DNA of 64,000 nt from Candidatus Sulfidibacterium hydrothermale (GTDB taxonomy: Bacteria > Bacteroidota > Bacteroidia > Bacteroidales > F082), in the NCBI RefSeq assembly GCF_020149915.1, contig NZ_CP083760.1, positions 2,170,001 to 2,234,000 of the forward strand, read 5' to 3'. This document shows, piece after piece, positions 1 through 64,000 of the stretch. The translations under genes and the position numbers were made by a program. The notes under the pieces are model-generated. The model ran no database searches. It was not told the origin of the DNA and worked only from the letters and a program-made list of their open reading frames with translations. Position 1 is the stretch's first letter, and each line of letters begins with the position of its first letter.

Positions 1-1084
1 GAAACATCCGTTCTCCGGCCTGCCCGATAAAAAAGAAATTTTGCACCGCCGATTGCGACAAGAAACGGATAAGCTGTCGATAATCCACCCCGCGATCGTA
101 CCCGCCCAAAATAAGGGTATCAGTTTCCGGAATACTTTGCACGGCTGCCATAGCCGACTCCGGAACCGTAGAAATGCTGTCGTTATAAAAATCTATTCCA
201 CCAAAATTTCCCACATATTCCATCCGGTGCGGCAATCCTTTAAAACCCGCCAAAGCCCCGGACAACCGGCTTTCATCCACATCAAGATACTGCAATACTT
301 TAAAAGCCACCAGAATATTTTTCAAATTATGCTGTCCTTTTAATCCGGTCTGACGCAGCAGATCTTTCTCCTGAATTTTTTGCAGATCGGTACCCCGTAT
401 CTCGTCACAAAAAAACGAAGCACCTTCCGGTTTTTCGCCACACACTGCTTTATCACCGGCTTGCTGAAAACGAAAGATGTTCTGCTTTGCCGCTTTGTAT
501 TTTTCAAAATCCCCGAAATAATCAAGGTGTTCCGGGTAAATATTCAGCAAAACAGCAATATGCGGGCTGGCATGTACATCCTGTAGCTGATGTGCCGAAA
601 GTTCATAAACCAGCTGATCAGCCTGTTCTATCCGGTCAATAAAATCAAAGGCCGGAAGACCGATATTCCCCATCAGAACAGAGCGAAATCCTGTTTTTTG
701 CAACAAATGATGGATCAGGCTTACCGTCGTACTTTTCCCTTTGGTTCCGGTTACCCCGATGGTTTTCCTGCCATAAGCCTGCAAAAACAGGTCGGTTTGT
801 GAAGTGATCTTTTCACGAAGTTTCTCATCCACCTTTTCCAACCGGATACCCGGCGATTTCATAATCAAATCATAACCAGACAAAGCATTCAAATATTCCT
901 CTCCCAAATGGCACGTCACCGGTAATTCTCCGGCAACCGCATCCGGATTTTTATCCGCCACACCAATCCGGCAATGCGGATAATACCGCTGCAAAAAACG
1001 GTAGGTGGACTGACCTTCTCTGCCGAAGCCCAGGATCAGCACCGATCGAACGGGAGAAAAAACATCTTCAAACGGCAACATCAT
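1..1084 (-). CDS. murD: MurD-type UDP-MurNAc-L-alanine--glutamate ligase, partial
   Basis: This is a Mur ligase family protein, cut at its 3' end by the window edge; about 361 residues are visible from the start codon at 1084. An N-terminal Rossmann motif (GFGREG) is followed by MKSPGI, the ATP-binding loop GVTGTKGKSTT near residue 110, LMGNIG, and later YNDSISTVPES and LILGGYDRGVDY, which are typical of MurD. The enzyme adds glutamate to UDP-MurNAc-L-Ala in the cytoplasm during peptidoglycan synthesis. Its start lies inside the end of the upstream MurL-like gene (17-bp overlap), so the two are probably translationally coupled. In Xanthomonas a MurD paralogue (MurD2) coupled to MurL adds L-glutamate instead of D-glutamate, so this copy may be a MurD2. 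That specificity is inferred from context only. Confidence 0.88.
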   Translation of the reverse strand, partial: MMLPFEDVFSPVRSVLILGFGREGQSTYRFLQRYYPHCRIGVADKNPDAVAGELPVTCHLGEEYLNALSGYDLIMKSPGIRLEKVDEKLREKITSQTDLFLQAYGRKTIGVTGTKGKSTTVSLIHHLLQKTGFRSVLMGNIGLPAFDFIDRIEQADQLVYELSAHQLQDVHASPHIAVLLNIYPEHLDYFGDFEKYKAAKQNIFRFQQAGDKAVCGEKPEGASFFCDEIRGTDLQKIQEKDLLRQTGLKGQHNLKNILVAFKVLQYLDVDESRLSGALAGFKGLPHRMEYVGNFGGIDFYNDSISTVPESAMAAVQSIPETDTLILGGYDRGVDYRQLIRFLSQSAVQNFFFIGQAGERMF

Positions 1085-2453
1085 CAACTGCTTTTTGGAT
1101 TATTTTTAAAAAGGCCGGCGGTAATTGATGGTCAGGATTCCAGGCATGAAGCAAAGCCGGAAAATCGGCTTTTGCAGAAAGCGGATTCTTTGTAAGAGAA
1201 GAAGCTACCAATGCTTTCCCGGGCTGAACCTTTCCGGTATCCACAGCCTGCCCCAGGGCAGCATTAACTTCAGAGGGCGTGCCCACACATTCAAACGGTT
1301 TTACAGCAGCCGTGCCGTTCAGCTCGTCCATGAGCGGTTGTAATGCCCTGTCGTCCAGCATATCTTTTCCAAAAATTTTCCGGAGCTTTTCTGCCGGCAA
1401 AAATGGAGACAGAATGATAAAAGTAAACAAGCATTTGGGACAGTTACCGCACCAGCTATCGGTTTTACTTCCCACATTACAACTCCGGAAACTCATGTGA
1501 TGTTGCGGAAATTTAGAGAACAAAGCGGCAATCTGCAATTCGTTGACCGGCCGTAAAAAACTAAAATAATGCAAATCGGGATGGATGTATTTTTTCAGAT
1601 AGCGGTTAAAATCATTTTCAAACTCAAACGACTTGGAATACTGATGGTTAATCTTTGATCCGGGAACCGTACTCTGATTGGCACTGCTTTCGTTGGAAAG
1701 AGCGATGTACCGGCTTCCTGACAGCAGAGCAGTAAGTGACGAAACAAAAGCCAGCAGGGCCGAAAAAGGAGTATGGCCGTTCAGAAACCCTTCTTCATTC
1801 AGTTTCAGCAAAGCCGGATCCAATTTTCGATGGACGATAACCGATTCTTCCGGAGTAAATCCGGCAATCTCAATGGTACACAAACTGGCCGCACGCGGAT
1901 TCAACAAAAACGGAAACAACTCAAAAGAGCCCTTTTTCAGTAGTTCCAGGGTCACGATAGAATCTTTTCCTCCGCCAATCGGAACCAGCACTTTTTTGTC
2001 ATCCAAAACTGTCTTCACCGGTTTTACCGGTTCCCCTTCAGACAAGATCTGCACAAAGTCTTCTTCCTGAACCTGTATTCCGTTAAGATAAAAAAATTCA
2101 CCCAGGCCGTGAAAGTACAGTTTCTTCCACCAGGCCGTTTGTTCTGCATCCAAACGGCCGGCACGAATTTTAATCACCGGCGGGCAAGCCGCTTTCCAAT
2201 AACTTACCAGTTCTGTCATGCCAATCTGAAAAGCCAGATTTTCCAATACTTCATCAGGCATCTGACGGACAGAATAAAACGAACGCAAAGGGATATCCAG
2301 TTCCGGATAAAACTGCACTTTCCCGGCCAGATCAAACGAAAAAACAAGCCGCAAACTTGTTTTTGTCCGAAAAATGGAGTAACTTTGGAATACAAAGTAC
2401 GGAAAGGCCTTGCGTAAGGCTATAAACTTCGAATGATTATCGGATGGTTGCAA
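1068..2453 (-). CDS. murL: MurL-like UDP-MurNAc-L-Ala-L-Glu epimerase
   Basis: This 461-residue cytoplasmic protein has a PP-loop-like motif (VPIGGGKDS) near residue 155 and a Cys cluster near residue 330 (SWCGNCPKC). The same architecture is found in MurL, the enzyme that epimerises the terminal L-Glu of UDP-MurNAc-L-Ala-L-Glu to D-Glu using ATP and so replaces glutamate racemase. The first roughly 40 residues are less certain, and a later start is possible. It overlaps the MurD-like ligase by 17 bp, the same pairing as MurD2-MurL in Xanthomonas. The product name rests on motif recall plus this pairing; a related N-type ATP-pyrophosphatase is the alternative. Confidence 0.8.
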   Translation of the reverse strand: MQPSDNHSKFIALRKAFPYFVFQSYSIFRTKTSLRLVFSFDLAGKVQFYPELDIPLRSFYSVRQMPDEVLENLAFQIGMTELVSYWKAACPPVIKIRAGRLDAEQTAWWKKLYFHGLGEFFYLNGIQVQEEDFVQILSEGEPVKPVKTVLDDKKVLVPIGGGKDSIVTLELLKKGSFELFPFLLNPRAASLCTIEIAGFTPEESVIVHRKLDPALLKLNEEGFLNGHTPFSALLAFVSSLTALLSGSRYIALSNESSANQSTVPGSKINHQYSKSFEFENDFNRYLKKYIHPDLHYFSFLRPVNELQIAALFSKFPQHHMSFRSCNVGSKTDSWCGNCPKCLFTFIILSPFLPAEKLRKIFGKDMLDDRALQPLMDELNGTAAVKPFECVGTPSEVNAALGQAVDTGKVQPGKALVASSLTKNPLSAKADFPALLHAWNPDHQLPPAFLKIIQKAVDDVAV

Positions 2454-2512
2454 AATATTTGGTATGTTTTTTGATTAAATAAAAGTGTAAAATTAAAAGA
2501 ATATCAGGAAAA

Positions 2513-3100
2513 ATGAAAATTGACCGACTGGTACAAATAAAACCCAATCATTTAAAACCGGCAAAGGGGCGTTTGCTGTTGTCAGAGCCCTTTATGGGTG
2601 ATTATTACTTTGGCCGCTCGGTTATTTTGCTTGCTGAACACAACGATGAAGGCTCATTTGGCCTGGTTTTAAACAAACCCACAAACAAAAAGATCAGCGA
2701 AGTAACGGAAGAATTTCCGGAACTGGATGCACCACTTTATATCGGTGGCCCGGTAGAACCCAACCGGTTGTTTTTTATCCACACCCTGGGAGACGAAATC
2801 AACGACTCGATAGAAGTAAGCAAGGGGTTGTTTTGGGGCGGAAGCATGGACGACGTGATTGAACTCTCTCAATTAAAAAAATTAAACAGCGAAAACAGCC
2901 GCTTTTTTATCGGATATGCCGGCTGGGGAGCCCATCAGATGGATGATGAATTAAAAAGAAACTCATGGGCCGTGGTCACGGCTACATCGGATGTTATCTT
3001 CAAAACAGACCCGCGTATTTTATGGAAAAAGCTAACCCGCAAACTGGGCAGCGATTACCGGTTGTGGGCCAAATTCCCGGTGAATCCTAATCTGAATTAA
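2513..3100 (+). CDS. YqgE/AlgH family protein
   Basis: This 195-residue soluble protein belongs to the YqgE/AlgH (DUF179) family. The signature segments are visible: GRLLLSEPFMGDYYFGRSVI near the N-terminus, GLVLNKPT, YIGGPVE, and FIGYAGWGAHQ near residue 145. The family has a known fold but no settled biochemical role; it has been linked to transcriptional regulation in Pseudomonas. It is transcribed divergently from murL across a 60-bp gap and converges on def. The start follows a purine-rich stretch. The length is typical of the family. Confidence 0.93.
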   Translation: MKIDRLVQIKPNHLKPAKGRLLLSEPFMGDYYFGRSVILLAEHNDEGSFGLVLNKPTNKKISEVTEEFPELDAPLYIGGPVEPNRLFFIHTLGDEINDSIEVSKGLFWGGSMDDVIELSQLKKLNSENSRFFIGYAGWGAHQMDDELKRNSWAVVTATSDVIFKTDPRILWKKLTRKLGSDYRLWAKFPVNPNLN

Positions 3101-3130
3101 CCGTCTCACACTTTCCTCTTCAAGCTTCCG

Positions 3131-3175
3131 TCTTCCCGCTCCCAACTTCGGTCTTCCCGCTTCTATCTTCCCGCT
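3131..3175. repeat. Three short direct repeats
   Basis: The convergent gap between yqgE and def contains TCTTCCCGCT three times (3131, 3152, 3166) in a pyrimidine-rich strand. There is no hairpin with a T-tract, so no terminator is called. It is probably a local slippage repeat. Confidence 0.5.
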
Positions 3176-3179
3176 AAAA

Positions 3180-3752
3180 CTATTTCTTAACCCTTTTTTT
3201 CGGGTAAATCATTTTGTATTTGGCCCCATGTTTCCCCACACTGATATCACTCAGTTTTCGTTTCAGCAATAATTTCTTAAACGCCGGAAGCCGGTCCACA
3301 AACAAAATCCCGTCGGTATGATCGTACTCATGCTGAATAATCCGGGCTTTTATTCCGTCAAATTTCTCTTCTTCGTGAAACTCAAAATTCTCATCATAAT
3401 AGCTCAGGTAAATGACCGGTTTTCGCGAGACATACTCATTGATACCGGGCACACTCAGGCATCCTTCTTCAAATTCCCATTCGTCCCCTTCTTCTCTTAC
3501 CAGCTGAGCATTAATAAATACTTTTTTAAAATCCTGTGCTTCAGGATACTCTTCAGCAAAAGGAGAAGCATCCACAATAAACAGACGAATGGAGCGATTA
3601 ATTTGCGGAGCCGCCAGCCCCACGCCGTTCGATTCGTACATGGTTTCAAACATATCTTCGATAAGTTTATCCAGTTCCGGATAATTCTTATCGATCTCTT
3701 CTCCTTTCTTTTTCAGAACAGGATGGCCATATGCTGTGATGGGTAACATCAT
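3180..3752 (-). CDS. def: Peptide deformylase
   Basis: Peptide deformylase removes the N-formyl group from nascent proteins in the cytoplasm. All three signature motifs are present: GVGLAAPQI (near residue 44), EGCLSVPG (near 97) and QHEYDHTDG (near 139). They supply the Cys and two His metal ligands and the catalytic Glu-like position (here HEYDH, as in most deformylases). The length of 190 residues is normal. There are two adjacent ATG codons at the start, and either may be used. It lies 5 bp downstream of the ruvX stop, so the two are probably one transcript. Confidence 0.97.
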   Translation of the reverse strand: MMLPITAYGHPVLKKKGEEIDKNYPELDKLIEDMFETMYESNGVGLAAPQINRSIRLFIVDASPFAEEYPEAQDFKKVFINAQLVREEGDEWEFEEGCLSVPGINEYVSRKPVIYLSYYDENFEFHEEEKFDGIKARIIQHEYDHTDGILFVDRLPAFKKLLLKRKLSDISVGKHGAKYKMIYPKKRVKK

Positions 3753-3757
3753 AATTT

Positions 3758-4174
3758 TTAAAATTTTACAGATTCAAGATACGACTGCAGAATCAGGGTA
3801 GCACTAATGGTATCCACCAAGGCTTTGTTTTGTCTTTTTTTCTTTCCCAGCCCACTGTCAATCATGGCCTGAAAAGCCATTTTGGAAGTGAACCGTTCAT
3901 CATAACGTTCAATTTTCATCTCGGGATACGTCTTTCTCAGCTTCCGGACAAAAGGTTCCACAAACCGGCTGGCATCCGACGGACGGTTTTTCATGTCGCG
4001 GGGTTCGCCCACCACAATCACATCCACCTTCTCACGCTTTAAGTAATCAGAGAGATATTTCCAGATGTCTTTCGTGGCCACGGTTTCCAGTCCGTTGGCA
4101 ATCAGCTGAAGCTCATCCGTAACGGCCAGTCCGGTACGTTTTTGTCCGTAATCTATTGCTAAAATTCTACCCAT
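3758..4174 (-). CDS. ruvX: YqgF/RuvX family nuclease
   Basis: This 138-residue protein starts at MGRILAIDYG. The RNase H-like motif AIDYGQKRTGLAVTD lies at its very N-terminus and DERFTSKMA near residue 95. In E. coli YqgF is needed for 5' processing of pre-16S rRNA, and the family is also annotated as a putative Holliday junction resolvase. An in-frame ATG 45 bp upstream would add a non-homologous tail and is not used here. The gene is followed closely by def. Confidence 0.93.
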   Translation of the reverse strand: MGRILAIDYGQKRTGLAVTDELQLIANGLETVATKDIWKYLSDYLKREKVDVIVVGEPRDMKNRPSDASRFVEPFVRKLRKTYPEMKIERYDERFTSKMAFQAMIDSGLGKKKRQNKALVDTISATLILQSYLESVKF

Positions 4175-4326
4175 AATTCCAGCTACAAAAATAACATATT
4201 CAGGACAAGGACATAACAATTCTTTTCAGGAAACTGAAAACGGATTAAATCCTGGGGAATTCACGCATTAAAACATCAACAAAACACCACACAAACAACT
4301 GTTTTACAATCTAATACAAATACAAA

Positions 4327-5133
4327 CTAAATTTTGTGTGTTTCAATATTCAGCTTAAAGCGCAAACGGGGAATCACAGGAGATTCCAAGGGATGAGTTT
4401 CCACCTTTTCGGGCAGATAAACCGCACAAAGGGTATGCGCGACATGTACAAGACGATGCCGCTTTTCTTTTGGTGTTCCTTCCCACAAAGCAGCAAATAC
4501 TTCGGGACGCATTTCTTCAGGATTCCGGGCATAATCGTGCCATACCACCACGCTTTTATCGTGAACCAAATGCGCAAAAACCTGCTGCGTATCATTTTTT
4601 ACCGATTCGAAATGATGATCTCCATCAATAAAAATCAAATCATATTTCCGGCCCAACCCAGCAAAATCAAACGAAAGAGAATCGCCTTCAAGATGGGTTA
4701 TATTGCTTTTTTCACGGGAGAAAAACCCCTGCAAAGCGGCATGTTTTTCGGAGAATCCTTTTTTGAGTAATGTTTCTTTTGGCAAATTCAAGGTGGTACA
4801 TGCAGCAGCTACATCGGCCACATTGGCTACACTCTCGCCACGCCAGGTACCAATTTCGAAATAATGACATGCCGGGAAACGCCGGGCGAACAACTTCAAC
4901 AAAGCCAAATCGGTAGGCAAAGAGCCCCCGTCGAGAAAAGCAAAAACCGACAAGGTTTCCTGAAAATCAGGAAATAACGTGTCCGGTTCGACCACCGGCA
5001 AACCATTTTGCGGATATCCTTTCTTATGTAAATAGTTTTGCCAGACCTCGTCATCTGCCAAAACATGGTTCAACAGCCACGGATTCCGGGCAATGGCTCC
5101 CACTGCTTTTATGGCTTTTCCTATTTTTCCCAT
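4327..5133 (-). CDS. Class I SAM-dependent methyltransferase
   Basis: This 268-residue protein has a Rossmann-type methyltransferase core: YFEIGTWRGESVANVA near residue 92 is the SAM-binding motif I, and YDLIFIDGDHHFESVKND near residue 164 matches the Methyltransf_24-type acidic motif. No signal peptide or membrane segment is visible. It follows the GT2 fusion gene at 28 bp on the same strand. That suggests a role in modifying an extracellular polysaccharide or its precursor, but the substrate cannot be read from sequence. Confidence 0.85.
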   Translation of the reverse strand: MGKIGKAIKAVGAIARNPWLLNHVLADDEVWQNYLHKKGYPQNGLPVVEPDTLFPDFQETLSVFAFLDGGSLPTDLALLKLFARRFPACHYFEIGTWRGESVANVADVAAACTTLNLPKETLLKKGFSEKHAALQGFFSREKSNITHLEGDSLSFDFAGLGRKYDLIFIDGDHHFESVKNDTQQVFAHLVHDKSVVVWHDYARNPEEMRPEVFAALWEGTPKEKRHRLVHVAHTLCAVYLPEKVETHPLESPVIPRLRFKLNIETHKI

Positions 5134-5160
5134 GACCTTCCGTTTTACGTACTTGCCGGC

Positions 5161-7131
5161 TTACCGTCTTCTTCCCAGCTTCCTGAAAGCAGCAAACACC
5201 AAATTAAAATCCTTTATCATTTTGTAATCACGGGCATACAAAACATTTAATTTCTGTTTTGTCTCCTCATCGACAGACTCCCCGTCTTTTAATCCGTCAG
5301 CCAGAGACAGAACCCCCGGTTTTATTTCCGGCAGGTGTACCGTATTTTTTTCAACCGGCGCATAGCCTACCCACGTCCGGGAACCGGCCAGCACACGGAA
5401 GATATTCATCAGAAATCCACCCGGGTTTTCCACAAACCAAACCGCTACAGGATACAATACCAAAAGGATGACCGCCATAACGCAATCGAACAAACGTTTT
5501 ATCCGTTTATTCACCGGCTTGTCCACCGAATGGATATCCACCGTATACAACTCATCCCGGGTATTGATAGACTTACTTCCGATGATGGAAAGGCTGTCTT
5601 CCGGAGCAATTTTAAAATCAACCTGCTCCGATTTCCAAAGGGTCATTTTATCGATAATGGTCTGATGAGAAATATTTTTAGAGCAAAAAATGACCTCATC
5701 AATGGCAAAAATGGTAATGATATCTTTCACCTGCGCCATATTTCCAATAAATCCCTGAGGTTTTACTGTCTTTTCATCGGGAGAGATCAACCCAACGAAA
5801 CCGGGAGAGCCATACGACTCTTTCAGGATCGCGGCCACACGCCGGGCTTCTTCTTCATCGCCAATCACCAAGAACCTTCTGTTCGGCTGTTTTCCCAAAG
5901 AGAACCCCGGCACTTTCAAAACATAAAGCAAAAACCGCAAGAGCGAAAGGGAAGCCGTTCCCCAGAAAGCATCCGCCAAGATCTGGCCGCGCGAAAAACG
6001 CAGATCATCCGGCAAAAGCGCATAAAGGATCAAAATAAGTACGGTTCCGGAGAGCATCCCGGTAACCACCGGCTTCATCCGGTACGGCCGGTCATATCCT
6101 CCGCTTACAAATACCGACAAAATCCAAATAAAAATATACGTTGGCAGGACAAAATGGATATAAAACAAAGGGTAATGGCCGCCATGCATATAAACAATAT
6201 TCTTTTCCCAGAACCATTTCATGAGAAAAACGCCGGTCGAAAGCAGAGAAAGATCGAGTAACGGCAGCCATATCCGCCGAAAGAAACGGGACAACAAGGC
6301 CAGAAAAGCCCTGAAATAGATGGCAATATGAATCAGAAAAGTAAAAACGCCCGCCTGTTTTGCCGACAAATGTTTCCTTGCAAAAATCACCATGGCCCGG
6401 TAAAAAACCAGCACATAATTCACGCTGCTTTTTTTGGTACTCTCGCCTTTGTAATGAATGATGCGCGTTTCGGGGAAATAATAATTGGTATAACCGGCCT
6501 GTTTTATACGGTAAGAAAGGTCGATATCTTCGCCATACATGAAAAAATCTTCATCCAGGCCGCCAATTTCTTCAATCACACTTTTCCGTAAAAGCATAAA
6601 AGCGCCCGCCAGCACATCCACCGGATGAATCTCATTTTCATCCAGATAGCCCAGATGATACTGCGAAAAGCGTTTTGAATGCGGGAAAAGAGCCGACAAG
6701 CCAAATATTTTATAAAAAGCGGTCAACGGAGTGGGAAATCCGCGTTTCGACTCCGGAAGAAAACGACCGGTTCCATCCACCATCTTCACTCCCAGTCCGC
6801 CGGCATCCGGGTGCTCGTCCATAAAAGCCACCGTTTTTTCAAAGGTATCATCTTCGACCACCGTATCCGGATTTAAAAGGAGAAGATATTCTCCCCGGGC
6901 CTGTTTCATCGCCTGATTGTTGGCTTTGGCAAATCCCAGGTTTTCCCGGTTGACGATCAGCCGCACTTCCGGAAATTTTGCCCGGACCATCTCGACAGAG
7001 CCATCCACGGAATTATTGTCCACCACAAAAACTTCACCGTCTAACTTTTCCAAAGCCTTTTTTACCGAAGTAAGACATTGCTCCAGAAAATATTTCACAT
7101 TATAGTTAACAATGATAACGGAAAGTTTCAT
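5161..7131 (-). CDS. GT2 glycosyltransferase fused to membrane and degenerate sugar-transferase region
   Basis: This 656-residue fusion has a GT2 domain at residues 1-250 (SVIIVNYNVKYFLEQC, NPDTVVEDD, EDIDLSYRIKQAGY), as in rhamnosyltransferase-like enzymes. About five hydrophobic segments follow (roughly residues 265-420). Next is a nucleotide-binding-like region (RRFLVIGDEEEARRVAAIL). The C-terminal part resembles polyprenyl-phosphate sugar phosphotransferases of the WcaJ/WbaP type (KRLFDCVMAVILLVLYP, KPGVLSLADG). That last part lacks the clear catalytic pattern and looks degenerate. It probably acts at the inner membrane in surface polysaccharide synthesis, with the downstream methyltransferase and perhaps the nearby flippase. 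Confidence 0.85.
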   Translation of the reverse strand: MKLSVIIVNYNVKYFLEQCLTSVKKALEKLDGEVFVVDNNSVDGSVEMVRAKFPEVRLIVNRENLGFAKANNQAMKQARGEYLLLLNPDTVVEDDTFEKTVAFMDEHPDAGGLGVKMVDGTGRFLPESKRGFPTPLTAFYKIFGLSALFPHSKRFSQYHLGYLDENEIHPVDVLAGAFMLLRKSVIEEIGGLDEDFFMYGEDIDLSYRIKQAGYTNYYFPETRIIHYKGESTKKSSVNYVLVFYRAMVIFARKHLSAKQAGVFTFLIHIAIYFRAFLALLSRFFRRIWLPLLDLSLLSTGVFLMKWFWEKNIVYMHGGHYPLFYIHFVLPTYIFIWILSVFVSGGYDRPYRMKPVVTGMLSGTVLILILYALLPDDLRFSRGQILADAFWGTASLSLLRFLLYVLKVPGFSLGKQPNRRFLVIGDEEEARRVAAILKESYGSPGFVGLISPDEKTVKPQGFIGNMAQVKDIITIFAIDEVIFCSKNISHQTIIDKMTLWKSEQVDFKIAPEDSLSIIGSKSINTRDELYTVDIHSVDKPVNKRIKRLFDCVMAVILLVLYPVAVWFVENPGGFLMNIFRVLAGSRTWVGYAPVEKNTVHLPEIKPGVLSLADGLKDGESVDEETKQKLNVLYARDYKMIKDFNLVFAAFRKLGRRR

Positions 7132-7184
7132 GGTGTCGATTTATTCCGGATTCAAAAATAAAACATTTTGCAGCGCAGACAACC

Positions 7185-7218
7185 CCAAACAAAAAACGCC
7201 GGCACAAAGGCCGGCGTT
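7185..7218 (-). terminator. Rho-independent terminator
   Basis: A perfect 9-bp stem (AACGCCGGC / GCCGGCGTT, 7195-7203 and 7210-7218) with a 6-base loop is followed on the minus strand by a T-rich run. It lies 23 bp after the stop of the outer-membrane protein gene at 7241. Confidence 0.88.
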
Positions 7219-7240
7219 CTGTACAAACGGGTGATTATTA

Positions 7241-7837
7241 TTAAAAAGTATAACTAAAGCCAATCCCCAGGCCAAGCCACGACTGGGAATCTTCATCTTG
7301 TGTTTTCGCAGCAAAGTTATAACGGAAGTTAGCGGTTACTCCCACATTATGACCAATCGGGATCACTACTCCCAAATCAGGAGACAATCCAAACCGCCAC
7401 GTTCTGTCTGAGACGTAATAAATTCCCATCTGGTCGCGAATATCCAAATAATACGTTCCGACACCGAGACCAATGTAGGAATAGATTTTGGAGTGGGTAA
7501 AATAGTAATGAACGGTAGCCAGCAAAGGCATGGCGTTAATATACCGTTTATTGTATCCGGTAATCGTATACGTTCCCTGGGTCCGGGTTACTTCGCCATA
7601 ATCTTCATAAAAGGTCTGCCAGCCCCAACGGCCACCAACGGTAATTTTATCGGCAACAAACCACCGGCCTTCGATGCTCGCCCCACGAAAACTGGGAGAA
7701 CTAATAAAATCCTGGGTATTTCCCATACCGAAACCCATGTCATATTGAAAATTCCAAATACCGCCGCCCTGCGCAAAGGCTGTCATTCCTGTAAGCATAA
7801 ATACGGCGCTGATTATGATTGTTTTTATCTTTTTCAT
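7241..7837 (-). CDS. Outer-membrane beta-barrel protein
   Basis: This 198-residue protein has an N-terminal signal peptide (about residues 1-22, ending AFAQ). Alternating hydrophobic and aromatic strands follow, including GRWGWQTFYEDYG, YSYIGLGVGTYYLDI and a C-terminal GLGIGFSYTF that ends in aromatic Phe, as expected for an eight-stranded barrel (OmpW/OprF-like size). It is co-directional with the DUF4136 lipoprotein 19 bp upstream. Its function is unknown; envelope structure or small-molecule passage are both possible. Confidence 0.85.
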   Translation of the reverse strand: MKKIKTIIISAVFMLTGMTAFAQGGGIWNFQYDMGFGMGNTQDFISSPSFRGASIEGRWFVADKITVGGRWGWQTFYEDYGEVTRTQGTYTITGYNKRYINAMPLLATVHYYFTHSKIYSYIGLGVGTYYLDIRDQMGIYYVSDRTWRFGLSPDLGVVIPIGHNVGVTANFRYNFAAKTQDEDSQSWLGLGIGFSYTF

Positions 7838-7856
7838 CTTTTTCCTGTTTCAATGA

Positions 7857-8522
7857 TTACTTTGAAGAAGTTTTAATTTCCGGAGATTGTTTAAACATCT
7901 GGTCAATCCCGTCAAGTGTACGGGTTTCAATATTACTTCCTTCCAAAATTCCGTTCAAAGCACCGTTCCAGTAAACACGGGAAACCGTATCTCCCTGAAC
8001 AACATCATAATCTTCTTTATTCACCATTTCTACGAGAAGTGTACCGGTTTTGTACTCAGAATACCACGGAATAGACGGATAATAATAAGGTGGATAATAC
8101 CAGCCCCAACCCGGGAACCAAGGACTCCATCCTGGATAATAAGGATAATACCAGCCCCCTACAACATACGTTTTTTCAAGAGCCGAAACAATCAATTCCA
8201 CATCAGGCATCTGTCCATTCACCGTATCCGCTAAAGTAAAGCGTTGGTAACCCATTTCGGACATCTGTTTGGCAATTTCATCGAGGTAAGCTTGTTGATT
8301 GGCTACCGGAGTTTGATCTGTTGTGTCTTCCCGCCGTACGAAAATAGTATCCGGCATATAATATGTGTGAAGACTCTGAAAATCAACAGAATCATTGTAA
8401 CCCGTCACCACTACGTCCGTTTGACTAACGGTCAGCGTATTGTCGGGATAACAACCTTCCATAAAAGCCAATACTCCTACGCCTGCAAAGATCAGGAGCG
8501 CTTTTGTCATCCATTTTTTCAT
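7857..8522 (-). CDS. DUF4136 lipoprotein
   Basis: This 221-residue protein has a lipoprotein signal (hydrophobic stretch then FMEGC; Cys24 is the likely lipidation site). The DUF4136 pattern is visible: DFQSLHTYYMPDT early, DVELIVSALEKTYV in the middle, and GTLLVEMVNKEDYDVV-like strand residues before a helical end. A Pro/Tyr/Trp-rich loop (around residues 130-155) is unusual in composition. It is probably anchored in the outer membrane facing the periplasm. It lies upstream of the barrel protein in the same unit. Confidence 0.87.
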   Translation of the reverse strand: MKKWMTKALLIFAGVGVLAFMEGCYPDNTLTVSQTDVVVTGYNDSVDFQSLHTYYMPDTIFVRREDTTDQTPVANQQAYLDEIAKQMSEMGYQRFTLADTVNGQMPDVELIVSALEKTYVVGGWYYPYYPGWSPWFPGWGWYYPPYYYPSIPWYSEYKTGTLLVEMVNKEDYDVVQGDTVSRVYWNGALNGILEGSNIETRTLDGIDQMFKQSPEIKTSSK

Positions 8523-8742
8523 AAACTTATTATTTAAATTAATTATAAATTAGGTTGCAAAGATATACTTTTCATCGTAAGTCAAACAAAAAATTGCAAA
8601 ATCCTTGCCAAACTCGTCATTCCTTTTTGTTTGACTCCCGCTTTTCATATTCAAAAAAACGCAAATAATTTGCAAATATTCCTTACCAAACTCTAAATAA
8701 TGTTAAATTTATGTGGGGAATGGTTTATTTTTGCTTCCGGAC

Positions 8743-10050
8743 ATGATTTTCAGGAATATTTTACATACCACCGGTTCTCGAATCATTAACGCGATTTTCA
8801 ACCTGATCATTCTGCTGCTGGTAACCCATTTTGTCGGCAGCAAAGGATTTGGCATTATCAGTCTTATTGTTCTTGATATTACGGTCATACAACTGTTTAC
8901 CGGTCTTATTGCCGGTGGTTCCCTCATTTATTTTACTTCGCGCAGCCCGGTTTCATCCCTTCTTTTTGGCGCTTACCTGTGGGTTTTGCTAATAACCGCT
9001 TTATTTGGTGCTGCGGGGTACGGATTCGAATGGCTCTTTCCGGATTTTTTCCATCTGATCGTTCCGGAAGGTTATTACACCGAAATCCTTGTCCTGGTCA
9101 TTATCAACAGTTTAATGCAGGTTCATTACAATTTGCTCATCGGGCAAAAACGGATTTCCCTGTATAATCTGCTTTTCACCATTCAAATCACGGTTTTTCT
9201 TGTCTGGTTTTCTGTAGCTTTAATCTTTATGCATCAGCAGGGAATACCGGCTTATGTTACGGCGCTTTTTGCATCGTGGCTAACCGGCGGCTTCCTGTCG
9301 TTGTTTTTTGTTCTTCAAAAGGTACAGCGCTTTGCTTTTAAAGCGCCTTTAAAAACGTTTCGCGACCTGATCCGTTACGGATTGCCCACCCAGCTGGCCG
9401 TTACCCTGCACATCGGGAACAAACGGCTGGGCTTTTATGTCTTACGCATTTTTTCGGGACTCTCACCGCTTGGAATTTACAGTGCAGGCGTACAACTAAC
9501 CGAAGGATTGCGGTTGATCGGACAAAGCATCTCGCTGGTGCAGTACAGTGCCATTTCAAACAGCCGCGATGGGGAATATGCCCGGCAGCTGAGCATCCGG
9601 CTGATGAAATTCACACTGGTTTTAACCTTTTTGGCCTTATTCATTCTTTGGATCATTCCCCGGCCGGTATATCAACTGGTTTTCAGCCGTTCGTTTTCAG
9701 AAATAAAAACCATTGTGTTTTTTCTCAGTCCGGGCGTACTGGCTTTGGCAGCCAACACCATTTTCAGTCATTATTTTTCCGGGATCGGGCAGCCTAAAGT
9801 CAATTTAAAAGCCAACAGCATCGGCCTTCTCTTCACCGTCAGCTTTGCTTTTTTACTGATTCCCCCATTCGGATACACGGGAGCCGCCATTACGGCATCC
9901 GTTAACTACCTAGCCAGTGTTGTTTACCAGGCCATTGTTTTCCGCAAACAAACCCACACTCCGCTAACCGAATGGATGATACAAAAGCAAGACATCGGTT
10001 TTCTTAAAGAGGCCATCCGGACATGGCGACAAAAAAAAGAGGTTATTTGA
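8743..10050 (+). CDS. Polysaccharide flippase (Wzx/MATE-like)
   Basis: This 435-residue integral membrane protein with about 12 hydrophobic segments has the O-antigen flippase pattern: an N-terminal ILHTTGSRIINAIFN segment, GSKGFGIISLIVLD, repeated long transmembrane stretches and a short basic C-terminus. It is likely to move lipid-linked oligosaccharides across the inner membrane. The start at MIFRN (8743) is preferred over an in-frame codon at 8713, because a TATTTTTG -7-like element lies at 8727-8734 between them. The stop codon is inside the stem of the following terminator. Confidence 0.87.
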   Translation: MIFRNILHTTGSRIINAIFNLIILLLVTHFVGSKGFGIISLIVLDITVIQLFTGLIAGGSLIYFTSRSPVSSLLFGAYLWVLLITALFGAAGYGFEWLFPDFFHLIVPEGYYTEILVLVIINSLMQVHYNLLIGQKRISLYNLLFTIQITVFLVWFSVALIFMHQQGIPAYVTALFASWLTGGFLSLFFVLQKVQRFAFKAPLKTFRDLIRYGLPTQLAVTLHIGNKRLGFYVLRIFSGLSPLGIYSAGVQLTEGLRLIGQSISLVQYSAISNSRDGEYARQLSIRLMKFTLVLTFLALFILWIIPRPVYQLVFSRSFSEIKTIVFFLSPGVLALAANTIFSHYFSGIGQPKVNLKANSIGLLFTVSFAFLLIPPFGYTGAAITASVNYLASVVYQAIVFRKQTHTPLTEWMIQKQDIGFLKEAIRTWRQKKEVI

Positions 10051-10068
10051 TGATCAAATAACCTCTTT
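10036..10068. terminator. Bidirectional terminator between convergent genes
   Basis: A perfect 15-bp inverted repeat (10036-10050 and 10054-10068) with a 3-base loop has A-tracts on the left and a T-tract on the right. It can terminate both the flippase gene, whose TGA stop is in the left arm, and sucD from the other side. Confidence 0.93.
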
Positions 10069-10089
10069 CAACCTACAAATGATAAAAAA

Positions 10090-10962
10090 TTATGCTCCAA
10101 GAAGTTCGAGCATTTTATTTCCAATTTCGGCAGGAGAATCCACTACATGCACACCGCATTCACGCAAGATGGCTTTTTTGGCTTCTGCTGTATCTGCTTT
10201 TCCACCGATAATAGCACCGGCGTGTCCCATGGTACGTCCTTTAGGCGCTGTTGCCCCGGCAATAAAACTTACCACCGGTTTAGTACCGTTTTCTTTAATA
10301 TAGTAAGCCGCTTCGGCTTCCATGTTTCCGCCGATTTCGCCGATCATCACAATCCCTTTGGTTTCCAGATCGTTCATAAACAATTCAACGGCTTCTTTGG
10401 TTGTGGTTCCGATAATCGGGTCACCGCCAATTCCGATGGCTGTGGTTTGTCCCAATCCGGCTTTTGTCAGCTGATCAACGGCTTCATAGGTAAGGGTTCC
10501 TGAGCGGGAAACAATTCCTACTTTACCTTTTGAATGAATAAATCCGGGCATGATTCCCACTTTGGCTTCGCCGGGCGTAATAACACCAGGACAGTTAGGA
10601 CCTACCAGCCGGCTGTCTTTATCTTTTAAATATTCTTTTACTTTCACCATATCTTCGGTAGGAATACCTTCGGTGATACAGATAATCACTTTTACACCGG
10701 CTTCGGCTGCTTCCATAATGGCATCGGCAGCAAACGGCGGCGGAACAAAGATAACCGAAACATCGGCGCCGGTTTCATCAACCGCTTCTTTTACCGTATT
10801 AAACACCGGTTTTCCCAGATGTTGCTGTCCGCCTTTTCCGGGAGTAACCCCTCCTACTACATTGGTTCCATACTCAATCATTTGTGAGGCATGAAAAGTG
10901 CCTTCGCCCCCGGTGAAACCCTGAACGAGAACTTTCGAATCGTTATTGACTAAAATGCTCAT
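10090..10962 (-). CDS. sucD: Succinate--CoA ligase subunit alpha
   Basis: This 290-residue alpha subunit of the TCA-cycle enzyme interconverts succinyl-CoA and succinate with nucleotide phosphorylation. Visible motifs are [17 protein letters not shown] (CoA-binding domain), [19 protein letters not shown], and HAGAIIGG with the phosphorylated His near residue 246. The start at [10 protein letters not shown] (10962) is preferred because the promoter at 11002-11033 lies upstream of it but downstream of, or over, earlier in-frame codons. A beta subunit is not in this window, so sucC is encoded elsewhere. Confidence 0.97.
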
Positions 10963-11001
10963 TTTAACAAATTTTTGTATCCAAATTTTTTTTAGAAGTG
11001 C

Positions 11002-11033
11002 CAAAGGTAATATGTTTTGTTTAAACTTTTCAA
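11002..11033 (-). promoter_or_regulatory. Bacteroidota-type promoter of sucD
   Basis: On the minus strand, TTG (11033-11031) is followed 21 bases later by TACCTTTG (11009-11002). This is close to the TTTG-N19/20-TAnnTTTG consensus and gives a leader of about 35 nt before the ATG at 10962. Confidence 0.6.
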
Positions 11034-11079
11034 CTAACTTGCTTATTTTTGTTTTTTATAAATAATTTCGATTTTTATC

Positions 11080-12489
11080 ATGAACAACTCATTATCAAAC
11101 AATTATAATCAAGACACCATCGCAGCCATTGCCACTCCTGCAGGTTCCGGAGCCATAGCAATGATCAGAATCTCAGGAAAAAACAGTCTTGAAACCGCTT
11201 TCCGGTGTTTCCGTCCGGCAAATAAAAACATCCGGATCGGGAATATCCAAAGCCACCGGTTATATTTCGGAGAAATCGTTGCAGACAACAAAATACTGGA
11301 CGAAGTTTTACTGAGTTACTTTAAAGCCCCCCATTCTTACACCGGAGAAGATGCCGTTGAAATTTCCTGTCACGGTTCCCTTTATATCCAGCAAGCCCTT
11401 TTACAGGCTCTTCTTCAGGCCGGAGCGCGACTGGCACGGCCCGGAGAATTCACCCTGCGGGCTTTTATGAACGGAAAAATGGATTTGACCCAGGCCGAAG
11501 CCGTGGCCGACCTGATCGCTTCCGAATCAAAAGCAGCCCACCAGCTGGCCATGCAGCAAATGCGGGGAGGCTTTTCGGAAAAGATCCGCGCCTTAAGGAA
11601 ACAATTGGTGCATTTCGCTTCCTTGCTGGAACTGGAGCTGGATTTCAGCGAAGAAGATGTGGAGTTTGCCGATCGCCGGGACTTTATGGCCCTGCTCAAC
11701 GAAATGCAAGCCGAGCTTTCGCGGCTTATCGAATCGTTTAAAATGGGTAATGTTCTGAAAAAAGGAATCCCGGTGGCCATTATCGGAAAACCCAACGTAG
11801 GAAAATCGACCCTGCTCAATGCCATCTTAAATGAAGAAAAAGCCCTGGTTTCGGATATTCCGGGCACTACCCGCGATGCCATAGAAGATACCATCACTTT
11901 AGAAGGATATTCTTTCCGTTTTATTGATACGGCCGGACTCCGCCCGTCGGATGACCTGGTGGAAAAAATGGGCATTGAAAAAACCAAAGATAAAATTGAA
12001 CAGGCACGCCTGATCCTTTATGTCTGCGACATCAGCAACATGAACAAAAAAAACATGGAAAAACTACTGGAAGAATATAAATCGTATATCCATCATAAAG
12101 ACAAACATTTTATTCTGGTAGCCAATAAAATTGATCAGCTGGAAGAAGTTCCCGGCCATTTAAAAGAATTGCTTGAACTGGAAACGGTTTTCGTATCGGC
12201 CAAACGAAAAGAAAACATCCATCTTTTGGCCGAAACACTGGTCAATCATGTAAAAAACGACCGTTTTGACGAAAACATTCTGGTCAGCAATTCACGGCAT
12301 TACGAAGCACTGGTTCGCACCCAGGAGGCCATTCAGGCGGTAAAACAAGGATTTAACACCAACCTTCCGGCTGATCTGATCGCCATCGACCTGCGCCAGG
12401 CCCTGTATCATTTGGGAACCATTACCGGCGAAGTAACCACAGACGAAATCCTGGGAAATATTTTCAGCCAGTTTTGTATCGGGAAGTAA
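11080..12489 (+). CDS. mnmE: tRNA modification GTPase MnmE
   Basis: MnmE works with MnmG to add the carboxymethylaminomethyl group to U34 of certain tRNAs. The 469 residues show the N-terminal folate-binding domain (DTIAAIATPAGSGAIAMIRI, HGSLYIQQAL), then G-domain motifs GKPNVGKST (near residue 235), DIPGTTRD, DTAGLR and NKID. It ends in FCIGK, the invariant C-terminus whose Cys is catalytic. A TATTTTTG -7 element lies at 11044-11051. The gene is intact, but its last 18 bases are the attachment site of the genomic island that follows. Confidence 0.98.
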   Translation: MNNSLSNNYNQDTIAAIATPAGSGAIAMIRISGKNSLETAFRCFRPANKNIRIGNIQSHRLYFGEIVADNKILDEVLLSYFKAPHSYTGEDAVEISCHGSLYIQQALLQALLQAGARLARPGEFTLRAFMNGKMDLTQAEAVADLIASESKAAHQLAMQQMRGGFSEKIRALRKQLVHFASLLELELDFSEEDVEFADRRDFMALLNEMQAELSRLIESFKMGNVLKKGIPVAIIGKPNVGKSTLLNAILNEEKALVSDIPGTTRDAIEDTITLEGYSFRFIDTAGLRPSDDLVEKMGIEKTKDKIEQARLILYVCDISNMNKKNMEKLLEEYKSYIHHKDKHFILVANKIDQLEEVPGHLKELLELETVFVSAKRKENIHLLAETLVNHVKNDRFDENILVSNSRHYEALVRTQEAIQAVKQGFNTNLPADLIAIDLRQALYHLGTITGEVTTDEILGNIFSQFCIGK

Positions 12490-12490
12490 C
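12472..12490 (+). repeat. Left attachment site (attL) at the mnmE 3' end
   Basis: TTTTGTATCGGGAAGTAAC covers the last codons of mnmE (FCIGK-stop plus C). The same 19 bases with a single synonymous change (TTC for TTT) occur at 47034-47052. The integrase gene begins 0.9 kb inside this repeat. Together these mark the ends of an island that regenerates the mnmE 3' end. Confidence 0.88.
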
Positions 12491-12533
12491 GTTGACAAAG
12501 AAAACCGATACCAAATCCAACCAAACCCACGAT

Positions 12534-12560
12534 AGGCCTTGATTTCAAGGCCTTTTTTTA
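12534..12560 (+). terminator. Terminator after mnmE
   Basis: The stem AGGCCTTG / CAAGGCCT with a 4-base loop is followed by seven T residues. It lies just inside the island, so after integration mnmE uses an element-supplied terminator. Confidence 0.88.
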
Positions 12561-12591
12561 ATGAACAATGTTGATAACTATTTTGTGTTAT

Positions 12592-12623
12592 TTTGCGATG
12601 TAAGGTACAAATTTGTACCTTTG
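12592..12623 (+). promoter_or_regulatory. Promoter with an overlapping palindromic operator
   Basis: TTTG (12592-12595), 20 bases, then TACCTTTG (12616-12623) matches the Bacteroidota housekeeping promoter. The perfect 18-bp palindrome AGGTACAAATTTGTACCT (12603-12620) fills the spacer and runs into the -7 element. That is the expected place for an operator blocking transcription of the zinc-ribbon/HTH and integrase genes downstream. Confidence 0.72.
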
Positions 12624-12757
12624 TTGTACCAATACTTGAATTGGATTTTTTATGAGACAATTTTGTACCCCGAATGGTTTACAAAGTTTACAAAATGGAA
12701 CACTTTAATACAAATTTAAACACTATTCGGGCGAATAAACCAAAAATTAGGTACAAA
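12604..12757. repeat. TTTGTACC repeats at the left island end
   Basis: The octamer TTTGTACC or its complement occurs at 12604 (inverted), 12612, 12662 and 12750 (inverted, ending 2 bases before the ATG at 12759). A 7-base TTGTACC copy is at 12624. Two more (TTTGTACG and TTTGTACC) lie at 46977 and 46988, 40-60 bp inside the right attachment site. Clusters at both ends suggest arm-type integrase or excisionase binding sites, or operators. The role is inferred. Confidence 0.6.
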
Positions 12758-12758
12758 A

Positions 12759-13400
12759 ATGAGTAGCAATATCAAAGTACAACGCATCTGCCAGTATTGC
12801 GGAAAAGAATTTACGGCCCGTACCACGGTGACCAAATACTGTTCTCATCGGTGCGCAAGCAGGGCAAACAAAGAAAAAAAACGAGCCGAAAAAGTACAAA
12901 AGTCAAATATCGAGACCAAAAAGACAAAAAACAAACCCATTGAAGAACTGAAAGCCAAAGAGTTTTTAACTGTCACAGAAGTATCTCAATTAATTAATTG
13001 TTCCCGACAGAACGTTTATAAACTCATCAATTCCGGAAAATTGAAAGCCACCAACATTCTTGAAAAGAAGACCATTATAAGGCGGGTGGATCTTGATGCT
13101 TTATTTACGGAATTACCCGATACAGATATCCGGGAATCAATACCAGAACAACAAAAAAAAGACTTAAGCACATGGAGGGAAGCCGGTCAATTTGATATTT
13201 CAGATTGTTATACCATTTCTGAAGTTCAGGAAAAATACGGCATTTCAGATAAAGCATTGTATGACATCATCAAACGGAACCACATTCCAAAAATAAAAAA
13301 AGGCTGGTATGCTTATGTTCCGAAACCACTTATCGACCAAATTTTTAAATCAGACAATAAAAAAAATCATAAAACAAAAAGGGCATGGCAATCAAAGTAA
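12759..13400 (+). CDS. Zinc-ribbon and helix-turn-helix DNA-binding protein
   Basis: This 213-residue protein has an N-terminal four-Cys/His zinc ribbon (CQYCGKEF and YCSHRCA) and a basic linker. Two excisionase/MerR-like helix-turn-helix segments follow: [22 protein letters not shown] near residue 70, with wing KATN, and [23 protein letters not shown] near residue 147. It overlaps the integrase gene by 16 bp, so it is probably a directionality factor or regulator of integration. The AGGTACAAA repeat directly before its ATG could allow self-control. Its zinc ribbon is related to that of the protein at 20237. Confidence 0.82.
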
Positions 13401-14542
13401 CATTAAGAGAAAAAAGCATTTCCAAAAAACGCAAAAGCCTATATCTTGACTTTTGGCCAGCTATCCCCCACCCTAAAACCGGTAAACCAACCCGCAGAGA
13501 GTTTTTGGGGCTTTACATATTTGAAAAGCCCAAGAACCCCATCGACAAACAGCACAATACTGATACACTGAGAATAGCCAGAAGTATAAGGCAAAAACGC
13601 GAAAACGATTTAAACAAACCCGAAATTTACAGCCAATATGAGAAAGAACAATTGAAGCGAAAGGAACTGGGCGAGCAAAATTTTGTCGAATATTTTAAAA
13701 AACTAGCCGACAAACGAAAAACATCGAACCACGACAACTGGATATCCGCCCTTCATTATCTTGATGAGTTCACAAACGGAGAATTAAGGTTTGCCGACCT
13801 CAATGAAAGAATAATTAATGAGTTCAAAGAGTATTTACTCACGGCAAGGAGCCGCAGAAGCAATAAAACAAAACTTTCTCAAAATTCAGCTGTTTCATAC
13901 TTTAATAAGGTAAAAGCCGCCTTAAAACAAGCCTACAAAGACGGAATCTTACAAACAGACCTGAATACCAGAATAAGCCCAATAAAAGCAGCCGAAACAA
14001 GAAGAGAATACTTAACGATTGATGAATTAAACAGTCTCGTAAAAACCCCCTGTAACGATGAATTACTGAAACGTGCTGCTCTCTTTTCAGCTCTTACCGG
14101 ATTACGGTTTTCAGATATCCAAAAAATGATTTGGAGTGAGTTGGAATACATCAAGGGGCAAGGCTATTTTTTGAATTTTAGCCAAAAGAAAACGAAAGGC
14201 ATAGAGTATTTACCGATTTCGGAACAGGCATACAGCTTAACACAGGGGGAAAAAAACCCAAAAGACATGCCTCAGGACAAACATGTATTTGATGGATTGA
14301 AATATTCGGCCTACAATAATAAGCACCTGTTTCAATGGATTGGTGCAGCCGGCATAACTAAAAATATCACTTTTCACAGTTTCCGGCATACGTTTGCCAC
14401 GCTGCAACTTTTTAATGGTACGGATATCTACACTGTTTCCAAAATGTTAGGCCATAAAAGCCTGAAAACAACACAGATTTACACTAAAATTGTGGATGAA
14501 GCCAAACGGAAGGCAGCAAATAGAATTAAACTGAACATTTAA
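13385..14542 (+). CDS. Tyrosine-type site-specific integrase
   Basis: This 385-residue tyrosine recombinase has an N-terminal arm-binding region (residues 1-100) and a SAM-like core-binding domain (about 100-200). The catalytic domain shows the first Arg in [10 protein letters not shown] (near 237), HSFRHTF (near 332) and [15 protein letters not shown] with the nucleophilic Tyr near 365. It is the only such enzyme in the window and sits next to attL. It is therefore the likely enzyme for integration of the island at mnmE. It belongs to the Bacteroidota conjugative/mobilisable-element integrases, not to the IntI class. Confidence 0.95.
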
Positions 14543-14551
14543 TAAAAAATT

Positions 14552-15751
14552 CTTAGTACATGACAAAAAATAAATCACTGATAATCAGCAAAATAACCCT
14601 TAAAAAGTTTGGATAAAACATTGGTATTCAGTATCTTAGACGAATATTTACCAAGTATTTGTCAGATGAAGAATACCAATGTCAGCAGTAAAGATAGTCA
14701 TTTAGTTTCAGTTTTAAAGGAACATTTTGAAGGCAGGCTGAATTTAGCCCGGATAAAATTCATATCATTATTCATTATTGCTTTAACAAAAGTAAGGACT
14801 GTTCATTTTGAGAGCCTGGCAAGGGGATTTGATACTCAGGCAGAAGAAAGTTCTTCCTTGCGCCGTATCCAACGATTTATCTCATCCTATTCTCTTGATT
14901 CTGATTTAATCGCAAAATTAATTTTCAGTTTATTGCCCCACAAAGAACGATTAACACTTTCTATTGACAGAACCAATTGGAAGTTTGGCAAAACAGACAT
15001 AAACATCTTTATGCTTGGCATAGTGTATCAGGGAGTAGCCTTTCCATTATTGTTCAGTATGTTAAAAAAACGGGGTAATTCCAATTCGCAGGAAAGGATA
15101 AACCTGATTGAACGATACATCAACCTTTTTGGAAAAGGTACGATAGAATGTATTGTTGCAGACCGGGAATTTGTTGGTGAAAAATGGCTTAAGTATCTTA
15201 ACAATAATAACCTGCACTATTATATTCGTATCAGAAATAATTTTAAAGTTTTTGTTCCCAGAAAGAATAAAACCATTAAGGCATTTTGGTTATTCAATGC
15301 ATTCAGGATAAATGAGTTTGTATATTACCCCAACATTGTAGAAGTAAACGGACAGTTGTGCTATTTGTCCGGAAGCAAATTACATAACGGAGAATATCTA
15401 ATTCTGGTATCATTTACCAAACCGGAAAAGGCTGATGATTACTATAAACAACGATGGCAAATAGAAATGACCTTTAAAGCCATGAAATCAAGCGGTTTCG
15501 ATATTGAAAAAACACACCTTTCAGATATCAAAAGAATTGAAAAACTCGTCTTGTTGATTATGGTTGCTTTTGTCTGGGTTTACAAAGTGGGTATTCATAT
15601 CCATCAAAATATCAAACCGATTAAAATTAAAAAACACGGTAGAAAAGCAAAAACAATCTTTAAAACAGGTCTCGACTTTATTACAAAATGCTTTCTTAAT
15701 GATAGTTATACTCCTGAGTTCAATATCTTCCAATTTTTGTCATGTACTTAG
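14552..15751 (+). mobile_element. IS4-family insertion sequence
   Basis: This 1200-bp element has 18-bp terminal inverted repeats differing at one position (left CTTAGTACATGACAAAAA; right complement CTAAGTACATGACAAAAA). It is flanked by a 9-bp target duplication TAAAAAATT at 14543-14551 and 15752-15760. It is inserted 9 bp after the integrase stop. The transposase stop codon TAG coincides with the last three bases of the right repeat, so the element has no spare 3' sequence. Confidence 0.88.
14609..15751 (+). CDS. IS4-family transposase
   Basis: This 380-residue DDE transposase has the expected acidic residues in TLSIDRTNW (near 120), CIVADREFVG (near 185) and YKQRWQIEMTFKAMKSSGF (near 285). 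The last is the Y-(2)-R-(3)-E-(6)-K signature of the IS4 family. Translation appears to begin at TTG 14609, since no upstream ATG is available within the element. The reading frame is intact from end to end, so the element may still be active. Confidence 0.93.
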   Translation: MDKTLVFSILDEYLPSICQMKNTNVSSKDSHLVSVLKEHFEGRLNLARIKFISLFIIALTKVRTVHFESLARGFDTQAEESSSLRRIQRFISSYSLDSDLIAKLIFSLLPHKERLTLSIDRTNWKFGKTDINIFMLGIVYQGVAFPLLFSMLKKRGNSNSQERINLIERYINLFGKGTIECIVADREFVGEKWLKYLNNNNLHYYIRIRNNFKVFVPRKNKTIKAFWLFNAFRINEFVYYPNIVEVNGQLCYLSGSKLHNGEYLILVSFTKPEKADDYYKQRWQIEMTFKAMKSSGFDIEKTHLSDIKRIEKLVLLIMVAFVWVYKVGIHIHQNIKPIKIKKHGRKAKTIFKTGLDFITKCFLNDSYTPEFNIFQFLSCT

Positions 15752-15790
15752 TAAAAAATTAAAACATATAATAAAAAGTAAATTCAGCCT

Positions 15791-16711
15791 ATGAACTGGA
15801 AAGAAATGGATGGAGATGAAATAATAACACATTTTCTGAACACAGGAGAGTTACCCTGGAAATACACATTAAAAATACCAATGGATAAACTTATACTGGA
15901 GAACGGTAATGTAAAGATTAAGTACCGGGATTATCTGGATATAATCGCTAAACAGGACAACCCTTGGGAAAAACTCAACCATGAACAAAAAATGTTAATT
16001 GCAGCTAACACGGAAGGATTTTGGGAAAATTTTAACAGCGTGGTATTAATGGACATTATTTACCGCTCGGAAAAATACATTGCTTTATTTAAACAAGACG
16101 ACTATCAAAAAGCTGTATTTGATGAACATACTCCGTTTGAAACAAAATTTATGAGAAAGACCATTTTAATATATCTTGATTTACTTTCCAATCCGGTTAA
16201 ATACTTTGATTCAAGAAATAAAACAGGCAAAAGAATTCTTATATACATACGCTCTCAACTCAATTTTCTTATTACCATGTTGAAGAAAATGAACGATATA
16301 GACAAACAAACAACCCCCATCTTTCAGAGTAATGCATCTAAAAAAATGGAACAATCGGAACTCGTAATAAATGGCCTTAACGAATATAAATTTTTTGATT
16401 ATCTGGAAAGTCACAATTTCAAAACAGAAAGCATTTACAAAACAATCAAAAAACATTCTGGAAAAGAATTGATATCATATACTATTGCACTCCTAAAAGA
16501 ATTAGGATATCTTGATTATTTCTTTAAAGAATTTACCAAGACAAAGTCTGAGGGATTTAAAAAATTAGGAAAAGTTTTTGGTGTAAACCAGAGAAGAATA
16601 AAAGGTAACGTCAATATTTTAAATCCGAAAAGCACAGAAAACCCTCTTCAGTTTACCAGCTATGAGCATATAGACAAAATAAGGTCCAGGTTAAAAGATT
16701 ACAAGAATTAG
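15791..16711 (+). CDS. Hypothetical protein of the mobile element
   Basis: This 306-residue soluble, Lys-rich, largely helical protein was not recognised. It starts MNWKEMDGDEIITHF and contains RKTILIYLDLLSNPVKYFD near residue 118 and a basic C-terminal third (GVNQRRIKGNV). No signal peptide or membrane segment is seen. It lies between the IS4 copy and the HTH gene, in the same direction as the other element genes. Such positions often hold regulatory or replication-associated proteins, but nothing in the sequence fixes a role. Confidence 0.7.
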   Translation: MNWKEMDGDEIITHFLNTGELPWKYTLKIPMDKLILENGNVKIKYRDYLDIIAKQDNPWEKLNHEQKMLIAANTEGFWENFNSVVLMDIIYRSEKYIALFKQDDYQKAVFDEHTPFETKFMRKTILIYLDLLSNPVKYFDSRNKTGKRILIYIRSQLNFLITMLKKMNDIDKQTTPIFQSNASKKMEQSELVINGLNEYKFFDYLESHNFKTESIYKTIKKHSGKELISYTIALLKELGYLDYFFKEFTKTKSEGFKKLGKVFGVNQRRIKGNVNILNPKSTENPLQFTSYEHIDKIRSRLKDYKN

Positions 16712-16823
16712 GCTTAATGGGCAAAATTGATGCTAAACTATTTTCACATCATAACAGCTTCATCTTCAAGAGGGCGCAAAAGGGACGAATAAAGGGCTCT
16801 TAGCCCTAAAACACCCACCTACT

Positions 16824-16856
16824 ATTGCAAAATAAACAGATAAAATATTTTGCAAT
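16824..16856 (+). promoter_or_regulatory. Inverted repeat ending in a start codon
   Basis: Perfect 11-bp arms ATTGCAAAATA (16824-16834) and TATTTTGCAAT (16846-16856) surround an 11-base loop. The second arm includes the first two bases of the ATG at 16855. As RNA this hairpin would hide the start codon; as DNA it could be an operator for the HTH protein it precedes. Confidence 0.6.
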
Positions 16857-17199
16857 GGAAAAAACTTTAACATTCGAACAATTACCCAAAGCGGTTACAG
16901 AACTCACAAAAGAAGTTAGTGAGTTAAAACAGTTATTGCTTAATAAAAGCATGGAACAGCCTGCTAATTTACCCGAGCAACTTCTTACAATACAAGAAGC
17001 CGCCGAACTTATGAAGCTGTCGGTGCCGACTATGTATAGTAAGGTATCAAAAGGAGAATTACCCGTTATGAAACGAAGCAAACGTCTATATTTTTCCCGG
17101 ACTGAATTAATAGAATACCTGAAAATCGGACGCAAAAAAACAAACAGTGAAATCGAGTCAGAAGCAGAAATGTATTTGAGAAACCAAAAAAAAGCATAA
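16855..17199 (+). CDS. Excisionase-like helix-turn-helix protein
   Basis: This 114-residue protein has a helical N-terminal half (TLTFEQLPKAVTELTKEVSEL, coiled-coil-like). A MerR/excisionase HTH follows: LLTIQEAAELMKLSVPTMYSKVSKGELPVMKRSKRLYFSRTELIEYL, written here only as landmarks at residues 43-90. The ATG at 16855 is chosen over the in-frame TTG at 16825, which lies in the left arm of the inverted repeat. It precedes the DUF3987 gene. This order (HTH, DUF3987, primase-like) is common in Bacteroidota mobilisable elements. Confidence 0.85.
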   Translation: MEKTLTFEQLPKAVTELTKEVSELKQLLLNKSMEQPANLPEQLLTIQEAAELMKLSVPTMYSKVSKGELPVMKRSKRLYFSRTELIEYLKIGRKKTNSEIESEAEMYLRNQKKA

Positions 17200-17202
17200 A
17201 CC

Positions 17203-17331
17203 ATGAGGAATAATCAAACAAACGGCTTTACCCGCATAAGTAACATGGGATTCCATGCTTCCAGTTCCAGACCTACATTCTTTAGCACCAAATCATTAAA
17301 CAACAATTATGAATACACCCTCTACATTTGA
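17203..17331 (+). CDS. Possible 42-residue small protein
   Basis: A short reading frame begins at ATG 17203, 3 bp after the HTH gene, and overlaps the DUF3987 start by 23 bp. It is polar and Asn/Ser-rich (MRNNQTNGFTRISNMGF...). Its only support is spacing and the continuous frame; it could be chance. Confidence 0.25.
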   Translation: MRNNQTNGFTRISNMGFHASSSRPTFFSTKSLNNNYEYTLYI

Positions 17332-18703
17332 CATCAAGAGTCTCAACAATCCGGCAACTTTCATTAACCATGTAAATCAATTACAAGAAAAGCTAACCAA
17401 CTCTTTTCCGGTTGAAATATTCCCAAAACCTGTTCAGGATATCATTACGGAAACCAACAACAGTTTGGAATTTCCGGTAGACTTCATTGCTGCTTCCATG
17501 CTTTTTGCCGCATCGGTGGCCATAGGGAATACACATAAAGTGGAAATCAAAAAAGGTTTTCAGGAAAATGCCGTCCTGTATCTTGCCATTGTTGCCCGCG
17601 CCGGCACGAATAAGAGTCATCCGCTGAGTTTTGCCATTCAGCCCATCGTGGAACATGACAAAACCACCTACCGGCAATACGAACAACAGAAGCAGGAATA
17701 CGAGAGCATCATGAAGCTTTCTCCAAAGGAGAGAAAAGCCGAGGGCATAACGGAAGACCCTGTACAGCCGGTTTGGCAAAAAATGCTGTTGTCCGACTTC
17801 ACTCCCGAGGCTTTGGCAGAAGTGCATAAATTCAACAGAAGGGGTATCGGCGTTTATGTTGATGAGCTGGCCGGTTGGTTTAAAAACTTTAACCGGTACA
17901 GCAAAGGAAGCGAAATGGAGTTCTGGCTTAGCGCCTGGAACAGTAAGCCCATTAATATCGACCGGAAATCGAACGGCCCTGTTTTTATTCCTTCTCCTTT
18001 TGTTTCTGTGGCCGGAACAATCCAAAACGGGGTTCTGAAAGAACTGGCCAAAGAAAACCGGACACAAAACGGTTTTATCGACAGGATCCTTTTTGCTTTC
18101 CCGGATAATATCCGCAAACCTTACTGGAGTGACACGGAAATCAATCCCGATATAATCCACAACTGGCAAACCATTCTCACAAACCTGTTGTCCATCCCCT
18201 TAATTTTAGATAATACGCATAACCCGGAACCGGAAACCTTAAGGTTCCGGCCGGAAGCAAAAAAACTGCTCTTCGACTGGCAGAAAGAGAACGCTGACCG
18301 CTATAACGAAACCGAAGATGAAACCATTAGCGGTATTTACAGTAAGCTGGAAATGTATGTGGCCCGTTTTGCCCTGATTCTTGAATTACTCCAATGGGCC
18401 TGTGGCGAGAGTAACAGAGAAGCGGTTGGTCTGAAAGCGGTATCCGGGGCCATAAAATTGGTGGACTATTTTAAACGGTCGGCCATAAAGGTGTATTCCA
18501 TTATTTCTAACAGTGACCTGCTGGAAAAGTACCCCAACGACAAAAAGGAACTGTTCCGTGCTTTGCCTCAAAAGTTCACTACGGAAGAAGGTGTCCGGAT
18601 AGCCCTTGAGCGGAACGTTCCGGAACGTTCTTTTAAGCGGTTCCTGAAACAAAAAGAACTATTCCAAAATGTCAGCCGGGGAGTTTACGAGAAGTTTTCA
18701 TAG
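17309..18703 (+). CDS. DUF3987 domain protein
   Basis: This 464-residue protein belongs to the DUF3987 family found in mobile elements. Landmarks are FIAASMLFAASVAIGN near residue 60 and a degenerate P-loop (VARAGTNKSHPL) near 95. Further on are the acidic segment GIGVYVDELAGWFKNFNRYSKG near 183 and the family-typical SPFVSVAGTIQNGVL near 230. It resembles the ATPase/helicase-like replication partners of these elements. It is followed by the iteron-like repeats and a primase-like gene, which supports a replication role. The biochemical activity is inferred. Confidence 0.88.
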   Translation: MNTPSTFDIKSLNNPATFINHVNQLQEKLTNSFPVEIFPKPVQDIITETNNSLEFPVDFIAASMLFAASVAIGNTHKVEIKKGFQENAVLYLAIVARAGTNKSHPLSFAIQPIVEHDKTTYRQYEQQKQEYESIMKLSPKERKAEGITEDPVQPVWQKMLLSDFTPEALAEVHKFNRRGIGVYVDELAGWFKNFNRYSKGSEMEFWLSAWNSKPINIDRKSNGPVFIPSPFVSVAGTIQNGVLKELAKENRTQNGFIDRILFAFPDNIRKPYWSDTEINPDIIHNWQTILTNLLSIPLILDNTHNPEPETLRFRPEAKKLLFDWQKENADRYNETEDETISGIYSKLEMYVARFALILELLQWACGESNREAVGLKAVSGAIKLVDYFKRSAIKVYSIISNSDLLEKYPNDKKELFRALPQKFTTEEGVRIALERNVPERSFKRFLKQKELFQNVSRGVYEKFS

Positions 18704-18714
18704 AACCATAACCC

Positions 18715-18799
18715 CTGGCATTTGTGGCACAAGTGGCACTAACTTTTAAAATTCCGGTCTGTTTTGTGCCGCTTGTGCCGTTTATGCCGCTTGTGCCAC
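18715..18799. repeat. Iteron-like repeat block (candidate origin)
   Basis: Four tandem 9-mers of the form TTGTGCCGC occupy 18764-18799 (TTGTGCCGC, TTGTGCCGT, TTATGCCGC, TTGTGCCAC). Opposite-oriented copies GTGGCACAA and GTGGCACTA at 18724-18741, and a weaker CTGGCATTT at 18715, face them across a 22-base AT-rich spacer. The block fills the gap between the DUF3987 and primase-like genes. Its layout is that of replication-initiator binding sites. Confidence 0.65.
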
Positions 18800-18860
18800 C
18801 TGTTTTCATTTTCAAACATTAATTACTAATCCTTTTACCTGAATCTTTAAATCTAATAAA

Positions 18861-20168
18861 ATGCATCATAGCAATCCATATACTAAACCTTTACCCAAAC
18901 TGGAGCTGGACAAGAACCGGCGAAGGGTAAAATATTGCCCTTGTGGGAAAAGCAACAAGGATGGAAAATTTGTGCCGTTTAAGGGATATGATGACAAAGG
19001 GTATTGCCACAGCTGTGGAAAAACCTTTTTGCCCGAGCTGCCTGCGTACAGTTTTCAAAAAGACTTTGCCTGGGCAAACCAGCCGGAAACCCAAAAAAGG
19101 CCTTCCCGGCCGGTGTCGTACATTTCCGTTGAGACACTGGAAAAAACCCTGACGGATTATTACAGAAATAACTTTGTGTTGTTCCTGGTGAATCTTTTTG
19201 GCGTTGACCTTGCCGATGAGTTGGTCAACCGGTATCACATTGGGACTTCCGGTCTTTGGCCGGGTGCCAATATCTTTTGGCAAATAGACTATGAAGGGAA
19301 AATCAGAACGGGAAAAATAATGCTTTACAATGCCCGTACGGGAAAAAGGGTGAAAAAGCCTTTTAGCCATATCTCATGGACGCACCTTTCTGCGGATACC
19401 GGCGGTAAAGCCGGGTTTCTCCTGCAACAGTGTTTTTTTGGCGAGCATCTTTTAAAAGACTGTACACAACCGGTGGCTATTGTAGAAAGCGAAAAGACGG
19501 CCGTTATTGCCAGTGCTTATCTTCCACAGTTTGTTTGGCTGGCTACGGGAAGTATCACCAACCTGAAAGCGGAAAAATGCCGGGTTCTTGCCGGAAGACA
19601 TGTTGTATTGTTTCCTGACCTCAATGCTTTTGACAAATGGAGCCAAATCGCTGCCGAACTGGAACAGCTCCTGCCCCATTCCCGGTTTAATGTCTCCGGA
19701 TTACTTAACGAAATGGCATCGGAGAAGGATAAAGAACAAGGGCTTGATCTGGCGGATTATCTTGTTCGTTTCCGCTGGCAGGATTTTCAAGCGGTTCATG
19801 ATGACAGCAGTAGAAAGAAATATCCTGCTGCCGGAGAATTGGTGGAAGTTGTAAAAGTTGAGAAAAAAGAGCGGGAAACCACTGAACAGACTGCTTTACC
19901 TGTTTTTCAGCCGGAAAACAGTATTTCACCGCAATTGCTGGCAGAACACCAAAGGGATATTGAAGAACTGGAAACTTTTTTTAACGCAAGGACGCTCCCT
20001 TCCGGACGGCTTAAGCTTAACAAGTGGACTACGATTACAGATATGCCGTTGTTCGTGGACAGCCATTTGGCTACCATGAGAACTTACTGTGGTAGGAAAC
20101 TCTTTAAACCTTACCAAATCAGGCTAACGGCACTCCGGGAACGGCTTGAACAGATGCACCGGTTGTAA
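18861..20168 (+). CDS. DUF6371/TOPRIM primase-like protein
   Basis: This 435-residue protein has an N-terminal CHC-like zinc site (YCPCGKSNKDG and GYCHSCGKTF, residues 26-54). A middle DUF6371 region contains the TOPRIM-like segments VAIVESEKTAVIAS (near 205) and VVLFPDLNAFDKW (near 250). The Glu and Asp-containing motifs fit a primase-type TOPRIM fold. The C-terminus (PSGRLKLNKWTTITD, YQIRLTALRERLEQM) is less conserved. It lies directly downstream of the repeat block and DUF3987, and probably primes or assists element replication. Confidence 0.87.
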   Translation: MHHSNPYTKPLPKLELDKNRRRVKYCPCGKSNKDGKFVPFKGYDDKGYCHSCGKTFLPELPAYSFQKDFAWANQPETQKRPSRPVSYISVETLEKTLTDYYRNNFVLFLVNLFGVDLADELVNRYHIGTSGLWPGANIFWQIDYEGKIRTGKIMLYNARTGKRVKKPFSHISWTHLSADTGGKAGFLLQQCFFGEHLLKDCTQPVAIVESEKTAVIASAYLPQFVWLATGSITNLKAEKCRVLAGRHVVLFPDLNAFDKWSQIAAELEQLLPHSRFNVSGLLNEMASEKDKEQGLDLADYLVRFRWQDFQAVHDDSSRKKYPAAGELVEVVKVEKKERETTEQTALPVFQPENSISPQLLAEHQRDIEELETFFNARTLPSGRLKLNKWTTITDMPLFVDSHLATMRTYCGRKLFKPYQIRLTALRERLEQMHRL

Positions 20169-20236
20169 ATTACCGGGAAAACAGACATCAAAATGTAACT
20201 TATCATCAATACACATAAAATAAACGTAAATAAAAA

Positions 20237-20881
20237 ATGAAACACCAACTTAAATGCCAATACTGTGGGGCAGAATTTACCGCAGAACGACGTAATGCCA
20301 AATATTGCAGCGATTCCTGCAGAACAATGGCCAGTAAAAAACGGCTGAAGCAGGTTCCTTCTGAAGAAAAGGTAGAAGAAAGGACAGAAAAACTGACTTT
20401 AACCTATTCTGTTAAAGAATTAAACCTGTTGCAAACAGAAACGGATTCCGCTAATGTCCCTTTGGAACAGTTTGTCCGGATAAAAAGCCTTATAACACAA
20501 GCATTGCTCAAGGAAAATGAGAAGAAAATAAAGCGGTTAACCGAGACAACGAATAAACTGAAAGTACAATTGTCTCTCTACACAAGCAAACCCTCCCAGG
20601 GCTTCTTCATTAAAATGTCACTCCGGAGAAGAAAACAATTGGAAAAGGAACTCAAAAGAGCTTTTCCCGGTATGGAATTTGAAGAAGCGGTGGAACAGGC
20701 AGCTTTTCGTTACCGGGACGATATTGACCTGGCCAAAAGCTTTGCTGAAGCGGAAGCGGAAGAAAAACTGGAAGAAGAAAGGATAAAACTTTTTGAAGAT
20801 TGCAGCAAAGCCATCATAGAGAATATTGACAGACACTTAAGAAACAAAGAATTACAAGACCTTATAAACAGGAATAAGTAA
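20237..20881 (+). CDS. Zinc-ribbon coiled-coil protein
   Basis: This 214-residue protein has an N-terminal zinc ribbon (CQYCGAEF, YCSDSCRTMASKKR) and then a long charged helical region (residues 60-214) rich in Glu and Lys, with heptad-like stretches (LLKENEKKIKRLTETTNKLK). The ribbon is similar to that of the protein at 12759, but there is no HTH. The last 148 codons are duplicated at 30306-30774. Function unknown; DNA binding or a structural role in the element's replication unit is possible. Confidence 0.72.
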   Translation: MKHQLKCQYCGAEFTAERRNAKYCSDSCRTMASKKRLKQVPSEEKVEERTEKLTLTYSVKELNLLQTETDSANVPLEQFVRIKSLITQALLKENEKKIKRLTETTNKLKVQLSLYTSKPSQGFFIKMSLRRRKQLEKELKRAFPGMEFEEAVEQAAFRYRDDIDLAKSFAEAEAEEKLEEERIKLFEDCSKAIIENIDRHLRNKELQDLINRNK

Positions 20882-20905
20882 CCTGAAAGACAACAAGATT
20901 TGTAT
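20437..20905 (+). repeat. Left copy of the 469-bp duplication flanking the RHS array
   Basis: This segment, the 3' part of the zinc-ribbon gene plus 24 bp, matches 30306-30774 with no gaps (constant offset 9869). Mismatches are few and concentrated at the 3' end. The RHS array lies exactly between the two copies. Confidence 0.93.
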
Positions 20906-21010
20906 TAACCTGAGCGCGACATAAGGATATTATCCCCATTATACTGATATTTCTTCGCGCCGGCGCTACCCAAAGCAGTGGTGAGGTTGTTGTAGCCTTT
21001 TTGTGTGCGT
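20905..21010 (-). pseudogene. RHS core remnant at the left end of the array
   Basis: About 35 codons read KGYNNLTTALGSAGAKKYQY and then NGDNILMSRSG and a stop at 20905-20907. The core ends abruptly 3 bp from the duplicated zinc-ribbon gene end. There is no start codon and no tip. A diverged boundary repeat lies upstream of it on the minus strand at 21100-21155. Confidence 0.75.
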
Positions 21011-21163
21011 TTTTGCTACATGATATAGCGAATGTGATACCTCTCCTTTTCCCTTTGTTTTGTTCTTTTTTCCCGGCTTGGAATGGTTGGATGCTGTTTG
21101 GCACAAGTCTCGCCTGCACACGGGCCGGGCGGGGAAGACCTGCGCCAGTTGGGCTGTATCAAG

Positions 21164-21685
21164 TTAACTATCACTAACCTTAAAAATATTTTTTCCTGGT
21201 TTAATATTATAAAACAAATTAATAAGGCTGAAAAATAATGTTAAATACGAAATAGTAACCAAAAGAAATAAATTATCTTTTGCAGAAAGAGATTCAACTA
21301 TTGCAAACTTATACAAATCAAAACTGGTAGCAACTATTATTATTGGGGAGGAAAGCAATAATAATTTTCTGCTTTTAGCTCTTACTGCTAAATTTAAAGC
21401 AAGGCCACTGACAAAAAATGAAACCATAAAAAACGAAACTGCAATAATTAAATCAGTTGATTTACTAAATGCGTAAATTCCTTTTATCGTGTAAAAACCA
21501 TTTACTCCATTGCGATAAAGATTCCAAAGCATTACTCTAAAATTATTAAAATAGTAGATAAATAAAATAGATGTGATAATTAAATGGATTGCTTTTACCC
21601 ATATTGCAATTTTGGAGCTCTGAAGGTAATTTTTCCTTGCAGGTACAGCTACTGATACTATGTAAATAACTAATGCGTACAACAT
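21164..21685 (-). CDS. Membrane protein, candidate immunity protein
   Basis: This 173-residue protein has about five hydrophobic segments (ALVIYIVSVAVPA, AIHLIITSILFIYYF, LIIAVSFFMVSFFVSGLAL, LLLLSSPIIIVAT, LFLLVTISYLTLFFSLI). It was not recognised as a family. It starts 19 bp after the stop of the RHS tip at 21705 and ends next to a boundary repeat, which is the position of an immunity gene. The cognate toxin would then act at the inner membrane or periplasm. Function is inferred from position alone. Confidence 0.6.
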   Translation of the reverse strand: MLYALVIYIVSVAVPARKNYLQSSKIAIWVKAIHLIITSILFIYYFNNFRVMLWNLYRNGVNGFYTIKGIYAFSKSTDLIIAVSFFMVSFFVSGLALNLAVRAKSRKLLLLSSPIIIVATSFDLYKFAIVESLSAKDNLFLLVTISYLTLFFSLINLFYNIKPGKNIFKVSDS

Positions 21686-21704
21686 AATTTTTTATTTCTC
21701 TTTT

Positions 21705-22829
21705 TTATTTCTCTTTTTTATTTCTGCTTTGATATTGCCGTTTGTTTTTTCCCGATTCTAATAGTTCTATGGTTTTGCTAACAATTTCTGCACCTGCTTT
21801 TTTACCTGCAGTCGTCTGTGCTGCAGAAACAGTGCCAACTGGGGCATTTGCCTCTACAAATGCAGAAATCCATTGACCTGTTTTTGTATTATTTAAAAAT
21901 GTCCCGACAACATAAGGTGCATCTTGAGCTCCTTTTGTTATTTTAAGAGCTTTCCCTGCTAATGTTCCAACTGCTTTTTCTGCTGTTGCCCCGGCAGCCT
22001 CTTTTACAGAAGTGCTGGTAGCAGCAAACACCTTTACCCCTGCACTTCTCAAAGACATAACGCCCTCAACACCACCAATTGCAACAAACAACAAAGTATT
22101 AAAAGCAGCTTGTGTAATTGGATTTTCGAGAAAATCTTGTTGTATTTTATAAATACCTAATTTATTTCCTGCATATAATGTTCTCTGATAATCTGTCATT
22201 TTACTGGTAACTTCAACTTCATTTAAGCCAATACTTGCACCCTTTTTTTGTCCATTAGATCCATAATACACAAGTTTCTCGTCCTCTCCCGTTCCTTCTA
22301 CCCCATAGCCTGTCTTTCCCCAGTATTTATCGCCAGATTTTAAATCGGGATCATCAGAACTTGTCACATTTTTATCCCATTCAACTTTTTTAGTCCCATC
22401 TGTAAGGGTTTTCTCAACCCAGTCCTCAAACATACCATCCGGATCAGTAATATTCACAGGGTTGTTAAAAGCATATCTGTAAGGGGTCCAGCTTGGTGCT
22501 TTCTCCGCCATCGGGTCAGGCACAAACCACCTCCCCAAACTGGCATCATAAAACCGTGCCCCGTAATCGTACCACTCCAACCCAAAGTCCTCTTGTAGTT
22601 CTTTGCCGTTATACAGATATTTCTTCGCTGCGGCACTGCCCAAAGAGGTGGTGAGGTTGTTGTAGCCTTTTTGTGTGAGGCCGAAGGGATAGTAATTGGT
22701 TTCCTTTACAATGGCTACCGTGCCGGCATTGCGCATGAAACTCAGGCGGTTGTTGCCGAGGTGATTCGCGCCGGAGGCGGATTTCCGCTGCGCTCCAACT
22801 TTGTTCCGGATTTCCGTTGTTTTTATCAT
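21705..22829 (-). CDS. Orphan RHS core with C-terminal tip (cassette A)
   Basis: This 374-residue protein contains the RHS core (HLGNNRLSFMRN, ETNYYPFGLTQKGYNN, YNGKELQEDFGLEWYDYGAR, DASLGRWFVPDPMAEK) followed by a 250-residue tip. The tip has a hydrophobic middle (PITQAAFNTLLFVAIGG, residues 235-260) and an Ala-rich C-terminal domain (GAQDAPYVVGTFLNNT, EIVSKTIELLESG). The tip family was not recognised. The first 20 residues read through the boundary region and may not be natural. The protein lacks any delivery domain. It is paired with the membrane protein at 21164. Confidence 0.75.
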   Translation of the reverse strand: MIKTTEIRNKVGAQRKSASGANHLGNNRLSFMRNAGTVAIVKETNYYPFGLTQKGYNNLTTSLGSAAAKKYLYNGKELQEDFGLEWYDYGARFYDASLGRWFVPDPMAEKAPSWTPYRYAFNNPVNITDPDGMFEDWVEKTLTDGTKKVEWDKNVTSSDDPDLKSGDKYWGKTGYGVEGTGEDEKLVYYGSNGQKKGASIGLNEVEVTSKMTDYQRTLYAGNKLGIYKIQQDFLENPITQAAFNTLLFVAIGGVEGVMSLRSAGVKVFAATSTSVKEAAGATAEKAVGTLAGKALKITKGAQDAPYVVGTFLNNTKTGQWISAFVEANAPVGTVSAAQTTAGKKAGAEIVSKTIELLESGKNKRQYQSRNKKEK

Positions 22830-22867
22830 GGCGGCGTTTTCATCATTGTGGCCGGCGGGGTTTGACT

Positions 22868-22935
22868 CCTACGGAGTAAAGATAGGGAAAGTTTTGGTTT
22901 TAGGCCGAGCGGGAAGACCTGCGCCAGTGGGGGGG
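22868..22935. repeat. RHS cassette boundary repeat (short copy)
   Basis: This copy contains AAAGATAGGGAAAGTTTTGG followed directly by GAGCGGGAAGACCTGCGCCAG. The roughly 60 bp between these blocks in other copies is missing. It lies upstream of cassette A on the minus strand. Stop codons block the frame through it. Confidence 0.75.
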
Positions 22936-23019
22936 CTGCTTATTTTGGTTATAGTTTTGCTATGTCAAGGATGTAATAATTTGTGGCATAGTTTTATGCA
23001 ATTTTTTATCATCCATAAT

Positions 23020-23574
23020 TTAAAGTTTATTATTATACTTTTTATAAATTTTTTTTAAATCAAAGTTTTTAATTGATATTGGATTAGAAAATAATATGCT
23101 ATCTTTAATTATTTTTTTTTCTAAATTATTATAAATTTTTATTTCAATTTTATTAAGATATTTATTGTTAAAGACAAAATTATTTTGGTGACTAAAATTA
23201 AAGCCTCCCCACTCAAATAATATGTTAAAACCTTTATCTGTATTCACCAACCCTTTGTATTCAAAATTTTTAACTTCGTCACTTGAAGGTAAATTGATTT
23301 TTTTGATAATTTTGTTGTTATTATATATATACAAAAATGGATAATTTTCCTTGATAACATACTTATTATTAGTATTTGATTTTAATTTTTTATCATTATT
23401 TTTTAAACCATTACTTTTTTTAACCTTTAATGTTTCATGTTTTCTTGGTATTATTTTTTTTTCATTGTTAATCCAATTCTTATTTAGTTTGTCTTGTTTA
23501 TCTCCTTTTTCTATACAACTAATCAAAGTAGATAATAAAATTAACATGGTAATTGCATTTTTTAAATTCTTCAT
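23020..23574 (-). CDS. Lipoprotein, candidate immunity protein
   Basis: This 184-residue protein has a lipoprotein signal ending LISC (Cys20). A very Lys/Asn-rich region and a strand-rich C-terminal part follow (FNILFEWGGFNFSHQNN). It begins 1 bp after the stop of the RHS tip at 23576, so the two are surely co-expressed. A periplasmic lipoprotein fits neutralisation of a toxin acting on the cell wall, which agrees with the hydrolase-like tip of its partner. It is strongly AT-rich compared with core genes. Confidence 0.65.
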   Translation of the reverse strand: MKNLKNAITMLILLSTLISCIEKGDKQDKLNKNWINNEKKIIPRKHETLKVKKSNGLKNNDKKLKSNTNNKYVIKENYPFLYIYNNNKIIKKINLPSSDEVKNFEYKGLVNTDKGFNILFEWGGFNFSHQNNFVFNNKYLNKIEIKIYNNLEKKIIKDSILFSNPISIKNFDLKKIYKKYNNKL

Positions 23575-23575
23575 C

Positions 23576-24571
23576 TTAAAATGTTTTTTTCCAAAATATA
23601 GATAATCCCTTGGCGCCAGTTGCTTCTAATTTAGGTAGTCGATAATCAACGGCATTTTCCTTGTAAAATCCAAAAGAAAACAAATTATATGGTTTAAAAA
23701 AGTCAATAGAAGGCGTGGAATAATCCCTGCCATTATATCTTATGAAACCATTATGATAAAATTTACTACTAACTACTTTACTTATGTGACTAAATAAAGT
23801 ATTTAAAGGAATAAAAATTGAAGTATATTGTCTGAATTTTGGGTGATTTGTCCCTTTCATTATAAAATCAATACCATCCCATTGAGTTGCTCCACCAGTT
23901 GGATCAGGATTTCCTAATAAAACATTGTTAACGGCAGCTCTTGCATATCTAGCTCTTAAACTATTATCAGATGTTGAAAGTTCTGTTTTGTCACCAACAG
24001 ATGAATATCCAGTATTTAATAAATCATACATATTACTTCCTCTCCTTTTTGCTTCGTTGTTTGCAGTATGAGCAAGCCATAAAAATTCTTCTCTATCTGT
24101 TGAACCACTTTCTTGCTTGATAATATTTGAAATTACTTGATATTCTGAATGATTAATAGATAATTCTTGTGAATTTGTAGCATTAGTTACAATACCTTTA
24201 TCGTTTTTTGTAACATTATCGGCAACGTATACTTTATTATCATCTTTACCGTCAGTTCCTAAATATCTCCCGTCTCGTCCATAATAATCGCCATCTAACA
24301 TTCCGTCAGGATCAACTCTACTTATTGGATTTCCCTGCACAAAGTTATAAGGTGATACCCAAGCTCGTTCATCAGCCATAGGGTCTCTCCAAAAGAAAGG
24401 AACATCGGGATAATAGAAGCGGGCGCCGAAGTCGTATGCACCTAAATTTAACTCATCTTGCAGTTCTTTTCCGTTGTATTTATATTTCTTTGCTCCGGCA
24501 CTTCCCAAAGAGGTGGTGAGGTTGTTGTAGCCTTTGTGGGTGAGGCCGAAAAATGGATAACGGGTTTTCAT
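23576..24571 (-). CDS. Orphan RHS core with hydrolase-like tip (cassette B)
   Basis: This 331-residue protein starts MKTRYPFFGLTHKGYNN, with the core YNGKELQDELNLGAYDFGAR and RDPMADERAWVSPYNFVQGN. The tip (from residue 95) contains EEFLWLAHTANNEAKRRGSN, ARYARAAVNNVLLGNPDP and TGGATQWDG. This order (an Asn-Glu-rich helix, then an A-x-N-x-x-L-x-G-x-x-D-P-T-G-G-A block) resembles cell-wall hydrolases of the SleB type, where the block supplies catalytic-site scaffolding. The assignment is tentative. The adjacent lipoprotein supports a periplasmic target. Confidence 0.75.
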   Translation of the reverse strand: MKTRYPFFGLTHKGYNNLTTSLGSAGAKKYKYNGKELQDELNLGAYDFGARFYYPDVPFFWRDPMADERAWVSPYNFVQGNPISRVDPDGMLDGDYYGRDGRYLGTDGKDDNKVYVADNVTKNDKGIVTNATNSQELSINHSEYQVISNIIKQESGSTDREEFLWLAHTANNEAKRRGSNMYDLLNTGYSSVGDKTELSTSDNSLRARYARAAVNNVLLGNPDPTGGATQWDGIDFIMKGTNHPKFRQYTSIFIPLNTLFSHISKVVSSKFYHNGFIRYNGRDYSTPSIDFFKPYNLFSFGFYKENAVDYRLPKLEATGAKGLSIFWKKTF

Positions 24572-24599
24572 GTTGTTATTATACTGTCTGGTTTTCGGT

Positions 24600-24730
24600 G
24601 GATAAAGATAGAAAAAGTTTGGGATTTAAGGTATGCGAAACAATTTGTGTATAAGAAGGAAATAACAAATTTTTATGGTCCAGGTCTCGCTCCCGCATTG
24701 GCCGGGCGGGAAGACCTGCGCCAGTTGGGG
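24600..24730. repeat. RHS cassette boundary repeat
   Basis: This conserved block is read on the plus strand as GATAGAAAAAGTTTGGGATT, then ATGCGAAACAATTTGTGTAT, then AATAACAAATTTTTATGG, then the GC-rich end GGGCGGGAAGACCTGCGCCA. It separates cassette B from the immunity-like gene at 24737. It is nearly identical to the copies at 25590 and 29230. Confidence 0.88.
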
Positions 24731-24736
24731 GGAGAT

Positions 24737-25213
24737 TTAAAAATCTAAATATTTTCCTTCTTTTTTTGCTTTGCGTTGTTTCAAAATATTTCTAATAACG
24801 GCTGTAATTGTAAATATTGGAATATAATAATAATATTTTCCTATTCCTACAAATATTAAAATGGCATCGAGTACTAAATTAAATTCTCCTGCTGAAAACC
24901 ATGCATATCTGTCAATAAAAGAATGTTTAGATCCCAGAAAAATAAAAATTTCTGAAAGATACGTTTGTATTAACTCAGCAACTTCTTTTTTACTTAAATT
25001 TCGGTTATTTTCTAATATATCAACAAACTCAAGTATTTGATGTTTATATTTACGATATTTAGACTTAGGTCTAAGATTATCAATGTACCTACCAATATTT
25101 TCTAATGTTCCACTATTTATAATCCTTATATAGTTACCTGAACCTTCACTATTTTTAATGTTGTTAATTTTATCTTTCAGTATAAAAATAAATTGATCAT
25201 CTATTTCCATCAT
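24737..25213 (-). CDS. Membrane-associated protein, candidate immunity protein
   Basis: This 158-residue protein has a charged helical N-terminal two thirds (ILKDKINNIKNSEG, SKYRKYKHQILEFVDIL). A C-terminal hydrophobic pair follows (LVLDAILIFVGIGKYYYYIPIFTITAVI) and then a basic tail (KQRKAKKEG). It is not a recognised family. It follows an orphan toxin-tail fragment (25230-25385) at 17 bp and ends beside a boundary repeat, the pattern of an immunity gene left behind after loss of most of its toxin. Confidence 0.6.
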   Translation of the reverse strand: MMEIDDQFIFILKDKINNIKNSEGSGNYIRIINSGTLENIGRYIDNLRPKSKYRKYKHQILEFVDILENNRNLSKKEVAELIQTYLSEIFIFLGSKHSFIDRYAWFSAGEFNLVLDAILIFVGIGKYYYYIPIFTITAVIRNILKQRKAKKEGKYLDF

Positions 25214-25229
25214 ATTTATTATTTGTGCC

Positions 25230-25385
25230 GCTCATTATCTATTAATTGTTTTGTATTTTTTACAACTTCATACGTTTTGATATACCTTTTTAGGGCTTTC
25301 AACCCGACAAACTCATAATTTTTTTTGGAAATATTGTTAATAGTGTTCGTAAAGTTCTTTCTAACCAACCATTTGTGTGTACCCC
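25230..25385 (-). pseudogene. Orphan toxin C-terminal fragment
   Basis: An open frame without a start, directly after the conserved repeat ending GCTAGGGGGG, reads THKWLVRKNFTNTINN, SKKNYEFVGLKALKRYIKTY and VKNTKQLIDNERHK-stop. It is Lys-rich like a nucleic-acid-binding toxin tail, and it sits 17 bp before the immunity-like gene at 24737. It is out of frame with the truncated RHS core upstream. Confidence 0.5.
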
Positions 25386-25574
25386 CCCTAGCACAAGTCT
25401 TGTGCGCAAGCTCCGTGTGTGGCTGACTTGGGCCACTAAATTAACATCAAAACTACATAAATACATAAAACCCAATTTATACTGATATTTCTTTGCTCCG
25501 GCACTTCCCAAAGAGGTGGTGAGGTTGTTGTAGCCTTTGTGGGTGAGGCCGAAAAATGGATAACGGGTTTTCAT
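25299..25574 (-). pseudogene. Truncated RHS core (cassette C)
   Basis: The frame starts MKTRYPFFGLTHKGYNN and keeps the core only to GSAGAKKYQY (residue 33). It then enters a repeat that is the same in the copies at 28975 and 29953 (KLGFMYLCSFDVNLVAQ, SHTRSLRTRL). The remaining 25 residues are junction sequence. The product is unlikely to function. The block probably serves as homology for recombination or is decayed. Confidence 0.7.
25382..25490. repeat. Post-core repeat, copy 1
   Basis: The block from the C-tract through GCACAAGTCTTGTGCGCAAG to ACATAAAACCCAATTTATAC follows the truncated core on the minus strand. Nearly identical copies lie at 29013-29110 and 29966-30065. It holds two GCGCAAG-type motifs able to pair with each other. 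Confidence 0.85.
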
Positions 25575-25589
25575 GTTGTTATTATACTG

Positions 25590-25732
25590 TCTGGTTTTCG
25601 GTGGATAAAGATAGAAAAAGTTTGGGATTTAAGGTATGCGAAACAATTTGTGTATAAGAAGGAAATAACAAATTTTTATGGTCCAGGTCTCGCTCCCGCA
25701 CGGGCCGGGCGGGAAGACCTGCGCCAGTGGGG
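25590..25732. repeat. RHS cassette boundary repeat
   Basis: This is the full-length copy of the boundary block, ending CGGGCGGGAAGACCTGCGCC. The 3' end of the immunity-like gene at 25676 runs into it, adding the tail HWRRSSRPARAGARPGP to that protein. Confidence 0.88.
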
Positions 25733-26206
25733 ATTTAATATCTTATCAAACTTTTCAGATAATGAATTAAATAATTCTTTATTCCAATATTTATTACCAA
25801 AAAAATATTCTTTGGATATGACTCCGATATACCTGAAAAACTTTTCTTTTCGTTTATCTTTTATGAAAATAGATGTTGACAATATAGTTTTTCTTCTCCA
25901 GATATCTAATTCCGAATATGGCAAAATATATTTTCCTTTTTTAATCATATTATCACGATAATAAAACGTAATTATCTGTTTATCATCATTAAATTCAATT
26001 CTATAAAAAAAACGGTATAATTTATATTGAAAGAATTTTACAAAAATTAAATAGAATGCAATAAATATGTATGGAATTCCAAGATATAACGGTAATTCGA
26101 AAATTGAATATAAAAAAATTGTAACCATAACAATTGTTCGAATTAACCAAGAATAAATTATATTTGGATATAAGGAAGATACTGTTTTAAAAACATTTGT
26201 ATTCAT
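25676..26206 (-). CDS. Membrane protein with repeat-derived tail, candidate immunity protein
   Basis: This 176-residue protein has two or three N-terminal hydrophobic segments (IIYSWLIRTIVMVTIFLYSIF, LGIPYIFIAFYLIFVKFF). A soluble basic/aromatic domain follows that resembles PH-like YcxB modules (DKQIITFYYRDNMIKKGKYILPYSEL). The final 18 residues are translated from the GC-rich boundary repeat, so the native C-terminus seems to have been replaced at the junction. It follows the fragment at 26212 in the same direction. Its immunity role is inferred from position. Confidence 0.55.
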   Translation of the reverse strand: MNTNVFKTVSSLYPNIIYSWLIRTIVMVTIFLYSIFELPLYLGIPYIFIAFYLIFVKFFQYKLYRFFYRIEFNDDKQIITFYYRDNMIKKGKYILPYSELDIWRRKTILSTSIFIKDKRKEKFFRYIGVISKEYFFGNKYWNKELFNSLSEKFDKILNPHWRRSSRPARAGARPGP

Positions 26207-26211
26207 AGTTA

Positions 26212-26526
26212 TTAATTATCTATTTTTTCTTTTTGTTTTTTCTTTTTGTCTTCGCTTAATGTTTCGTTAGTAATATTTAAAATTGTGGAAACATCATTAA
26301 CTGTTTGTTCTACTTTTGTTGAAGATGGTGATAAAATTGTTTTTAAATTAATAACATTTTCAATAACCTCTCCGATTTTTTCAAAAGTCCCGTCTGTTTT
26401 TGCAGCTTTATCTATACCTGCCCCAGTTAAAGAAATCGGCCCTTTAGATAAGTCTTTTTTCTTTCCCGTAGCTTCATTCATTATTTGAGCCACACCATAA
26501 ACAATTTGAGAAGAACCGTATGCCAT
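26212..26526 (-). CDS. Possible RHS tip fragment
   Basis: This 104-residue frame starts MAYGSSQIVYGVAQIMNEAT. It contains GPISLTGAGIDKAAKTDGTF and ends in a Lys-rich tail. Similar Gly/Ala-rich helical stretches precede the toxic domain in RHS tips. No core or toxic motif is present. It lies 5 bp before the membrane protein at 25676 and 12 bp after the protein at 26539, so it may be the remainder of a broken tip or an independent small gene. Confidence 0.45.
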   Translation of the reverse strand: MAYGSSQIVYGVAQIMNEATGKKKDLSKGPISLTGAGIDKAAKTDGTFEKIGEVIENVINLKTILSPSSTKVEQTVNDVSTILNITNETLSEDKKKKQKEKIDN

Positions 26527-26538
26527 TGCGCGGGTTTT

Positions 26539-27027
26539 TTATCGATACCATTTTATTAAATAAAATCTATTATTAATTGTATCAAGAATACCCAACAACA
26601 TAAAATCATAATAATAATTATTATTATGATTTGTTTTTTTATTAATTGTATAAACACCTGAAACAAACTTTGTTTGTATATTTCGTTCTATTGTATCCAT
26701 TTTTTCATACTTTAAAAAATTTGATATTGCTTGTTTTTCTTCTATTTTCAAATTACTGTAACGTTTCCATAGCAATTCATTTCTATCTTCCCAATATTTA
26801 TCAAATTTTGGGTAATTCTTCAAAGTATCAGTACTTATTTTAGCATAGAATTTATATGAAGTTAGCAGGTATGATGTCTTACACCAGTTTGATGTGTCTT
26901 TTTCTAATGTTGTCTTTCTAGGTAACCAAATATCGGTGGTCTCATCATTAAAGAATGAATACACAAGTGATGTAATAATAACAAGTAAGACAACTGTTAT
27001 AATAATTAGATATTTTTTTTTAATCAT
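26539..27027 (-). CDS. Membrane-anchored protein, candidate immunity protein
   Basis: This 162-residue protein has one N-terminal membrane anchor (YLIIITVVLLVIITSLVYSFF). A soluble, aromatic- and Asn-rich domain, probably periplasmic, follows (DIWLPRKTTLEKDTSNWCKT, YKFYAKISTDTLKNYPKFDK). The family was not recognised. It starts 24 bp after the end of the extended reading frame of RHS cassette D, which makes it the likely immunity gene for that tip. Confidence 0.6.
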   Translation of the reverse strand: MIKKKYLIIITVVLLVIITSLVYSFFNDETTDIWLPRKTTLEKDTSNWCKTSYLLTSYKFYAKISTDTLKNYPKFDKYWEDRNELLWKRYSNLKIEEKQAISNFLKYEKMDTIERNIQTKFVSGVYTINKKTNHNNNYYYDFMLLGILDTINNRFYLIKWYR

Positions 27028-27051
27028 TGAAATCTTTCATTAAATATTTAT

Positions 27052-28204
27052 TTAATAATTACGTACTTGTCCTATACCATAACCATATATTGGAAAAGCA
27101 GTACCTTTGCCGGGATATGAATAATCGGCAATCTTTTGTAAACTACTTCTGCTAAAATCAAATTTATCAATAGAACCGTCTGCACGTTTAACTAAATCAA
27201 CATTACCGTTGGCATCTAACAATTTCAATGTTAAAGTTCCATAAACACCACCTAGATTTATATTTCATGGTCTATGTAATGCTTCTTTGTTCGTGTTTAA
27301 TGGAAAGAAATTAACTCGTAATGTAGATTTTCCTTTAAAATCAGATACTGTAAGGTTAGAACTTTTAAAATTCATTTTGCTTATATCTACATACAATGGT
27401 TTTCCCCCTCCTGTATTATACCATAATAGCGCTTCTATAACCGTAACTTTCCCGTCCCAATCAGGACGACCTGGCAAAGATGAAAAATGTTGTTCCATTT
27501 TATCTTTTTGTTCTTTTGTCAAATTATCAGTTCCTAAATTATAAACCGCTGCTTCATTATGCTTCATTCCTTGTTTAAAATGACTTTTATCCATAACAAT
27601 GGCGTCACCTTGTAAACCTTTATCGTCTGTTCCCAAAAAATTACCTTTGGTGTCATAGATAGGATTATCAAATCTGCCGTCAGGGTCTATTCTTAAAATA
27701 GGATTATTCTGGCAGTAATTGTACGGGCTTACCCAGCTTTTTTCGCTTGCCATTGGATCCACCACAAACCACCTGCCCAAACTGGCATCATAAAACCTCG
27801 CCCCATAGTCGTACCAATCCAACCCAAAGCCGTCTTGTAATTCTTTTCCGTTATACAGATATTTCTTCGCCCCGGCGCTGCCCAAAGAGGTGGTGAGGTT
27901 GTTGTAGCCTTTGTGAGTGAGGCCGAAGGGGTAGTAATTGGTTTCCTTTACAATGGCTACCGTGCCGGCATTGCGCATGAAACTCAGGCGGTTGTTACCG
28001 AGATGGTCTTTATACTGGTACACATAGCGGTATCCCATGGCATCTTTGTAAATGTAGCCTTCGGGCTGTGCAATAAATTGCAAAACCCCGTTCTCATACT
28101 GAAAATCACCCTGGTAATCCACTGTTTTTATGACTGAGTTGTTTTCATATAACTGCTTGCGGAATTTTGTTCCGGCGGAGTAAATATAGAAAAAGTTTTG
28201 GTTT
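27052..28204 (-). pseudogene. Orphan RHS core with tip interrupted by an in-frame stop (cassette D)
   Basis: The open frame begins without an ATG near 28204 (NFFYIYSAGTKFRKQLYEN). It carries the longest core in the array (DYQGDFQYENGVLQF, YQYKDHLGNNRLSF, YYPFGLTHKGYNN, DASLGRWFVVDPMA). The tip contains GRPDWDGKVTVIEALLWY and LRVNFFPLNTNKEALHRP. A TGA at 27265-27267 interrupts it. The same frame then continues for 70 codons (NLGGVYGTLTLKLLDANGNV, GKGTAFPIYGYGIGQVRNY) to TAA at 27052. It reads as one nonsense mutation in an otherwise intact tip. A GTG at 28122 could start a 285-residue truncated product. Confidence 0.78.
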
Positions 28205-28306
28205 TAAGGCATGCGAAACGATTTGCGTACCAGAAGGTAATAACAAATTTTTATGGCCCAAGTCTCGCCCCTGCACGGGTCGGGCAGGAAGACTTGCGCC
28301 AGTTGG
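28195..28306. repeat. RHS cassette boundary repeat (diverged copy)
   Basis: It shares TAGAAAAAGTTTTGGTTTTA, GCATGCGAAACGATTTGCGT, AATAACAAATTTTTATGGCC and the end GGAAGACTTGCGCCAGTTGG with other copies, but with more substitutions. It lies directly before the core of cassette D. Confidence 0.8.
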
Positions 28307-28469
28307 GGTTTAATTTATACTTTGTGGAAAAATGATACACTCTATGTAGAAAATTACCAACAGAATATAGCAGCATAAGTTATGAAGCAAATCAATAGAC
28401 ATCAGGTAATGTGGAGATCAAGCCTTCTTTCGGCTAGTGTCAAAATTAATAAAACATATTGAAAATGAA

Positions 28470-28512
28470 ATGAAAATAAATTTGGATTTTAACACAGTAT
28501 CTTGAGCCGGTT
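28470..28512 (+). repeat. 43-bp repeat, copy 1
   Basis: ATGAAAATAAATTTGGATTT and the next 23 bases occur again at 29401-29443 with one mismatch. Each copy encodes the 11-codon frame MKINLDFNTVS-stop on the plus strand and lies just beyond the end of an immunity-like gene. The region 28307-28529 otherwise shows no gene. Confidence 0.7.
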
Positions 28513-28529
28513 GGGGGATTGGCCTAAAC

Positions 28530-28982
28530 TCATTTATTTTCGGAATTAATTTCATTTTTAATTTTTTCATTCAACTCCTTTACATACTGGCAGTTTGATT
28601 TAAAAAGATTCTTGTAATATTCTTTTGAACTCTTCATGAAATAGTATTTTTTATCTCTAAAATGAATAGCATAAATAAAAGGGATGATAAGGGAGCTTTT
28701 TATCTCTATAAATTCAGAGCTCCTTTGTTCATTCTTATTAAAGAGATTTCTGAGATAGAACCTATCTTTGTCATAATCAATGTTATATAACTTTGAATAA
28801 AGAACTAATAATAATAAAAAAAATATTATCAATATAATGGTTAAAAACAAATAGTTTACATTTCTGGTTGTAATGGTTGCAATAGAAAATATTAAAACTG
28901 ATATAACACCAAAAAAAATAAGCAGTTGTTGATACCAAATAATTTTATTATCTCCCAAAATCTTAGTTGCCTTGTCAATCAT
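28530..28982 (-). CDS. Membrane protein, candidate immunity protein
   Basis: This 150-residue protein has two transmembrane segments (LLIFFGVISVLIFSIATI, LFLTIILIIFFLLLLVLY). A PH/YcxB-like soluble domain follows (NIDYDKDRFYLRNLFNKNEQ, SEFIEIKSSLIIPFIYAIHF) and a charged tail. Similar architecture to the protein at 25676 suggests a shared immunity family. It begins inside the end of the truncated RHS core at 28975 (8-bp overlap), so the tip it once protected appears to be missing. Confidence 0.6.
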   Translation of the reverse strand: MIDKATKILGDNKIIWYQQLLIFFGVISVLIFSIATITTRNVNYLFLTIILIIFFLLLLVLYSKLYNIDYDKDRFYLRNLFNKNEQRSSEFIEIKSSLIIPFIYAIHFRDKKYYFMKSSKEYYKNLFKSNCQYVKELNEKIKNEINSENK

Positions 28983-29202
28983 CTTGTTTCACTTTATAAG
29001 TTATTTTATACCCCCCTAGCGCAAGTCTTGTGCGCAAGCTCCGTGTGTGGCTGACTTGGGCCACTAAATTAACATCAAAACTACATAAATACATAAAACC
29101 CAATTTATACTGATATTTCTTTGCTCCGGCACTTCCCAAAGAGGTGGTGAGGTTGTTGTAGCCTTTGTGGGTGAGGCCGAAAAATGGATAACGGGTTTTC
29201 AT
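28975..29202 (-). pseudogene. Truncated RHS core (cassette E)
   Basis: This has the same structure as the block at 25299: MKTRYPFFGLTHKGYNN to GSAGAKKYQY, then the post-core repeat (29013-29110), ending after 75 codons. There is no tip. The nucleotide sequence of core and repeat is almost identical to the other two truncated copies, so the duplication is recent. Confidence 0.72.
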
Positions 29203-29229
29203 GTTGTTATTATGCTGTTTGGTTTCCGG

Positions 29230-29362
29230 TGGATAAAGATAGAAAAAGTTTGGGATTTAAGGTATGCGAAACAATTTGTGTATAAGAAGGAAATAACAAA
29301 TTTCTTATGGTCCAGGTCTCGCTCCCGCACGGGCCGGGCGGGAAGACCTGCGCGAGTTGGGC
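29230..29362. repeat. RHS cassette boundary repeat
   Basis: This is the full copy, with ATGGTCCAGGTCTCGCTCCC and then CGGGCGGGAAGACCTGCGCG. It lies upstream of cassette E. The second copy of the 43-bp repeat (29401-29443) follows it on the plus strand. Confidence 0.86.
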
Positions 29363-29470
29363 GGAAGTTTTTTTAGGTTACAATAAAACTCATTAAAAAA
29401 ATGAAAATAAATTTGGATTTTAACACAGTATCTTGAGCCAGTTAGCGGGAGCATGGAGTAGAAACAGAAA

Positions 29471-29956
29471 TTACTTCACTAAATCTTCCTTTCTATATTT
29501 ATATTCAAGCACTATTGTAAAAATGAGGAGCAACGCAATTAGGTTAATTGCTAAATATGACAACTTCATATTTCCATCTGCTCGTATTAAATCATAAGTA
29601 ATAAATTGAGCTTTATCCCACCAAAAAGCAAAACTATGTCCCAATTTTTTGACAAAGCCTACTCCAACATAAGGTCCACTCACATTGAAATAGTAAAAGC
29701 CAAAGAAATGAAATTGAAACAACTGAGTTAGGTAATTTACACCTGATACAATTACGCCTTTCGGTGTTTTTATCCATAATAGTGTTATTCCACCTAATAG
29801 ATTGAGAAGTATAATTGGTATAACCGATAACAAAGCTTCAAACAAGTGATAACCTGTATTAGATGAACTCTTATAGAAAACATATATTCCAAAAAAGCCA
29901 CCTACTAATTGTAAAACAGCAGCCAGAATAATAATTATTCTTATTGTTTTTCTCAT
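29471..29956 (-). CDS. Four-helix membrane protein, candidate immunity protein
   Basis: This 161-residue protein has four hydrophobic segments (IRIIIILAAVLQLVGGFFGI, LFEALLSVIPIILLNLLGGI, ITLLWIKT-type segment, LSYLAINLIALLLIFTIVLE) and a short basic tail. Its family was not recognised. Its ATG overlaps the end of the truncated RHS core at 29953 by 4 bp. As with cassette E, the toxin tip is absent and only the likely immunity gene remains. Confidence 0.6.
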   Translation of the reverse strand: MRKTIRIIIILAAVLQLVGGFFGIYVFYKSSSNTGYHLFEALLSVIPIILLNLLGGITLLWIKTPKGVIVSGVNYLTQLFQFHFFGFYYFNVSGPYVGVGFVKKLGHSFAFWWDKAQFITYDLIRADGNMKLSYLAINLIALLLIFTIVLEYKYRKEDLVK

Positions 29957-30228
29957 TTTTCTCCCCCCCCTAGCGCAAGTCTTGTGCGCAAGCTCCGTGT
30001 GTGGCTGACTTGGGCCACTAAATTAACATCAAAACTACATAAATACATAAAACCCAATTTATACTGATATTTCTTCGCTCCGGCGCTGCCCAAAGAGGTG
30101 GTGATGTTGTTGTAGCCTTTTTGGGTGAGGCCGGAAAACAGGTATCGGGTTTTCATGCTGTTATTATACTGTCTGGTTTTCGGTGGATAAAGATAGAAAA
30201 AGTTTTGGGTTTGAGGTATGCCAAACAA
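29953..30228 (-). pseudogene. Truncated RHS core (cassette F)
   Basis: The frame reads NFFYLYPPKTRQYNN, MKTRYLFSGLTQKGYNN, GSAGAKKYQY and then the post-core repeat (29966-30065). The upstream sequence is in frame with the core, showing that the boundary region derives from coding RHS sequence in part. There is no tip. It is the first cassette on the minus strand. Confidence 0.72.
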
Positions 30229-30305
30229 TCTGCATATCAGAAGGAAGTAACAAATTTTTCATGGCCCGCACGGGCCGGACGGGAAGACTTGCGCCAGTTG
30301 GGGGG
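30170..30305. repeat. RHS cassette boundary repeat (right end of array)
   Basis: It contains GATAGAAAAAGTTTTGGGTT, AGTAACAAATTTTTCATGGC and GGACGGGAAGACTTGCGCCA. It ends in a G-tract that abuts the right copy of the 469-bp duplication, so the array and the duplication meet exactly here. Confidence 0.83.
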
Positions 30306-30774
30306 GGAAGCGGATTCCGCTAATGTCCCTTTGGAACAGTTTGTCCGGATAAAAAGCCTTATAACACAAGCATTGCTCAAGGAAAATGAGAAGAAAATAA
30401 AGCGGTTAACCGAGACAACGAATAAACTGAAAGTACAATTGTCTCTCTACACAAGCAAACCCTCCCAGGGCTTCTTCATTAAAATGTCACTCCGGAGAAG
30501 AAAACAATTGGAAAAGGAACTCAAAAGAGCTTTTCCCGGTATGGAATTTGAAGAAGCGGTGGAACAGGCAGCTTTTCGTTACCGGGACGATATTGACCTG
30601 GCCAAAACCTTTGCTGAAGCCGAAGCGGAAGAAAAACTGGAAGAAGAAAAGAAAAAACTTTTTGAAGATTGCAGCAAAGCCATCATAGCAAATATTGACA
30701 TGCACCTAAGAAATAAAGAATTACAAGACCTTATAAGTAAGAATAAGTAACCTAAAAGACAGTAGTATTTGTAT
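30306..30774 (+). pseudogene. 3' fragment of the zinc-ribbon coiled-coil gene (right duplication copy)
   Basis: Codons matching residues 69-214 of the protein at 20237 continue to the same stop at 30748-30750, without the start or zinc ribbon. A few differences cluster near the end (KKKLFEDC, ANIDMHLRNK). The fragment is fused at its 5' side to the boundary repeat. An open frame begins upstream at 30121, but that part is the complement of RHS sequence and is unlikely to be used. Confidence 0.85.
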
Positions 30775-30775
30775 G

Positions 30776-30811
30776 CCCCCGGATTCCTGAAAGGAATTTG
30801 GGGGTTTTTTA
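30776..30811 (+). terminator. Rho-independent terminator
   Basis: An imperfect stem CCCCCGGATTCCT / AGGAATTTGGGGG with a GAA loop is followed by six T residues. It lies 25 bp after the end of the truncated zinc-ribbon gene. It is likely the native terminator of that gene before the array split it from the complete copy. Confidence 0.87.
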
Positions 30812-30969
30812 TTGCTCAGGATTTATTAGCAACTTGAATAAAATCCGGCACCTATTAGGTTTTCCTACAAGTTTAGGATTAACATTTTTATCTGCCCCGA
30901 TATTCTCACTTTCTATCTTTTTTTGTAAAAATTCATTTACAGGTACGATTCTTATCTTACTTTTTTCTA

Positions 30970-31146
30970 ACTTTACGGCAACCCAAAAATTAAACCCTTG
31001 CGCTTAAATCGCCCATTATATTGTTTGGCTTCCCATCGAAACTTTTTTACAGCTTCCCTGGCAAATATTCGTGTAGGTAAAATACTGTTATCCGAAAATA
31101 TTTTGATGGTAGTCAGGCTATTTAATAGGGATATAAGGAGTTGTGT
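30970..31146 (+). repeat. Leader-like repeat, copy 1
   Basis: About 175 bp related to 47160-47333 and 48590-48715. The best-kept parts are TTTACGGCAACCCAAAAA, CCCTTGCG, CGCCCATTATATTGTTT and a 3' end with TATCCGAAAATATTTT and AAGGAGTTG. It immediately precedes the first cassette gene and ends at GTTGTGT (31140), a GTTRRRY-like point. It could be an attI-like site or a leader; this is a guess. No gene is seen in 30812-31170. Confidence 0.5.
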
Positions 31147-31170
31147 GCAAGCAAAAAAAAACGTGAGTGA

Positions 31171-31515
31171 ATGACAAAAGCAACAATCGATATTAACGAA
31201 TCAAAAATAAAACAGTACGTGGAATCTCTAAGATCTGAAAATCAAGAGATTCGTACTCAACTTGATTTTGGATATTCTTATGACGGAAAGATTGTTGAAA
31301 TTTATGAGATCAGACCTTTGTGGAACAATCCGGCGGAAACACAAAATATTCCCTTTGTAAAAATTAGATTTTATAAGTCAAAACAATTATGGAATTTATA
31401 TTGGATGCGAGCAAGTGGGAAATGGGAACTTTACGAACCTTTCTCGAAATCAACTTGCATAGATAAAATCATTGGAGTAATTAGGGAAGATAAACACGGT
31501 TGTTTTTTTGGTTAA
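31171..31515 (+). CDS. DUF3024 family protein
   Basis: This 114-residue cytoplasmic protein matches the DUF3024 pattern: an N-terminal helix (IDINESKIKQYVESLR), RTQLDFGYSYDGKIVEIYEI, RPLWNNPAETQNIPFVKIRF, and the YWMRASGKWELYEPF stretch before a GCFFG end. The family's function is unknown, and it is frequently seen in mobile gene cassettes. It is the first plus-strand gene after the leader-like repeat. The following gene starts 13 bp after its stop, probably in the same transcript. Confidence 0.8.
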   Translation: MTKATIDINESKIKQYVESLRSENQEIRTQLDFGYSYDGKIVEIYEIRPLWNNPAETQNIPFVKIRFYKSKQLWNLYWMRASGKWELYEPFSKSTCIDKIIGVIREDKHGCFFG

Positions 31516-31528
31516 GTCTAATAAAGAA

Positions 31529-32164
31529 ATGGATAAAGAGATTTTTAAAAATAGTTTTATTGAAAACCTGAACAAAAATTTTCCAGAATTATCAAAAAAT
31601 TTTGATTTTAAATTGAAGGTGTTTAGTGAATTAAATACGATTCTCTTTGAAATTAATAAATGTTTGTTACTTGAATTTAATCGTGCAGCGATAACACTAA
31701 CTAATAATTTAATTGAACGCCTGCTTAAATTAGCGTTGATTTATCAAGAAGTTGGTATTGGATCAAAACCGGTAGAAAAATGGACTGAAATATTTAGCGA
31801 ACCAAATAAAAAATATGGACAATTAAAACTTGGAAATTCAATAGAATTATGTAAAAAAAATAAACTAATAACCGAAGAAGAAAAACAAATACTATTCAAT
31901 CATATAAGAGTTTTAATGAGAAATGGGTTTGCTCATGCTGACAGTTCTGAAATTTTGGCTGATTTGCCAGATAATTCAATAGGTTTTCAAGCATCATTAA
32001 GTAATCCAACAGATATAAAAGAAGTTAGAATGGATTATAAAGTAATCCCTTTTATGCAAGAGTTACAAATGGAGAATTTTGCTAATGAAAATTCAAGACC
32101 TTATTTCAAATTTGTCTTTAGATTAATTTTTAAGATTGAAAAAAGACTTATTGAAAATAATTAA
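31529..32164 (+). CDS. Hypothetical cassette protein
   Basis: This 211-residue helical protein was not recognised. It starts MDKEIFKNSFIENLNKNFPEL. Notable segments are LLEFNRAAITLTNNLIERLLKLALI near residue 50 and ILFNHIRVLMRNGFAHADSSEI near 125. This arrangement recalls HEPN-like or RiboL-PSP-HEPN helical bundles (R...H spacing RNGFAHA), but the match is weak. The start at ATG 31529 is preferred over the upstream TTG. It ends 10 bp before an attC-like site. Confidence 0.65.
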   Translation: MDKEIFKNSFIENLNKNFPELSKNFDFKLKVFSELNTILFEINKCLLLEFNRAAITLTNNLIERLLKLALIYQEVGIGSKPVEKWTEIFSEPNKKYGQLKLGNSIELCKKNKLITEEEKQILFNHIRVLMRNGFAHADSSEILADLPDNSIGFQASLSNPTDIKEVRMDYKVIPFMQELQMENFANENSRPYFKFVFRLIFKIEKRLIENN

Positions 32165-32174
32165 TAATGCCAGC

Positions 32175-32307
32175 ACACAACAGCGGCTCATAGTGCATGC
32201 CGCAAATTGTGCTAAAATTGAAAATAAATCGTAAATTTGAGAATCTTTGTAAACAGAAAGATTATGAAAACCAATTGCGGCACACACCATAGCCACACCC
32301 GTTGGGC
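32175..32307 (+). repeat. attC-like recombination site 1 (133 bp)
   Basis: The ends ACACAAC (32175) and GTTGGGC (32301) resemble the RYYYAAC and GTTRRRY core sites. Inner arms TGCATGCCGCAAATTG and CAATTGCGGCACACACCATA pair with unpaired bases, as in attC hairpins. Closely related sites of 131-132 bp occur at 36317 and 41644. Confidence 0.62.
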
Positions 32308-32460
32308 ACATTTAATAATTTGATGGTAATTATTATGATAACAATTGATAAAACAACACAAGAAACAATAGTTAAATTTAACTACTCCCCATCTTTAGAC
32401 AACTCTTTTACAAAAATAAATTAGATTTTCTTTCTTCGTTTAATCATATTAAAAGAAAAC

Positions 32461-33273
32461 CTAAGCAGCCTGTTTGAACACTTTTACAGGCATTTTATAC
32501 GCTAATGACTGATGGGGTCTTTGCGTGTTGTAGAACTCTATGTAATCTTTAATTTTCTCATATAATTCCAGTCCGTCTTCCGATGGTTCCAAATATAACT
32601 TTTCGTATTTTATGTTTCTCCAAAACCTCTCTATAAAAATATTATCTATGGCTCGACCTTTACCATCCATACTGAAAGTAATCCCCTTACCGGTTACAAA
32701 CTCCGTAAATTCTGTTGCTGTAAACTGGCTTCCCTGATCGGTATTAATCATTTTAGGTTTGCCATGATCCTTTATGGCTTGCTCCAAAGTCTGTTTGCAC
32801 CATTGGGTTGTCATGGTATTCGACAATGACCACCCTACGATATACCTGCTGTAAAGGTCTATGATGGCAAAAAGGTACATATAACCGTTGCCAACGGGAA
32901 CATAGGTAATATCCATCGCCCAGACCTGGTTGGAATGGGTTATTTCTAAATTCCGCAACAAATAGGGAAATACCGTATGGCCTTCCCCCTTATGGGGCTT
33001 GCTCGTATTTGGACGTGGGCCGATGGCTTGCAAATCCATAAGCCGGTACAATCGTCGTACGCGTTTGGCATTGACCGGATACCCTATGTTTCGCAGATAG
33101 GTGGTCATGCGCATGACTCCATAAAAAGGTGTTTTCATGTATTGCTTGTCTATCAGCTTCATCAGTTCCTGATTGTAAGAACCCTCTTGTCGGGGAACAT
33201 AGTAGAAGCTGCTGCGGTTTACTTCTAAAAGTTCGCATTGCCGTTTGACGCTTATTTCTTCTTTCCTGTTCAC
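32461..33273 (-). CDS. IS3-family transposase OrfB (copy 1)
   Basis: This 270-residue DDE transposase has an HTH_21-like N-terminus (VKRQCELLEVNRSSFYY). The integrase core has Asp in VWAMDITYVPVG, Asp in INTDQGSQF and Glu in DNIFIERFWRNIKYE, and ends YIEFYNTQRPHQSLAY. It is normally made as an OrfAB fusion by a -1 shift at the A7 run near the end of orfA. Confidence 0.95.
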   Translation of the reverse strand: MNRKEEISVKRQCELLEVNRSSFYYVPRQEGSYNQELMKLIDKQYMKTPFYGVMRMTTYLRNIGYPVNAKRVRRLYRLMDLQAIGPRPNTSKPHKGEGHTVFPYLLRNLEITHSNQVWAMDITYVPVGNGYMYLFAIIDLYSRYIVGWSLSNTMTTQWCKQTLEQAIKDHGKPKMINTDQGSQFTATEFTEFVTGKGITFSMDGKGRAIDNIFIERFWRNIKYEKLYLEPSEDGLELYEKIKDYIEFYNTQRPHQSLAYKMPVKVFKQAA

Positions 33274-33296
33274 TTTTTGAAGTTTCGCTTTTCCGG

Positions 33297-33572
33297 CTAT
33301 TTCCCCAACACTTTTTTTAAGAAGTCAACTTCCATTTGCAGTTGGCCTACTTTCTTAAACAGGGCTTCTTTCTCTTTTTCAACATCTTCTTTCTTAGTAC
33401 CCTTTTCAAATACCGATGATGCTGATGATAAAAACTGGCTCTTCCAGGTAGAAATCTGATTCGGGTGTAATCCGTATTTCCTCCCCAGTTCCTGAATCGT
33501 TTCTCTTTCCTGCAGGGCTTCCAATACTACTTTCGTTTTGAACCTTGATGTGTACTTTTTTCTCTTTTTCAT
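33297..33572 (-). CDS. IS3-family transposase OrfA (copy 1)
   Basis: This 91-residue protein has an HTH (KTKVVLEALQERETIQELGR, LHPNQISTWKSQFL) and a C-terminal leucine-zipper-like helix (LFKKVGQLQMEVDFLKKVLG). The codons TTA AAA AAA GTG near its end form a slippery A7G site. A -1 shift there joins it in frame to OrfB, giving a continuous SVGEIAGKAKLQKVNRKEE junction. Confidence 0.93.
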   Translation of the reverse strand: MKKRKKYTSRFKTKVVLEALQERETIQELGRKYGLHPNQISTWKSQFLSSASSVFEKGTKKEDVEKEKEALFKKVGQLQMEVDFLKKVLGK

Positions 33573-34823
33573 AACAACAAGTTTAATCAATTTTTCTAAC
33601 TTAACTCGTTGTCCAGTTTTTGGGGTGTATTATAAAATCATTAGATTTGATAGCAAAAGATTTATTATTGCATCGACAATTAAAAATAAACAATTCTTTT
33701 TTTTCACTCATTGATATAGAAATCTACTATTGGCACAAATTACATCAAGATGATTATGCAAAAGGAGTGGACCATAAACGGCCTTATGGGCAACTAGAAA
33801 TGCATCGCTATGGAATAGATTTTTCTTTGGGGAACAACAAAGATGAGGGATTTGGTGGTATTCTTTTTCGTGGTTTATATGATTTTTCAGCAAATACAAT
33901 TATAAAAAAGTCGCATATTGTAAAAACAATATTTAATCAATTTGTTTTAGGTGAAAAAAATAGTTTTGAATTGGTTGAAAAAAATGTTCCTTGGCAAAAT
34001 GTATTTGTTTCAGAAAGATTAAATCTTGGAAATGCGGATGTGAGAAACAAAAAACAATTTGTAAAAAGAAAGTATAAGTATTTAGCAAAAGATAAAAGAA
34101 TATTCAAGAAATATGAAGATAAAGAAAAAATATTTAAAAATTCAGATTTATCAAATGAAGAAATTAAACAAATATTAGGATATTCAATAAGCAAATGATA
34201 ACCGACTTCGAAACAAATACAATTTATTTTTCTGAACGATTAAAGACAGATAAAAGATTTACTAAAACATTTAAAGAAATCACAAGTGTTTTAAAATCAA
34301 TAGGAATAGAGCCAAAATTATTACCAAAAACAAAAGATATTTGGGCAAGAGACTACATGCCTATTCAAGTAACAAAAGAAAAATTTATTGAATATCGGTA
34401 TGACCCTGATTATCTTCAAAAAGCAGAGAAAGGTTATAGAAATTTAAAATCATATCCAGATATTGTTTGTGATTTGATTCAACTTACCACAGAAAAATCC
34501 GATATAATTCTTGATGGCGGGAATGTTGTAAAATCTAACAATTGTTTAATATTAACTGATAAAGTTGTTGTTGAAAATAGATTGTCATATTCTAAGACAG
34601 AATTAATTAAGAAACTGAAAAGAATATTTAAAGTTGAAAAAATAATATTGATACCTTGGGATAAAAAAGAAAGATTTGGTCATTCAGATGGAGTATTAAG
34701 ATTTATAAATAGCAATACTGTTTTAATTAGTGAGATTTACGAATATGACACAAAACTCTTGTATAATACACCCCAAAAACTGGACAACGAGTTAAGTTAG
34801 AAAAATTGATTAAACTTGTTGTT

Positions 34824-35099
34824 ATGAAAAAGAGAAAAAAGTACACATCAAGGTTCAAAACGAAAGTAGTATTGGAAGCCCTGCAGGAAAGAGAAACGAT
34901 TCAGGAACTGGGGAGGAAATACGGATTACACCCGAATCAGATTTCTACCTGGAAGAGCCAGTTTTTATCATCAGCATCATCGGTATTTGAAAAGGGTACT
35001 AAGAAAGAAGATGTTGAAAAAGAGAAAGAAGCCCTGTTTAAGAAAGTAGGCCAACTGCAAATGGAAGTTGACTTCTTAAAAAAAGTGTTGGGGAAATAG
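34824..35099 (+). CDS. IS3-family transposase OrfA (copy 2)
   Basis: This is the same 91-residue HTH protein as at 33297. The ATG at 34824 (MKKRKKYTSRFK) is preferred over an upstream in-frame TTG. The slippery run A7G lies at about 35077-35085, 14 bases before the stop. It is the probable site of the -1 shift that makes the OrfAB transposase. Confidence 0.93.
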   Translation: MKKRKKYTSRFKTKVVLEALQERETIQELGRKYGLHPNQISTWKSQFLSSASSVFEKGTKKEDVEKEKEALFKKVGQLQMEVDFLKKVLGK

Positions 35100-35122
35100 C
35101 CGGAAAAGCGAAACTTCAAAAA

Positions 35123-35935
35123 GTGAACAGGAAAGAAGAAATAAGCGTCAAACGGCAATGCGAACTTTTAGAAGTAAACCGCAGCAGCTTCTACTATGTT
35201 CCCCGACAAGAGGGTTCTTACAATCAGGAACTGATGAAGCTGATAGACAAGCAATACATGAAAACACCTTTTTATGGAGTCATGCGCATGACCACCTATC
35301 TGCGAAACATAGGGTATCCGGTCAATGCCAAACGCGTACGACGATTGTACCGGCTTATGGATTTGCAAGCCATCGGCCCACGTCCAAATACGAGCAAGCC
35401 CCATAAGGGGGAAGGCCATACGGTATTTCCCTATTTGTTGCGGAATTTAGAAATAACCCATTCCAACCAGGTCTGGGCGATGGATATTACCTATGTTCCC
35501 GTTGGCAACGGTTATATGTACCTTTTTGCCATCATAGACCTTTACAGCAGGTATATCGTAGGGTGGTCATTGTCGAATACCATGACAACCCAATGGTGCA
35601 AACAGACTTTGGAGCAAGCCATAAAGGATCATGGCAAACCTAAAATGATTAATACCGATCAGGGAAGCCAGTTTACAGCAACAGAATTTACGGAGTTTGT
35701 AACCGGTAAGGGGATTACTTTCAGTATGGATGGTAAAGGTCGAGCCATAGATAATATTTTTATAGAGAGGTTTTGGAGAAACATAAAATACGAAAAGTTA
35801 TATTTGGAACCATCGGAAGACGGACTGGAATTATATGAGAAAATTAAAGATTACATAGAGTTCTACAACACGCAAAGACCCCATCAGTCATTAGCGTATA
35901 AAATGCCTGTAAAAGTGTTCAAACAGGCTGCTTAG
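35123..35935 (+). CDS. IS3-family transposase OrfB (copy 2)
   Basis: The predicted protein is identical to that at 32461, with an intact DDE triad. The frame is open upstream through GEIAGKAKLQKV to the slippery site, so the GTG at 35123 is only the first start-like codon. An OrfAB fusion is the expected active product. Confidence 0.95.
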   Translation: MNRKEEISVKRQCELLEVNRSSFYYVPRQEGSYNQELMKLIDKQYMKTPFYGVMRMTTYLRNIGYPVNAKRVRRLYRLMDLQAIGPRPNTSKPHKGEGHTVFPYLLRNLEITHSNQVWAMDITYVPVGNGYMYLFAIIDLYSRYIVGWSLSNTMTTQWCKQTLEQAIKDHGKPKMINTDQGSQFTATEFTEFVTGKGITFSMDGKGRAIDNIFIERFWRNIKYEKLYLEPSEDGLELYEKIKDYIEFYNTQRPHQSLAYKMPVKVFKQAA

Positions 35936-36316
35936 GTTTTCTTTTAATATGATTAAACGAAGAAAGAAAATCTAATTTATTTTTGTAAAAGAGTTGTCTA
36001 AAGATGGGGAGTAGTTAACTTGTATCGTCTTAAACAAAACGGAATTCAATATAAATTTCTTAGGTTCAATGTGAATAAAAGAAATAAACGAAATTGGGCA
36101 TATATTAATTTCCTTCAAACGAAAGATTTGATTCTTTTACCAAAATTTGAAATAGATGAAGATGAACAAGCGTTAGAACAAATAAAAAGATACTATCCTG
36201 ATTATGCTGAAAATGATAGAATTGCTCAAATTAATATGACAAAAATTGTTAAATATGGCGGAGCATTAAATTGCATTACTTGGACAATAAAAGATTGGAA
36301 ATGAAAGAATAACGTG

Positions 36317-36447
36317 CCCTAACAAAGAACATAGTGCATGCCGCAAGTAGTTGTAAATATAAAAGTTGAAATACAAAATAAAATTAGTCTTAGATTGAAA
36401 AATAATCGCATCAAACTGCGGCACACACCATATTTAAACCGTTAGCC
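36317..36447 (+). repeat. attC-like recombination site 2 (131 bp)
   Basis: The ends are CCCTAAC (36317) and GTTAGCC (36441). The inner arms AACATAGTGCATGCCGCA and TGCGGCACACACCATATT pair imperfectly, and the middle is AT-rich. It follows the stop of the interrupted deiminase gene by 12 bp. Confidence 0.62.
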
Positions 36448-36530
36448 GCAAGGCAAAAAGAGAAAAATGAAAATAGGAAAAATGTTCACCAATAAAATTA
36501 AAATAAATCAAATATCTTTGTGAGTAAAAA

Positions 36531-37631
36531 ATGGCAAGAATTAATGTAAATATTAACCCTGATATTTTGCTTTGGGCAAGACAAGAAGCTGGCTACAGCA
36601 TTGATGAAGTGGCTGTAAAGCTTTCTGTTGACCCTGAACGCTATAAAAATTGGGAAAGGAAAGGTCAAGATATTCCTTTTGGTAAATTGCAAAATCTTGC
36701 CACTTATTATAAAAGGCAAATTGCTGTTTTCTTTTTACCTAAAGTTCCTGTTAAAATTAAAAAACCCAAAGACTTTAGAAACCTTTCTCCTACTGACAGT
36801 TTTCTTTCCAAAGAAGTATTACTCACATTGAGGAGAAGTGCGCATTTACAAAGAATAGCTAAAGACTTGGAAGGTGAAAACTATTGGAATAAAAAGTTAC
36901 TCTGGCTAAATGAGATTGAAAAGATTAAAAATGAAAAAGACATTATTACCAGATTAAGAAAATTGATAGGAATAGACATAGACCAACAATTAAAATGGAA
37001 ATCTGAAAGTGAAGCATATAGAAATTGGCGAACATCCATTGAAGATAAACTCGGAATTTTAGTTTTCCAATTTTCCATGCCAATTGAAGAGTTACAAGGT
37101 TTCTGTATGACAGATAATTTGCCATACATTATTGTAACCAACAGCAATCACAGCTACACCGGTCGTATTTTTACAATATTTCATGAATTGGCTCATATAA
37201 TACGTCATCAATCGGGTATGTGTTTGGTTGACAAAGTTGAACAAAATCAAAAAGAAGAATGGGCGTGTAATACATTTGCTGGAAGTTTCCTTGCCCCAAT
37301 AAAAACCATAGTTCCAACTGACAATTTAAAAGAAATAGAGACTTATTCCAGAAAACTGAAAGTAAGTCGTGAAGTATATCTCCGTAGATTAAAAGAAGAA
37401 GGTTTATTGCCTGATGTAAAATTCTATGCGTTACTTGACAAAATAAAAGCAACATATAAGAAAAAACCAAAAACTAAAGGATTTGTTTTACCCGAAGTAA
37501 AAAGTAGAGCATCCAGAGGCGAAACATTTTATAACATAGTTTTTGAAGCAATTGGTACAAATCGAATTAATTACACTGATGCTGCTCATGCACTCGGTTT
37601 AAGGGTAAGTAGGTTAATCAATGAAATCTGA
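36531..37631 (+). CDS. XRE-ImmA/IrrE metallopeptidase (toxin-antitoxin component)
   Basis: This 366-residue protein has an N-terminal XRE-type HTH (LLWARQEAGYSIDEVAVKLS, residues 12-35). An ImmA/IrrE zinc-peptidase domain follows with FHELAHIIRHQ near residue 220 and a downstream Glu-rich segment (EEWACNTFAGSFLAP). Such proteins act as proteolytic regulators or antitoxins. It overlaps the DUF4411 gene by 11 bp, a pair described among prokaryotic toxin-antitoxin modules. A TATCTTTG -7-like element is at 36513-36520. Confidence 0.9.
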   Translation: MARINVNINPDILLWARQEAGYSIDEVAVKLSVDPERYKNWERKGQDIPFGKLQNLATYYKRQIAVFFLPKVPVKIKKPKDFRNLSPTDSFLSKEVLLTLRRSAHLQRIAKDLEGENYWNKKLLWLNEIEKIKNEKDIITRLRKLIGIDIDQQLKWKSESEAYRNWRTSIEDKLGILVFQFSMPIEELQGFCMTDNLPYIIVTNSNHSYTGRIFTIFHELAHIIRHQSGMCLVDKVEQNQKEEWACNTFAGSFLAPIKTIVPTDNLKEIETYSRKLKVSREVYLRRLKEEGLLPDVKFYALLDKIKATYKKKPKTKGFVLPEVKSRASRGETFYNIVFEAIGTNRINYTDAAHALGLRVSRLINEI

Positions 37632-38145
37632 TGCAAGAGAAATATATTGTATTGATGCGAGTGCATTTATTACTATGCATCGGTTTTATCCTTTACGATT
37701 AATGCCTGATTTATGGAGGTATTTAGAGGAACTTTTTGAAAAAAAGAAAATTTTATCACATCAGATTGTTTTCGACGAAATAGTACCAAAATCCGGGAAA
37801 AAAGATGAGCTTGCACAATGGTTAACAGCTTTTAGAGCAAATTTCATTTCTACATCCCAAAGGCAATTGGAACTCGTTCCTGATGTCTTAAGTAATTTCC
37901 CAAAGTTAATCGATCCTGAATCTGAAAAAGATCAAGCTGATCCTTGGATGGTTACTATGCTAATTGAAATAATGGAACAAGACGGAATGTTTGGGGACCA
38001 GTCAAATTATGTAATGGTAACTACCGAAAGTGAAAAAAGAGCAACGAGGTTGCCTGCAGCATGCAGACATTATAATATTCGACACATGAATTTATTTCAA
38101 TTTTTTGAGGCAAATGGTTTTGAGTTCACAGTAAAGAAGATATAA
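37621..38145 (+). CDS. DUF4411 (PIN-like) toxin candidate
   Basis: This 174-residue protein shows PIN-like acidic residues in YCIDASAFITMHRFYP (near residue 10), SHQIVFDEIVPKSGK (near 45), DQADPWMVTMLIEIMEQ (near 105) and VMVTTESEKR (near 135). DUF4411 proteins are paired with XRE-ImmA/IrrE partners and are probably ribonuclease toxins. Translational coupling with the preceding gene supports this. It is a typical cargo of mobile cassettes. Confidence 0.88.
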   Translation: MKSDAREIYCIDASAFITMHRFYPLRLMPDLWRYLEELFEKKKILSHQIVFDEIVPKSGKKDELAQWLTAFRANFISTSQRQLELVPDVLSNFPKLIDPESEKDQADPWMVTMLIEIMEQDGMFGDQSNYVMVTTESEKRATRLPAACRHYNIRHMNLFQFFEANGFEFTVKKI

Positions 38146-38197
38146 TGTGACACAAACCGACAAAACATAAAAGTGTACAAGTCCGCACATTGAAAAT

Positions 38198-38308
38198 ATG
38201 ACGAAGAAATCAGTTGAACTTTTATGCGCCGATGTGAGGCGAAAGTACGAAGAGAATTTGATACTACCACCGGAAAAAGGAATTGGCAAATATTTGGATA
38301 AAATTTAA
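38198..38308 (+). CDS. Possible 36-residue small protein or gene remnant
   Basis: ATG 38198 opens a 36-codon frame with natural-looking composition (MTKKSVELLCADVRRKYEEN then LPPEKGIGKYLDKI). It lies between the DUF4411 stop and an attC-like site. No family is recognised. It may be the start of a truncated cassette gene. Confidence 0.35.
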   Translation: MTKKSVELLCADVRRKYEENLILPPEKGIGKYLDKI

Positions 38309-38325
38309 GATGATGGAAGCCTAGC

Positions 38326-38435
38326 AGACAACAAAGCATATAAGTCGTTGAGTGACACTTATTAAATAAATATTGAATAACTTTTATATATTTAAAGTGA
38401 TTTTATCATAGAATACATATGCCTAACCGTTGTAT
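38326..38435 (+). repeat. attC-like recombination site 3 (110 bp, weak)
   Basis: AGACAAC (38326) and GTTGTAT (38429) bracket arms GCATATAAGTC and GTATTCTAT...ATATGC that pair partly. It does not share the TGCCGCAA inner arm of sites 1, 2 and 5, so support is weaker. Confidence 0.42.
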
Positions 38436-38461
38436 GCAAGGTGTAAAAAGATTACATAAAC

Positions 38462-39037
38462 ATGAAATACTCTAATTCTGAATTAATTGTTGAAAGATAT
38501 TATAGATTGAGAAAATGGCTGGTAGAAAAAGATGTTCCAATTCTTCCTCAAAATGGGAAAAGATTTTGGGGTGATTTAGATATTCTTGCTGTTGGTGATG
38601 AAGTTCATATAATTAGCTGTAAAGATTTTTTACCAAGCAACAAAGAAATTGATAGAGTAATTAAGAATTTAGAAAATGCGGAGATTTTTATACGGAAAGA
38701 ATACAACTATCTAAAAAACAAAAAATTCAAAAAGATTTACGTATATGGTGGCTCTGGAAAAAAGTCTATTGAGAAAGCACATAAAAATGGTATAGAAACA
38801 ATAGAACTCAAAGAGTTGTTAGCAAAATATTTTAAAGAACTTGATAGTTATTTGTCTAAAATGAATTTTGGTCGAACAGATATTGGCAAAGGGAAAAGAT
38901 ATACTATTGTTGGAGAATTAGAAGGATTGGATAAATTTATGTCTTTTTTATTGAATAATAATTTTATTAATGATGAGACAGTCAATAAACTATTAGAAAA
39001 AAATAATATTGATAAATTATCAAAACCAAAACAATAA
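38462..39037 (+). CDS. PD-(D/E)XK nuclease-like cassette protein
   Basis: This 191-residue protein has an N-terminal half resembling the restriction-endonuclease-like fold: LIVERYYRLRKWLVEKD, WGDLDILAVGDEVHIISCKD near residue 35 (acidic Asp pair, then strand ending in Lys), and an YVYGGSGKKSIEKA region near residue 95. The core Asp...(C)K pattern fits such nucleases, but the family was not identified. The remainder is helical and Lys-rich. It is AT-rich, with no partner gene. Confidence 0.55.
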   Translation: MKYSNSELIVERYYRLRKWLVEKDVPILPQNGKRFWGDLDILAVGDEVHIISCKDFLPSNKEIDRVIKNLENAEIFIRKEYNYLKNKKFKKIYVYGGSGKKSIEKAHKNGIETIELKELLAKYFKELDSYLSKMNFGRTDIGKGKRYTIVGELEGLDKFMSFLLNNNFINDETVNKLLEKNNIDKLSKPKQ

Positions 39038-39130
39038 ACAAGATTAAGCACTAATTTAGTGTAAAGCATGTGCCTTTAACTTTGTAAAGTATTTTGCCCT
39101 TAACGGACATTGAAAAAACGAGTAGATACA

Positions 39131-39916
39131 ATGAGAAAAATTGATAATAAATTAATAGCCAGAATGATTAATGGTGATTTGTCGCCTTTATTGGACTATA
39201 TTAAATCGGATAACGAATTACGCATAGAGGTCCGGCAGGATGGTGATGCTTATGTTTATTATCGGAAAGGGAAAGCTTTAGAAATAAAAACATTAAAAGT
39301 TGACCCAAAATATGGGAATATTCCACCAACAAATTTGGCAATTTCTAATCCAGCTGAATATTTTGAGCACATAAAGAAGACAATTGATAAATGGCTTGAG
39401 GGTAATCCAAGACATGAATTTGATACACAGCAAAATATTGCAAAATCTAATCAAGACATAACAGATAAGTATGTCATACTTGATATGGAATATGCCTTTG
39501 AGCAAAACCAAATAGAAAAAAATAATAGGGAAAAACGGGCTGTATTCGATTTATTAGGCATTGAAAGAGAAACCAACAAAATAATCTTTTTTGAAGTAAA
39601 AAAAGGAATGGATGCGACTAAGGGTAAATCAGGAATAGAAGAACATATAAATGATTTTGAGAATTATTTATATGGTAAAAATTCTGATACTTTTAGGACA
39701 AACTTATTTCAAGACATTAAAAACATTATTGAAGATAAAACTAGGTTAGGAATTCTAAACGGTTTAAATCTCTTTGATTCATACAGTCAAAAAGACCCTG
39801 ATTTGGTTTTCGTTTTTCACCCTGACAATGATTCGCAAATTCAAGATTTTTCAACAGAACTAAAAAATAGATATAAGCTTATAATTGTAAATGAAAATGA
39901 TTACAAACTAAAATAA
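39131..39916 (+). CDS. Hypothetical nuclease-like cassette protein
   Basis: This 261-residue protein has an N-terminal all-beta/helical region (IEVRQDGDAYVYYRKGKALE). Then KYVILDMEYAFEQNQ and TNKIIFFEVKKGMDATKGK (near residues 120 and 155) provide the D...E-x-K spacing of PD-(D/E)XK enzymes. The start ATG 39131 is chosen over TTG 39110. A cytoplasmic protein, family not identified. A 22-base motif TGTAAAGCATGTGCCTTTAAC at 39051, before this gene, recurs with one base missing at 39976 inside the next attC-like site. Confidence 0.58.
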   Translation: MRKIDNKLIARMINGDLSPLLDYIKSDNELRIEVRQDGDAYVYYRKGKALEIKTLKVDPKYGNIPPTNLAISNPAEYFEHIKKTIDKWLEGNPRHEFDTQQNIAKSNQDITDKYVILDMEYAFEQNQIEKNNREKRAVFDLLGIERETNKIIFFEVKKGMDATKGKSGIEEHINDFENYLYGKNSDTFRTNLFQDIKNIIEDKTRLGILNGLNLFDSYSQKDPDLVFVFHPDNDSQIQDFSTELKNRYKLIIVNENDYKLK

Positions 39917-39940
39917 CGGTAGAAATAAAAAACAACAAAC

Positions 39941-40034
39941 CGCTAACATCGGCTCATACTGCATGTCGCAAATTGTGTAAAGCATGTGCCTTAACGAACA
40001 ACGGGCCATTTAATTAGGCATACAGGGGTTGGCA
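39941..40034 (+). repeat. attC-like recombination site 4 (94 bp, weak)
   Basis: CGCTAAC (39941) followed by ATCGGCTCATACTGCATGTC matches the 5' arms of the better sites. The 3' side AATTAGGCATACAGGGGTTG ends at GTTGGCA (40028). Pairing is partial, and the middle contains the 39051-type motif, so the site may be a recombinant. Confidence 0.5.
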
Positions 40035-40048
40035 GCAATTGAAATAAA

Positions 40049-40768
40049 ATGATAACTGAACAAGAAACAAAACTCTTTAATGAATGGTCTTCTTCCAGAC
40101 AAGGTTTTAGCCCAGATGGAATCGTTGACGAAACCAAGTATCTAAGCAGCAACCCTAAAATAATGCTCATTCTAAAAGAAGTAAACAACAAAAAAGGAGA
40201 ATCGGTTGACTTAAAGGAATTTTTAAGAAATGGAGCATACAATAGACGGCCGACATGGGACAATGTTGCGAGATGGGTTTACGGAATTAACAATTTGGAT
40301 AAAGAAATTGAGTGGAAGAATTTAGAAAACCGGCAAATACTTGATACATTGAGAAAAGAATTGCTTCCGATGATTTGCATCATAAATGTTAAAAAATCAC
40401 CTGGTGGACATACATCAGACAATAAAAAAATGTTGAAAACTGCTGACCAAGACAAAGAACTGCTGAATCGACAATTTCAACTCTATTATCAAAGCAAAAC
40501 GACACGCCCAGACCTAATAATCTGTGGTGGTTCTTCAACATCAAATGCTTTCAATGCTTTTGTTGATATTCCAAATAAAGACAACTGGCATAGAACAACA
40601 AGGGGTATTTGGTATTATGAATACGACACAGGACGATTTTTTATTTCCTACTCACATCCAGAGGCAAGAGTACAAGACAATTTGCTGTACTATGGACTTA
40701 TAGATGCAATAAAAGAATTAAAAAAACAACATGCTGCCAACATCGGCTATACTGAATACTGCAAATAA
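40049..40768 (+). CDS. Uracil-DNA glycosylase-like cassette protein
   Basis: This 239-residue protein contains NPKIMLILKEVNNKKGES near residue 34, RPDLIICGGSSTSNAF near 150 and FFISYSHPEARVQDN near 195. The order (hydrophobic strand with a small-residue motif, central strand, then S-x-S-H-P) recalls the UDG superfamily, but catalytic residues are not clear. Its last 11 codons (AANIGYTEYCK) are the 5' arm of an attC-like site. The next gene is a clearer UDG-superfamily member. Confidence 0.55.
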   Translation: MITEQETKLFNEWSSSRQGFSPDGIVDETKYLSSNPKIMLILKEVNNKKGESVDLKEFLRNGAYNRRPTWDNVARWVYGINNLDKEIEWKNLENRQILDTLRKELLPMICIINVKKSPGGHTSDNKKMLKTADQDKELLNRQFQLYYQSKTTRPDLIICGGSSTSNAFNAFVDIPNKDNWHRTTRGIWYYEYDTGRFFISYSHPEARVQDNLLYYGLIDAIKELKKQHAANIGYTEYCK

Positions 40769-40770
40769 CT
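40735..40770 (+). repeat. Half attC-like site inside a coding end
   Basis: TGCCAAC ATCGGCTATACTG and CTGCAAATAAC match the 5' arms of the other sites, but no 3' arm follows before the next gene. The stop codon of the gene at 40049 lies within it. It is likely a truncated site that fused two cassettes. Confidence 0.5.
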
Positions 40771-40842
40771 CTAAATAAAGCGATTAAACTTCGATTAAAT
40801 ATATTAGTAAATACGAAAATTAAAGCTATAAATATTTAGAAA

Positions 40843-41649
40843 ATGGAGATAAAAGAAGTTAATAGGAATATTCCAGAAGACAGGGAAAATTCAAATGAAC
40901 GATTTAGAGTTCGCTACAAAGATAAAAGCAAATTTGATCTTTTAGTAGTTAACATCTGTCGTATAAAAACCAATGAAATTCAGGCTTTCAGTTTCAAATC
41001 TTCAGATTTACCAGACAAGGATTCAATACATTTTTCAACTTCGATTAACAATGGAAAATTTCAGGTTGATTGGAAAGGAATATCTTCTTCTCCTAAAACT
41101 AAAAAGAAAATAATAGACAAAGTTCCTGAAAAGAAAAAACCTGTAACTGAAACGAATACAGTTCAAATTGAATCTTTTAAGCCAATTGTCGGCAAGAATC
41201 CCAAAGTCCTCATTCTTGGCACTATGCCAGGAAAGGATTCATTACGACTAAATGAATATTATGCAAATTCAAGAAATGTATTCTGGAAAATAATTTATGA
41301 ATTGCATAACTCAGAGATTCAGTACGATTATGAATCTAAGACTGAATTTTTAAAACAAAATGGAATATCAATCTGGGATGTTTGCCACAAAGCAAATCGA
41401 GAATCAAGTTTAGATTCCGATATTAAGAATGAAGTACCAAACGAATTAAATGACTTTTTAAAAGCGAATCCATCAATAAAAATAATTGCATTTAATGGAC
41501 AAAAAGCAGAAAAGTTATATGACAAATACTTTGAAAGATTTGACGGAATAAATTACATGACTTTGCTTTCAACAAGTCCAGCGAATGCATCATATTCCTT
41601 TCAAGAAAAAATAGATAATTGGAACAAGATAATAAAGCCCAGCTCATAA
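40843..41649 (+). CDS. Hypoxanthine/uracil DNA glycosylase with N-terminal extension
   Basis: This 268-residue protein has a C-terminal domain (residues 118-268) that is a UDG-superfamily DNA-deoxyinosine (hypoxanthine) glycosylase: VLILGTMPGKDSL, YYANSRNVFWKII, NGISIWDVCHKA, IIAFNGQKAEKLY and LLSTSPANAS. It would excise deaminated bases. The first 110 residues are an added domain (NERFRVRYKDKSKFDLLVVN) not found in typical members of about 160 residues. The stop codon overlaps the attC-like site that follows. Confidence 0.85.
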   Translation: MEIKEVNRNIPEDRENSNERFRVRYKDKSKFDLLVVNICRIKTNEIQAFSFKSSDLPDKDSIHFSTSINNGKFQVDWKGISSSPKTKKKIIDKVPEKKKPVTETNTVQIESFKPIVGKNPKVLILGTMPGKDSLRLNEYYANSRNVFWKIIYELHNSEIQYDYESKTEFLKQNGISIWDVCHKANRESSLDSDIKNEVPNELNDFLKANPSIKIIAFNGQKAEKLYDKYFERFDGINYMTLLSTSPANASYSFQEKIDNWNKIIKPSS

Positions 41650-41775
41650 CAGCAGCTTATAGTCCATGTCGCAAATTGTGCAAAATTGAAAATAAATCGT
41701 AAATTTGAGAATATTTACAAATAGAAAGTTTATTAAAATCAATTGCGGCACATCGCATAGCCCTGGCCGTTAACT
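41644..41775 (+). repeat. attC-like recombination site 5 (132 bp)
   Basis: The ends are TCATAAC (41644) and GTTAACT (41769). The arms GCTTATAGTCCATGTCGCAA and TTGCGGCACATCGCATAGCC pair well with bulges. The middle (AAAATTGAAAATAAATCGTA) is nearly identical to that of site 1, so the two share recent ancestry. Confidence 0.63.
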
Positions 41776-41815
41776 TAAAAAATAGGAATATTTAAATTTT
41801 GTAAAAATTGCAATA

Positions 41816-42562
41816 ATGAAAAAATTTATTTTATTATTACTAGCAATCTCTATTTTCTTGGCCTATTGTAATATGGGGCCAAATCATTATAGTAAAGGCA
41901 AGCAAAATCTTTCTGTAGGGAAATACCTTGAAGCTTCTAAAGAATTTGATCTTGTTCCATTAAATAGTAAAAATAAAGATAGTGCTATCATATTGAAGAA
42001 TTATTGTGTTCGGTTATATCAAGCAGCCCTAAAAAGAAAAGAAAGTATTGAAACGGGGAAAGAATATTTATATAAATTTAAAAACTTTAATTCAATTGTT
42101 CCCGAGTATAGATATAGTTTAAATAATTTAACGGAAGAAGTTGCTTTTTTTGGGAAAGTATCAGAATTTATTTCTAAATATTCTACATCAAGGGATCTTG
42201 GGTTACAAAAACTTGCTGAACAATTAAAAAAACTATTAATTTACAGACAAAAGGTTGAATTTCCAATAATTAGAAAAAAAAGTATCACTTTAATGAATGA
42301 AGTATTATGGAAGCATGATATTAAAGCGTATGTAAAAAGTATTGATAGGAAAACTAATGACAACGCAATATTAATTTTTGTAAGTAGCATTTTCATAGCT
42401 GATCAAAATATAATTGGTTTTGAAGTACCATTGGAATCTAGGTTTAAAAAATTTAGATTTTCTAAGGTTGAATATAAATTGTCTAAATATGATTCTAATC
42501 TTGCAACTTTTCATTTAAATTCACCCTCTGATACCAATATAAATCCGTCGTCATATGATTAA
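41816..42562 (+). CDS. Putative lipoprotein with TPR-like start
   Basis: This 248-residue protein has an N-terminal signal of 17 hydrophobic residues ending LAYC (Cys18), a possible lipobox. YSKGKQNLSVGKYLEASKEF next to it looks like a TPR-type helix pair. A later region (KAYVKSIDRKTNDNAILIFV) is strand-rich. The family is not identified. It follows attC-like site 5 by 40 bp but has no recognisable site after it. Confidence 0.62.
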   Translation: MKKFILLLLAISIFLAYCNMGPNHYSKGKQNLSVGKYLEASKEFDLVPLNSKNKDSAIILKNYCVRLYQAALKRKESIETGKEYLYKFKNFNSIVPEYRYSLNNLTEEVAFFGKVSEFISKYSTSRDLGLQKLAEQLKKLLIYRQKVEFPIIRKKSITLMNEVLWKHDIKAYVKSIDRKTNDNAILIFVSSIFIADQNIIGFEVPLESRFKKFRFSKVEYKLSKYDSNLATFHLNSPSDTNINPSSYD

Positions 42563-42907
42563 ATGTAATAAAGCAATGTTCTAATTATTTCTTTCAAATT
42601 CAGAAAATTTTGTCTTTTTCATCTTCTTGTTTTTTTGACCGTTTAAAATTAATAATTTGTTCTGACGCGCCCGCTCTGGCGGGCGCGTCCAACTCTAATT
42701 TTAAATGGCCGAATTTCAGGGAAGCTGACATTATCACACTAGGTTTAATATTACCAAAAACAATAAAGTTTACTTATTGATGAGATCGGAAAGAGTTTGA
42801 CATCAGTATTGCGAGTATATCTGTCGCTGTTCAACGCCAGCAACCATGCCAGCAATGCCTATACTAAATCAAAGTGCTTTTGGTTCATTTAAATCCCAAA
42901 AGTACAC
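42563..42907. other. Non-coding stretch with hairpins at a segment junction
   Basis: No gene is seen. The stretch holds a GC-rich perfect hairpin (42664-42689: GACGCGCCCGC / GCGGGCGCGTC, loop TCTG) and the left copy of a 21-bp direct repeat (42700-42720). It also has a longer imperfect inverted repeat (TCAAAGTGCTTTTGG ... CCAAAAGTACACTTTGA, about 42876-42912). Base composition changes here from AT-rich cassettes to the more balanced genes downstream. Confidence 0.6.
42700..42720 (+). repeat. 21-bp direct repeat, left copy
   Basis: TTTAAATGGCCGAATTTCAG plus G is identical at 46880-46900. AAGCT(G/A)AC follows both, with one extra G in the left copy. The pair encloses the four-gene segment 43018-46604 and may be its attachment or target site. 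Confidence 0.8.
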
Positions 42908-42938
42908 TTTGATTTGTAACCCGTATTAAATACCTTTG
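42908..42938 (+). promoter_or_regulatory. Consensus Bacteroidota promoter
   Basis: TTTG (42908-42911), exactly 19 bases, then TACCTTTG (42931-42938). It lies 80 bp before the gene at 43018 and would drive the macro-like/phosphoesterase pair. The -33 element sits in the right arm of an imperfect inverted repeat that could be an operator. Confidence 0.75.
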
Positions 42939-43017
42939 TTTATCATTTCTGCTTGATTAACAAGGCTGGATTTTAAGGAATTACAATTATAAAAAGAGCC
43001 CGTAAAAACTAAACAAC

Positions 43018-44016
43018 ATGTGGTTTGAAGAACTAACCGGATTTAAAGAAGAAAACCCGCAGCAAGTCCGGAACAACATCAGAATTACGGGTAACAAATT
43101 AATTTCCAAGGTTAACCAAAAAGTGTATGCCTATGGAGAATTGGAGGTTCCTACGCTTGAAGTGCTGAGAAACCGGTTAAATACGGACAAAATCTCCAAA
43201 TCAAAAATCCAGGTTAGTGAAGTAATAGGTGATGTACAGCAGTTGCACCAGCAAAAAGAAAATAACGGAGCACTCTTTCAGGTCGCTTCCCAGTTTAACC
43301 TGTTGGAAATGACAGGGCCGGATGTAATTCCCGAAGAAGGAGTAGGAATTTATGAAAGAGACAATACACAAGGTCCGGCTTGCGCCATAGCTTGTGGGGC
43401 AGGAACCATATTCAGAAATTATTTCGTCGATATTGACGGGCAAAAAGGTCAAACAGCCACCCGGCAAATCAATTGCCTGGATGAAATCAGTCGTTATTTT
43501 AATAATAAAAAACAACACTATTGGAGAATGTCTAATGGTTATGCACTGTTCACTAAAGAAGGATTACATGCCATCAATCATCAGATAGAAAACTGGTCAA
43601 GGCAAGAATATGAAATGCTAAAAGGAAAGCTTAGAATTGGAATTCAATGGGATACAGAAGTTACAATCAACCAAAACAAAAATATTGTTACACAAGCCTA
43701 TTGTTCAGCATTACCTGTGGCCTATTCACTTTTTGAATCCGAACTTCTGGAAAGATTTGCACGACTTATTTTAGAAGCTACTTATGAAGCCACTTTACTT
43801 GCCGCCATTGAAAATTTTCAAAGAACGGGTAACAACAAGGTTTTTCTTACTTTGGTCGGTGGTGGCGTTTTCGGCAATAAAACAGAATGGATTATAGATG
43901 CTGTTGAAAATGCAGTCAGAAAATTCATTACCATACCGTTAGACATTAAAATGGTCAGTTACAACCGGTCAAACTATTGGATTAAACAATTTATAAATCG
44001 AATCACTCCGAATTGA
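43018..44016 (+). CDS. Possible macro-domain-like protein
   Basis: This 332-residue cytoplasmic protein was not assigned to a named family. Conserved-looking segments are ENNGALFQVASQFNLLEM (near residue 80), DNTQGPACAIACGAGTIFRN (near 118), and NNKVFLTLVGGGVFGNKTEW (near 275) followed by an amphipathic helix. The last resembles the G-G-G-V-F-G loop and helix that end macro domains and related ADP-ribose-binding or -hydrolysing folds. The association is tentative. The gene is 36 bp before a metallophosphoesterase and shares its promoter. Confidence 0.55.
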   Translation: MWFEELTGFKEENPQQVRNNIRITGNKLISKVNQKVYAYGELEVPTLEVLRNRLNTDKISKSKIQVSEVIGDVQQLHQQKENNGALFQVASQFNLLEMTGPDVIPEEGVGIYERDNTQGPACAIACGAGTIFRNYFVDIDGQKGQTATRQINCLDEISRYFNNKKQHYWRMSNGYALFTKEGLHAINHQIENWSRQEYEMLKGKLRIGIQWDTEVTINQNKNIVTQAYCSALPVAYSLFESELLERFARLILEATYEATLLAAIENFQRTGNNKVFLTLVGGGVFGNKTEWIIDAVENAVRKFITIPLDIKMVSYNRSNYWIKQFINRITPN

Positions 44017-44052
44017 AATCCTCATAAGCCCTTATCATAACGAAAACATGAA

Positions 44053-44814
44053 ATGATTTTACAATACGCATCAGACCTGCATCTGGAATTTCCCGAAAAC
44101 AAGGAATATATTAAACAAAACCCGTTGAAACCTTTGGGTGAAATACTGGTGCTGGCCGGCGACATCGTGCCGTTTGCAGCCATGAACCAACAGCGTGATT
44201 TTTTTGATTTTGTTTCCAAAAATTTCAAATACACTTTTTGGGTTCCGGGAAACCACGAATATTATCATTTCGATGTAAAAAACAAATGCGGAACATTTCA
44301 TGAAAAAATAAGAGACAACGTCTTTCTGGTCAACAACACAACAGTTATCCATGAAGATGTAAAATTTATCTTTTCTACTTTGTGGTCAAAAATCAGACCG
44401 GTCTATCAGTGGCAAATTGAAAGGGGGATGAGTGATTTCCATGTCATAAAATATGCCGGACACCGCTTTTCTGCGGAAAGGTTTAATGAGCTGCACGATG
44501 AAAGCTTGCAATTTATTGAGCAGGAACTAAATAAAAAACATTCAGGAAAGACAGTGATAGTTACACATCATGTGCCTACCTTTTTGAATTACCCTGAAGA
44601 CTATAAAAACAGCATTCTAAACGATGCCTTTGCCGTAGAACTTTTTGATTTAATCGATGCAAAAGGGCCAAACTACTGGATATACGGTCATAATCACCAT
44701 AATCCGGCAGACTTTACTATTGGCAAAACAAAGCTGTTGACCAATCAACTGGGGTATGTAAAGTATAATGAACACTCTGCATTTAACAGCACTAAAAATA
44801 TAAAGATAGCATAA
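44053..44814 (+). CDS. Calcineurin-like metallophosphoesterase
   Basis: This 253-residue protein carries the complete dimetal phosphoesterase motif set: YASDLHLEF (D-x-H), VLAGDIV, VPGNHEYY, VTHHVPT and GHNHH. No signal peptide is visible, so it acts in the cytoplasm on a phosphoester or cyclic phosphate that cannot be named. Its tight linkage to the possible macro-domain protein suggests a joint role in ADP-ribose or RNA-end chemistry, which is inference. Confidence 0.92.
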   Translation: MILQYASDLHLEFPENKEYIKQNPLKPLGEILVLAGDIVPFAAMNQQRDFFDFVSKNFKYTFWVPGNHEYYHFDVKNKCGTFHEKIRDNVFLVNNTTVIHEDVKFIFSTLWSKIRPVYQWQIERGMSDFHVIKYAGHRFSAERFNELHDESLQFIEQELNKKHSGKTVIVTHHVPTFLNYPEDYKNSILNDAFAVELFDLIDAKGPNYWIYGHNHHNPADFTIGKTKLLTNQLGYVKYNEHSAFNSTKNIKIA

Positions 44815-44817
44815 TTA

Positions 44818-44847
44818 TTGTTAATGAGAATATTATATGTATATTTG
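44818..44847 (+). promoter_or_regulatory. Promoter of the AbiE-like pair
   Basis: TTG (44818-44820), 19 bases, then TATATTTG (44840-44847). It begins after the phosphoesterase stop and gives a leader of about 75 nt. It implies separate control of the following two genes. Confidence 0.65.
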
Positions 44848-44925
44848 CACATTATCATTTATATATGAAAACATGCATTATTAATGATAACAACAATGAT
44901 AGTCTTAATAACCAGCTGAATAAAG

Positions 44926-45894
44926 ATGAATAATGTAATAGAATACATACAGGAAATAACCGGCCAGAAAATAAACCTGGAAAGAGTGAGTAAAAAAGAG
45001 GTGAAAAACATACCCATATATATACTCAACGACTATACTATTTGGAAAGGAAAGCTGTTTGGCAAGACCATATTCTTTTTAGAAAAAATTTCTCCCGGAC
45101 ATTTTACCCCGCTTCAATATGAAAAACAAATGGGTCTGCTCGAAAAAAAGCTACAAAACCCGATTGTATTTGTATTACCCGAAATAAAATCATACGATAG
45201 GAACAGGCTAATCCGGAGGCGGATTAACTTTATTATAGGCAACAAACAAATTTTTATTCCCCACTTATTGGTTGATTTAAAGGAATACCGGGTTAAACCA
45301 TTACAAAGCACCTTCTTACAACCTGCTGCTCAGGTTATCGTGTTGTACCATCTGCAAAGACAAAGCCTGAATGAAATGACTTATAAACAAATTGCAGGGT
45401 TGTTGCAATATCCTTATTTAACAATAAGCCGGGCAGTGGAAAACCTGCTTCTTCTTGAAATATGCAAAACAGAAGGCAAAAAAGAGAAAAAGGTCATTTT
45501 TAAAACGGATAAAAAGGAACTGTGGGAAAAGGCACTGCCGTTAATGAGGACACCGGTTAAGAAAAAAGTGTTTATTAATCAGAATTTGCCAAATAACATG
45601 GTATTTAAAACCAATATCAATGCATTGGCATTTTATACCGATATGAATGATGATGGGCACAAATATTATGCAGTAAATCATCAGGACTTTTTAAACCTGA
45701 AAAAAGAAAAGAAAATAAAGACGATAAGTAACTACGACGGCGATTATGTTATCGAACTATGGCGCTACAATCCGGGTAAATTGACCGTGAATAATTACGT
45801 CGATCCGCTTTCTTTGTACTTGTGTTACAAAGACACCGCTGATGAGCGTGAAGAAATGGCATTAGAACAATTATTAGAAAGCGTAAAATGGTAA
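44926..45894 (+). CDS. Winged-helix regulator, AbiEi-like antitoxin candidate
   Basis: This 322-residue protein has a middle region with a winged helix-turn-helix (MTYKQIAGLLQYPYLTISRA, near residue 150). The N-terminal part is strand-rich (KLFGKTIFFLEKISPGHFTP), and the C-terminal domain contains DMNDDGHKYYAVNHQDFLNL. It overlaps the downstream nucleotidyltransferase gene by 7 bp. This two-gene layout is that of AbiE-type (type IV) toxin-antitoxin or abortive infection systems, with this protein as DNA-binding antitoxin. Sequence similarity to classical AbiEi is not obvious by eye. Confidence 0.72.
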   Translation: MNNVIEYIQEITGQKINLERVSKKEVKNIPIYILNDYTIWKGKLFGKTIFFLEKISPGHFTPLQYEKQMGLLEKKLQNPIVFVLPEIKSYDRNRLIRRRINFIIGNKQIFIPHLLVDLKEYRVKPLQSTFLQPAAQVIVLYHLQRQSLNEMTYKQIAGLLQYPYLTISRAVENLLLLEICKTEGKKEKKVIFKTDKKELWEKALPLMRTPVKKKVFINQNLPNNMVFKTNINALAFYTDMNDDGHKYYAVNHQDFLNLKKEKKIKTISNYDGDYVIELWRYNPGKLTVNNYVDPLSLYLCYKDTADEREEMALEQLLESVKW

Positions 45895-46604
45895 GAGGAA
45901 TAGAAAAATTCCGGGAATATTTTAAGGACTTCCCCAATAGTTATATCATTATCGGTGGCACTGCCTGTGATATTATTATTGAAGATGCCGGTTTGAAACC
46001 ACGGGCCACTAAAGATTTTGATATCATACTGGTTGTAGAAGCACTGGAACCTGAATTTGTTCAACAATTTTGGTCGTTCATAAAAGATGGCAATTATGGT
46101 CAAAAAGAAAAAAGCCCTGAAGAACGTAAGTATTACCGTTTCCTGAATCCGGAAAATACATCATTTCCAAAACAGGTAGAGTTGTTTTCACGCATACCCG
46201 ACTTGCTCGATCTGGATATTGATACGCACCTGACCCCCATTCCGGTTGATGATGATTTATCAAGCCTTTCAGCCATTTTGATGGATGAAGATTACTACAA
46301 CTTTACAATACAGCACAGTACAGTTGAAGAAGGCGTACATCTTGCCAATATTGAAGCTTTGATTTGCCTGAAAGCAAAGGCATTCATTGATATGTCAGCA
46401 CGTAAAGCCAATGGTGAAAATATTGACGATAGAAACATCCGTAAACATAAAACAGATGTATTTAGAATGGCTGTCATGCTTCCTGCTGAAAATACCTTTG
46501 AACTACCACCAGCAATAAAAAACGACCTTCAAATCCGGCATAGCATTTTGGATAAACCACCCGAATTTAAGCCTATCTTCCGGATTAATTGTTCATTTAA
46601 ATGA
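45888..46604 (+). CDS. Nucleotidyltransferase, AbiEii-like toxin candidate
   Basis: This 238-residue protein has the nucleotidyltransferase core: SYIIIGGTACDIII (near residue 18) and RATKDFDIILV with the two catalytic Asp residues (near 43). VHLANIEALICLKAKAFIDM follows near 155, as in AbiEii and related enzymes. AbiEii/MenT-type enzymes block growth by adding nucleotides to tRNA or other targets. The gene is translationally coupled to the regulator before it. No stop-adjacent terminator is visible. Confidence 0.8.
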   Translation: MVRGIEKFREYFKDFPNSYIIIGGTACDIIIEDAGLKPRATKDFDIILVVEALEPEFVQQFWSFIKDGNYGQKEKSPEERKYYRFLNPENTSFPKQVELFSRIPDLLDLDIDTHLTPIPVDDDLSSLSAILMDEDYYNFTIQHSTVEEGVHLANIEALICLKAKAFIDMSARKANGENIDDRNIRKHKTDVFRMAVMLPAENTFELPPAIKNDLQIRHSILDKPPEFKPIFRINCSFK

Positions 46605-46976
46605 CTGTACTCCATTACCAGTTATTCGTAAGGAATTCTCTTACATACCTAACTTTTTTTTGAGATATTGGGAAATATTGGGCAATATTAGGAAACATTT
46701 TTCCCATTCCGGTAAATAACGGAAATATTGTAACCACCTATAATAAACCAAGGCTAAATATCTACATATCACAAAATTATATATTCTTGTTCATTATTTA
46801 CAACCGTTCACGTAACGTGAACAATGAATTTTTGTGAACGCCCAATAACCAAACAAGCGGTCAAGTTGTATAAATTTAATTTAAATGGCCGAATTTCAGG
46901 AAGCTAACAACCAAAAAAAGATAAACAATTAAAAAAAGACGATATCCTGTAAATTTCAAACTTGTTTCCTTTTTAT
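46605..46976. other. AT-rich non-coding stretch at the right end of the island
   Basis: No gene is seen. It contains three GAAATATTG-like repeats (46669-46735), a palindrome GTTCACGTAACGTGAAC (46806-46822) with a further TGTGAACG nearby, and the right copy of the 21-bp repeat (46880-46900). The palindrome could be a regulator binding site. Confidence 0.55.
46880..46900 (+). repeat. 21-bp direct repeat, right copy
   Basis: It is identical to 42700-42720. It closes the 4.2-kb segment carrying the macro-like, phosphoesterase and AbiE-like genes, 134 bp before the right attachment site of the whole island. Confidence 0.8.
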
Positions 46977-47033
46977 TTTGTACGCTATTTGTACCCTTTT
47001 TTCTTAACCAATTGATTCATAGAAGCAATTAGT

Positions 47034-47052
47034 TTCTGTATCGGGAAGTAAC
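47034..47052 (+). repeat. Right attachment site (attR)
   Basis: TTCTGTATCGGGAAGTAAC repeats the mnmE 3' end (FCIGK-stop) with one synonymous difference from 12472-12490. Two TTTGTAC copies (46977, 46988) lie just inside it. Sequence to the right should be the original chromosome downstream of mnmE. Confidence 0.87.
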
Positions 47053-47159
47053 AACTTGGTAACCATTGATAATGCCCGTTCCTTTAAAATTAGCACAAAA
47101 ACTCCGGCCACTGTTTTCAAAAAGGAAATTTTAAATTTTCACTTTTTTATTCTCTTTTT

Positions 47160-47333
47160 TTATAATTTTACCACAACCCAAAAAAACAAAAACCTTTGCG
47201 TGTAACCTGCCCGGTATATTATTCCACGTTTTTAACAAGCCATTTAACCATCCGGTTAAACACAAAAAAGTACGGTTACCCGAAAATGTTTTTGGGGATA
47301 GTGGGTTATTAACGTAGACTTAAGGAGTTATTA
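47160..47333 (+). repeat. Leader-like repeat, copy 2
   Basis: It is related to 30970-31146: TTTACCACAACCCAAAAA, CCTTTGCG, GTATATTATT, GGTTACCCGAAAATGTTTTT and TTAAGGAGTTA align in order. It ends at GTTATTA (47327), just before the cassette-like gene at 47376. No gene is seen in 47053-47375. Confidence 0.5.
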
Positions 47334-47375
47334 GTCCCCATTTGAAGAAAGACACAACATACCAAGATAACAGAA

Positions 47376-47939
47376 ATGAAACATAGAAATTTAGGAATTT
47401 GGGACGTTCGGGAAAAATCTGAATTTTGGAAAATACTGGCAAAAAAAATAAATGCAGATTTTAAAATAACAACGACAGTTTCAAAAGACTTTAATAAGTT
47501 GGAATTAAAAGCAGAATACAAAAAAGTAATGATTACTTTCACAGAAACGGACACAACACCTCTCTTTGTTAATTGTATATTTAGACAGACAAGCAACCTG
47601 ACTTGGTTTGAAATATCCAAAAGTGATTTTATTGAGCAAATAATGAATAAGTTTAGCAGAAAAAAGATAACGTCAAGAAACAGAGAATTTAATCAGAACT
47701 ACCTTTCAAAAACAATTGATAATCACAAAATCAAATCGATAATTAACAACAAAAACATTACAGACTTGATACTAAATCAAAACTTAACTTTTATTGGTGG
47801 AAAACCAGAAAAAGATGGAGAATTTCACTTAAGTTTAAATGTTCATCGAAACGTAAATAATATAGAACAACTTGAAGCAATTTATGATTTAACAACTAAA
47901 CTTATTGATGAATTTAAAGGAATAAAAAACGGCTACTAA
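47376..47939 (+). CDS. Hypothetical cassette protein
   Basis: This 187-residue, Lys/Asn-rich soluble protein was not recognised. It starts MKHRNLGIWDVREKSEFWKI and alternates predicted strands and helices (LELKAEYKKVMITFTETDTT, QLEAIYDLTTKLIDEFKG). It is AT-rich like the cassettes inside the island although it lies outside attR. Its TAA stop is inside the first arm of an attC-like palindrome, as for the glycosylase gene at 40843. Confidence 0.62.
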   Translation: MKHRNLGIWDVREKSEFWKILAKKINADFKITTTVSKDFNKLELKAEYKKVMITFTETDTTPLFVNCIFRQTSNLTWFEISKSDFIEQIMNKFSRKKITSRNREFNQNYLSKTIDNHKIKSIINNKNITDLILNQNLTFIGGKPEKDGEFHLSLNVHRNVNNIEQLEAIYDLTTKLIDEFKGIKNGY

Positions 47940-47992
47940 CAATAAGCGTTCTGATTGGGCCGTCCCGACCATCAGAACGCTTATTGTTATGG
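47934..47992 (+). repeat. Short attC-like palindrome (59 bp)
   Basis: TACTAAC (47934) and GTTATGG (47986) enclose perfect 18-bp arms AACAATAAGCGTTCTGAT / ATCAGAACGCTTATTGTT with a 15-base loop. The length fits small attC sites, but there are no bulged bases, and no T-tract follows. A cassette site is therefore favoured over a terminator only weakly. Confidence 0.5.
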
Positions 47993-48095
47993 ATTCAACA
48001 AACTGCATAGTAAACTGAAAGATTTACGCATTAAAACGACAAAAAAACCTTAGATTTGTAAAATAAAAAGTAACCACAATTATAAAATACCAAAG

Positions 48096-48317
48096 ATGAA
48101 CTACTTAATGATTGTATTTTTATTGCTAATACTGGCACTGGAATTTTGGGCATTGATTGACCTGACAAGATCCCGGTTTAAAACCCCGATCATGCGAACG
48201 GTTTACTTGCTCATCGTTTTGTTTTTTCCGGTGCTTGGGACAATAGCCTACTTCCTGACAAAAAAAAGCGTCACAACCAAAGAATCCAGGAGGTTTCAGC
48301 CGGAATTTAAGTCGTAA
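48096..48317 (+). CDS. PLDc_N-type small membrane protein
   Basis: This 73-residue protein has two transmembrane helices (YLMIVFLLLILALEFWALID, TVYLLIVLFFPVLGTIAYFL) joined by TRSRFKTPIMR. It ends in a basic tail, matching the PLDc_N (phospholipase D N-terminal) pattern often found as stand-alone inner-membrane proteins. Function unknown. It follows the cassette-like gene but looks like ordinary chromosome. Confidence 0.78.
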   Translation: MNYLMIVFLLLILALEFWALIDLTRSRFKTPIMRTVYLLIVLFFPVLGTIAYFLTKKSVTTKESRRFQPEFKS

Positions 48318-48589
48318 ACAAAATATTGCTGCTGTAAATAATTCTGTTATCGGCAAAACAAAAGCCAAAAAAACTCACCCTTCGTTTTTTTGGTGGTTGT
48401 GTAAGCGAGCCTATTTTTCAGGCCATTCAAAGTTAAGGTTTTTAATCGTATTTTAAAATGCGCTAAAAAGGAGCATTTTAAAATTTTCAACCGGCACAAT
48501 GCCCCAAAATGCGCCTCTTCAGAAAAAAAGCGGCATCTCTGATTTTTTCAAATAAAGTCCCGAACGTTAACCGTTTTTCCTCCCTTTTT
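48318..48589. other. Non-coding stretch
   Basis: No gene, tRNA or clear promoter is seen. AAAATGCGC-like words (48456-48515: AAAATGCGCTAAAAAGGAGC, CCCCAAAATGCGCC) repeat loosely. The leader-like repeat copy 3 follows directly. Confidence 0.5.
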
Positions 48590-48715
48590 TGTACCTTTAC
48601 GGCAACCTAAAAAACAAACCCTTGCGCGCAAGTCGCCCATTATATTGTTTTACCTCCTACCGAAACTTTTTTACAGCTTCCCAGGCAAATATTCACCCCA
48701 GAGAAATCCGGTCAT
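48590..48715 (+). repeat. Leader-like repeat, copy 3
   Basis: It is the best match to copy 1: TTTACGGCAACCTAAAAA, CAAACCCTTGCGCGCAAG, CGCCCATTATATTGTTTT, CGAAACTTTTTTACAGCTTC and GGCAAATATTC. It lacks the AAGGAGTT end. It lies about 100 bp before the TlpA-type gene at 48813. Confidence 0.6.
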
Positions 48716-48812
48716 CCGGAAACATCACAAAGCTAAACACTTTGTTTACAACAATATATACGATCACCCACAAGAAGCACGCAAAAAAGCAGAAATAAAA
48801 TAAAGTAAAAAA

Positions 48813-50303
48813 ATGAAAAAGCCCCATTTTAACAGCAGCAGAACAGAAAAGGATTTTTTAAATAGCCTACTTCGATTGAACAAGAAGAAATATTTCCTTC
48901 TGAGCATAATTATGCTGCTTATTTCTTCTTTTACCTATGCGCAAAATACTGCTGTATTATATGGCACTTGTTCGGATACGAGCGTAACCCAAATACAATA
49001 TTGTCCAGTGAATCCTTTCAGATGGAGTGTGATTAATCAAAATCATCGTATTAATGTGCCACGGAAGAATCATCATTTTGAAATAAAACGGCATGTTCAA
49101 AGTCCTCAGCTATTTAATATTTATCCACCAAGATATTCCTGGAGTCAACTCATTTATATTACTCCCGGAGATTCTGTTCTATTTCAAATTGTACCTCTTT
49201 CAAAAAAGAACACCTACAAGATTGTATTCTCAGGGAAAAATGCAGCACAATATAATTATGACCTATTTATGAGAAAAGCATTTTTCAGACAGAATCCTTA
49301 TTTCAAAAAAGGGGGCGATTTAAACCAGTATAAGCAGGCACTCCTTGCCTATAAAAACAGGCAAATGGATTCGTTGACGGATTACGTCCGAAAGCATAAG
49401 GTTTCAAAGGATTTTATCGATTATGCAAAGGCAGAAATTAACAATGAATATGTTTATCGTTTATTTATACCGCTCGATAATAAATATGTTTCCAGGCATG
49501 ATTTGCCTTCCGGCTATTTGCAGGATGCCATACCCGAAAAAAATAAAGTGTCCCGTGCTTATAAAACAGCTTTAGCCGATAAATATATTTACAACTACAC
49601 CCATTCCCCAGTATCTAATTTTGATTCTGTTTATACGAATATCATGTATCATTTCTCCGGTCAGGACAGGGCTTTCTTATTGAGTACCATGATTGGATAT
49701 TATGCGTTACAACAAAAAACCGAATACCAATCCAAACTATTACATGTTATTCAGGAAGCACCAAAATACGTGCATAACCAACAGTATCTAAATTACATCC
49801 ACAGAGCAGAACAGTTTTACACGATGATCAACCATCCTTTTCCGGATAGTGTTCTTACCCATACGTATTTAATATCTTTTAACGGGAACAAAAAAATAAC
49901 ATTGAAAGAATTATTGAATCATTATAAAGGCAAAGCGCTTTATCTGGATTTTTGGGCCAGCTGGTGCGCTATCTGTAGATTTGAAATTACCGGATCCCAT
50001 CCGGCAAGACAGTATTTGGCCCAAAAGGATGTAAAATGGATTTGCATTTCAAGAGATACTGATGAGAAAGCCTGGTTAAAAGCAGTTAAAAAAGACAGCG
50101 TGTTACAAAATCAATATCTATTATGTAATGTTCCCGCTTCTCCATTACTCAAATACCTGAATATTAATTATGTTCCACGATATGTATTGATGGATAACCA
50201 ACATGACATTAAAGAACCGAATGCACCACATCCTGCTTCTTATTTCAGCAACAAAAACTTTGAAAAATTAAAAAAGAGCATTCAGGAAATTACCGGAAAA
50301 TGA
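48813..50303 (+). CDS. TlpA-family thiol-disulfide protein
   Basis: This 496-residue protein has an N-terminal signal or anchor (residues 27-43, YFLLSIIMLLISSFTYAQ). A long N-terminal region of DUF4369-like strands and helices follows. A C-terminal thioredoxin fold (from about 365) has YLDFWASWCAICRFEI, with the redox pair CAIC, and a cis-Pro loop VPRYVLMD. It is likely exported to the periplasm and acts in thiol-disulfide exchange. The long N-terminal extension before the hydrophobic stretch is unusual, and a later start is possible. Confidence 0.83.
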   Translation: MKKPHFNSSRTEKDFLNSLLRLNKKKYFLLSIIMLLISSFTYAQNTAVLYGTCSDTSVTQIQYCPVNPFRWSVINQNHRINVPRKNHHFEIKRHVQSPQLFNIYPPRYSWSQLIYITPGDSVLFQIVPLSKKNTYKIVFSGKNAAQYNYDLFMRKAFFRQNPYFKKGGDLNQYKQALLAYKNRQMDSLTDYVRKHKVSKDFIDYAKAEINNEYVYRLFIPLDNKYVSRHDLPSGYLQDAIPEKNKVSRAYKTALADKYIYNYTHSPVSNFDSVYTNIMYHFSGQDRAFLLSTMIGYYALQQKTEYQSKLLHVIQEAPKYVHNQQYLNYIHRAEQFYTMINHPFPDSVLTHTYLISFNGNKKITLKELLNHYKGKALYLDFWASWCAICRFEITGSHPARQYLAQKDVKWICISRDTDEKAWLKAVKKDSVLQNQYLLCNVPASPLLKYLNINYVPRYVLMDNQHDIKEPNAPHPASYFSNKNFEKLKKSIQEITGK

Positions 50304-50504
50304 AAATCGCAACCATTAAATATCTCAAATGAGAATGGAAACCTATTTTGGTAACAACAGCTTAATGCTGTGCAACATAATTAGTCAATGAAACACCTGG
50401 CCAAATATCAGCATCATTTCACAGTCGAACAACGGCAAATAAATTAATGATCCCGATTACCGGTACCATCTCTGTGGCACTTTATCATCCGTTCATCATT
50501 CTTT

Positions 50505-51167
50505 TCATTTTTTCCCGGCAAAAACAACATTGTCCGGTTGTTTTGCAGGAGCAATGATCCGGACATCCTGAAAAACAGAACGGAAAGCCTTTTCAAAAGG
50601 CGCTTTTTGACTGCGGGCCCGGAAATCGTACAAAAGATAGTTGAACAAAACCTGCCCGCCGGGCGCCAAATACCGGTCAACCTGCTGTAAAAAAGCAGAT
50701 GCCAAAAACTTTTCCGGAATACGGTGATCCAGAAAAACATCCACCACAATAAGGTCAAAAACGGAAGAAGGATGGCGAGAAAGGAAATTGGCGGCATCAT
50801 CCACCACCAGTGTCAGGTTTTTTAAACGGTTGAGCCGGAAATATTTCCGCCCCAGTTCCACTATTTTTTCATCAATTTCCACACCGGTTATTGAGCAACG
50901 GCATTGCATTTCGTGTTGCAGGATCTGCGCCACACTTCCCGCGCCAAATCCCAGAATCAGCACATGACGAACCGATTCAAGGTCCGGTTTAAGTTCCTGA
51001 AAAGCCGATTGAAAAACGCGATGAAGACTGCCAAATGAGTAATTCACATGCGGAGCATTCAGCACCCATTGTCCTTTTTGCCGGATTACTTCCAGCTGAT
51101 TATACCGGGTTTGCACCTTTTCTGCAGGAAACCATTCCGGAAAAACTTTTCGCAAAAAAGAAAACAT
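50505..51167 (-). CDS. Spermidine-synthase-like methyltransferase
   Basis: This 220-residue protein starts at MFSFLRKVFPEW, one base after the upstream gene's stop. Motif I is HVLILGFGAGSVAQIL (near residue 75), then ITGVEIDEKIVELG and FDLIVVDVFLDHRIPEKF, which are the core of the spermidine synthase/SpeE-like class. Residues required for the aminopropyl transfer are not obvious, so a methyltransferase-like function is equally possible. An in-frame extension upstream overlaps the decarboxylase gene and is rejected. Confidence 0.83.
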   Translation of the reverse strand: MFSFLRKVFPEWFPAEKVQTRYNQLEVIRQKGQWVLNAPHVNYSFGSLHRVFQSAFQELKPDLESVRHVLILGFGAGSVAQILQHEMQCRCSITGVEIDEKIVELGRKYFRLNRLKNLTLVVDDAANFLSRHPSSVFDLIVVDVFLDHRIPEKFLASAFLQQVDRYLAPGGQVLFNYLLYDFRARSQKAPFEKAFRSVFQDVRIIAPAKQPDNVVFAGKK

Positions 51168-51168
51168 T

Positions 51169-51948
51169 TTACTTTCCTTTAAAAACCGGTTTCCGTTTTT
51201 CAAGAAAAGCCTTTTTCCCTTCTTCAAAATCGCGACTGAAATAAACGCGTTTGACCGCTTCGCGGTTTTCCTCATCCTGTGTCACCTGTTCCACAGTCCG
51301 GGTAGCCAGTTGACGAACTTGTTTTTTGATGAGTGAAATGGCCAGCGGAGCATTATTTAAAATTTTCGACGCCATGTTCAGGGTAAAGGTTTCGAGCTTC
51401 TCCGAAGCAACAAGATGATTTAATATTCCAAGATGAGCCGCTCTTTCGGCTGGCATCACATCGGCGGTAAAGAACAATTCCATGGCAATATTACTTCCCA
51501 CCCGCTGCAAGACACGGTTTACCTGGTTGGGATTGTACGGCGCACCAATTTTGGCCGGGGTAATGGCAAACGATGCCCGCGGACCGCCCACCAGGATGTC
51601 GCAGGCAAAAGCCAGTTCGCATCCTCCTCCCCAAACACTCCCGTCGATCATGGCAATAACCACCCCCGAAAAATTTTCAATGGCCGTAAGGATTTTTTCC
51701 AGGCTGTAAGCATACGGCACCGGATCTTTTCCGGGAGACGGAAGCTGGTCAATTCGTAAGCCGGCACACCACACTTTTGCCTGCGGGTTACTGCGCAAGA
51801 CCACTACGCCTGCCCTGTTTTTTTCGAAAGCATCAAATGCTTCCGTCATTTCATCAATCATTGTCAGGTTAAGCGAATTGCTCTTCGCATCGTTGTCAAG
51901 CCACAAAGTGCCCAGTCGCTCTTTCTGTTCGGTCTGAATAAACTGCAT
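51169..51948 (-). CDS. scpB: Methylmalonyl-CoA decarboxylase
   Basis: This 259-residue crotonase-family enzyme has VWCAGLRIDQLPSPGKDP (residues 54-71), IDGSVWGGGCELAFACDI (oxyanion-hole region near 103), FAITPAKIGAPYNPNQV and a C-terminal FLEKRKPVFKGK. These match E. coli ScpB (YgfG) closely in order and spacing. ScpB converts (R)-methylmalonyl-CoA to propionyl-CoA. The start MQFIQTEQKE is chosen; upstream codons lack homology. It precedes the spermidine-synthase-like gene without a gap. Confidence 0.87.
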   Translation of the reverse strand: MQFIQTEQKERLGTLWLDNDAKSNSLNLTMIDEMTEAFDAFEKNRAGVVVLRSNPQAKVWCAGLRIDQLPSPGKDPVPYAYSLEKILTAIENFSGVVIAMIDGSVWGGGCELAFACDILVGGPRASFAITPAKIGAPYNPNQVNRVLQRVGSNIAMELFFTADVMPAERAAHLGILNHLVASEKLETFTLNMASKILNNAPLAISLIKKQVRQLATRTVEQVTQDEENREAVKRVYFSRDFEEGKKAFLEKRKPVFKGK

Positions 51949-52133
51949 CGGCGAACTTTTTTGACAAATGTAAGACAATTTCGCTGTCCTTTTCCGGGAA
52001 AAGGAAGCCCGAATCCGGTCAAAAAAAATACCGTTTTCCATTTTTTATACAGTCTCCCCAAAATATTACCGGAGCGCAAGTCACAACCAACGGGGGAAAC
52101 CCTTACTTTTGCCTTTAAAATTTTATTTACATC

Positions 52134-53519
52134 ATGATTACCAGACAAAAAATCTTTTTGCTTTTTGCACTGTTCTTTTTGGGAACAGAAATACAAGCCC
52201 AGACTTTTCATTTGCGCGGAACCATTCCGGGCATGAGCAATTCGGATGTCTTTCTTCTGGAAGACTTCGCTGACTCGCAAAAAATGGTAGATACGGCCAA
52301 AACCGACATCTCCGGCACATTTGATTTTACTTTTAAAAAAGATATGCCGGTGGGGATGTACCGGATAATGACGCCTCTGGGACAAGTTTTCAACGTTATC
52401 TACAATCATGAAAACATTGCCTTTGAGGCTACCGGACTCCAGGGCAATGACCAGATCAAGGTAGAAAAATCAATTGAAAACCTTATCTATTACAAATATC
52501 TTCATGTAAAAAGCAAAGACGAACTCCGCATTAACATTCTGATGCCCGTTTTACAATACTACCCTCCTGCCGACACTTTTTATGCGGTCATCCGCCATCA
52601 GGTAGAAAAGCTGCAGGAAGAAACGGCACAGGTAACCCACACGCTGATTGCCCAAAATCCGGGAACCCTGGCCGCCCACTTTATTGCCATGGACCAACCG
52701 GTTTATCCGCCGGCCACTATTCCGGCAACGGCACAAGAACAGTGGATAAAAAAACACTATCTTGATCATGTGGATTTCAACGATACACTGCTGTTGCGCA
52801 CCCGCCTTTTCACAGCCAAACTGGTAGGTTATCTTTCGCTTTATCAAAAAGACGGAATGGACAAAAAAGCCATGGAAAAAGCTTTTACCGCTCCGGTAGA
52901 TACCCTGCTGAAAAAAGCCCGCGTCAACGAAAAAATGTATCTCTTCACATTGGGATACTTTTTAAAAGGATTTCAGAGTTTCGGATTCGAACACCTTTTA
53001 GAGCATATTGCCAAAACCCAAAACCTTTCAAGTCTTCCGGGAAACGATCCGGAGAAACTGGCATTGGAAAGTCAGTTGCAGATCATCCGGCGGCTGGCCA
53101 TCGGCAAAACCGCTCCGGATTTCAAAGCCAAAACACTGAAAGGAAAGAAAATACAGCTCAGCAAAATAAATGCCCAACATACCTTACTCGTTTTTTGGGC
53201 AAGCTGGTGCCCCCATTGTACAGCTACCCTGCCCAAACTGAAAAAATATTACGATCCGGCACATCCTGAAAAACTTCAGGTCATTGCCATTTCTGTGGAC
53301 AACGACCGCAAGTCGCTGGAAAAAGAAATAAAAAAAGAAGGTTATCTCTGGCCCAACATTGCCCGGTTAAAAGGATGGGATAGTCCGATTGCCCTGGAAT
53401 ACGGGATTTCTTCCACCCCGACTTTCATTTTGCTAGATAAAGACAAAAAAATTGTGGCCAAGCCGGGAAACCTGCACGAGCTGGAGCAGTTGCTGAACAC
53501 CATCGAAAAAAAGAAATAA
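52134..53519 (+). CDS. TlpA-family disulfide reductase with DUF4369 domain
   Basis: This 461-residue exported protein has a signal peptide (FLLFALFFLGTEIQAQ) and a DUF4369-like domain (FHLRGTIPGMSNSDVFLLED). A helical middle follows, then a C-terminal AhpC/TSA-type thioredoxin fold starting IGKTAPDFKAKTLKGKKIQL, with LLVFWASWCPHCTATLPKLK (redox pair CPHC) and ISSTPTFILLDKD. It acts in the periplasm in thiol reduction. A TACTTTTG -7-like element is at 52104-52111. It is divergent from scpB. Confidence 0.9.
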   Translation: MITRQKIFLLFALFFLGTEIQAQTFHLRGTIPGMSNSDVFLLEDFADSQKMVDTAKTDISGTFDFTFKKDMPVGMYRIMTPLGQVFNVIYNHENIAFEATGLQGNDQIKVEKSIENLIYYKYLHVKSKDELRINILMPVLQYYPPADTFYAVIRHQVEKLQEETAQVTHTLIAQNPGTLAAHFIAMDQPVYPPATIPATAQEQWIKKHYLDHVDFNDTLLLRTRLFTAKLVGYLSLYQKDGMDKKAMEKAFTAPVDTLLKKARVNEKMYLFTLGYFLKGFQSFGFEHLLEHIAKTQNLSSLPGNDPEKLALESQLQIIRRLAIGKTAPDFKAKTLKGKKIQLSKINAQHTLLVFWASWCPHCTATLPKLKKYYDPAHPEKLQVIAISVDNDRKSLEKEIKKEGYLWPNIARLKGWDSPIALEYGISSTPTFILLDKDKKIVAKPGNLHELEQLLNTIEKKK

Positions 53520-53635
53520 TCACCGTAAACCACTGCGATACAAAGCACTGCATTATTCAAGGCATTCATAATCATTGATCACCTAAGCGGCAAAGGATAA
53601 TTTTTACCTTTGCCGCAATAAATTTTGAAAAGATT

Positions 53636-54532
53636 TTGAGAAACAAAGAGCTTATTCGCGGAACAGCGGCCATTGGCTTTTCAGCCATTCTGTGGGGATT
53701 CGACGGCGTGGTACTCACCCCGCGCCTGCAAGGACTGGATGTGGGTTATGTGGTTTTTATGCTGCATGCCATTCCTTTTGTTCTCATGAATTTTTTCATG
53801 TTCAACGAATATAAGCAGCTTAAAAATTTCGTCCGGCAAGATTACATCACCTTTTCTCTCATTGCCCTGTTTGGTGGCGCCATCGGCACCATGGCCATTG
53901 TAAAAGCCCTTTTTCTGGTCAATTTTCAGGACTTATCGGTTGTTGTTTTACTGCAAAAGCTGCAACCCATTTTCGCCATCTCCCTGGCTTCTGTTTTGTT
54001 GAAAGAAAAGATCAAAAAAGATTTCGCCATCTGGGCTACCCTGGCCATCGTTGCCAGTTATTTCCTGACCTTTGGATGGCACCTACCCAACATGCATACC
54101 GACCGGAACACGATTTATGCGGCACTGTTGGCTATTCTTGCTGCGTTTTCTTTCGGGAGCTCAACGGTTTTTTCCAAAAAGATCCTTTTACATTTTGATT
54201 TTAAAACCGCCACCTTTTTCCGCTACGGATTTACAGCCCTGTTTATGCTGATATATGTCCTTGCTTTTGGAAAATATACCGAGCTCATGCATACCGACCG
54301 GATACACTGGATCTTTTTTGTATTGATCGGGTTAACCACCGGTTCCGGGGCTATTTTCATCTATTATTACGGCTTGCGCCGGGTAAAAGCCATTGTAGCG
54401 ACCATCAGCGAGCTGCTTTTTCCGGTTTCGGCCATCTTTTTTGATTATGTCATCAACGGCAGTCTGCTTTCGCCGGTACAATTTATTGCGGCAGCGGTTA
54501 TGGTATTCTCCATTATCAAACTGAGTACCTGA
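53636..54532 (+). CDS. EamA-family (DMT) transporter
   Basis: This 298-residue inner-membrane protein has ten hydrophobic segments in two EamA repeats (AAIGFSAILWGFDGVVLTP; LLAILAAFSFGSSTVFSKKI). The start appears to be TTG at 53636, since no suitably placed ATG exists. A TACCTTTG -7-like element lies at 53605-53612. It probably exports or imports a small metabolite; the substrate is not predictable. It ends IAAAVMVFSIIKLST. Confidence 0.85.
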   Translation: MRNKELIRGTAAIGFSAILWGFDGVVLTPRLQGLDVGYVVFMLHAIPFVLMNFFMFNEYKQLKNFVRQDYITFSLIALFGGAIGTMAIVKALFLVNFQDLSVVVLLQKLQPIFAISLASVLLKEKIKKDFAIWATLAIVASYFLTFGWHLPNMHTDRNTIYAALLAILAAFSFGSSTVFSKKILLHFDFKTATFFRYGFTALFMLIYVLAFGKYTELMHTDRIHWIFFVLIGLTTGSGAIFIYYYGLRRVKAIVATISELLFPVSAIFFDYVINGSLLSPVQFIAAAVMVFSIIKLST

Positions 54533-54642
54533 TGCCCCAAAACAGGTCATGCGGTAAGGTTTATTTTTTCTTAACACTTTTTGCCAGGCCGAAGACAAAA
54601 GTTTTTCTTATTTTTACCTAACTATTTTAAAACAGAAAGATC

Positions 54643-54888
54643 ATGATGGAAGACATAAAATTAATTTATACGGGTTCGCATGTAGAAGCCCTGTTTTTAC
54701 AGGAATTATTAAAAGAAAACGGCATCGGCTCCATGCTGAAAGATGTTCTCGAAGAGAGCGTCAGTGCCGGATGGGCACAAGGCTCTCCGGAAGATTCCAC
54801 CAAACTCTATGTGGAAACATTTAACTACGAAAAAGCCAAAAAACTGCTGGACGAATACTTTGCCACAAGAGATAAGAAAAAAAAGTAG
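54643..54888 (+). CDS. DUF2007 small protein
   Basis: This 81-residue protein matches DUF2007: IKLIYTGSHVEALFLQELLK, ENGIGSMLKDV and TKLYVETFNYEKAKKLLDEY, a ferredoxin-like alpha/beta fold resembling small regulatory domains. Two ATGs are available (54643 and 54646). The Lys-rich tail is normal. Function unknown. It lies between the transporter and the aminotransferase in the same direction. Confidence 0.85.
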   Translation: MMEDIKLIYTGSHVEALFLQELLKENGIGSMLKDVLEESVSAGWAQGSPEDSTKLYVETFNYEKAKKLLDEYFATRDKKKK

Positions 54889-54910
54889 CCGGCCCTAGCC
54901 TGCTTCCCTG

Positions 54911-55738
54911 ATGGAAACTGCATTACTGAATTATTTTATTGTAGATACACAACTCCGTTCTACGTGCGATTTTAATCCTTTTTTTCTCGAAAAGGGAAAG
55001 AGCATTTATGAAGTGCTGCGCGTAGAAAACGGGATTCCTGTGTTTCTGGCCGAACATATCGACCGTTTTTTCTCTTCGGCACAACTTGAACAGGTCAACA
55101 CCGGACTTACTCCGGACTTTATCCGAAAGGCCATCCGTTTACTGATTACCGAGAACCGGATGCAAACCGGTAACATTAAATTTTTATCCCATCAGAATGA
55201 TGCCGGCGACAACCGGTTCATGGCCTGGGTCATGCCTTTTTTTTATCCGTCTTCTGCTCAATACCGCGAAGGTGTAACCGTAGGCACCATGGCAGGGGAA
55301 CGGCACAACCCAAATGCCAAAAAAGCCCTGTATGCTCTCCGCCAAAAAGCAGACCGCATGATCAAAGAAAAAGGATGGTACGAAGTGGTTTATGTCAACC
55401 GGAAAAAGATAATCACCGAAGGAAGCCGTTCCAACATCTTTTTTATCAAACAAAACCAGCTGGTTACCCCGGAACTTTCGCTGGTCTTACCCGGCATTAC
55501 CCGTTCAAAGGTAATCATGCTGGCGCGCCAAAATAATATCGAACTGGACGAAAGAGAAATCCGGAGAGAAGAAACCGGGCATTTCGATGCCTGCTTTTTA
55601 ACCGGAACCAGCCCGAAAGTTTTGCCGGTACGTCGTTTTGATGACACCGCTTTCGACGTATCTCATCCGGTTATACAATACATCATGAAAGCTTACGACC
55701 GTTGTGTGGAAGAAGACATCCGGAAATTCCGGTGGTAA
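54911..55738 (+). CDS. Class IV aminotransferase (PabC/IlvE-like)
   Basis: This 275-residue PLP enzyme of fold type IV has GKSIYEVLRVENGIPVFLAE near residue 29, the cofactor Lys in NPNAKKALYALRQKADRM (near 140), VNRKKIITEGSRSNIFFIK (near 165), LPGITRSKVI and CFLTGTSPKVLPV. Members are branched-chain aminotransferases, D-amino-acid aminotransferases or aminodeoxychorismate lyases. The TGTSPKVLPV end is common in branched-chain-like or ADC-lyase-like forms, but the substrate is left open. Confidence 0.88.
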   Translation: METALLNYFIVDTQLRSTCDFNPFFLEKGKSIYEVLRVENGIPVFLAEHIDRFFSSAQLEQVNTGLTPDFIRKAIRLLITENRMQTGNIKFLSHQNDAGDNRFMAWVMPFFYPSSAQYREGVTVGTMAGERHNPNAKKALYALRQKADRMIKEKGWYEVVYVNRKKIITEGSRSNIFFIKQNQLVTPELSLVLPGITRSKVIMLARQNNIELDEREIRREETGHFDACFLTGTSPKVLPVRRFDDTAFDVSHPVIQYIMKAYDRCVEEDIRKFRW

Positions 55739-55780
55739 GGGAAAAAAGATAATTTGTATTTTTACTGAAAATTTCGGTTT

Positions 55781-56623
55781 ATGGGGATACAAAAGGGACG
55801 ATTTTATTTTTTTGGGTTAATTTTGATCTGGCTTCCCGTACTTTTGTACGGTCAAAAAAAGGTACCTTCCTCCTACTGTTTACATCCCGTTGAGAAACAA
55901 CTGGCTGACAGCATAAATCACATCAGGAAAATCCACGGAAAAAAAGCCCTTCCCTTATCGGTTTCTCTCTGTTATGTAGCCCGCACGCATGTAAACGATT
56001 TGCTCAAACACCATCCGGACACAAGCATTTGCAATTTGTCAAGCTGGTCAAACAAGGGGCACTGGAAACCTTGCTGCTACAACCGCTATGTCACCAACCA
56101 CGAATGTATGTGGCGAAAGCCCAAAGAGCTGACCAGCTATCCGTACCGCGGTTATGAAATGGCAGCTTATTCGCAGGATACCATGAACATCGACAGTATT
56201 ATTGCCATGTGGGAAGTCAGTCCCGAAGCGCTTTCCATGATCCTGACCAACGGCATTTGGGAAAAGAAATCATGGGCCTGTATGGGAATTGGGGTAAACA
56301 GTCATTATATTTCTGTATGGTTTGGCCAGCGAGCCGACCGGGCCGGAAAACCAAAAATGTGTCACAAATCATCAAAAAACAATAAAGAGAATCAAGCAAT
56401 AACCCACGGATACTATCTGATTTACGGCAGTTTTCCTAATCAAGCATCAGCTACCAGGGCTTTAAAACAAATAAAAGCAAAAGGATTCAAAAAAGCCGGG
56501 ATCCTGAAAAGCAAAAAACATATCCGGGTTTATCTTTACCATTCTTCCAACTTTCAGTTTATTAAAAAAGAACGGCAAAAATGGAAGAAAAAATATCCCG
56601 GATTATGGATTCTGCAGGAGTAA
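55781..56623 (+). CDS. Secreted CAP-domain protein with SPOR domain
   Basis: This 280-residue protein has an N-terminal signal (FFGLILIWLPVLLYGQ). A CAP/SCP-like domain follows (INHIRKIHGKKALPLSVSLC, ARTHVNDLLKHHPD, YEMAAYSQDTMNIDSIIAMW, ACMGIGVNSHYISVWFGQ), with several Cys residues that may form disulfides. A C-terminal SPOR domain follows (GYYLIYGSFPNQASATRALK, HIRVYLYHSSN), which binds denuded peptidoglycan. It is probably a periplasmic, cell-wall-associated protein. Catalysis by the CAP domain is unproven. Confidence 0.82.
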   Translation: MGIQKGRFYFFGLILIWLPVLLYGQKKVPSSYCLHPVEKQLADSINHIRKIHGKKALPLSVSLCYVARTHVNDLLKHHPDTSICNLSSWSNKGHWKPCCYNRYVTNHECMWRKPKELTSYPYRGYEMAAYSQDTMNIDSIIAMWEVSPEALSMILTNGIWEKKSWACMGIGVNSHYISVWFGQRADRAGKPKMCHKSSKNNKENQAITHGYYLIYGSFPNQASATRALKQIKAKGFKKAGILKSKKHIRVYLYHSSNFQFIKKERQKWKKKYPGLWILQE

Positions 56624-56662
56624 TTTTTTATTCCCCCGTAATGTTTAAGGCAATACAGAACT

Positions 56663-57844
56663 ATGGCAAGAAAGTTTATTTTAGAGCAGGTAACCGGGAA
56701 AAAAAGCGAAAAGGAATTTCTTGATTTCCCGGCCAGGCTGTATAAAGAGGAGAAGAACTGGATTCGTCCGCTGGACAACGAAGTGAAAAAGATTTTTGAC
56801 CCAAAACAAAATAAACTTTTCCGCACCGGTGATGCCATCCGATGGTTACTCAAAAACGAAAAAGGAAAAACCATAGGCCGCATGGCCGCTTTTTACGATA
56901 AAAAAACAGCCAAAAAATACGAACAACCTACCGGCGGGATTGGTTTTTTTGATTGTATCAATAACCAGGAAGCCGCCAACACCCTTTTTGATTCCGGTAA
57001 AAAATGGCTTGAAAGCAAGGGCATGGAAGCCATGGACGGCCCCGTCAATTTTGGCGATCGCGACAACTTCTGGGGCTGCCTGAAAGAAGGATTCTACGAA
57101 AACACTTTCAATATGCCCTACAACTTTCCGTACTACAATCAACTCTTTGAAAACTACGGATTTAAAAACTATTTCAATCAATATGTTTACTATAAAAGCG
57201 TAGCGGACGGGGCCACAGACATTGCCCATCAAAAAGCGGAACGGATCATGAAAAATCCCGATTACCGCTTTGACACTTTCCGGTGGAAACGCTTTGAACA
57301 TTATGCCGAAGATTTTCTCTCCATATACAACAAGGCATGGGCCCGTTTTCCGGGAGTTCCCAAAATGCGTCTTCCGCAAGCCAAAGCCCTGCTTTATTCG
57401 CTCAAGCCAGTCATTGATGAACGGGCTGTGATCTTCGGCTACTACAAAAACGAACCCATCGCTTTCTTTATCATGATTCCTGACATCAACCAGGTTATCC
57501 GGAAATTCAACGGAAAGCTGAACCTGATCAACAAAATTCGCCTGTACCTGGCATTAAAAGTCTTTCATAAACCCAACCGCCTGCTGGGACTTATTTTTGG
57601 TGTCACCCCGGAGCAACAAGGAAAAGGAGTAGAATCTGCCCTGATCTACCGTTTTGAAGAAGAGACTAAAAAGCCGGGATTTCCTTACGTTCATCTCGAG
57701 ATGAACTGGATTGGTGATTTTAATCCATCCATGATAAAAATGGTTGAACGTTATGTAGGCGGACAGGTTTACAAAACCTACGTTACTTACCGGTATCTTT
57801 TCGATCGGAACAAAGAATTTAAACGGGCTCCCAAAGTGGGATAA
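56663..57844 (+). CDS. GNAT-like acetyltransferase family protein
   Basis: This 393-residue cytoplasmic protein is conserved in style with Bacteroidota proteins annotated as N-acetyltransferases. Landmarks are FLDFPARLYKEEKNWIRPLD, GRMAAFYDKKTAKKY, GPVNFGDRDNFWGCLKEGF and, in the C-terminal GNAT-like half, GVTPEQQGKGVESALIYRFE (acetyl-CoA-binding-like Q-x-x-G-x-G) and HLEMNWIGDFNPSMIKMVER. The substrate is unknown. It precedes the aconitase-family gene by 100 bp but probably has its own transcript. Confidence 0.75.
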   Translation: MARKFILEQVTGKKSEKEFLDFPARLYKEEKNWIRPLDNEVKKIFDPKQNKLFRTGDAIRWLLKNEKGKTIGRMAAFYDKKTAKKYEQPTGGIGFFDCINNQEAANTLFDSGKKWLESKGMEAMDGPVNFGDRDNFWGCLKEGFYENTFNMPYNFPYYNQLFENYGFKNYFNQYVYYKSVADGATDIAHQKAERIMKNPDYRFDTFRWKRFEHYAEDFLSIYNKAWARFPGVPKMRLPQAKALLYSLKPVIDERAVIFGYYKNEPIAFFIMIPDINQVIRKFNGKLNLINKIRLYLALKVFHKPNRLLGLIFGVTPEQQGKGVESALIYRFEEETKKPGFPYVHLEMNWIGDFNPSMIKMVERYVGGQVYKTYVTYRYLFDRNKEFKRAPKVG

Positions 57845-57889
57845 ACGCTTTTTTTCTAACAAAATTTCCTCCTTCTGTTAAATGAAATA

Positions 57890-57922
57890 TTGAAGATCGC
57901 CCCGTTTTTTCTTTTATTTTTG
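57890..57922 (+). promoter_or_regulatory. Promoter of the aconitase-family gene
   Basis: TTG (57890-57892), 22 bases, then TATTTTTG (57915-57922), 23 bp before the ATG at 57945. The -7 element fits the consensus well; the spacing is longer than ideal. Confidence 0.5.
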
Positions 57923-57944
57923 TCTTTTGTAAAATGATAGAAAC

Positions 57945-59750
57945 ATGACCATTATAGAAAAAATTATTGCAGCGCATTCCGTACAGGAAAAAGTAAAACC
58001 CGGTGATATTGTAGACATTGAAATTGATGCCCGGGTAGCCCGCGATTTTGGCGGTCCTAACGTGGTAAAAAACATTGAAACGTTTGGGCTGACCGTGGAT
58101 GATCCGTCCAAAACCTTTTTCACTTTTGACACCAACCCTACGGGAAGCGACCAAAAGTATGCTGCCAACCAACAGGTCGTTCGTGTTTTTGCCCGGAAAC
58201 ACGGCATCAAAGTTTTTGATATAAACAATGGTATTGGTACCCACACGCTCATTCGTGAAGGATTGGCATGGCCCGGTTCCACGGCAGTAACGACCGATTC
58301 GCACGCCAATATTCTTGGAGCCATCGGCGCATTTGGACAGGGAATGGGCGATAAAGACATTGCCGCAGCATTTCATCGCGGAAAAGTATGGTTCAAGGTT
58401 CCGCCCACTGTAAAACTAAACCTGACCGGACAACTTCCGGAAAAAGTAACCGCTAAAGACATTGTTTTAAACCTGTTACATGAATTCGGAGCCAACAAGC
58501 TGCTGGGTATGGCCGTGGAATTTTATGGTGATGCCGTAGACCGTTTAACATTAGACCAACGAATTACCATTGCTTCCATGGGAACCGAAATGGGAGTGAT
58601 CATCCTGCTGTTCCCGCCTAACCGCGAAGTCATGGACTACTGCGAACAAGCTACCGGAAGAAAATTAAAACCGGTTTTGGCAGACAGTGATGCCCAATAT
58701 ATAAAAGAATATACCGTCGATGTAAGCCGTTTTGTTCCTATGGTCAGCCGTCCGGGAAAACCCCACAACACGGTGGATATCAATACCGAAAAACGGGTAA
58801 AAATTGACTCCGCCTTTGTGGGCAGCTGTACCAACGGCCGCATGGAAGACATGCGCACCGTAGCACGGATTCTGAAAGGAAGAAAAGTAGCGCCGGGCGT
58901 TGTTCTGAAAATTGTTCCGGCAACCGATAAGATCTGGCGGCAATGCCTTGACGAAGGACTGCTTACCATCTTCAAAGATGCCGGAGCACTGGTTTCCAAT
59001 GCCGGATGTGCCGGATGTGCCGCAGGACAGGTAGGACAAAACGGACCAGGAGAAGTAACCATCAGCACCGGAAACCGGAATTTCCCCGGGAAACAGGGAA
59101 AAGGACTGGTTTACCTTGCTTCACCGGCATCCGTAGCGGCATCGGCAGTAGCCGGATACATCACCACCGAAGATGACATCCCGGAAAGGCCGGCCCATTT
59201 TGATTACGAAAATTCGGAAATCGATTATAAACCGGCTGCCCATTATGAGCACGAACCGGTGGAAAAACCGGTAATTGTAAAAGGCCGTGTATGGCTCATC
59301 CGGAAAGATGATATTGACACGGATATGATTTTCCATAACCGTTATCTGCAGATCACAGACCCGGAAAAAATGGGACAGTACATTTTTGACAATCTGGAAG
59401 GTTATGAAGATTTTGCAAAAAAAGTACAACCGGGAGACATTGTGGTAACCGGGAAGAATTTCGGTGCAGGAAGTTCGCGCCAGCAGGCGGTGGACGGTTT
59501 TAAAACCCTTGGGGTACAGGCTATCCTTGCCGAATCGTTTGGTGCCATTTACGAAAGAAATGCCATTAATGCTGCACTGCCGGTACTTACTTACGAGTCG
59601 CTGGACGCTTTGGAGCTAAAAGACGGTGATGTGATTACCGTGAACTTTGAAACGGGAGAAGTAACTTCTGAAAGAACCGGGAAAACAGTCCGGATTACCC
59701 CTTTCTCACAGGTACAGATGGAAATTTACAAGAATGACGGATTGTTTTAA
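57945..59750 (+). CDS. Single-chain aconitase/isopropylmalate isomerase-family hydro-lyase
   Basis: This 601-residue protein joins a LeuC-like large domain and a LeuD-like swivel domain. The large domain shows TDSHANILGAIGAFGQGMGD, DSAFVGSCTNGRMEDMRTVA (first cluster Cys) and NAGCAGCAAGQVG (other two Cys). The swivel domain (from about residue 440) shows DDIDTDMIFHNRYLQITDP and GKNFGAGSSRQQAVDGF. This size and fusion are known in aconitase X-unrelated bacterial hydro-lyases such as mitochondrial-like or homoaconitase-type forms. The substrate could be citrate/isocitrate or a related acid and cannot be fixed here. Confidence 0.88.
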   Translation: MTIIEKIIAAHSVQEKVKPGDIVDIEIDARVARDFGGPNVVKNIETFGLTVDDPSKTFFTFDTNPTGSDQKYAANQQVVRVFARKHGIKVFDINNGIGTHTLIREGLAWPGSTAVTTDSHANILGAIGAFGQGMGDKDIAAAFHRGKVWFKVPPTVKLNLTGQLPEKVTAKDIVLNLLHEFGANKLLGMAVEFYGDAVDRLTLDQRITIASMGTEMGVIILLFPPNREVMDYCEQATGRKLKPVLADSDAQYIKEYTVDVSRFVPMVSRPGKPHNTVDINTEKRVKIDSAFVGSCTNGRMEDMRTVARILKGRKVAPGVVLKIVPATDKIWRQCLDEGLLTIFKDAGALVSNAGCAGCAAGQVGQNGPGEVTISTGNRNFPGKQGKGLVYLASPASVAASAVAGYITTEDDIPERPAHFDYENSEIDYKPAAHYEHEPVEKPVIVKGRVWLIRKDDIDTDMIFHNRYLQITDPEKMGQYIFDNLEGYEDFAKKVQPGDIVVTGKNFGAGSSRQQAVDGFKTLGVQAILAESFGAIYERNAINAALPVLTYESLDALELKDGDVITVNFETGEVTSERTGKTVRITPFSQVQMEIYKNDGLF

Positions 59751-59770
59751 AACCGGTTTCACTATTTTTG
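59742..59770 (+). promoter_or_regulatory. Promoter of the DUF1858 gene
   Basis: TTG (59742-59744), 18 bases, then TATTTTTG (59763-59770). It overlaps the end of the preceding coding region and lies 17 bp before the ATG at 59787. Confidence 0.6.
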
Positions 59771-59786
59771 CAAAAAATAAATCATC

Positions 59787-60053
59787 ATGGCTAAACCGGA
59801 AATCACCAAAGACATCTTAATCGAAGAACTGGTCAATCATTATCCTTTTTCGGTACGTTATCTGATGGAAAAAGGCATCCGTTGCATCATGTGCGGCGAA
59901 CCCATCTGGGGGACGCTGGAAGAAGCAGCCCAGGAAAAAGGGTTTTCTGATGCCGATATTGAAGGATTTGTAACCGAAATGAAAGAATTGGCCACCAAAG
60001 AAACCGGCGATACAACACCGGAAAAAAAGATTGATGTCAAAAAGATGGAATAA
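59787..60053 (+). CDS. DUF1858 domain protein
   Basis: This 88-residue protein has the DUF1858 signature: ITKDILIEELVNHYPFSVRY, LMEKGIRCIMCGEPIWGTLE and AAQEKGFSDADIEGFV. The paired Cys residues (CIMCG) suggest metal or Fe-S association, as in hybrid-cluster-linked homologues. It is cytoplasmic; its precise role is unknown. It lies downstream of the aconitase-family gene, itself an Fe-S enzyme, but has its own promoter. Confidence 0.87.
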   Translation: MAKPEITKDILIEELVNHYPFSVRYLMEKGIRCIMCGEPIWGTLEEAAQEKGFSDADIEGFVTEMKELATKETGDTTPEKKIDVKKME

Positions 60054-60074
60054 TTTTCTTTCCAGAACAAAACA

Positions 60075-60108
60075 AAAAAGGTTGGAGAAATTTCTCCAAC
60101 TTTTTTTT
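60075..60108. terminator. Bidirectional terminator
   Basis: Perfect arms GTTGGAGAAA / TTTCTCCAAC (60081-60100) have A-runs on the left and eight T residues on the right. It serves the convergent DUF1858 gene and 5'-nucleotidase gene. Confidence 0.93.
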
Positions 60109-60126
60109 ATGTCCTGCAACAGCCTC

Positions 60127-61902
60127 CTATTTTTTCGGACCAAACAACAACTCCCGGTCACGTTTGGCGGCTGCTTTTACCCATTTTTCAGGGATTACTT
60201 TCCATTCGTTCAATGATTTTGGGGTTACCGTTCCCTGTTTTTCGATCCATTGCATCATCAAATAACGAATATCTTTTTTCGAGCTGGAGATCAGCCGCTG
60301 AGGCAGTTCTTTTTTCGGGATACCAGCTCCTTTGGTCAGCGTTCCGCCACCGCCATTCCCCTGATAAGAGTTGATGGCCACAGTATATTCTTTATTTAAA
60401 TCGAAAGGTTTTCCATCAGCCATAGAGAGAATATGAATCCGGTTCCCCGGTTTTTTACTCACATCCACGGTATAACGGATTCCGGCAGCCGAATTAAAAT
60501 TATAGTACGGATTTTTCAGCTCCGGACGTCCCGACCATTTTGATTTGACCAGTTTCCCGTCAGCATCTTTCTTGAACAAAAGCAGATGATCGTTTTTGTT
60601 CTGCATTGTATTAAACCACAAGCCGTACGAATACTCCAACAGGTTTTTAATCTCTTTACCCGTTAAACGCATGGTATACAAGTAGTTTTCAAAACGGTAC
60701 AATTTAAACAAGTCGCGCATGTAAATCTCGCCCTTATCGATACGGGCACGGGTAGAAAGCAACGACACAATGGAAACATCAGCATGGGTTTCGTGCAATT
60801 GCAATTGATGAATGATGTCCACAAATGCCGAAGGACCAAACAGTGCATTATGGGCATTGATTCCCTGCGTAAATTTCCCAATAGGACGATCCACAAACTG
60901 TTTCACCTGAACAAAGTCGGGTTTAAACCGGGCCATAAAAGCACTGTCCGGGCGATATTTTGCCATACTTTGCAAGTGTCCGTTAATGGTTTTCTGATAT
61001 TGTCCGGTTTTAGGATTGTATGTTAAGGTAATATCAGCCACAGAAACCCTTTCGGCATGAGCTCCGGGATCTAAGACCAGCACTTCTTTTCCGGCGGTAT
61101 TAAGCACCTTTTGGTCACTGGGTTTATGATCATGGCCGGCAAAAACGACATCAAATCCCGGTACTTCTTTTGCCACAAGCAACGAAGCATCTTCTATGGG
61201 TTGTCCCGGCACATCAATGCCGTAATGACTGTCGGTACCCGAATGGAACAAACCGATCAACAAATCGGGATGTTCTTTTTCTTTGATCACTTTCACCCAA
61301 TAACGGGCTGTTTTTACCATGCCTTCAAAATGCATTCCCGACCAGATAGAGGGCGGAAGCCAGTTGGGGATAGCCGGTGTAATCATTCCCAACACCGCTA
61401 TTTTCAGTCCGTCACGATGCAAGATCACATACGGTTTGAAATAAGGCTTCCCGGTGGCATCATCCACTGCGTTGGCCGCCATCCACGGAAAATCAATTTC
61501 TTTCCGGAACTTATCATACACGGCATGTCCGGGTTCAATATCATGGTTTCCGACCGTACCGGCTGCATATCCCATATAATTCATAACCGCTGCCAACTGA
61601 TGGATTGTATCCGTATCTACATAATTATAAAAGTATACAAACGGAGTGCCTTGCAAAACATCTCCGTTATCCAACAGGATTACATTTTGTTTTTTATCGG
61701 CACGCAATTGCTTTACAAAAGTTTCCACCTGTGCCAGCGATCCCCTGCGGGTACGTTGATAAACCAAATCCTGTGGAAATACACAACCGTGTACATCACT
61801 GGTTTCCAATATTTTTAAATGGACCGTCCGGGGCTGTTTCGGCTCCTGCGCAAAAAGCGCTGCCGAAAGAAACAGCGCAACAATTAATAAAATCTTTCTC
61901 AT
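60127..61902 (-). CDS. Periplasmic 5'-nucleotidase / cyclic-nucleotide phosphodiesterase
   Basis: This 591-residue exported protein has a signal peptide (ILLIVALFLSAALFAQ). The N-terminal metallophosphoesterase domain has ETSDVHGCVFP, LLDNGDVLQGTP, VGNHDIEPGHAVYDK, LIGLFHSGTDSHYG and VFAGHDHKPSD. The C-terminal 5'-nucleotidase domain has VDIIHQLQLHETHADVSIVS and NSYQGNGGGG (substrate pocket). This is the UshA/CpdB architecture: it dephosphorylates nucleotides or 2',3'-cyclic nucleotides in the periplasm for salvage. Confidence 0.93.
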   Translation of the reverse strand: MRKILLIVALFLSAALFAQEPKQPRTVHLKILETSDVHGCVFPQDLVYQRTRRGSLAQVETFVKQLRADKKQNVILLDNGDVLQGTPFVYFYNYVDTDTIHQLAAVMNYMGYAAGTVGNHDIEPGHAVYDKFRKEIDFPWMAANAVDDATGKPYFKPYVILHRDGLKIAVLGMITPAIPNWLPPSIWSGMHFEGMVKTARYWVKVIKEKEHPDLLIGLFHSGTDSHYGIDVPGQPIEDASLLVAKEVPGFDVVFAGHDHKPSDQKVLNTAGKEVLVLDPGAHAERVSVADITLTYNPKTGQYQKTINGHLQSMAKYRPDSAFMARFKPDFVQVKQFVDRPIGKFTQGINAHNALFGPSAFVDIIHQLQLHETHADVSIVSLLSTRARIDKGEIYMRDLFKLYRFENYLYTMRLTGKEIKNLLEYSYGLWFNTMQNKNDHLLLFKKDADGKLVKSKWSGRPELKNPYYNFNSAAGIRYTVDVSKKPGNRIHILSMADGKPFDLNKEYTVAINSYQGNGGGGTLTKGAGIPKKELPQRLISSSKKDIRYLMMQWIEKQGTVTPKSLNEWKVIPEKWVKAAAKRDRELLFGPKK

Positions 61903-62071
61903 TTTTTCTCACATTTTCGGGCCAAAGATACGGATGTTCACCGGTATCCGGTTTAATTTACCCGGCCAAATTGTCTTAAAAAGATTTAAATCCCTTATCA
62001 TGAAAAGTTTATCTCTTCCGAATTTCTCCTTTCCATTTACTACCTTTGCATCCGGAAAAACAACCGAATTT

Positions 62072-62443
62072 ATGGAAAAGACAAACTGGCTGGAAAAGCT
62101 GATTGTAGTAGGCGACAGGGTTTTGATACAGCCCAAATCGGAAAGCAGTAAAACCACCAGCGGACTTTATCTGCCGCCGGGATATAAAGAAAAAGAAGAA
62201 GTACAAAGTGGTTACGTGGTAAAAACCGGACCGGGATATCCGATTCCGTTACCTTCTGACGGAGCAGACGAACCGTGGAAACCTAAAGAAGAACAAATCA
62301 ATTATATCCCGTTACAGGCTCAACCGGGTGATCTGGCTATTTTTTTGAAAAAAGGAGCGGTGGAAATTCACTACCACAACCAAAAATATTATATCGTTCC
62401 CCAGCACTCCATTTTGCTTTTGGAAAGGGACGAACTCGACTAA
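62072..62443 (+). CDS. GroES-like co-chaperone family protein
   Basis: This 123-residue protein has the GroES fold pattern: LIVVGDRVLIQPKSESSKTT, SGLYLPPGYKEKEEVQSGYV, VKTGPGYPIP near the usual mobile-loop/roof region, a 25-residue insertion (EPWKPKEEQINYIP), and IVPQHSILLLERDELD at the end. It is a divergent, stand-alone GroES-like protein; groEL is not adjacent. The ATG at 62072 is supported by a TACCTTTG -7 element at 62041-62048, which upstream in-frame codons would precede. Confidence 0.85.
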   Translation: MEKTNWLEKLIVVGDRVLIQPKSESSKTTSGLYLPPGYKEKEEVQSGYVVKTGPGYPIPLPSDGADEPWKPKEEQINYIPLQAQPGDLAIFLKKGAVEIHYHNQKYYIVPQHSILLLERDELD

Positions 62444-62464
62444 GGGAAGCTTTTCCCCCGTTTT

Positions 62465-64000
62465 TTACATTCTTTCGGGAAGCTGAATTCCAAGCAACCC
62501 CATGGCCGATCGTAAAACCTGCGAAGTAAAATCAGACAGCAAAACCCTGAAATCGCGTTTGGCTGCATTTTCTTCTTTCAGGATGGAGTAATCGTGATAA
62601 AACTGGTTGTATTCTTTAGCCAATTCGTAACTGTAATTGGCAATTTGAGCCGGGCTATAAGCTTTGGCCGCTGCTTTTACCGTTTGCGGAAAATCATATA
62701 ACATCTGTAATAACGATTTTTCCTTTTTGGCCAATTCCAGGTTTTTATCCACTTCCTTTGGCGAAATACCGGATGCTTTGGCTTTCCGGATCACCGAACG
62801 AATACGGGCATGGGTATATTGAATAAAAGAGCCCGTATTTCCGTTAAAATCAATGGATTCTTCCGGATTAAAAAGCATGGTCTTTTTCGGATCCACTTTC
62901 AGGATAAAATATTTCAGTGCCCCCATTCCGATCATTTCCCACAACTGCCGCGACTCTTCTTCGGTAAAGTCATCAAATTTTCCTAACGTCTCCGAGGTTT
63001 TCTTTGCCGTAGCCGCCATTTCTTCCATCAAATCATCTGCATCCACGACGGTTCCTTCACGTGATTTCATCTTGCCATGCGGCAATTCCACCATTCCGTA
63101 CGACAGATGATAAATTCCGTCGGCCCAGCTTTTCCCCAGCTTTTTCAGAATCTTCTGTAATACTTCAAAGTGATAATTTTGCTCATTCCCCACTACGTAC
63201 ATCAGCGTTTGCGGATGATAATCATCATAACGCAACTGGGCAGTACCCAGGTCCTGGGTCATATAAACCGATGTTCCGTCAGCCCGCAACAGCAGTTTTT
63301 CATCCAGTCCTTCGTCCCGTAAATCACACCATACCGAGCCATCTTCTTTGCGGTAAAAAATTCCTTTTTCCAGGCCATCCTGCACCAGTGCTTTTCCCAA
63401 CAAATAGGTATCCGACTCATAATAGATCTTATCAAAATCGACTCCCATGCGCTTATAGGTAACGTCAAAACCGGTATAAACCCAACGGTTCATCTCTTCC
63501 CACAAACGGCGCACTTCAGGATCGCCTGATTCCCATTTTACCAGCATGGCCTTGGCTTCCTGTATCAGCGGAGCTTTTTGAGCGGCTTCTTTTTCATCCA
63601 TCCCGGCAGCCACCAGTTCGGCAATCTGTTTTTTATATTCTTTGTCAAAAAGCACATAAAAATCGCCTACCAGTTTATCGCCTTTTATCCCCGTATTTTC
63701 CGGTGTTTTTCCGTTACCCCATTTCTGCCAGGCCAGCATGGATTTACAGATATGGATTCCCCGGTCATTCACCAGATTAACTTTATACACTTTCCTTCCG
63801 TTGGCTTTTAAAATTTCGGCCACCGACCAACCCAATAAATTATTCCGCACATGTCCGAGATGCAACGGCTTGTTGGTATTCGGTGACGAATATTCGATAA
63901 CTACCGGAGGTTCATCATTTTCCGGTTGAAAACCAAATCTTTCACTGGAAGATGCTTCTTCAAAAAACTGTAACCAATAACGGTCTGAAACATCCAGATT
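62465..64000 (-). CDS. argS: Arginine--tRNA ligase, partial
   Basis: This is a class I aminoacyl-tRNA synthetase charging tRNA-Arg. The 5' end is beyond the window; 511 codons are visible. The frame is open through 64000 and contains SSPNTNKPLHLGHVRNN (HIGH-type motif), VNDRGIHICKSMLAWQKWG, LPHGKMKSREGTVVDADDL (KMSKS-equivalent region) and the anticodon-binding end LRSAMGLLGIQLPERM. It converges on the GroES-like gene 21 bp away. Confidence 0.96.
   Translation of the reverse strand, partial: NLDVSDRYWLQFFEEASSSERFGFQPENDEPPVVIEYSSPNTNKPLHLGHVRNNLLGWSVAEILKANGRKVYKVNLVNDRGIHICKSMLAWQKWGNGKTPENTGIKGDKLVGDFYVLFDKEYKKQIAELVAAGMDEKEAAQKAPLIQEAKAMLVKWESGDPEVRRLWEEMNRWVYTGFDVTYKRMGVDFDKIYYESDTYLLGKALVQDGLEKGIFYRKEDGSVWCDLRDEGLDEKLLLRADGTSVYMTQDLGTAQLRYDDYHPQTLMYVVGNEQNYHFEVLQKILKKLGKSWADGIYHLSYGMVELPHGKMKSREGTVVDADDLMEEMAATAKKTSETLGKFDDFTEEESRQLWEMIGMGALKYFILKVDPKKTMLFNPEESIDFNGNTGSFIQYTHARIRSVIRKAKASGISPKEVDKNLELAKKEKSLLQMLYDFPQTVKAAAKAYSPAQIANYSYELAKEYNQFYHDYSILKEENAAKRDFRVLLSDFTSQVLRSAMGLLGIQLPERM

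Follow-up and report, generated by a model that had tools for sequence, protein, structure and literature searches.

Gene content of the locus

The window analysed here is a 64,000-nt stretch of the Candidatus Sulfidibacterium hydrothermale genome (NZ_CP083760.1, positions 2,170,001 to 2,234,000), and all coordinates below refer to it. The segment under study carries four genes on one strand, together with repeats and a consensus promoter:

42599–42730, no strand: remnant of an IS3-family element, OrfA-side end (132 bp; contains the left 21-bp repeat)
42700–42720, + strand: left 21-bp repeat, within the IS end (exact repeat)
42854–42928, no strand: 75-nt hairpin repeat 5' of gene 1 (~30 copies genome-wide)
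43018–44016, + strand: gene 1, macrodomain protein with a PARG-like fold (332-aa ORF)
44019–46533, + strand: conserved block of metallophosphoesterase, winged-helix and nucleotidyltransferase genes (84% DNA identity to its counterpart in G005, a genome of the same genus, where the site is unrelated)
44053–44814, + strand: gene 2, metallophosphoesterase (MPE), calcineurin-like, PF00149 (253-aa ORF)
44818–44847, + strand: Bacteroidota-type promoter consensus TTG-N19-TATATTTG ahead of gene 3 (from sequence comparison; kept in G005)
44926–45894, + strand: gene 3, winged-helix protein (322-aa ORF)
45888–46604, + strand: gene 4, AbiEii/MenT-like nucleotidyltransferase (NTase; 238-aa ORF)
46880–46909, no strand: IS3-family terminal repeat (30 bp; contains the right 21-bp repeat, 46880–46900)

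The first-pass annotation described the segment as unlike the neighbouring cassettes in base composition, and this holds, with a modest contrast (G+C of 35–38%, against ~30–34% in the left-hand cassettes; the distal flanks have 42–48%). The cassette array to the left keeps the label “attC-like”, since no integron integrase above cut-off was found in the genome.

Promoters of the Bacteroidota type follow the consensus TTG/TTTG-N19-TAnnTTTG, and a sigma-70 promoter scan is uninformative for DNA of this phylum. Read against the consensus, promoters are recognizable at ~42908–42938 and at 44818–44847. The second, conserved in the sister genome G005, agrees with the separate promoter that had been proposed for the winged-helix/NTase pair. 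A common promoter had also been proposed for genes 1 and 2: the consensus site is indeed readable, but that both genes share it is at most suggested by the consensus and the 36-nt gap between them.

The 21-bp repeats are IS3-family ends

The sequence TTTAAATGGCCGAATTTCAGG occurs exactly twice in the window, at 42700–42720 and 46880–46900 (shuffled windows give 0.01). Empty copies of this site had been suggested as something to look for; instead, the third copy in the genome proved to form one terminus of a complete IS3-family element, which led us to reject the repeats as att or integration sites of a mobile element. The 132-bp remnant around the left repeat is 95% identical to an intact IS3-family copy elsewhere in the genome (G000:C1:90885-92117), and no exact copies of the repeat were present in viral contigs. 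The 21-bp repeats are terminal repeats left from an IS3-family transposon. The placement of the four genes between identical repeats, as first described, is thus real, while the role of the repeats as borders of a module is not.

Gene 1 is an independent neighbour

The structure model of gene 1 (pLDDT 87.7) has a macrodomain fold, as the first-pass annotation had thought possible. In the fold comparison it resembled the PARG of D. radiodurans (Z 17.8, rmsd 3.6, 231 residues), with YmdB at Z ~14. Residues D115 and Q118 of gene 1 are invariant. The PARG signature GGG-x6-8-QEE is absent from the sequence, which has no Pfam match and no match in PDB by sequence, either as a single sequence or as a profile. 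A tblastn search found no gene 1 in phage records; in viral contigs, a single-sequence scan gave 0 and an alignment-based scan 7. The family is present on >300 sequenced plasmids, where it is annotated as “hypothetical protein”, so that a macrodomain fold can now be assigned to this plasmid-borne protein.

Among the other loci examined, the gene 1 family was never found beside the MPE or the AbiE-like pair, and none of 11 loci with gene 1 relatives had an adjacent MPE. The pairing of genes 1 and 2 (43018–44053) is therefore not conserved, and gene 1 is an independent accessory neighbour outside the module formed by the other three genes.

The sister genome G005 offers a direct comparison. A blastn search of positions 42000–48000 against its locus (L122) returned a single match, 44019–46533; G005 carries genes 2–4 only, beside a tRNA-Asp, without gene 1 and without the repeats. 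Its gene 3 contains a premature stop. The single strand, the tight spacing and the possible common promoter of genes 1 and 2 would fit the original reading of all four genes as one defence module bordered by 21-bp sites. Given the IS3 origin of the repeats, the unlinked gene 1 and the gene content of G005, we consider that reading very improbable, and as a conserved unit the four-gene module is refuted. The analysis corrects the module borders to genes 2–4, the MPE going with the winged-helix/NTase pair.

Genes 2–4 recur together in many bacteria

The identification of gene 2 as a metallophosphoesterase was confirmed by a match to PF00149 well over the cut-off (E 1.1e-12, 49.2 bits against 21.5), with intact active-site motifs (DxH...GD, GNHE, THH and GHNH). 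Gene 3 has a MarR-like wHTH at about residues 127–207, flanked by an alpha/beta domain on its N-terminal side and a further domain on its C-terminal side; this winged helix was the sole part matching known folds, and AbiEi was absent from the matches listed. Gene 4 carries the conserved motifs GG...RATKDxD, E98, K162 and KH..D190. In an alignment of relatives (27 sequences), G23, G24, D43, D45, K162 and D190 are invariant, and NTase motifs I–IV (GG/GS, DxD, Lys, Asp) are present.

In Pfam, gene 4 falls below the curated cut-off of AbiEii (PF08843) and is not matched; among its relatives, AbiEii was hit in three of five with a best E of 0.029, with no hit in G000. A profile-profile comparison with AbiEii gave a probability of 88 (hhalign; E 3e-6, 157 columns), and the gene 4 profile had no credible match in PDB. 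Together with the locus survey and the alignment, this profile match bears out the description of genes 3 and 4 as an overlapping, AbiE-like pair. Past about residue 216 the C-terminus of gene 4 is unlike that of its relatives, and homology with G005 stops at 46533; since the C-terminus is altered, the Sulfidibacterium copy may be impaired.

Gene 3 adjoined gene 4 in all 23 loci sampled within the order and in four plasmid loci, mostly with an overlap of 7 nt. An MPE was adjacent to the pair in 14/23 NTase loci and in 0/20 AbiEii loci (Fisher p 1e-5), the control set being 20 wide-flank PF08843 loci. Where the order is gene 3, gene 4, MPE, the MPE start overlaps the NTase stop in most loci; where the MPE comes first, it lies on the same strand at a gap of 52–148 nt. 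The MPE-linked NTases all fall within one clade (94/86), which has four unlinked members; two of these are truncated where the contig stops. MPEs from linked loci do not form a single clade (p-AU 1e-4), therefore either the association arose repeatedly or one MPE was exchanged for another; at three loci (L105, L116 and L121) a second MPE subtype occupies the MPE position. Relatives with an intact three-gene locus include L113 and L107. MPE is absent from many NTase loci, including every proteobacterial plasmid locus seen. The family of the proposed unit is sporadic (26/393 genomes) and has members on plasmids and in IMG/VR contigs.

One may ask whether the clustering is due to chance, the MPE on one hand and the winged-helix/NTase pair on the other being independent mobile accessory genes that collect in the same islands. 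Each is also found apart, and linkage to an upstream MPE originated on at least two occasions. Direct adjacency with overlapping starts and stops, the nearly constant MPE linkage of one NTase clade, the substitution by a different MPE subtype and the empty AbiEii control set all speak against chance, which we regard as improbable.

No protein-family library used in the analysis describes the three-gene unit, probably a mobile toxin-antitoxin-like unit. Genes 3 and 4 had no match in PADLOC, NCBIfam or PHROGs; no PADLOC system model matched genes 1, 3 or 4, and gene 2 alone among the four matched, partially, the candidate PDC-S10. In the literature, covered in part, we found no paper linking AbiE-type NTases to a metallophosphoesterase.

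Proposed function of the three-gene unit

The analysis shows that the three genes recur together and overlap, to which families and folds they belong, and that the repeats derive from an IS element. We propose that genes 2–4 (44053–46604) are a mobile three-gene variant of AbiE/MenAT-type IV NTase toxin-antitoxin systems in which the MPE acts on the product or state of the NTase, a reading to which we give a probability of roughly 55%. The gene 4 NTase would most likely be the toxin, adding nucleotides to RNA such as the tRNA 3' end, and gene 3, the proposed antitoxin and repressor, would repress the operon and neutralise the NTase. The MPE could strip the added nucleotides or a regulatory phosphate, so that the NTase is reset or restrained; gene 1 would be a separate accessory gene, upstream by happenstance. 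Relatives of MenT/AbiEii extend tRNA 3' ends (PMC10435456) and are regulated by phosphorylation (PMC11375011). Any effect on phage would be a further consequence to be inferred from this assignment. AbiE is ranked fourth in abundance among phage defence systems (PMC11375011), and AbiE/MenT NTase toxins are among the commonest abortive-infection systems.

More tentatively, the MPE may be an exchangeable, built-in eraser that makes the toxic mark reversible by stripping NTase-added nucleotides or phosphate, with one NTase clade dependent on erasers drawn from several MPE lineages. The repeated recruitment of MPEs beside the NTase would then offer a candidate enzyme for reversing tRNA extension, or a new control step.

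MPEs were found in 64/393 genomes, with ~12 of these linked to the NTase pair, and are thus commoner unlinked than linked. Since some unlinked ones adjoin type I restriction genes or RtcB, the MPE could have a general role. For two unlinked MPE relatives (L181 and L185) the neighbouring gene encodes an RtcB-like RNA ligase, and viral RNA-repair neighbourhoods include calcineurin-like enzymes (PMC9503650). These neighbours would suit a toxin-free RNA-repair unit, with the MPE healing damaged RNA ends (e.g., 2',3'-cyclic phosphates), 3' ends restored by the NTase and expression under the control of the winged-helix protein; end healing is compatible with an NTase and a phosphoesterase. Such a unit appears unlikely, however: it has no ligase, its strict overlapping regulator-NTase order is typical of toxin-antitoxin pairs, its distribution is sporadic and on mobile DNA, and the NTase pair is frequently without any MPE.

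NTase-made signals are used by several defence systems, and an NTase paired with a phosphodiesterase could likewise make a nucleotide signal or modify a protein, the MPE degrading the signal or removing the mark (CBASS-like or AMPylation-like). This we also consider improbable: the unit travels without an effector gene, and the nearest detectable kin of gene 4 are AbiEii/MenT, with tRNA as known substrate (PMC10435456).

Comparison with known systems

Gene 1 shares its fold with bacterial PARGs and macrodomains (D. radiodurans and T. curvata PARG, YmdB), and differs from the PARGs in the missing signature, in having no Pfam match and in being unlinked to genes 2–4. Gene 2 has the family membership and active-site motifs of calcineurin-like MPEs (PF00149; PADLOC candidate PDC-S10, matched in part; PHROG 1649), and its kind differs in being recurrently coupled to an NTase pair. 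The mycobacteriophage protein Gp48 (PMC12287305) is likewise an MPE in phage-host conflict; it is phage-encoded and targets host DNA integrity, by a mechanism reported without an NTase partner. The closest comparison is with the type IV AbiE/MenAT toxin-antitoxin systems (AbiEii PF08843; MenT1 and MenT3), with which genes 3 and 4 share the overlapping regulator-NTase order and gene 4 shares the GG...DxD motif, the downstream Lys and Asp motifs and profile-profile homology. They differ in that gene 4 is under the Pfam cut-off and has a shorter N-terminus, that gene 3 has its winged helix in mid-protein with no AbiEi among the matches listed, and that one clade of the gene-4-type NTases has an MPE as its third gene.

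Genes 2, 3 and 4 form a recurrent unit

A tblastn survey of the fetched loci revealed that gene 4 (an AbiEii-like nucleotidyltransferase, NTase) is accompanied by gene 3 (a winged-helix protein) and often by gene 2 (a metallophosphoesterase, MPE). Adjacency was counted in 23 NTase loci that were fetched from related genomes with wide flanks. Gene 3 adjoined gene 4 in all 23, usually with a 7-nt overlap, and an MPE adjoined the NTase in 14. MPEs of type A lay upstream in six loci and downstream in five; in the other three the MPE was of a second subtype. The start of downstream MPEs usually overlaps the NTase stop. We found no such MPE in 20 wide-flank loci of ordinary AbiEii (14/23 vs 0/20, Fisher p = 1e-5), nor in 25 short-flank AbiEii loci or 11 gene 1 loci.

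The identification of gene 2 as an MPE in the first-pass annotation holds: it is a calcineurin-like phosphoesterase, with a Pfam match above cut-off and complete active-site motifs. Gene 3 has a MarR-like winged helix in its centre and one other domain on each side. The NTase pattern of gene 4 (GG...RATKDxD, E98, K162, KH..D190) is kept in 27 sequences from three phyla. Neither gene 3 nor gene 4 is represented in the family libraries used.

The NTase tree had one clade (94/86) into which all of the tree's 17 MPE-linked members fell, together with four members lacking an MPE; two of these four end at contig edges. The other clade had no MPE, and came mainly from proteobacterial plasmids and IMG/VR contigs, with some Bacteroidota. 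In the MPE tree, downstream MPEs formed one clade (99/89), and upstream linked MPEs were scattered among unlinked ones. A common origin for all linked MPEs was rejected (p-AU = 1e-4), so the NTases of one clade have become coupled to MPEs that differ in descent. No other evidence here speaks as strongly for a functional tie, although these trees do not separate gain of the coupling from loss. The main rival explanation for genes 2-4 is a role in RNA repair, for which it speaks that two unlinked MPE relatives (loci L181 and L185) lie near RtcB-like RNA ligase genes. Unlinked gene 2 relatives were also seen between type I restriction-modification genes (L182 and L184).

Gene 1 is a separate macrodomain family

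Gene 1 had no meaningful match in Pfam, NCBIfam, PADLOC, PHROGs or PDB sequences. Its AlphaFold model, built from an 8-sequence alignment (pLDDT 87.7, pTM 0.90), matched best a bacterial PARG (Z 17.8, rmsd 3.6, 231 residues), followed by YmdB and other macrodomains; the predicted fold thus supports the earlier guess that this 332-residue protein is of macro type. The PARG signature GGG-x6-8-QEE is absent from the sequence.

Relatives of gene 1 are present singly on Bacteroidota chromosomes, on Aureibacter and Nostoc plasmids, in phage-like contigs and one giant-virus-like contig, and on more than 300 Klebsiella and E. coli plasmids, mostly conjugative and IncF-type (L008, L009, L188, L189). 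The flanks examined around these relatives contained nothing related to genes 2, 3 or 4, which argues against the proposed membership of gene 1 in a four-gene set. On plasmids the family may help in establishment or serve counter-defence.

Plasmid relatives are annotated as hypothetical proteins; they are flanked by traI and repA, lie near parM, or adjoin an SOS-response-associated peptidase. At L045:5401-7260 the macrodomain is embedded in a longer, 619-aa protein, on a contig that carries a ribonucleotide reductase subunit and resembles large eukaryotic DNA viruses in other features too. Directly upstream of gene 1, a 75-nt hairpin repeat (42854-42928, fold z -4.45), with about 30 genome copies in both orientations, overlaps the putative promoter.

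The 21-bp repeats are IS3-family ends

All four ORFs and both exact copies of the 21-bp repeat lie where first reported, with 0.01 such matches expected by chance per window. The contrast in base composition was also reproduced, the segment (35-38% G+C) being above the left-hand cassettes and below the distal flanks. A third copy of the repeat in the same genome, with one mismatch, forms the OrfA-side end of an IS3-family element that is intact (G000:C1:90885-92117) and has imperfect terminal repeats. Two stretches at the edges of the segment match IS ends:

42599-42730, IS-end remnant, 132 bp, 95% identical to the end of G000:C1:90885-92117
46880-46909, IS end, 30 bp, of the same kind

Therefore both 21-bp copies are transposon ends, and they share one orientation. 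The pattern suggests that ISs arrived and left on either side, rather than that 42700-46900 moves as a single piece.

The same-genus genome G005 has positions 44019-46533 at 84% DNA identity, close to a tRNA-Asp gene; gene 1 and the 21-bp repeats are missing there. The left border of the shared block is 3 nt past the gene 1 stop, and the right border is inside gene 4. Gene 4 in the window has 238 aa vs roughly 250-260 in relatives, and after about residue 216 its C-terminus is unlike all relatives, suggesting recombination or a frameshift at the right border. The G005 gene 3 has a premature stop, possibly a draft-assembly error. Either copy of the unit may be impaired.

Other features of the window

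Imperfect attC-like repeats (32165-32310, 36316-36445, 39943-40010, 41647-41775) bound small gene cassettes, including ImmA/IrrE-HTH with DUF4411 and a DNA-deoxyinosine glycosylase, among others; no integron integrase scored above cut-off in the genome. Between two identical 1263-bp inverted IS copies with an IS3-type transposase gene (32375-33637 and 34759-36021) lies a gene with a match to peptidyl-arginine deiminase of the Porphyromonas type. Numerous long direct repeats occur at 20400-30600, together with core and tip genes of RHS type.

Comparison with known systems

The MPE class cleaves phosphodiesters and phosphomonoesters; in a toxin-antitoxin unit of genes 2-4, the MPE could act on the NTase product or on an NTase phosphate. 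The known relatives MenT1 and MenT3 lengthen tRNA acceptor ends and prevent charging (PMC10435456), and phosphorylation can turn them off (PMC11375011). On this analogy the toxin would be gene 4, with gene 3 as repressor and antitoxin. In the literature, covered in part, we found no paper coupling AbiE-type NTases with an MPE. Although gene 4 falls below the Pfam AbiEii cut-off, it resembles AbiEii by profile, matching a profile of 20 AbiEii proteins from related genomes (prob 88, E 3e-6).
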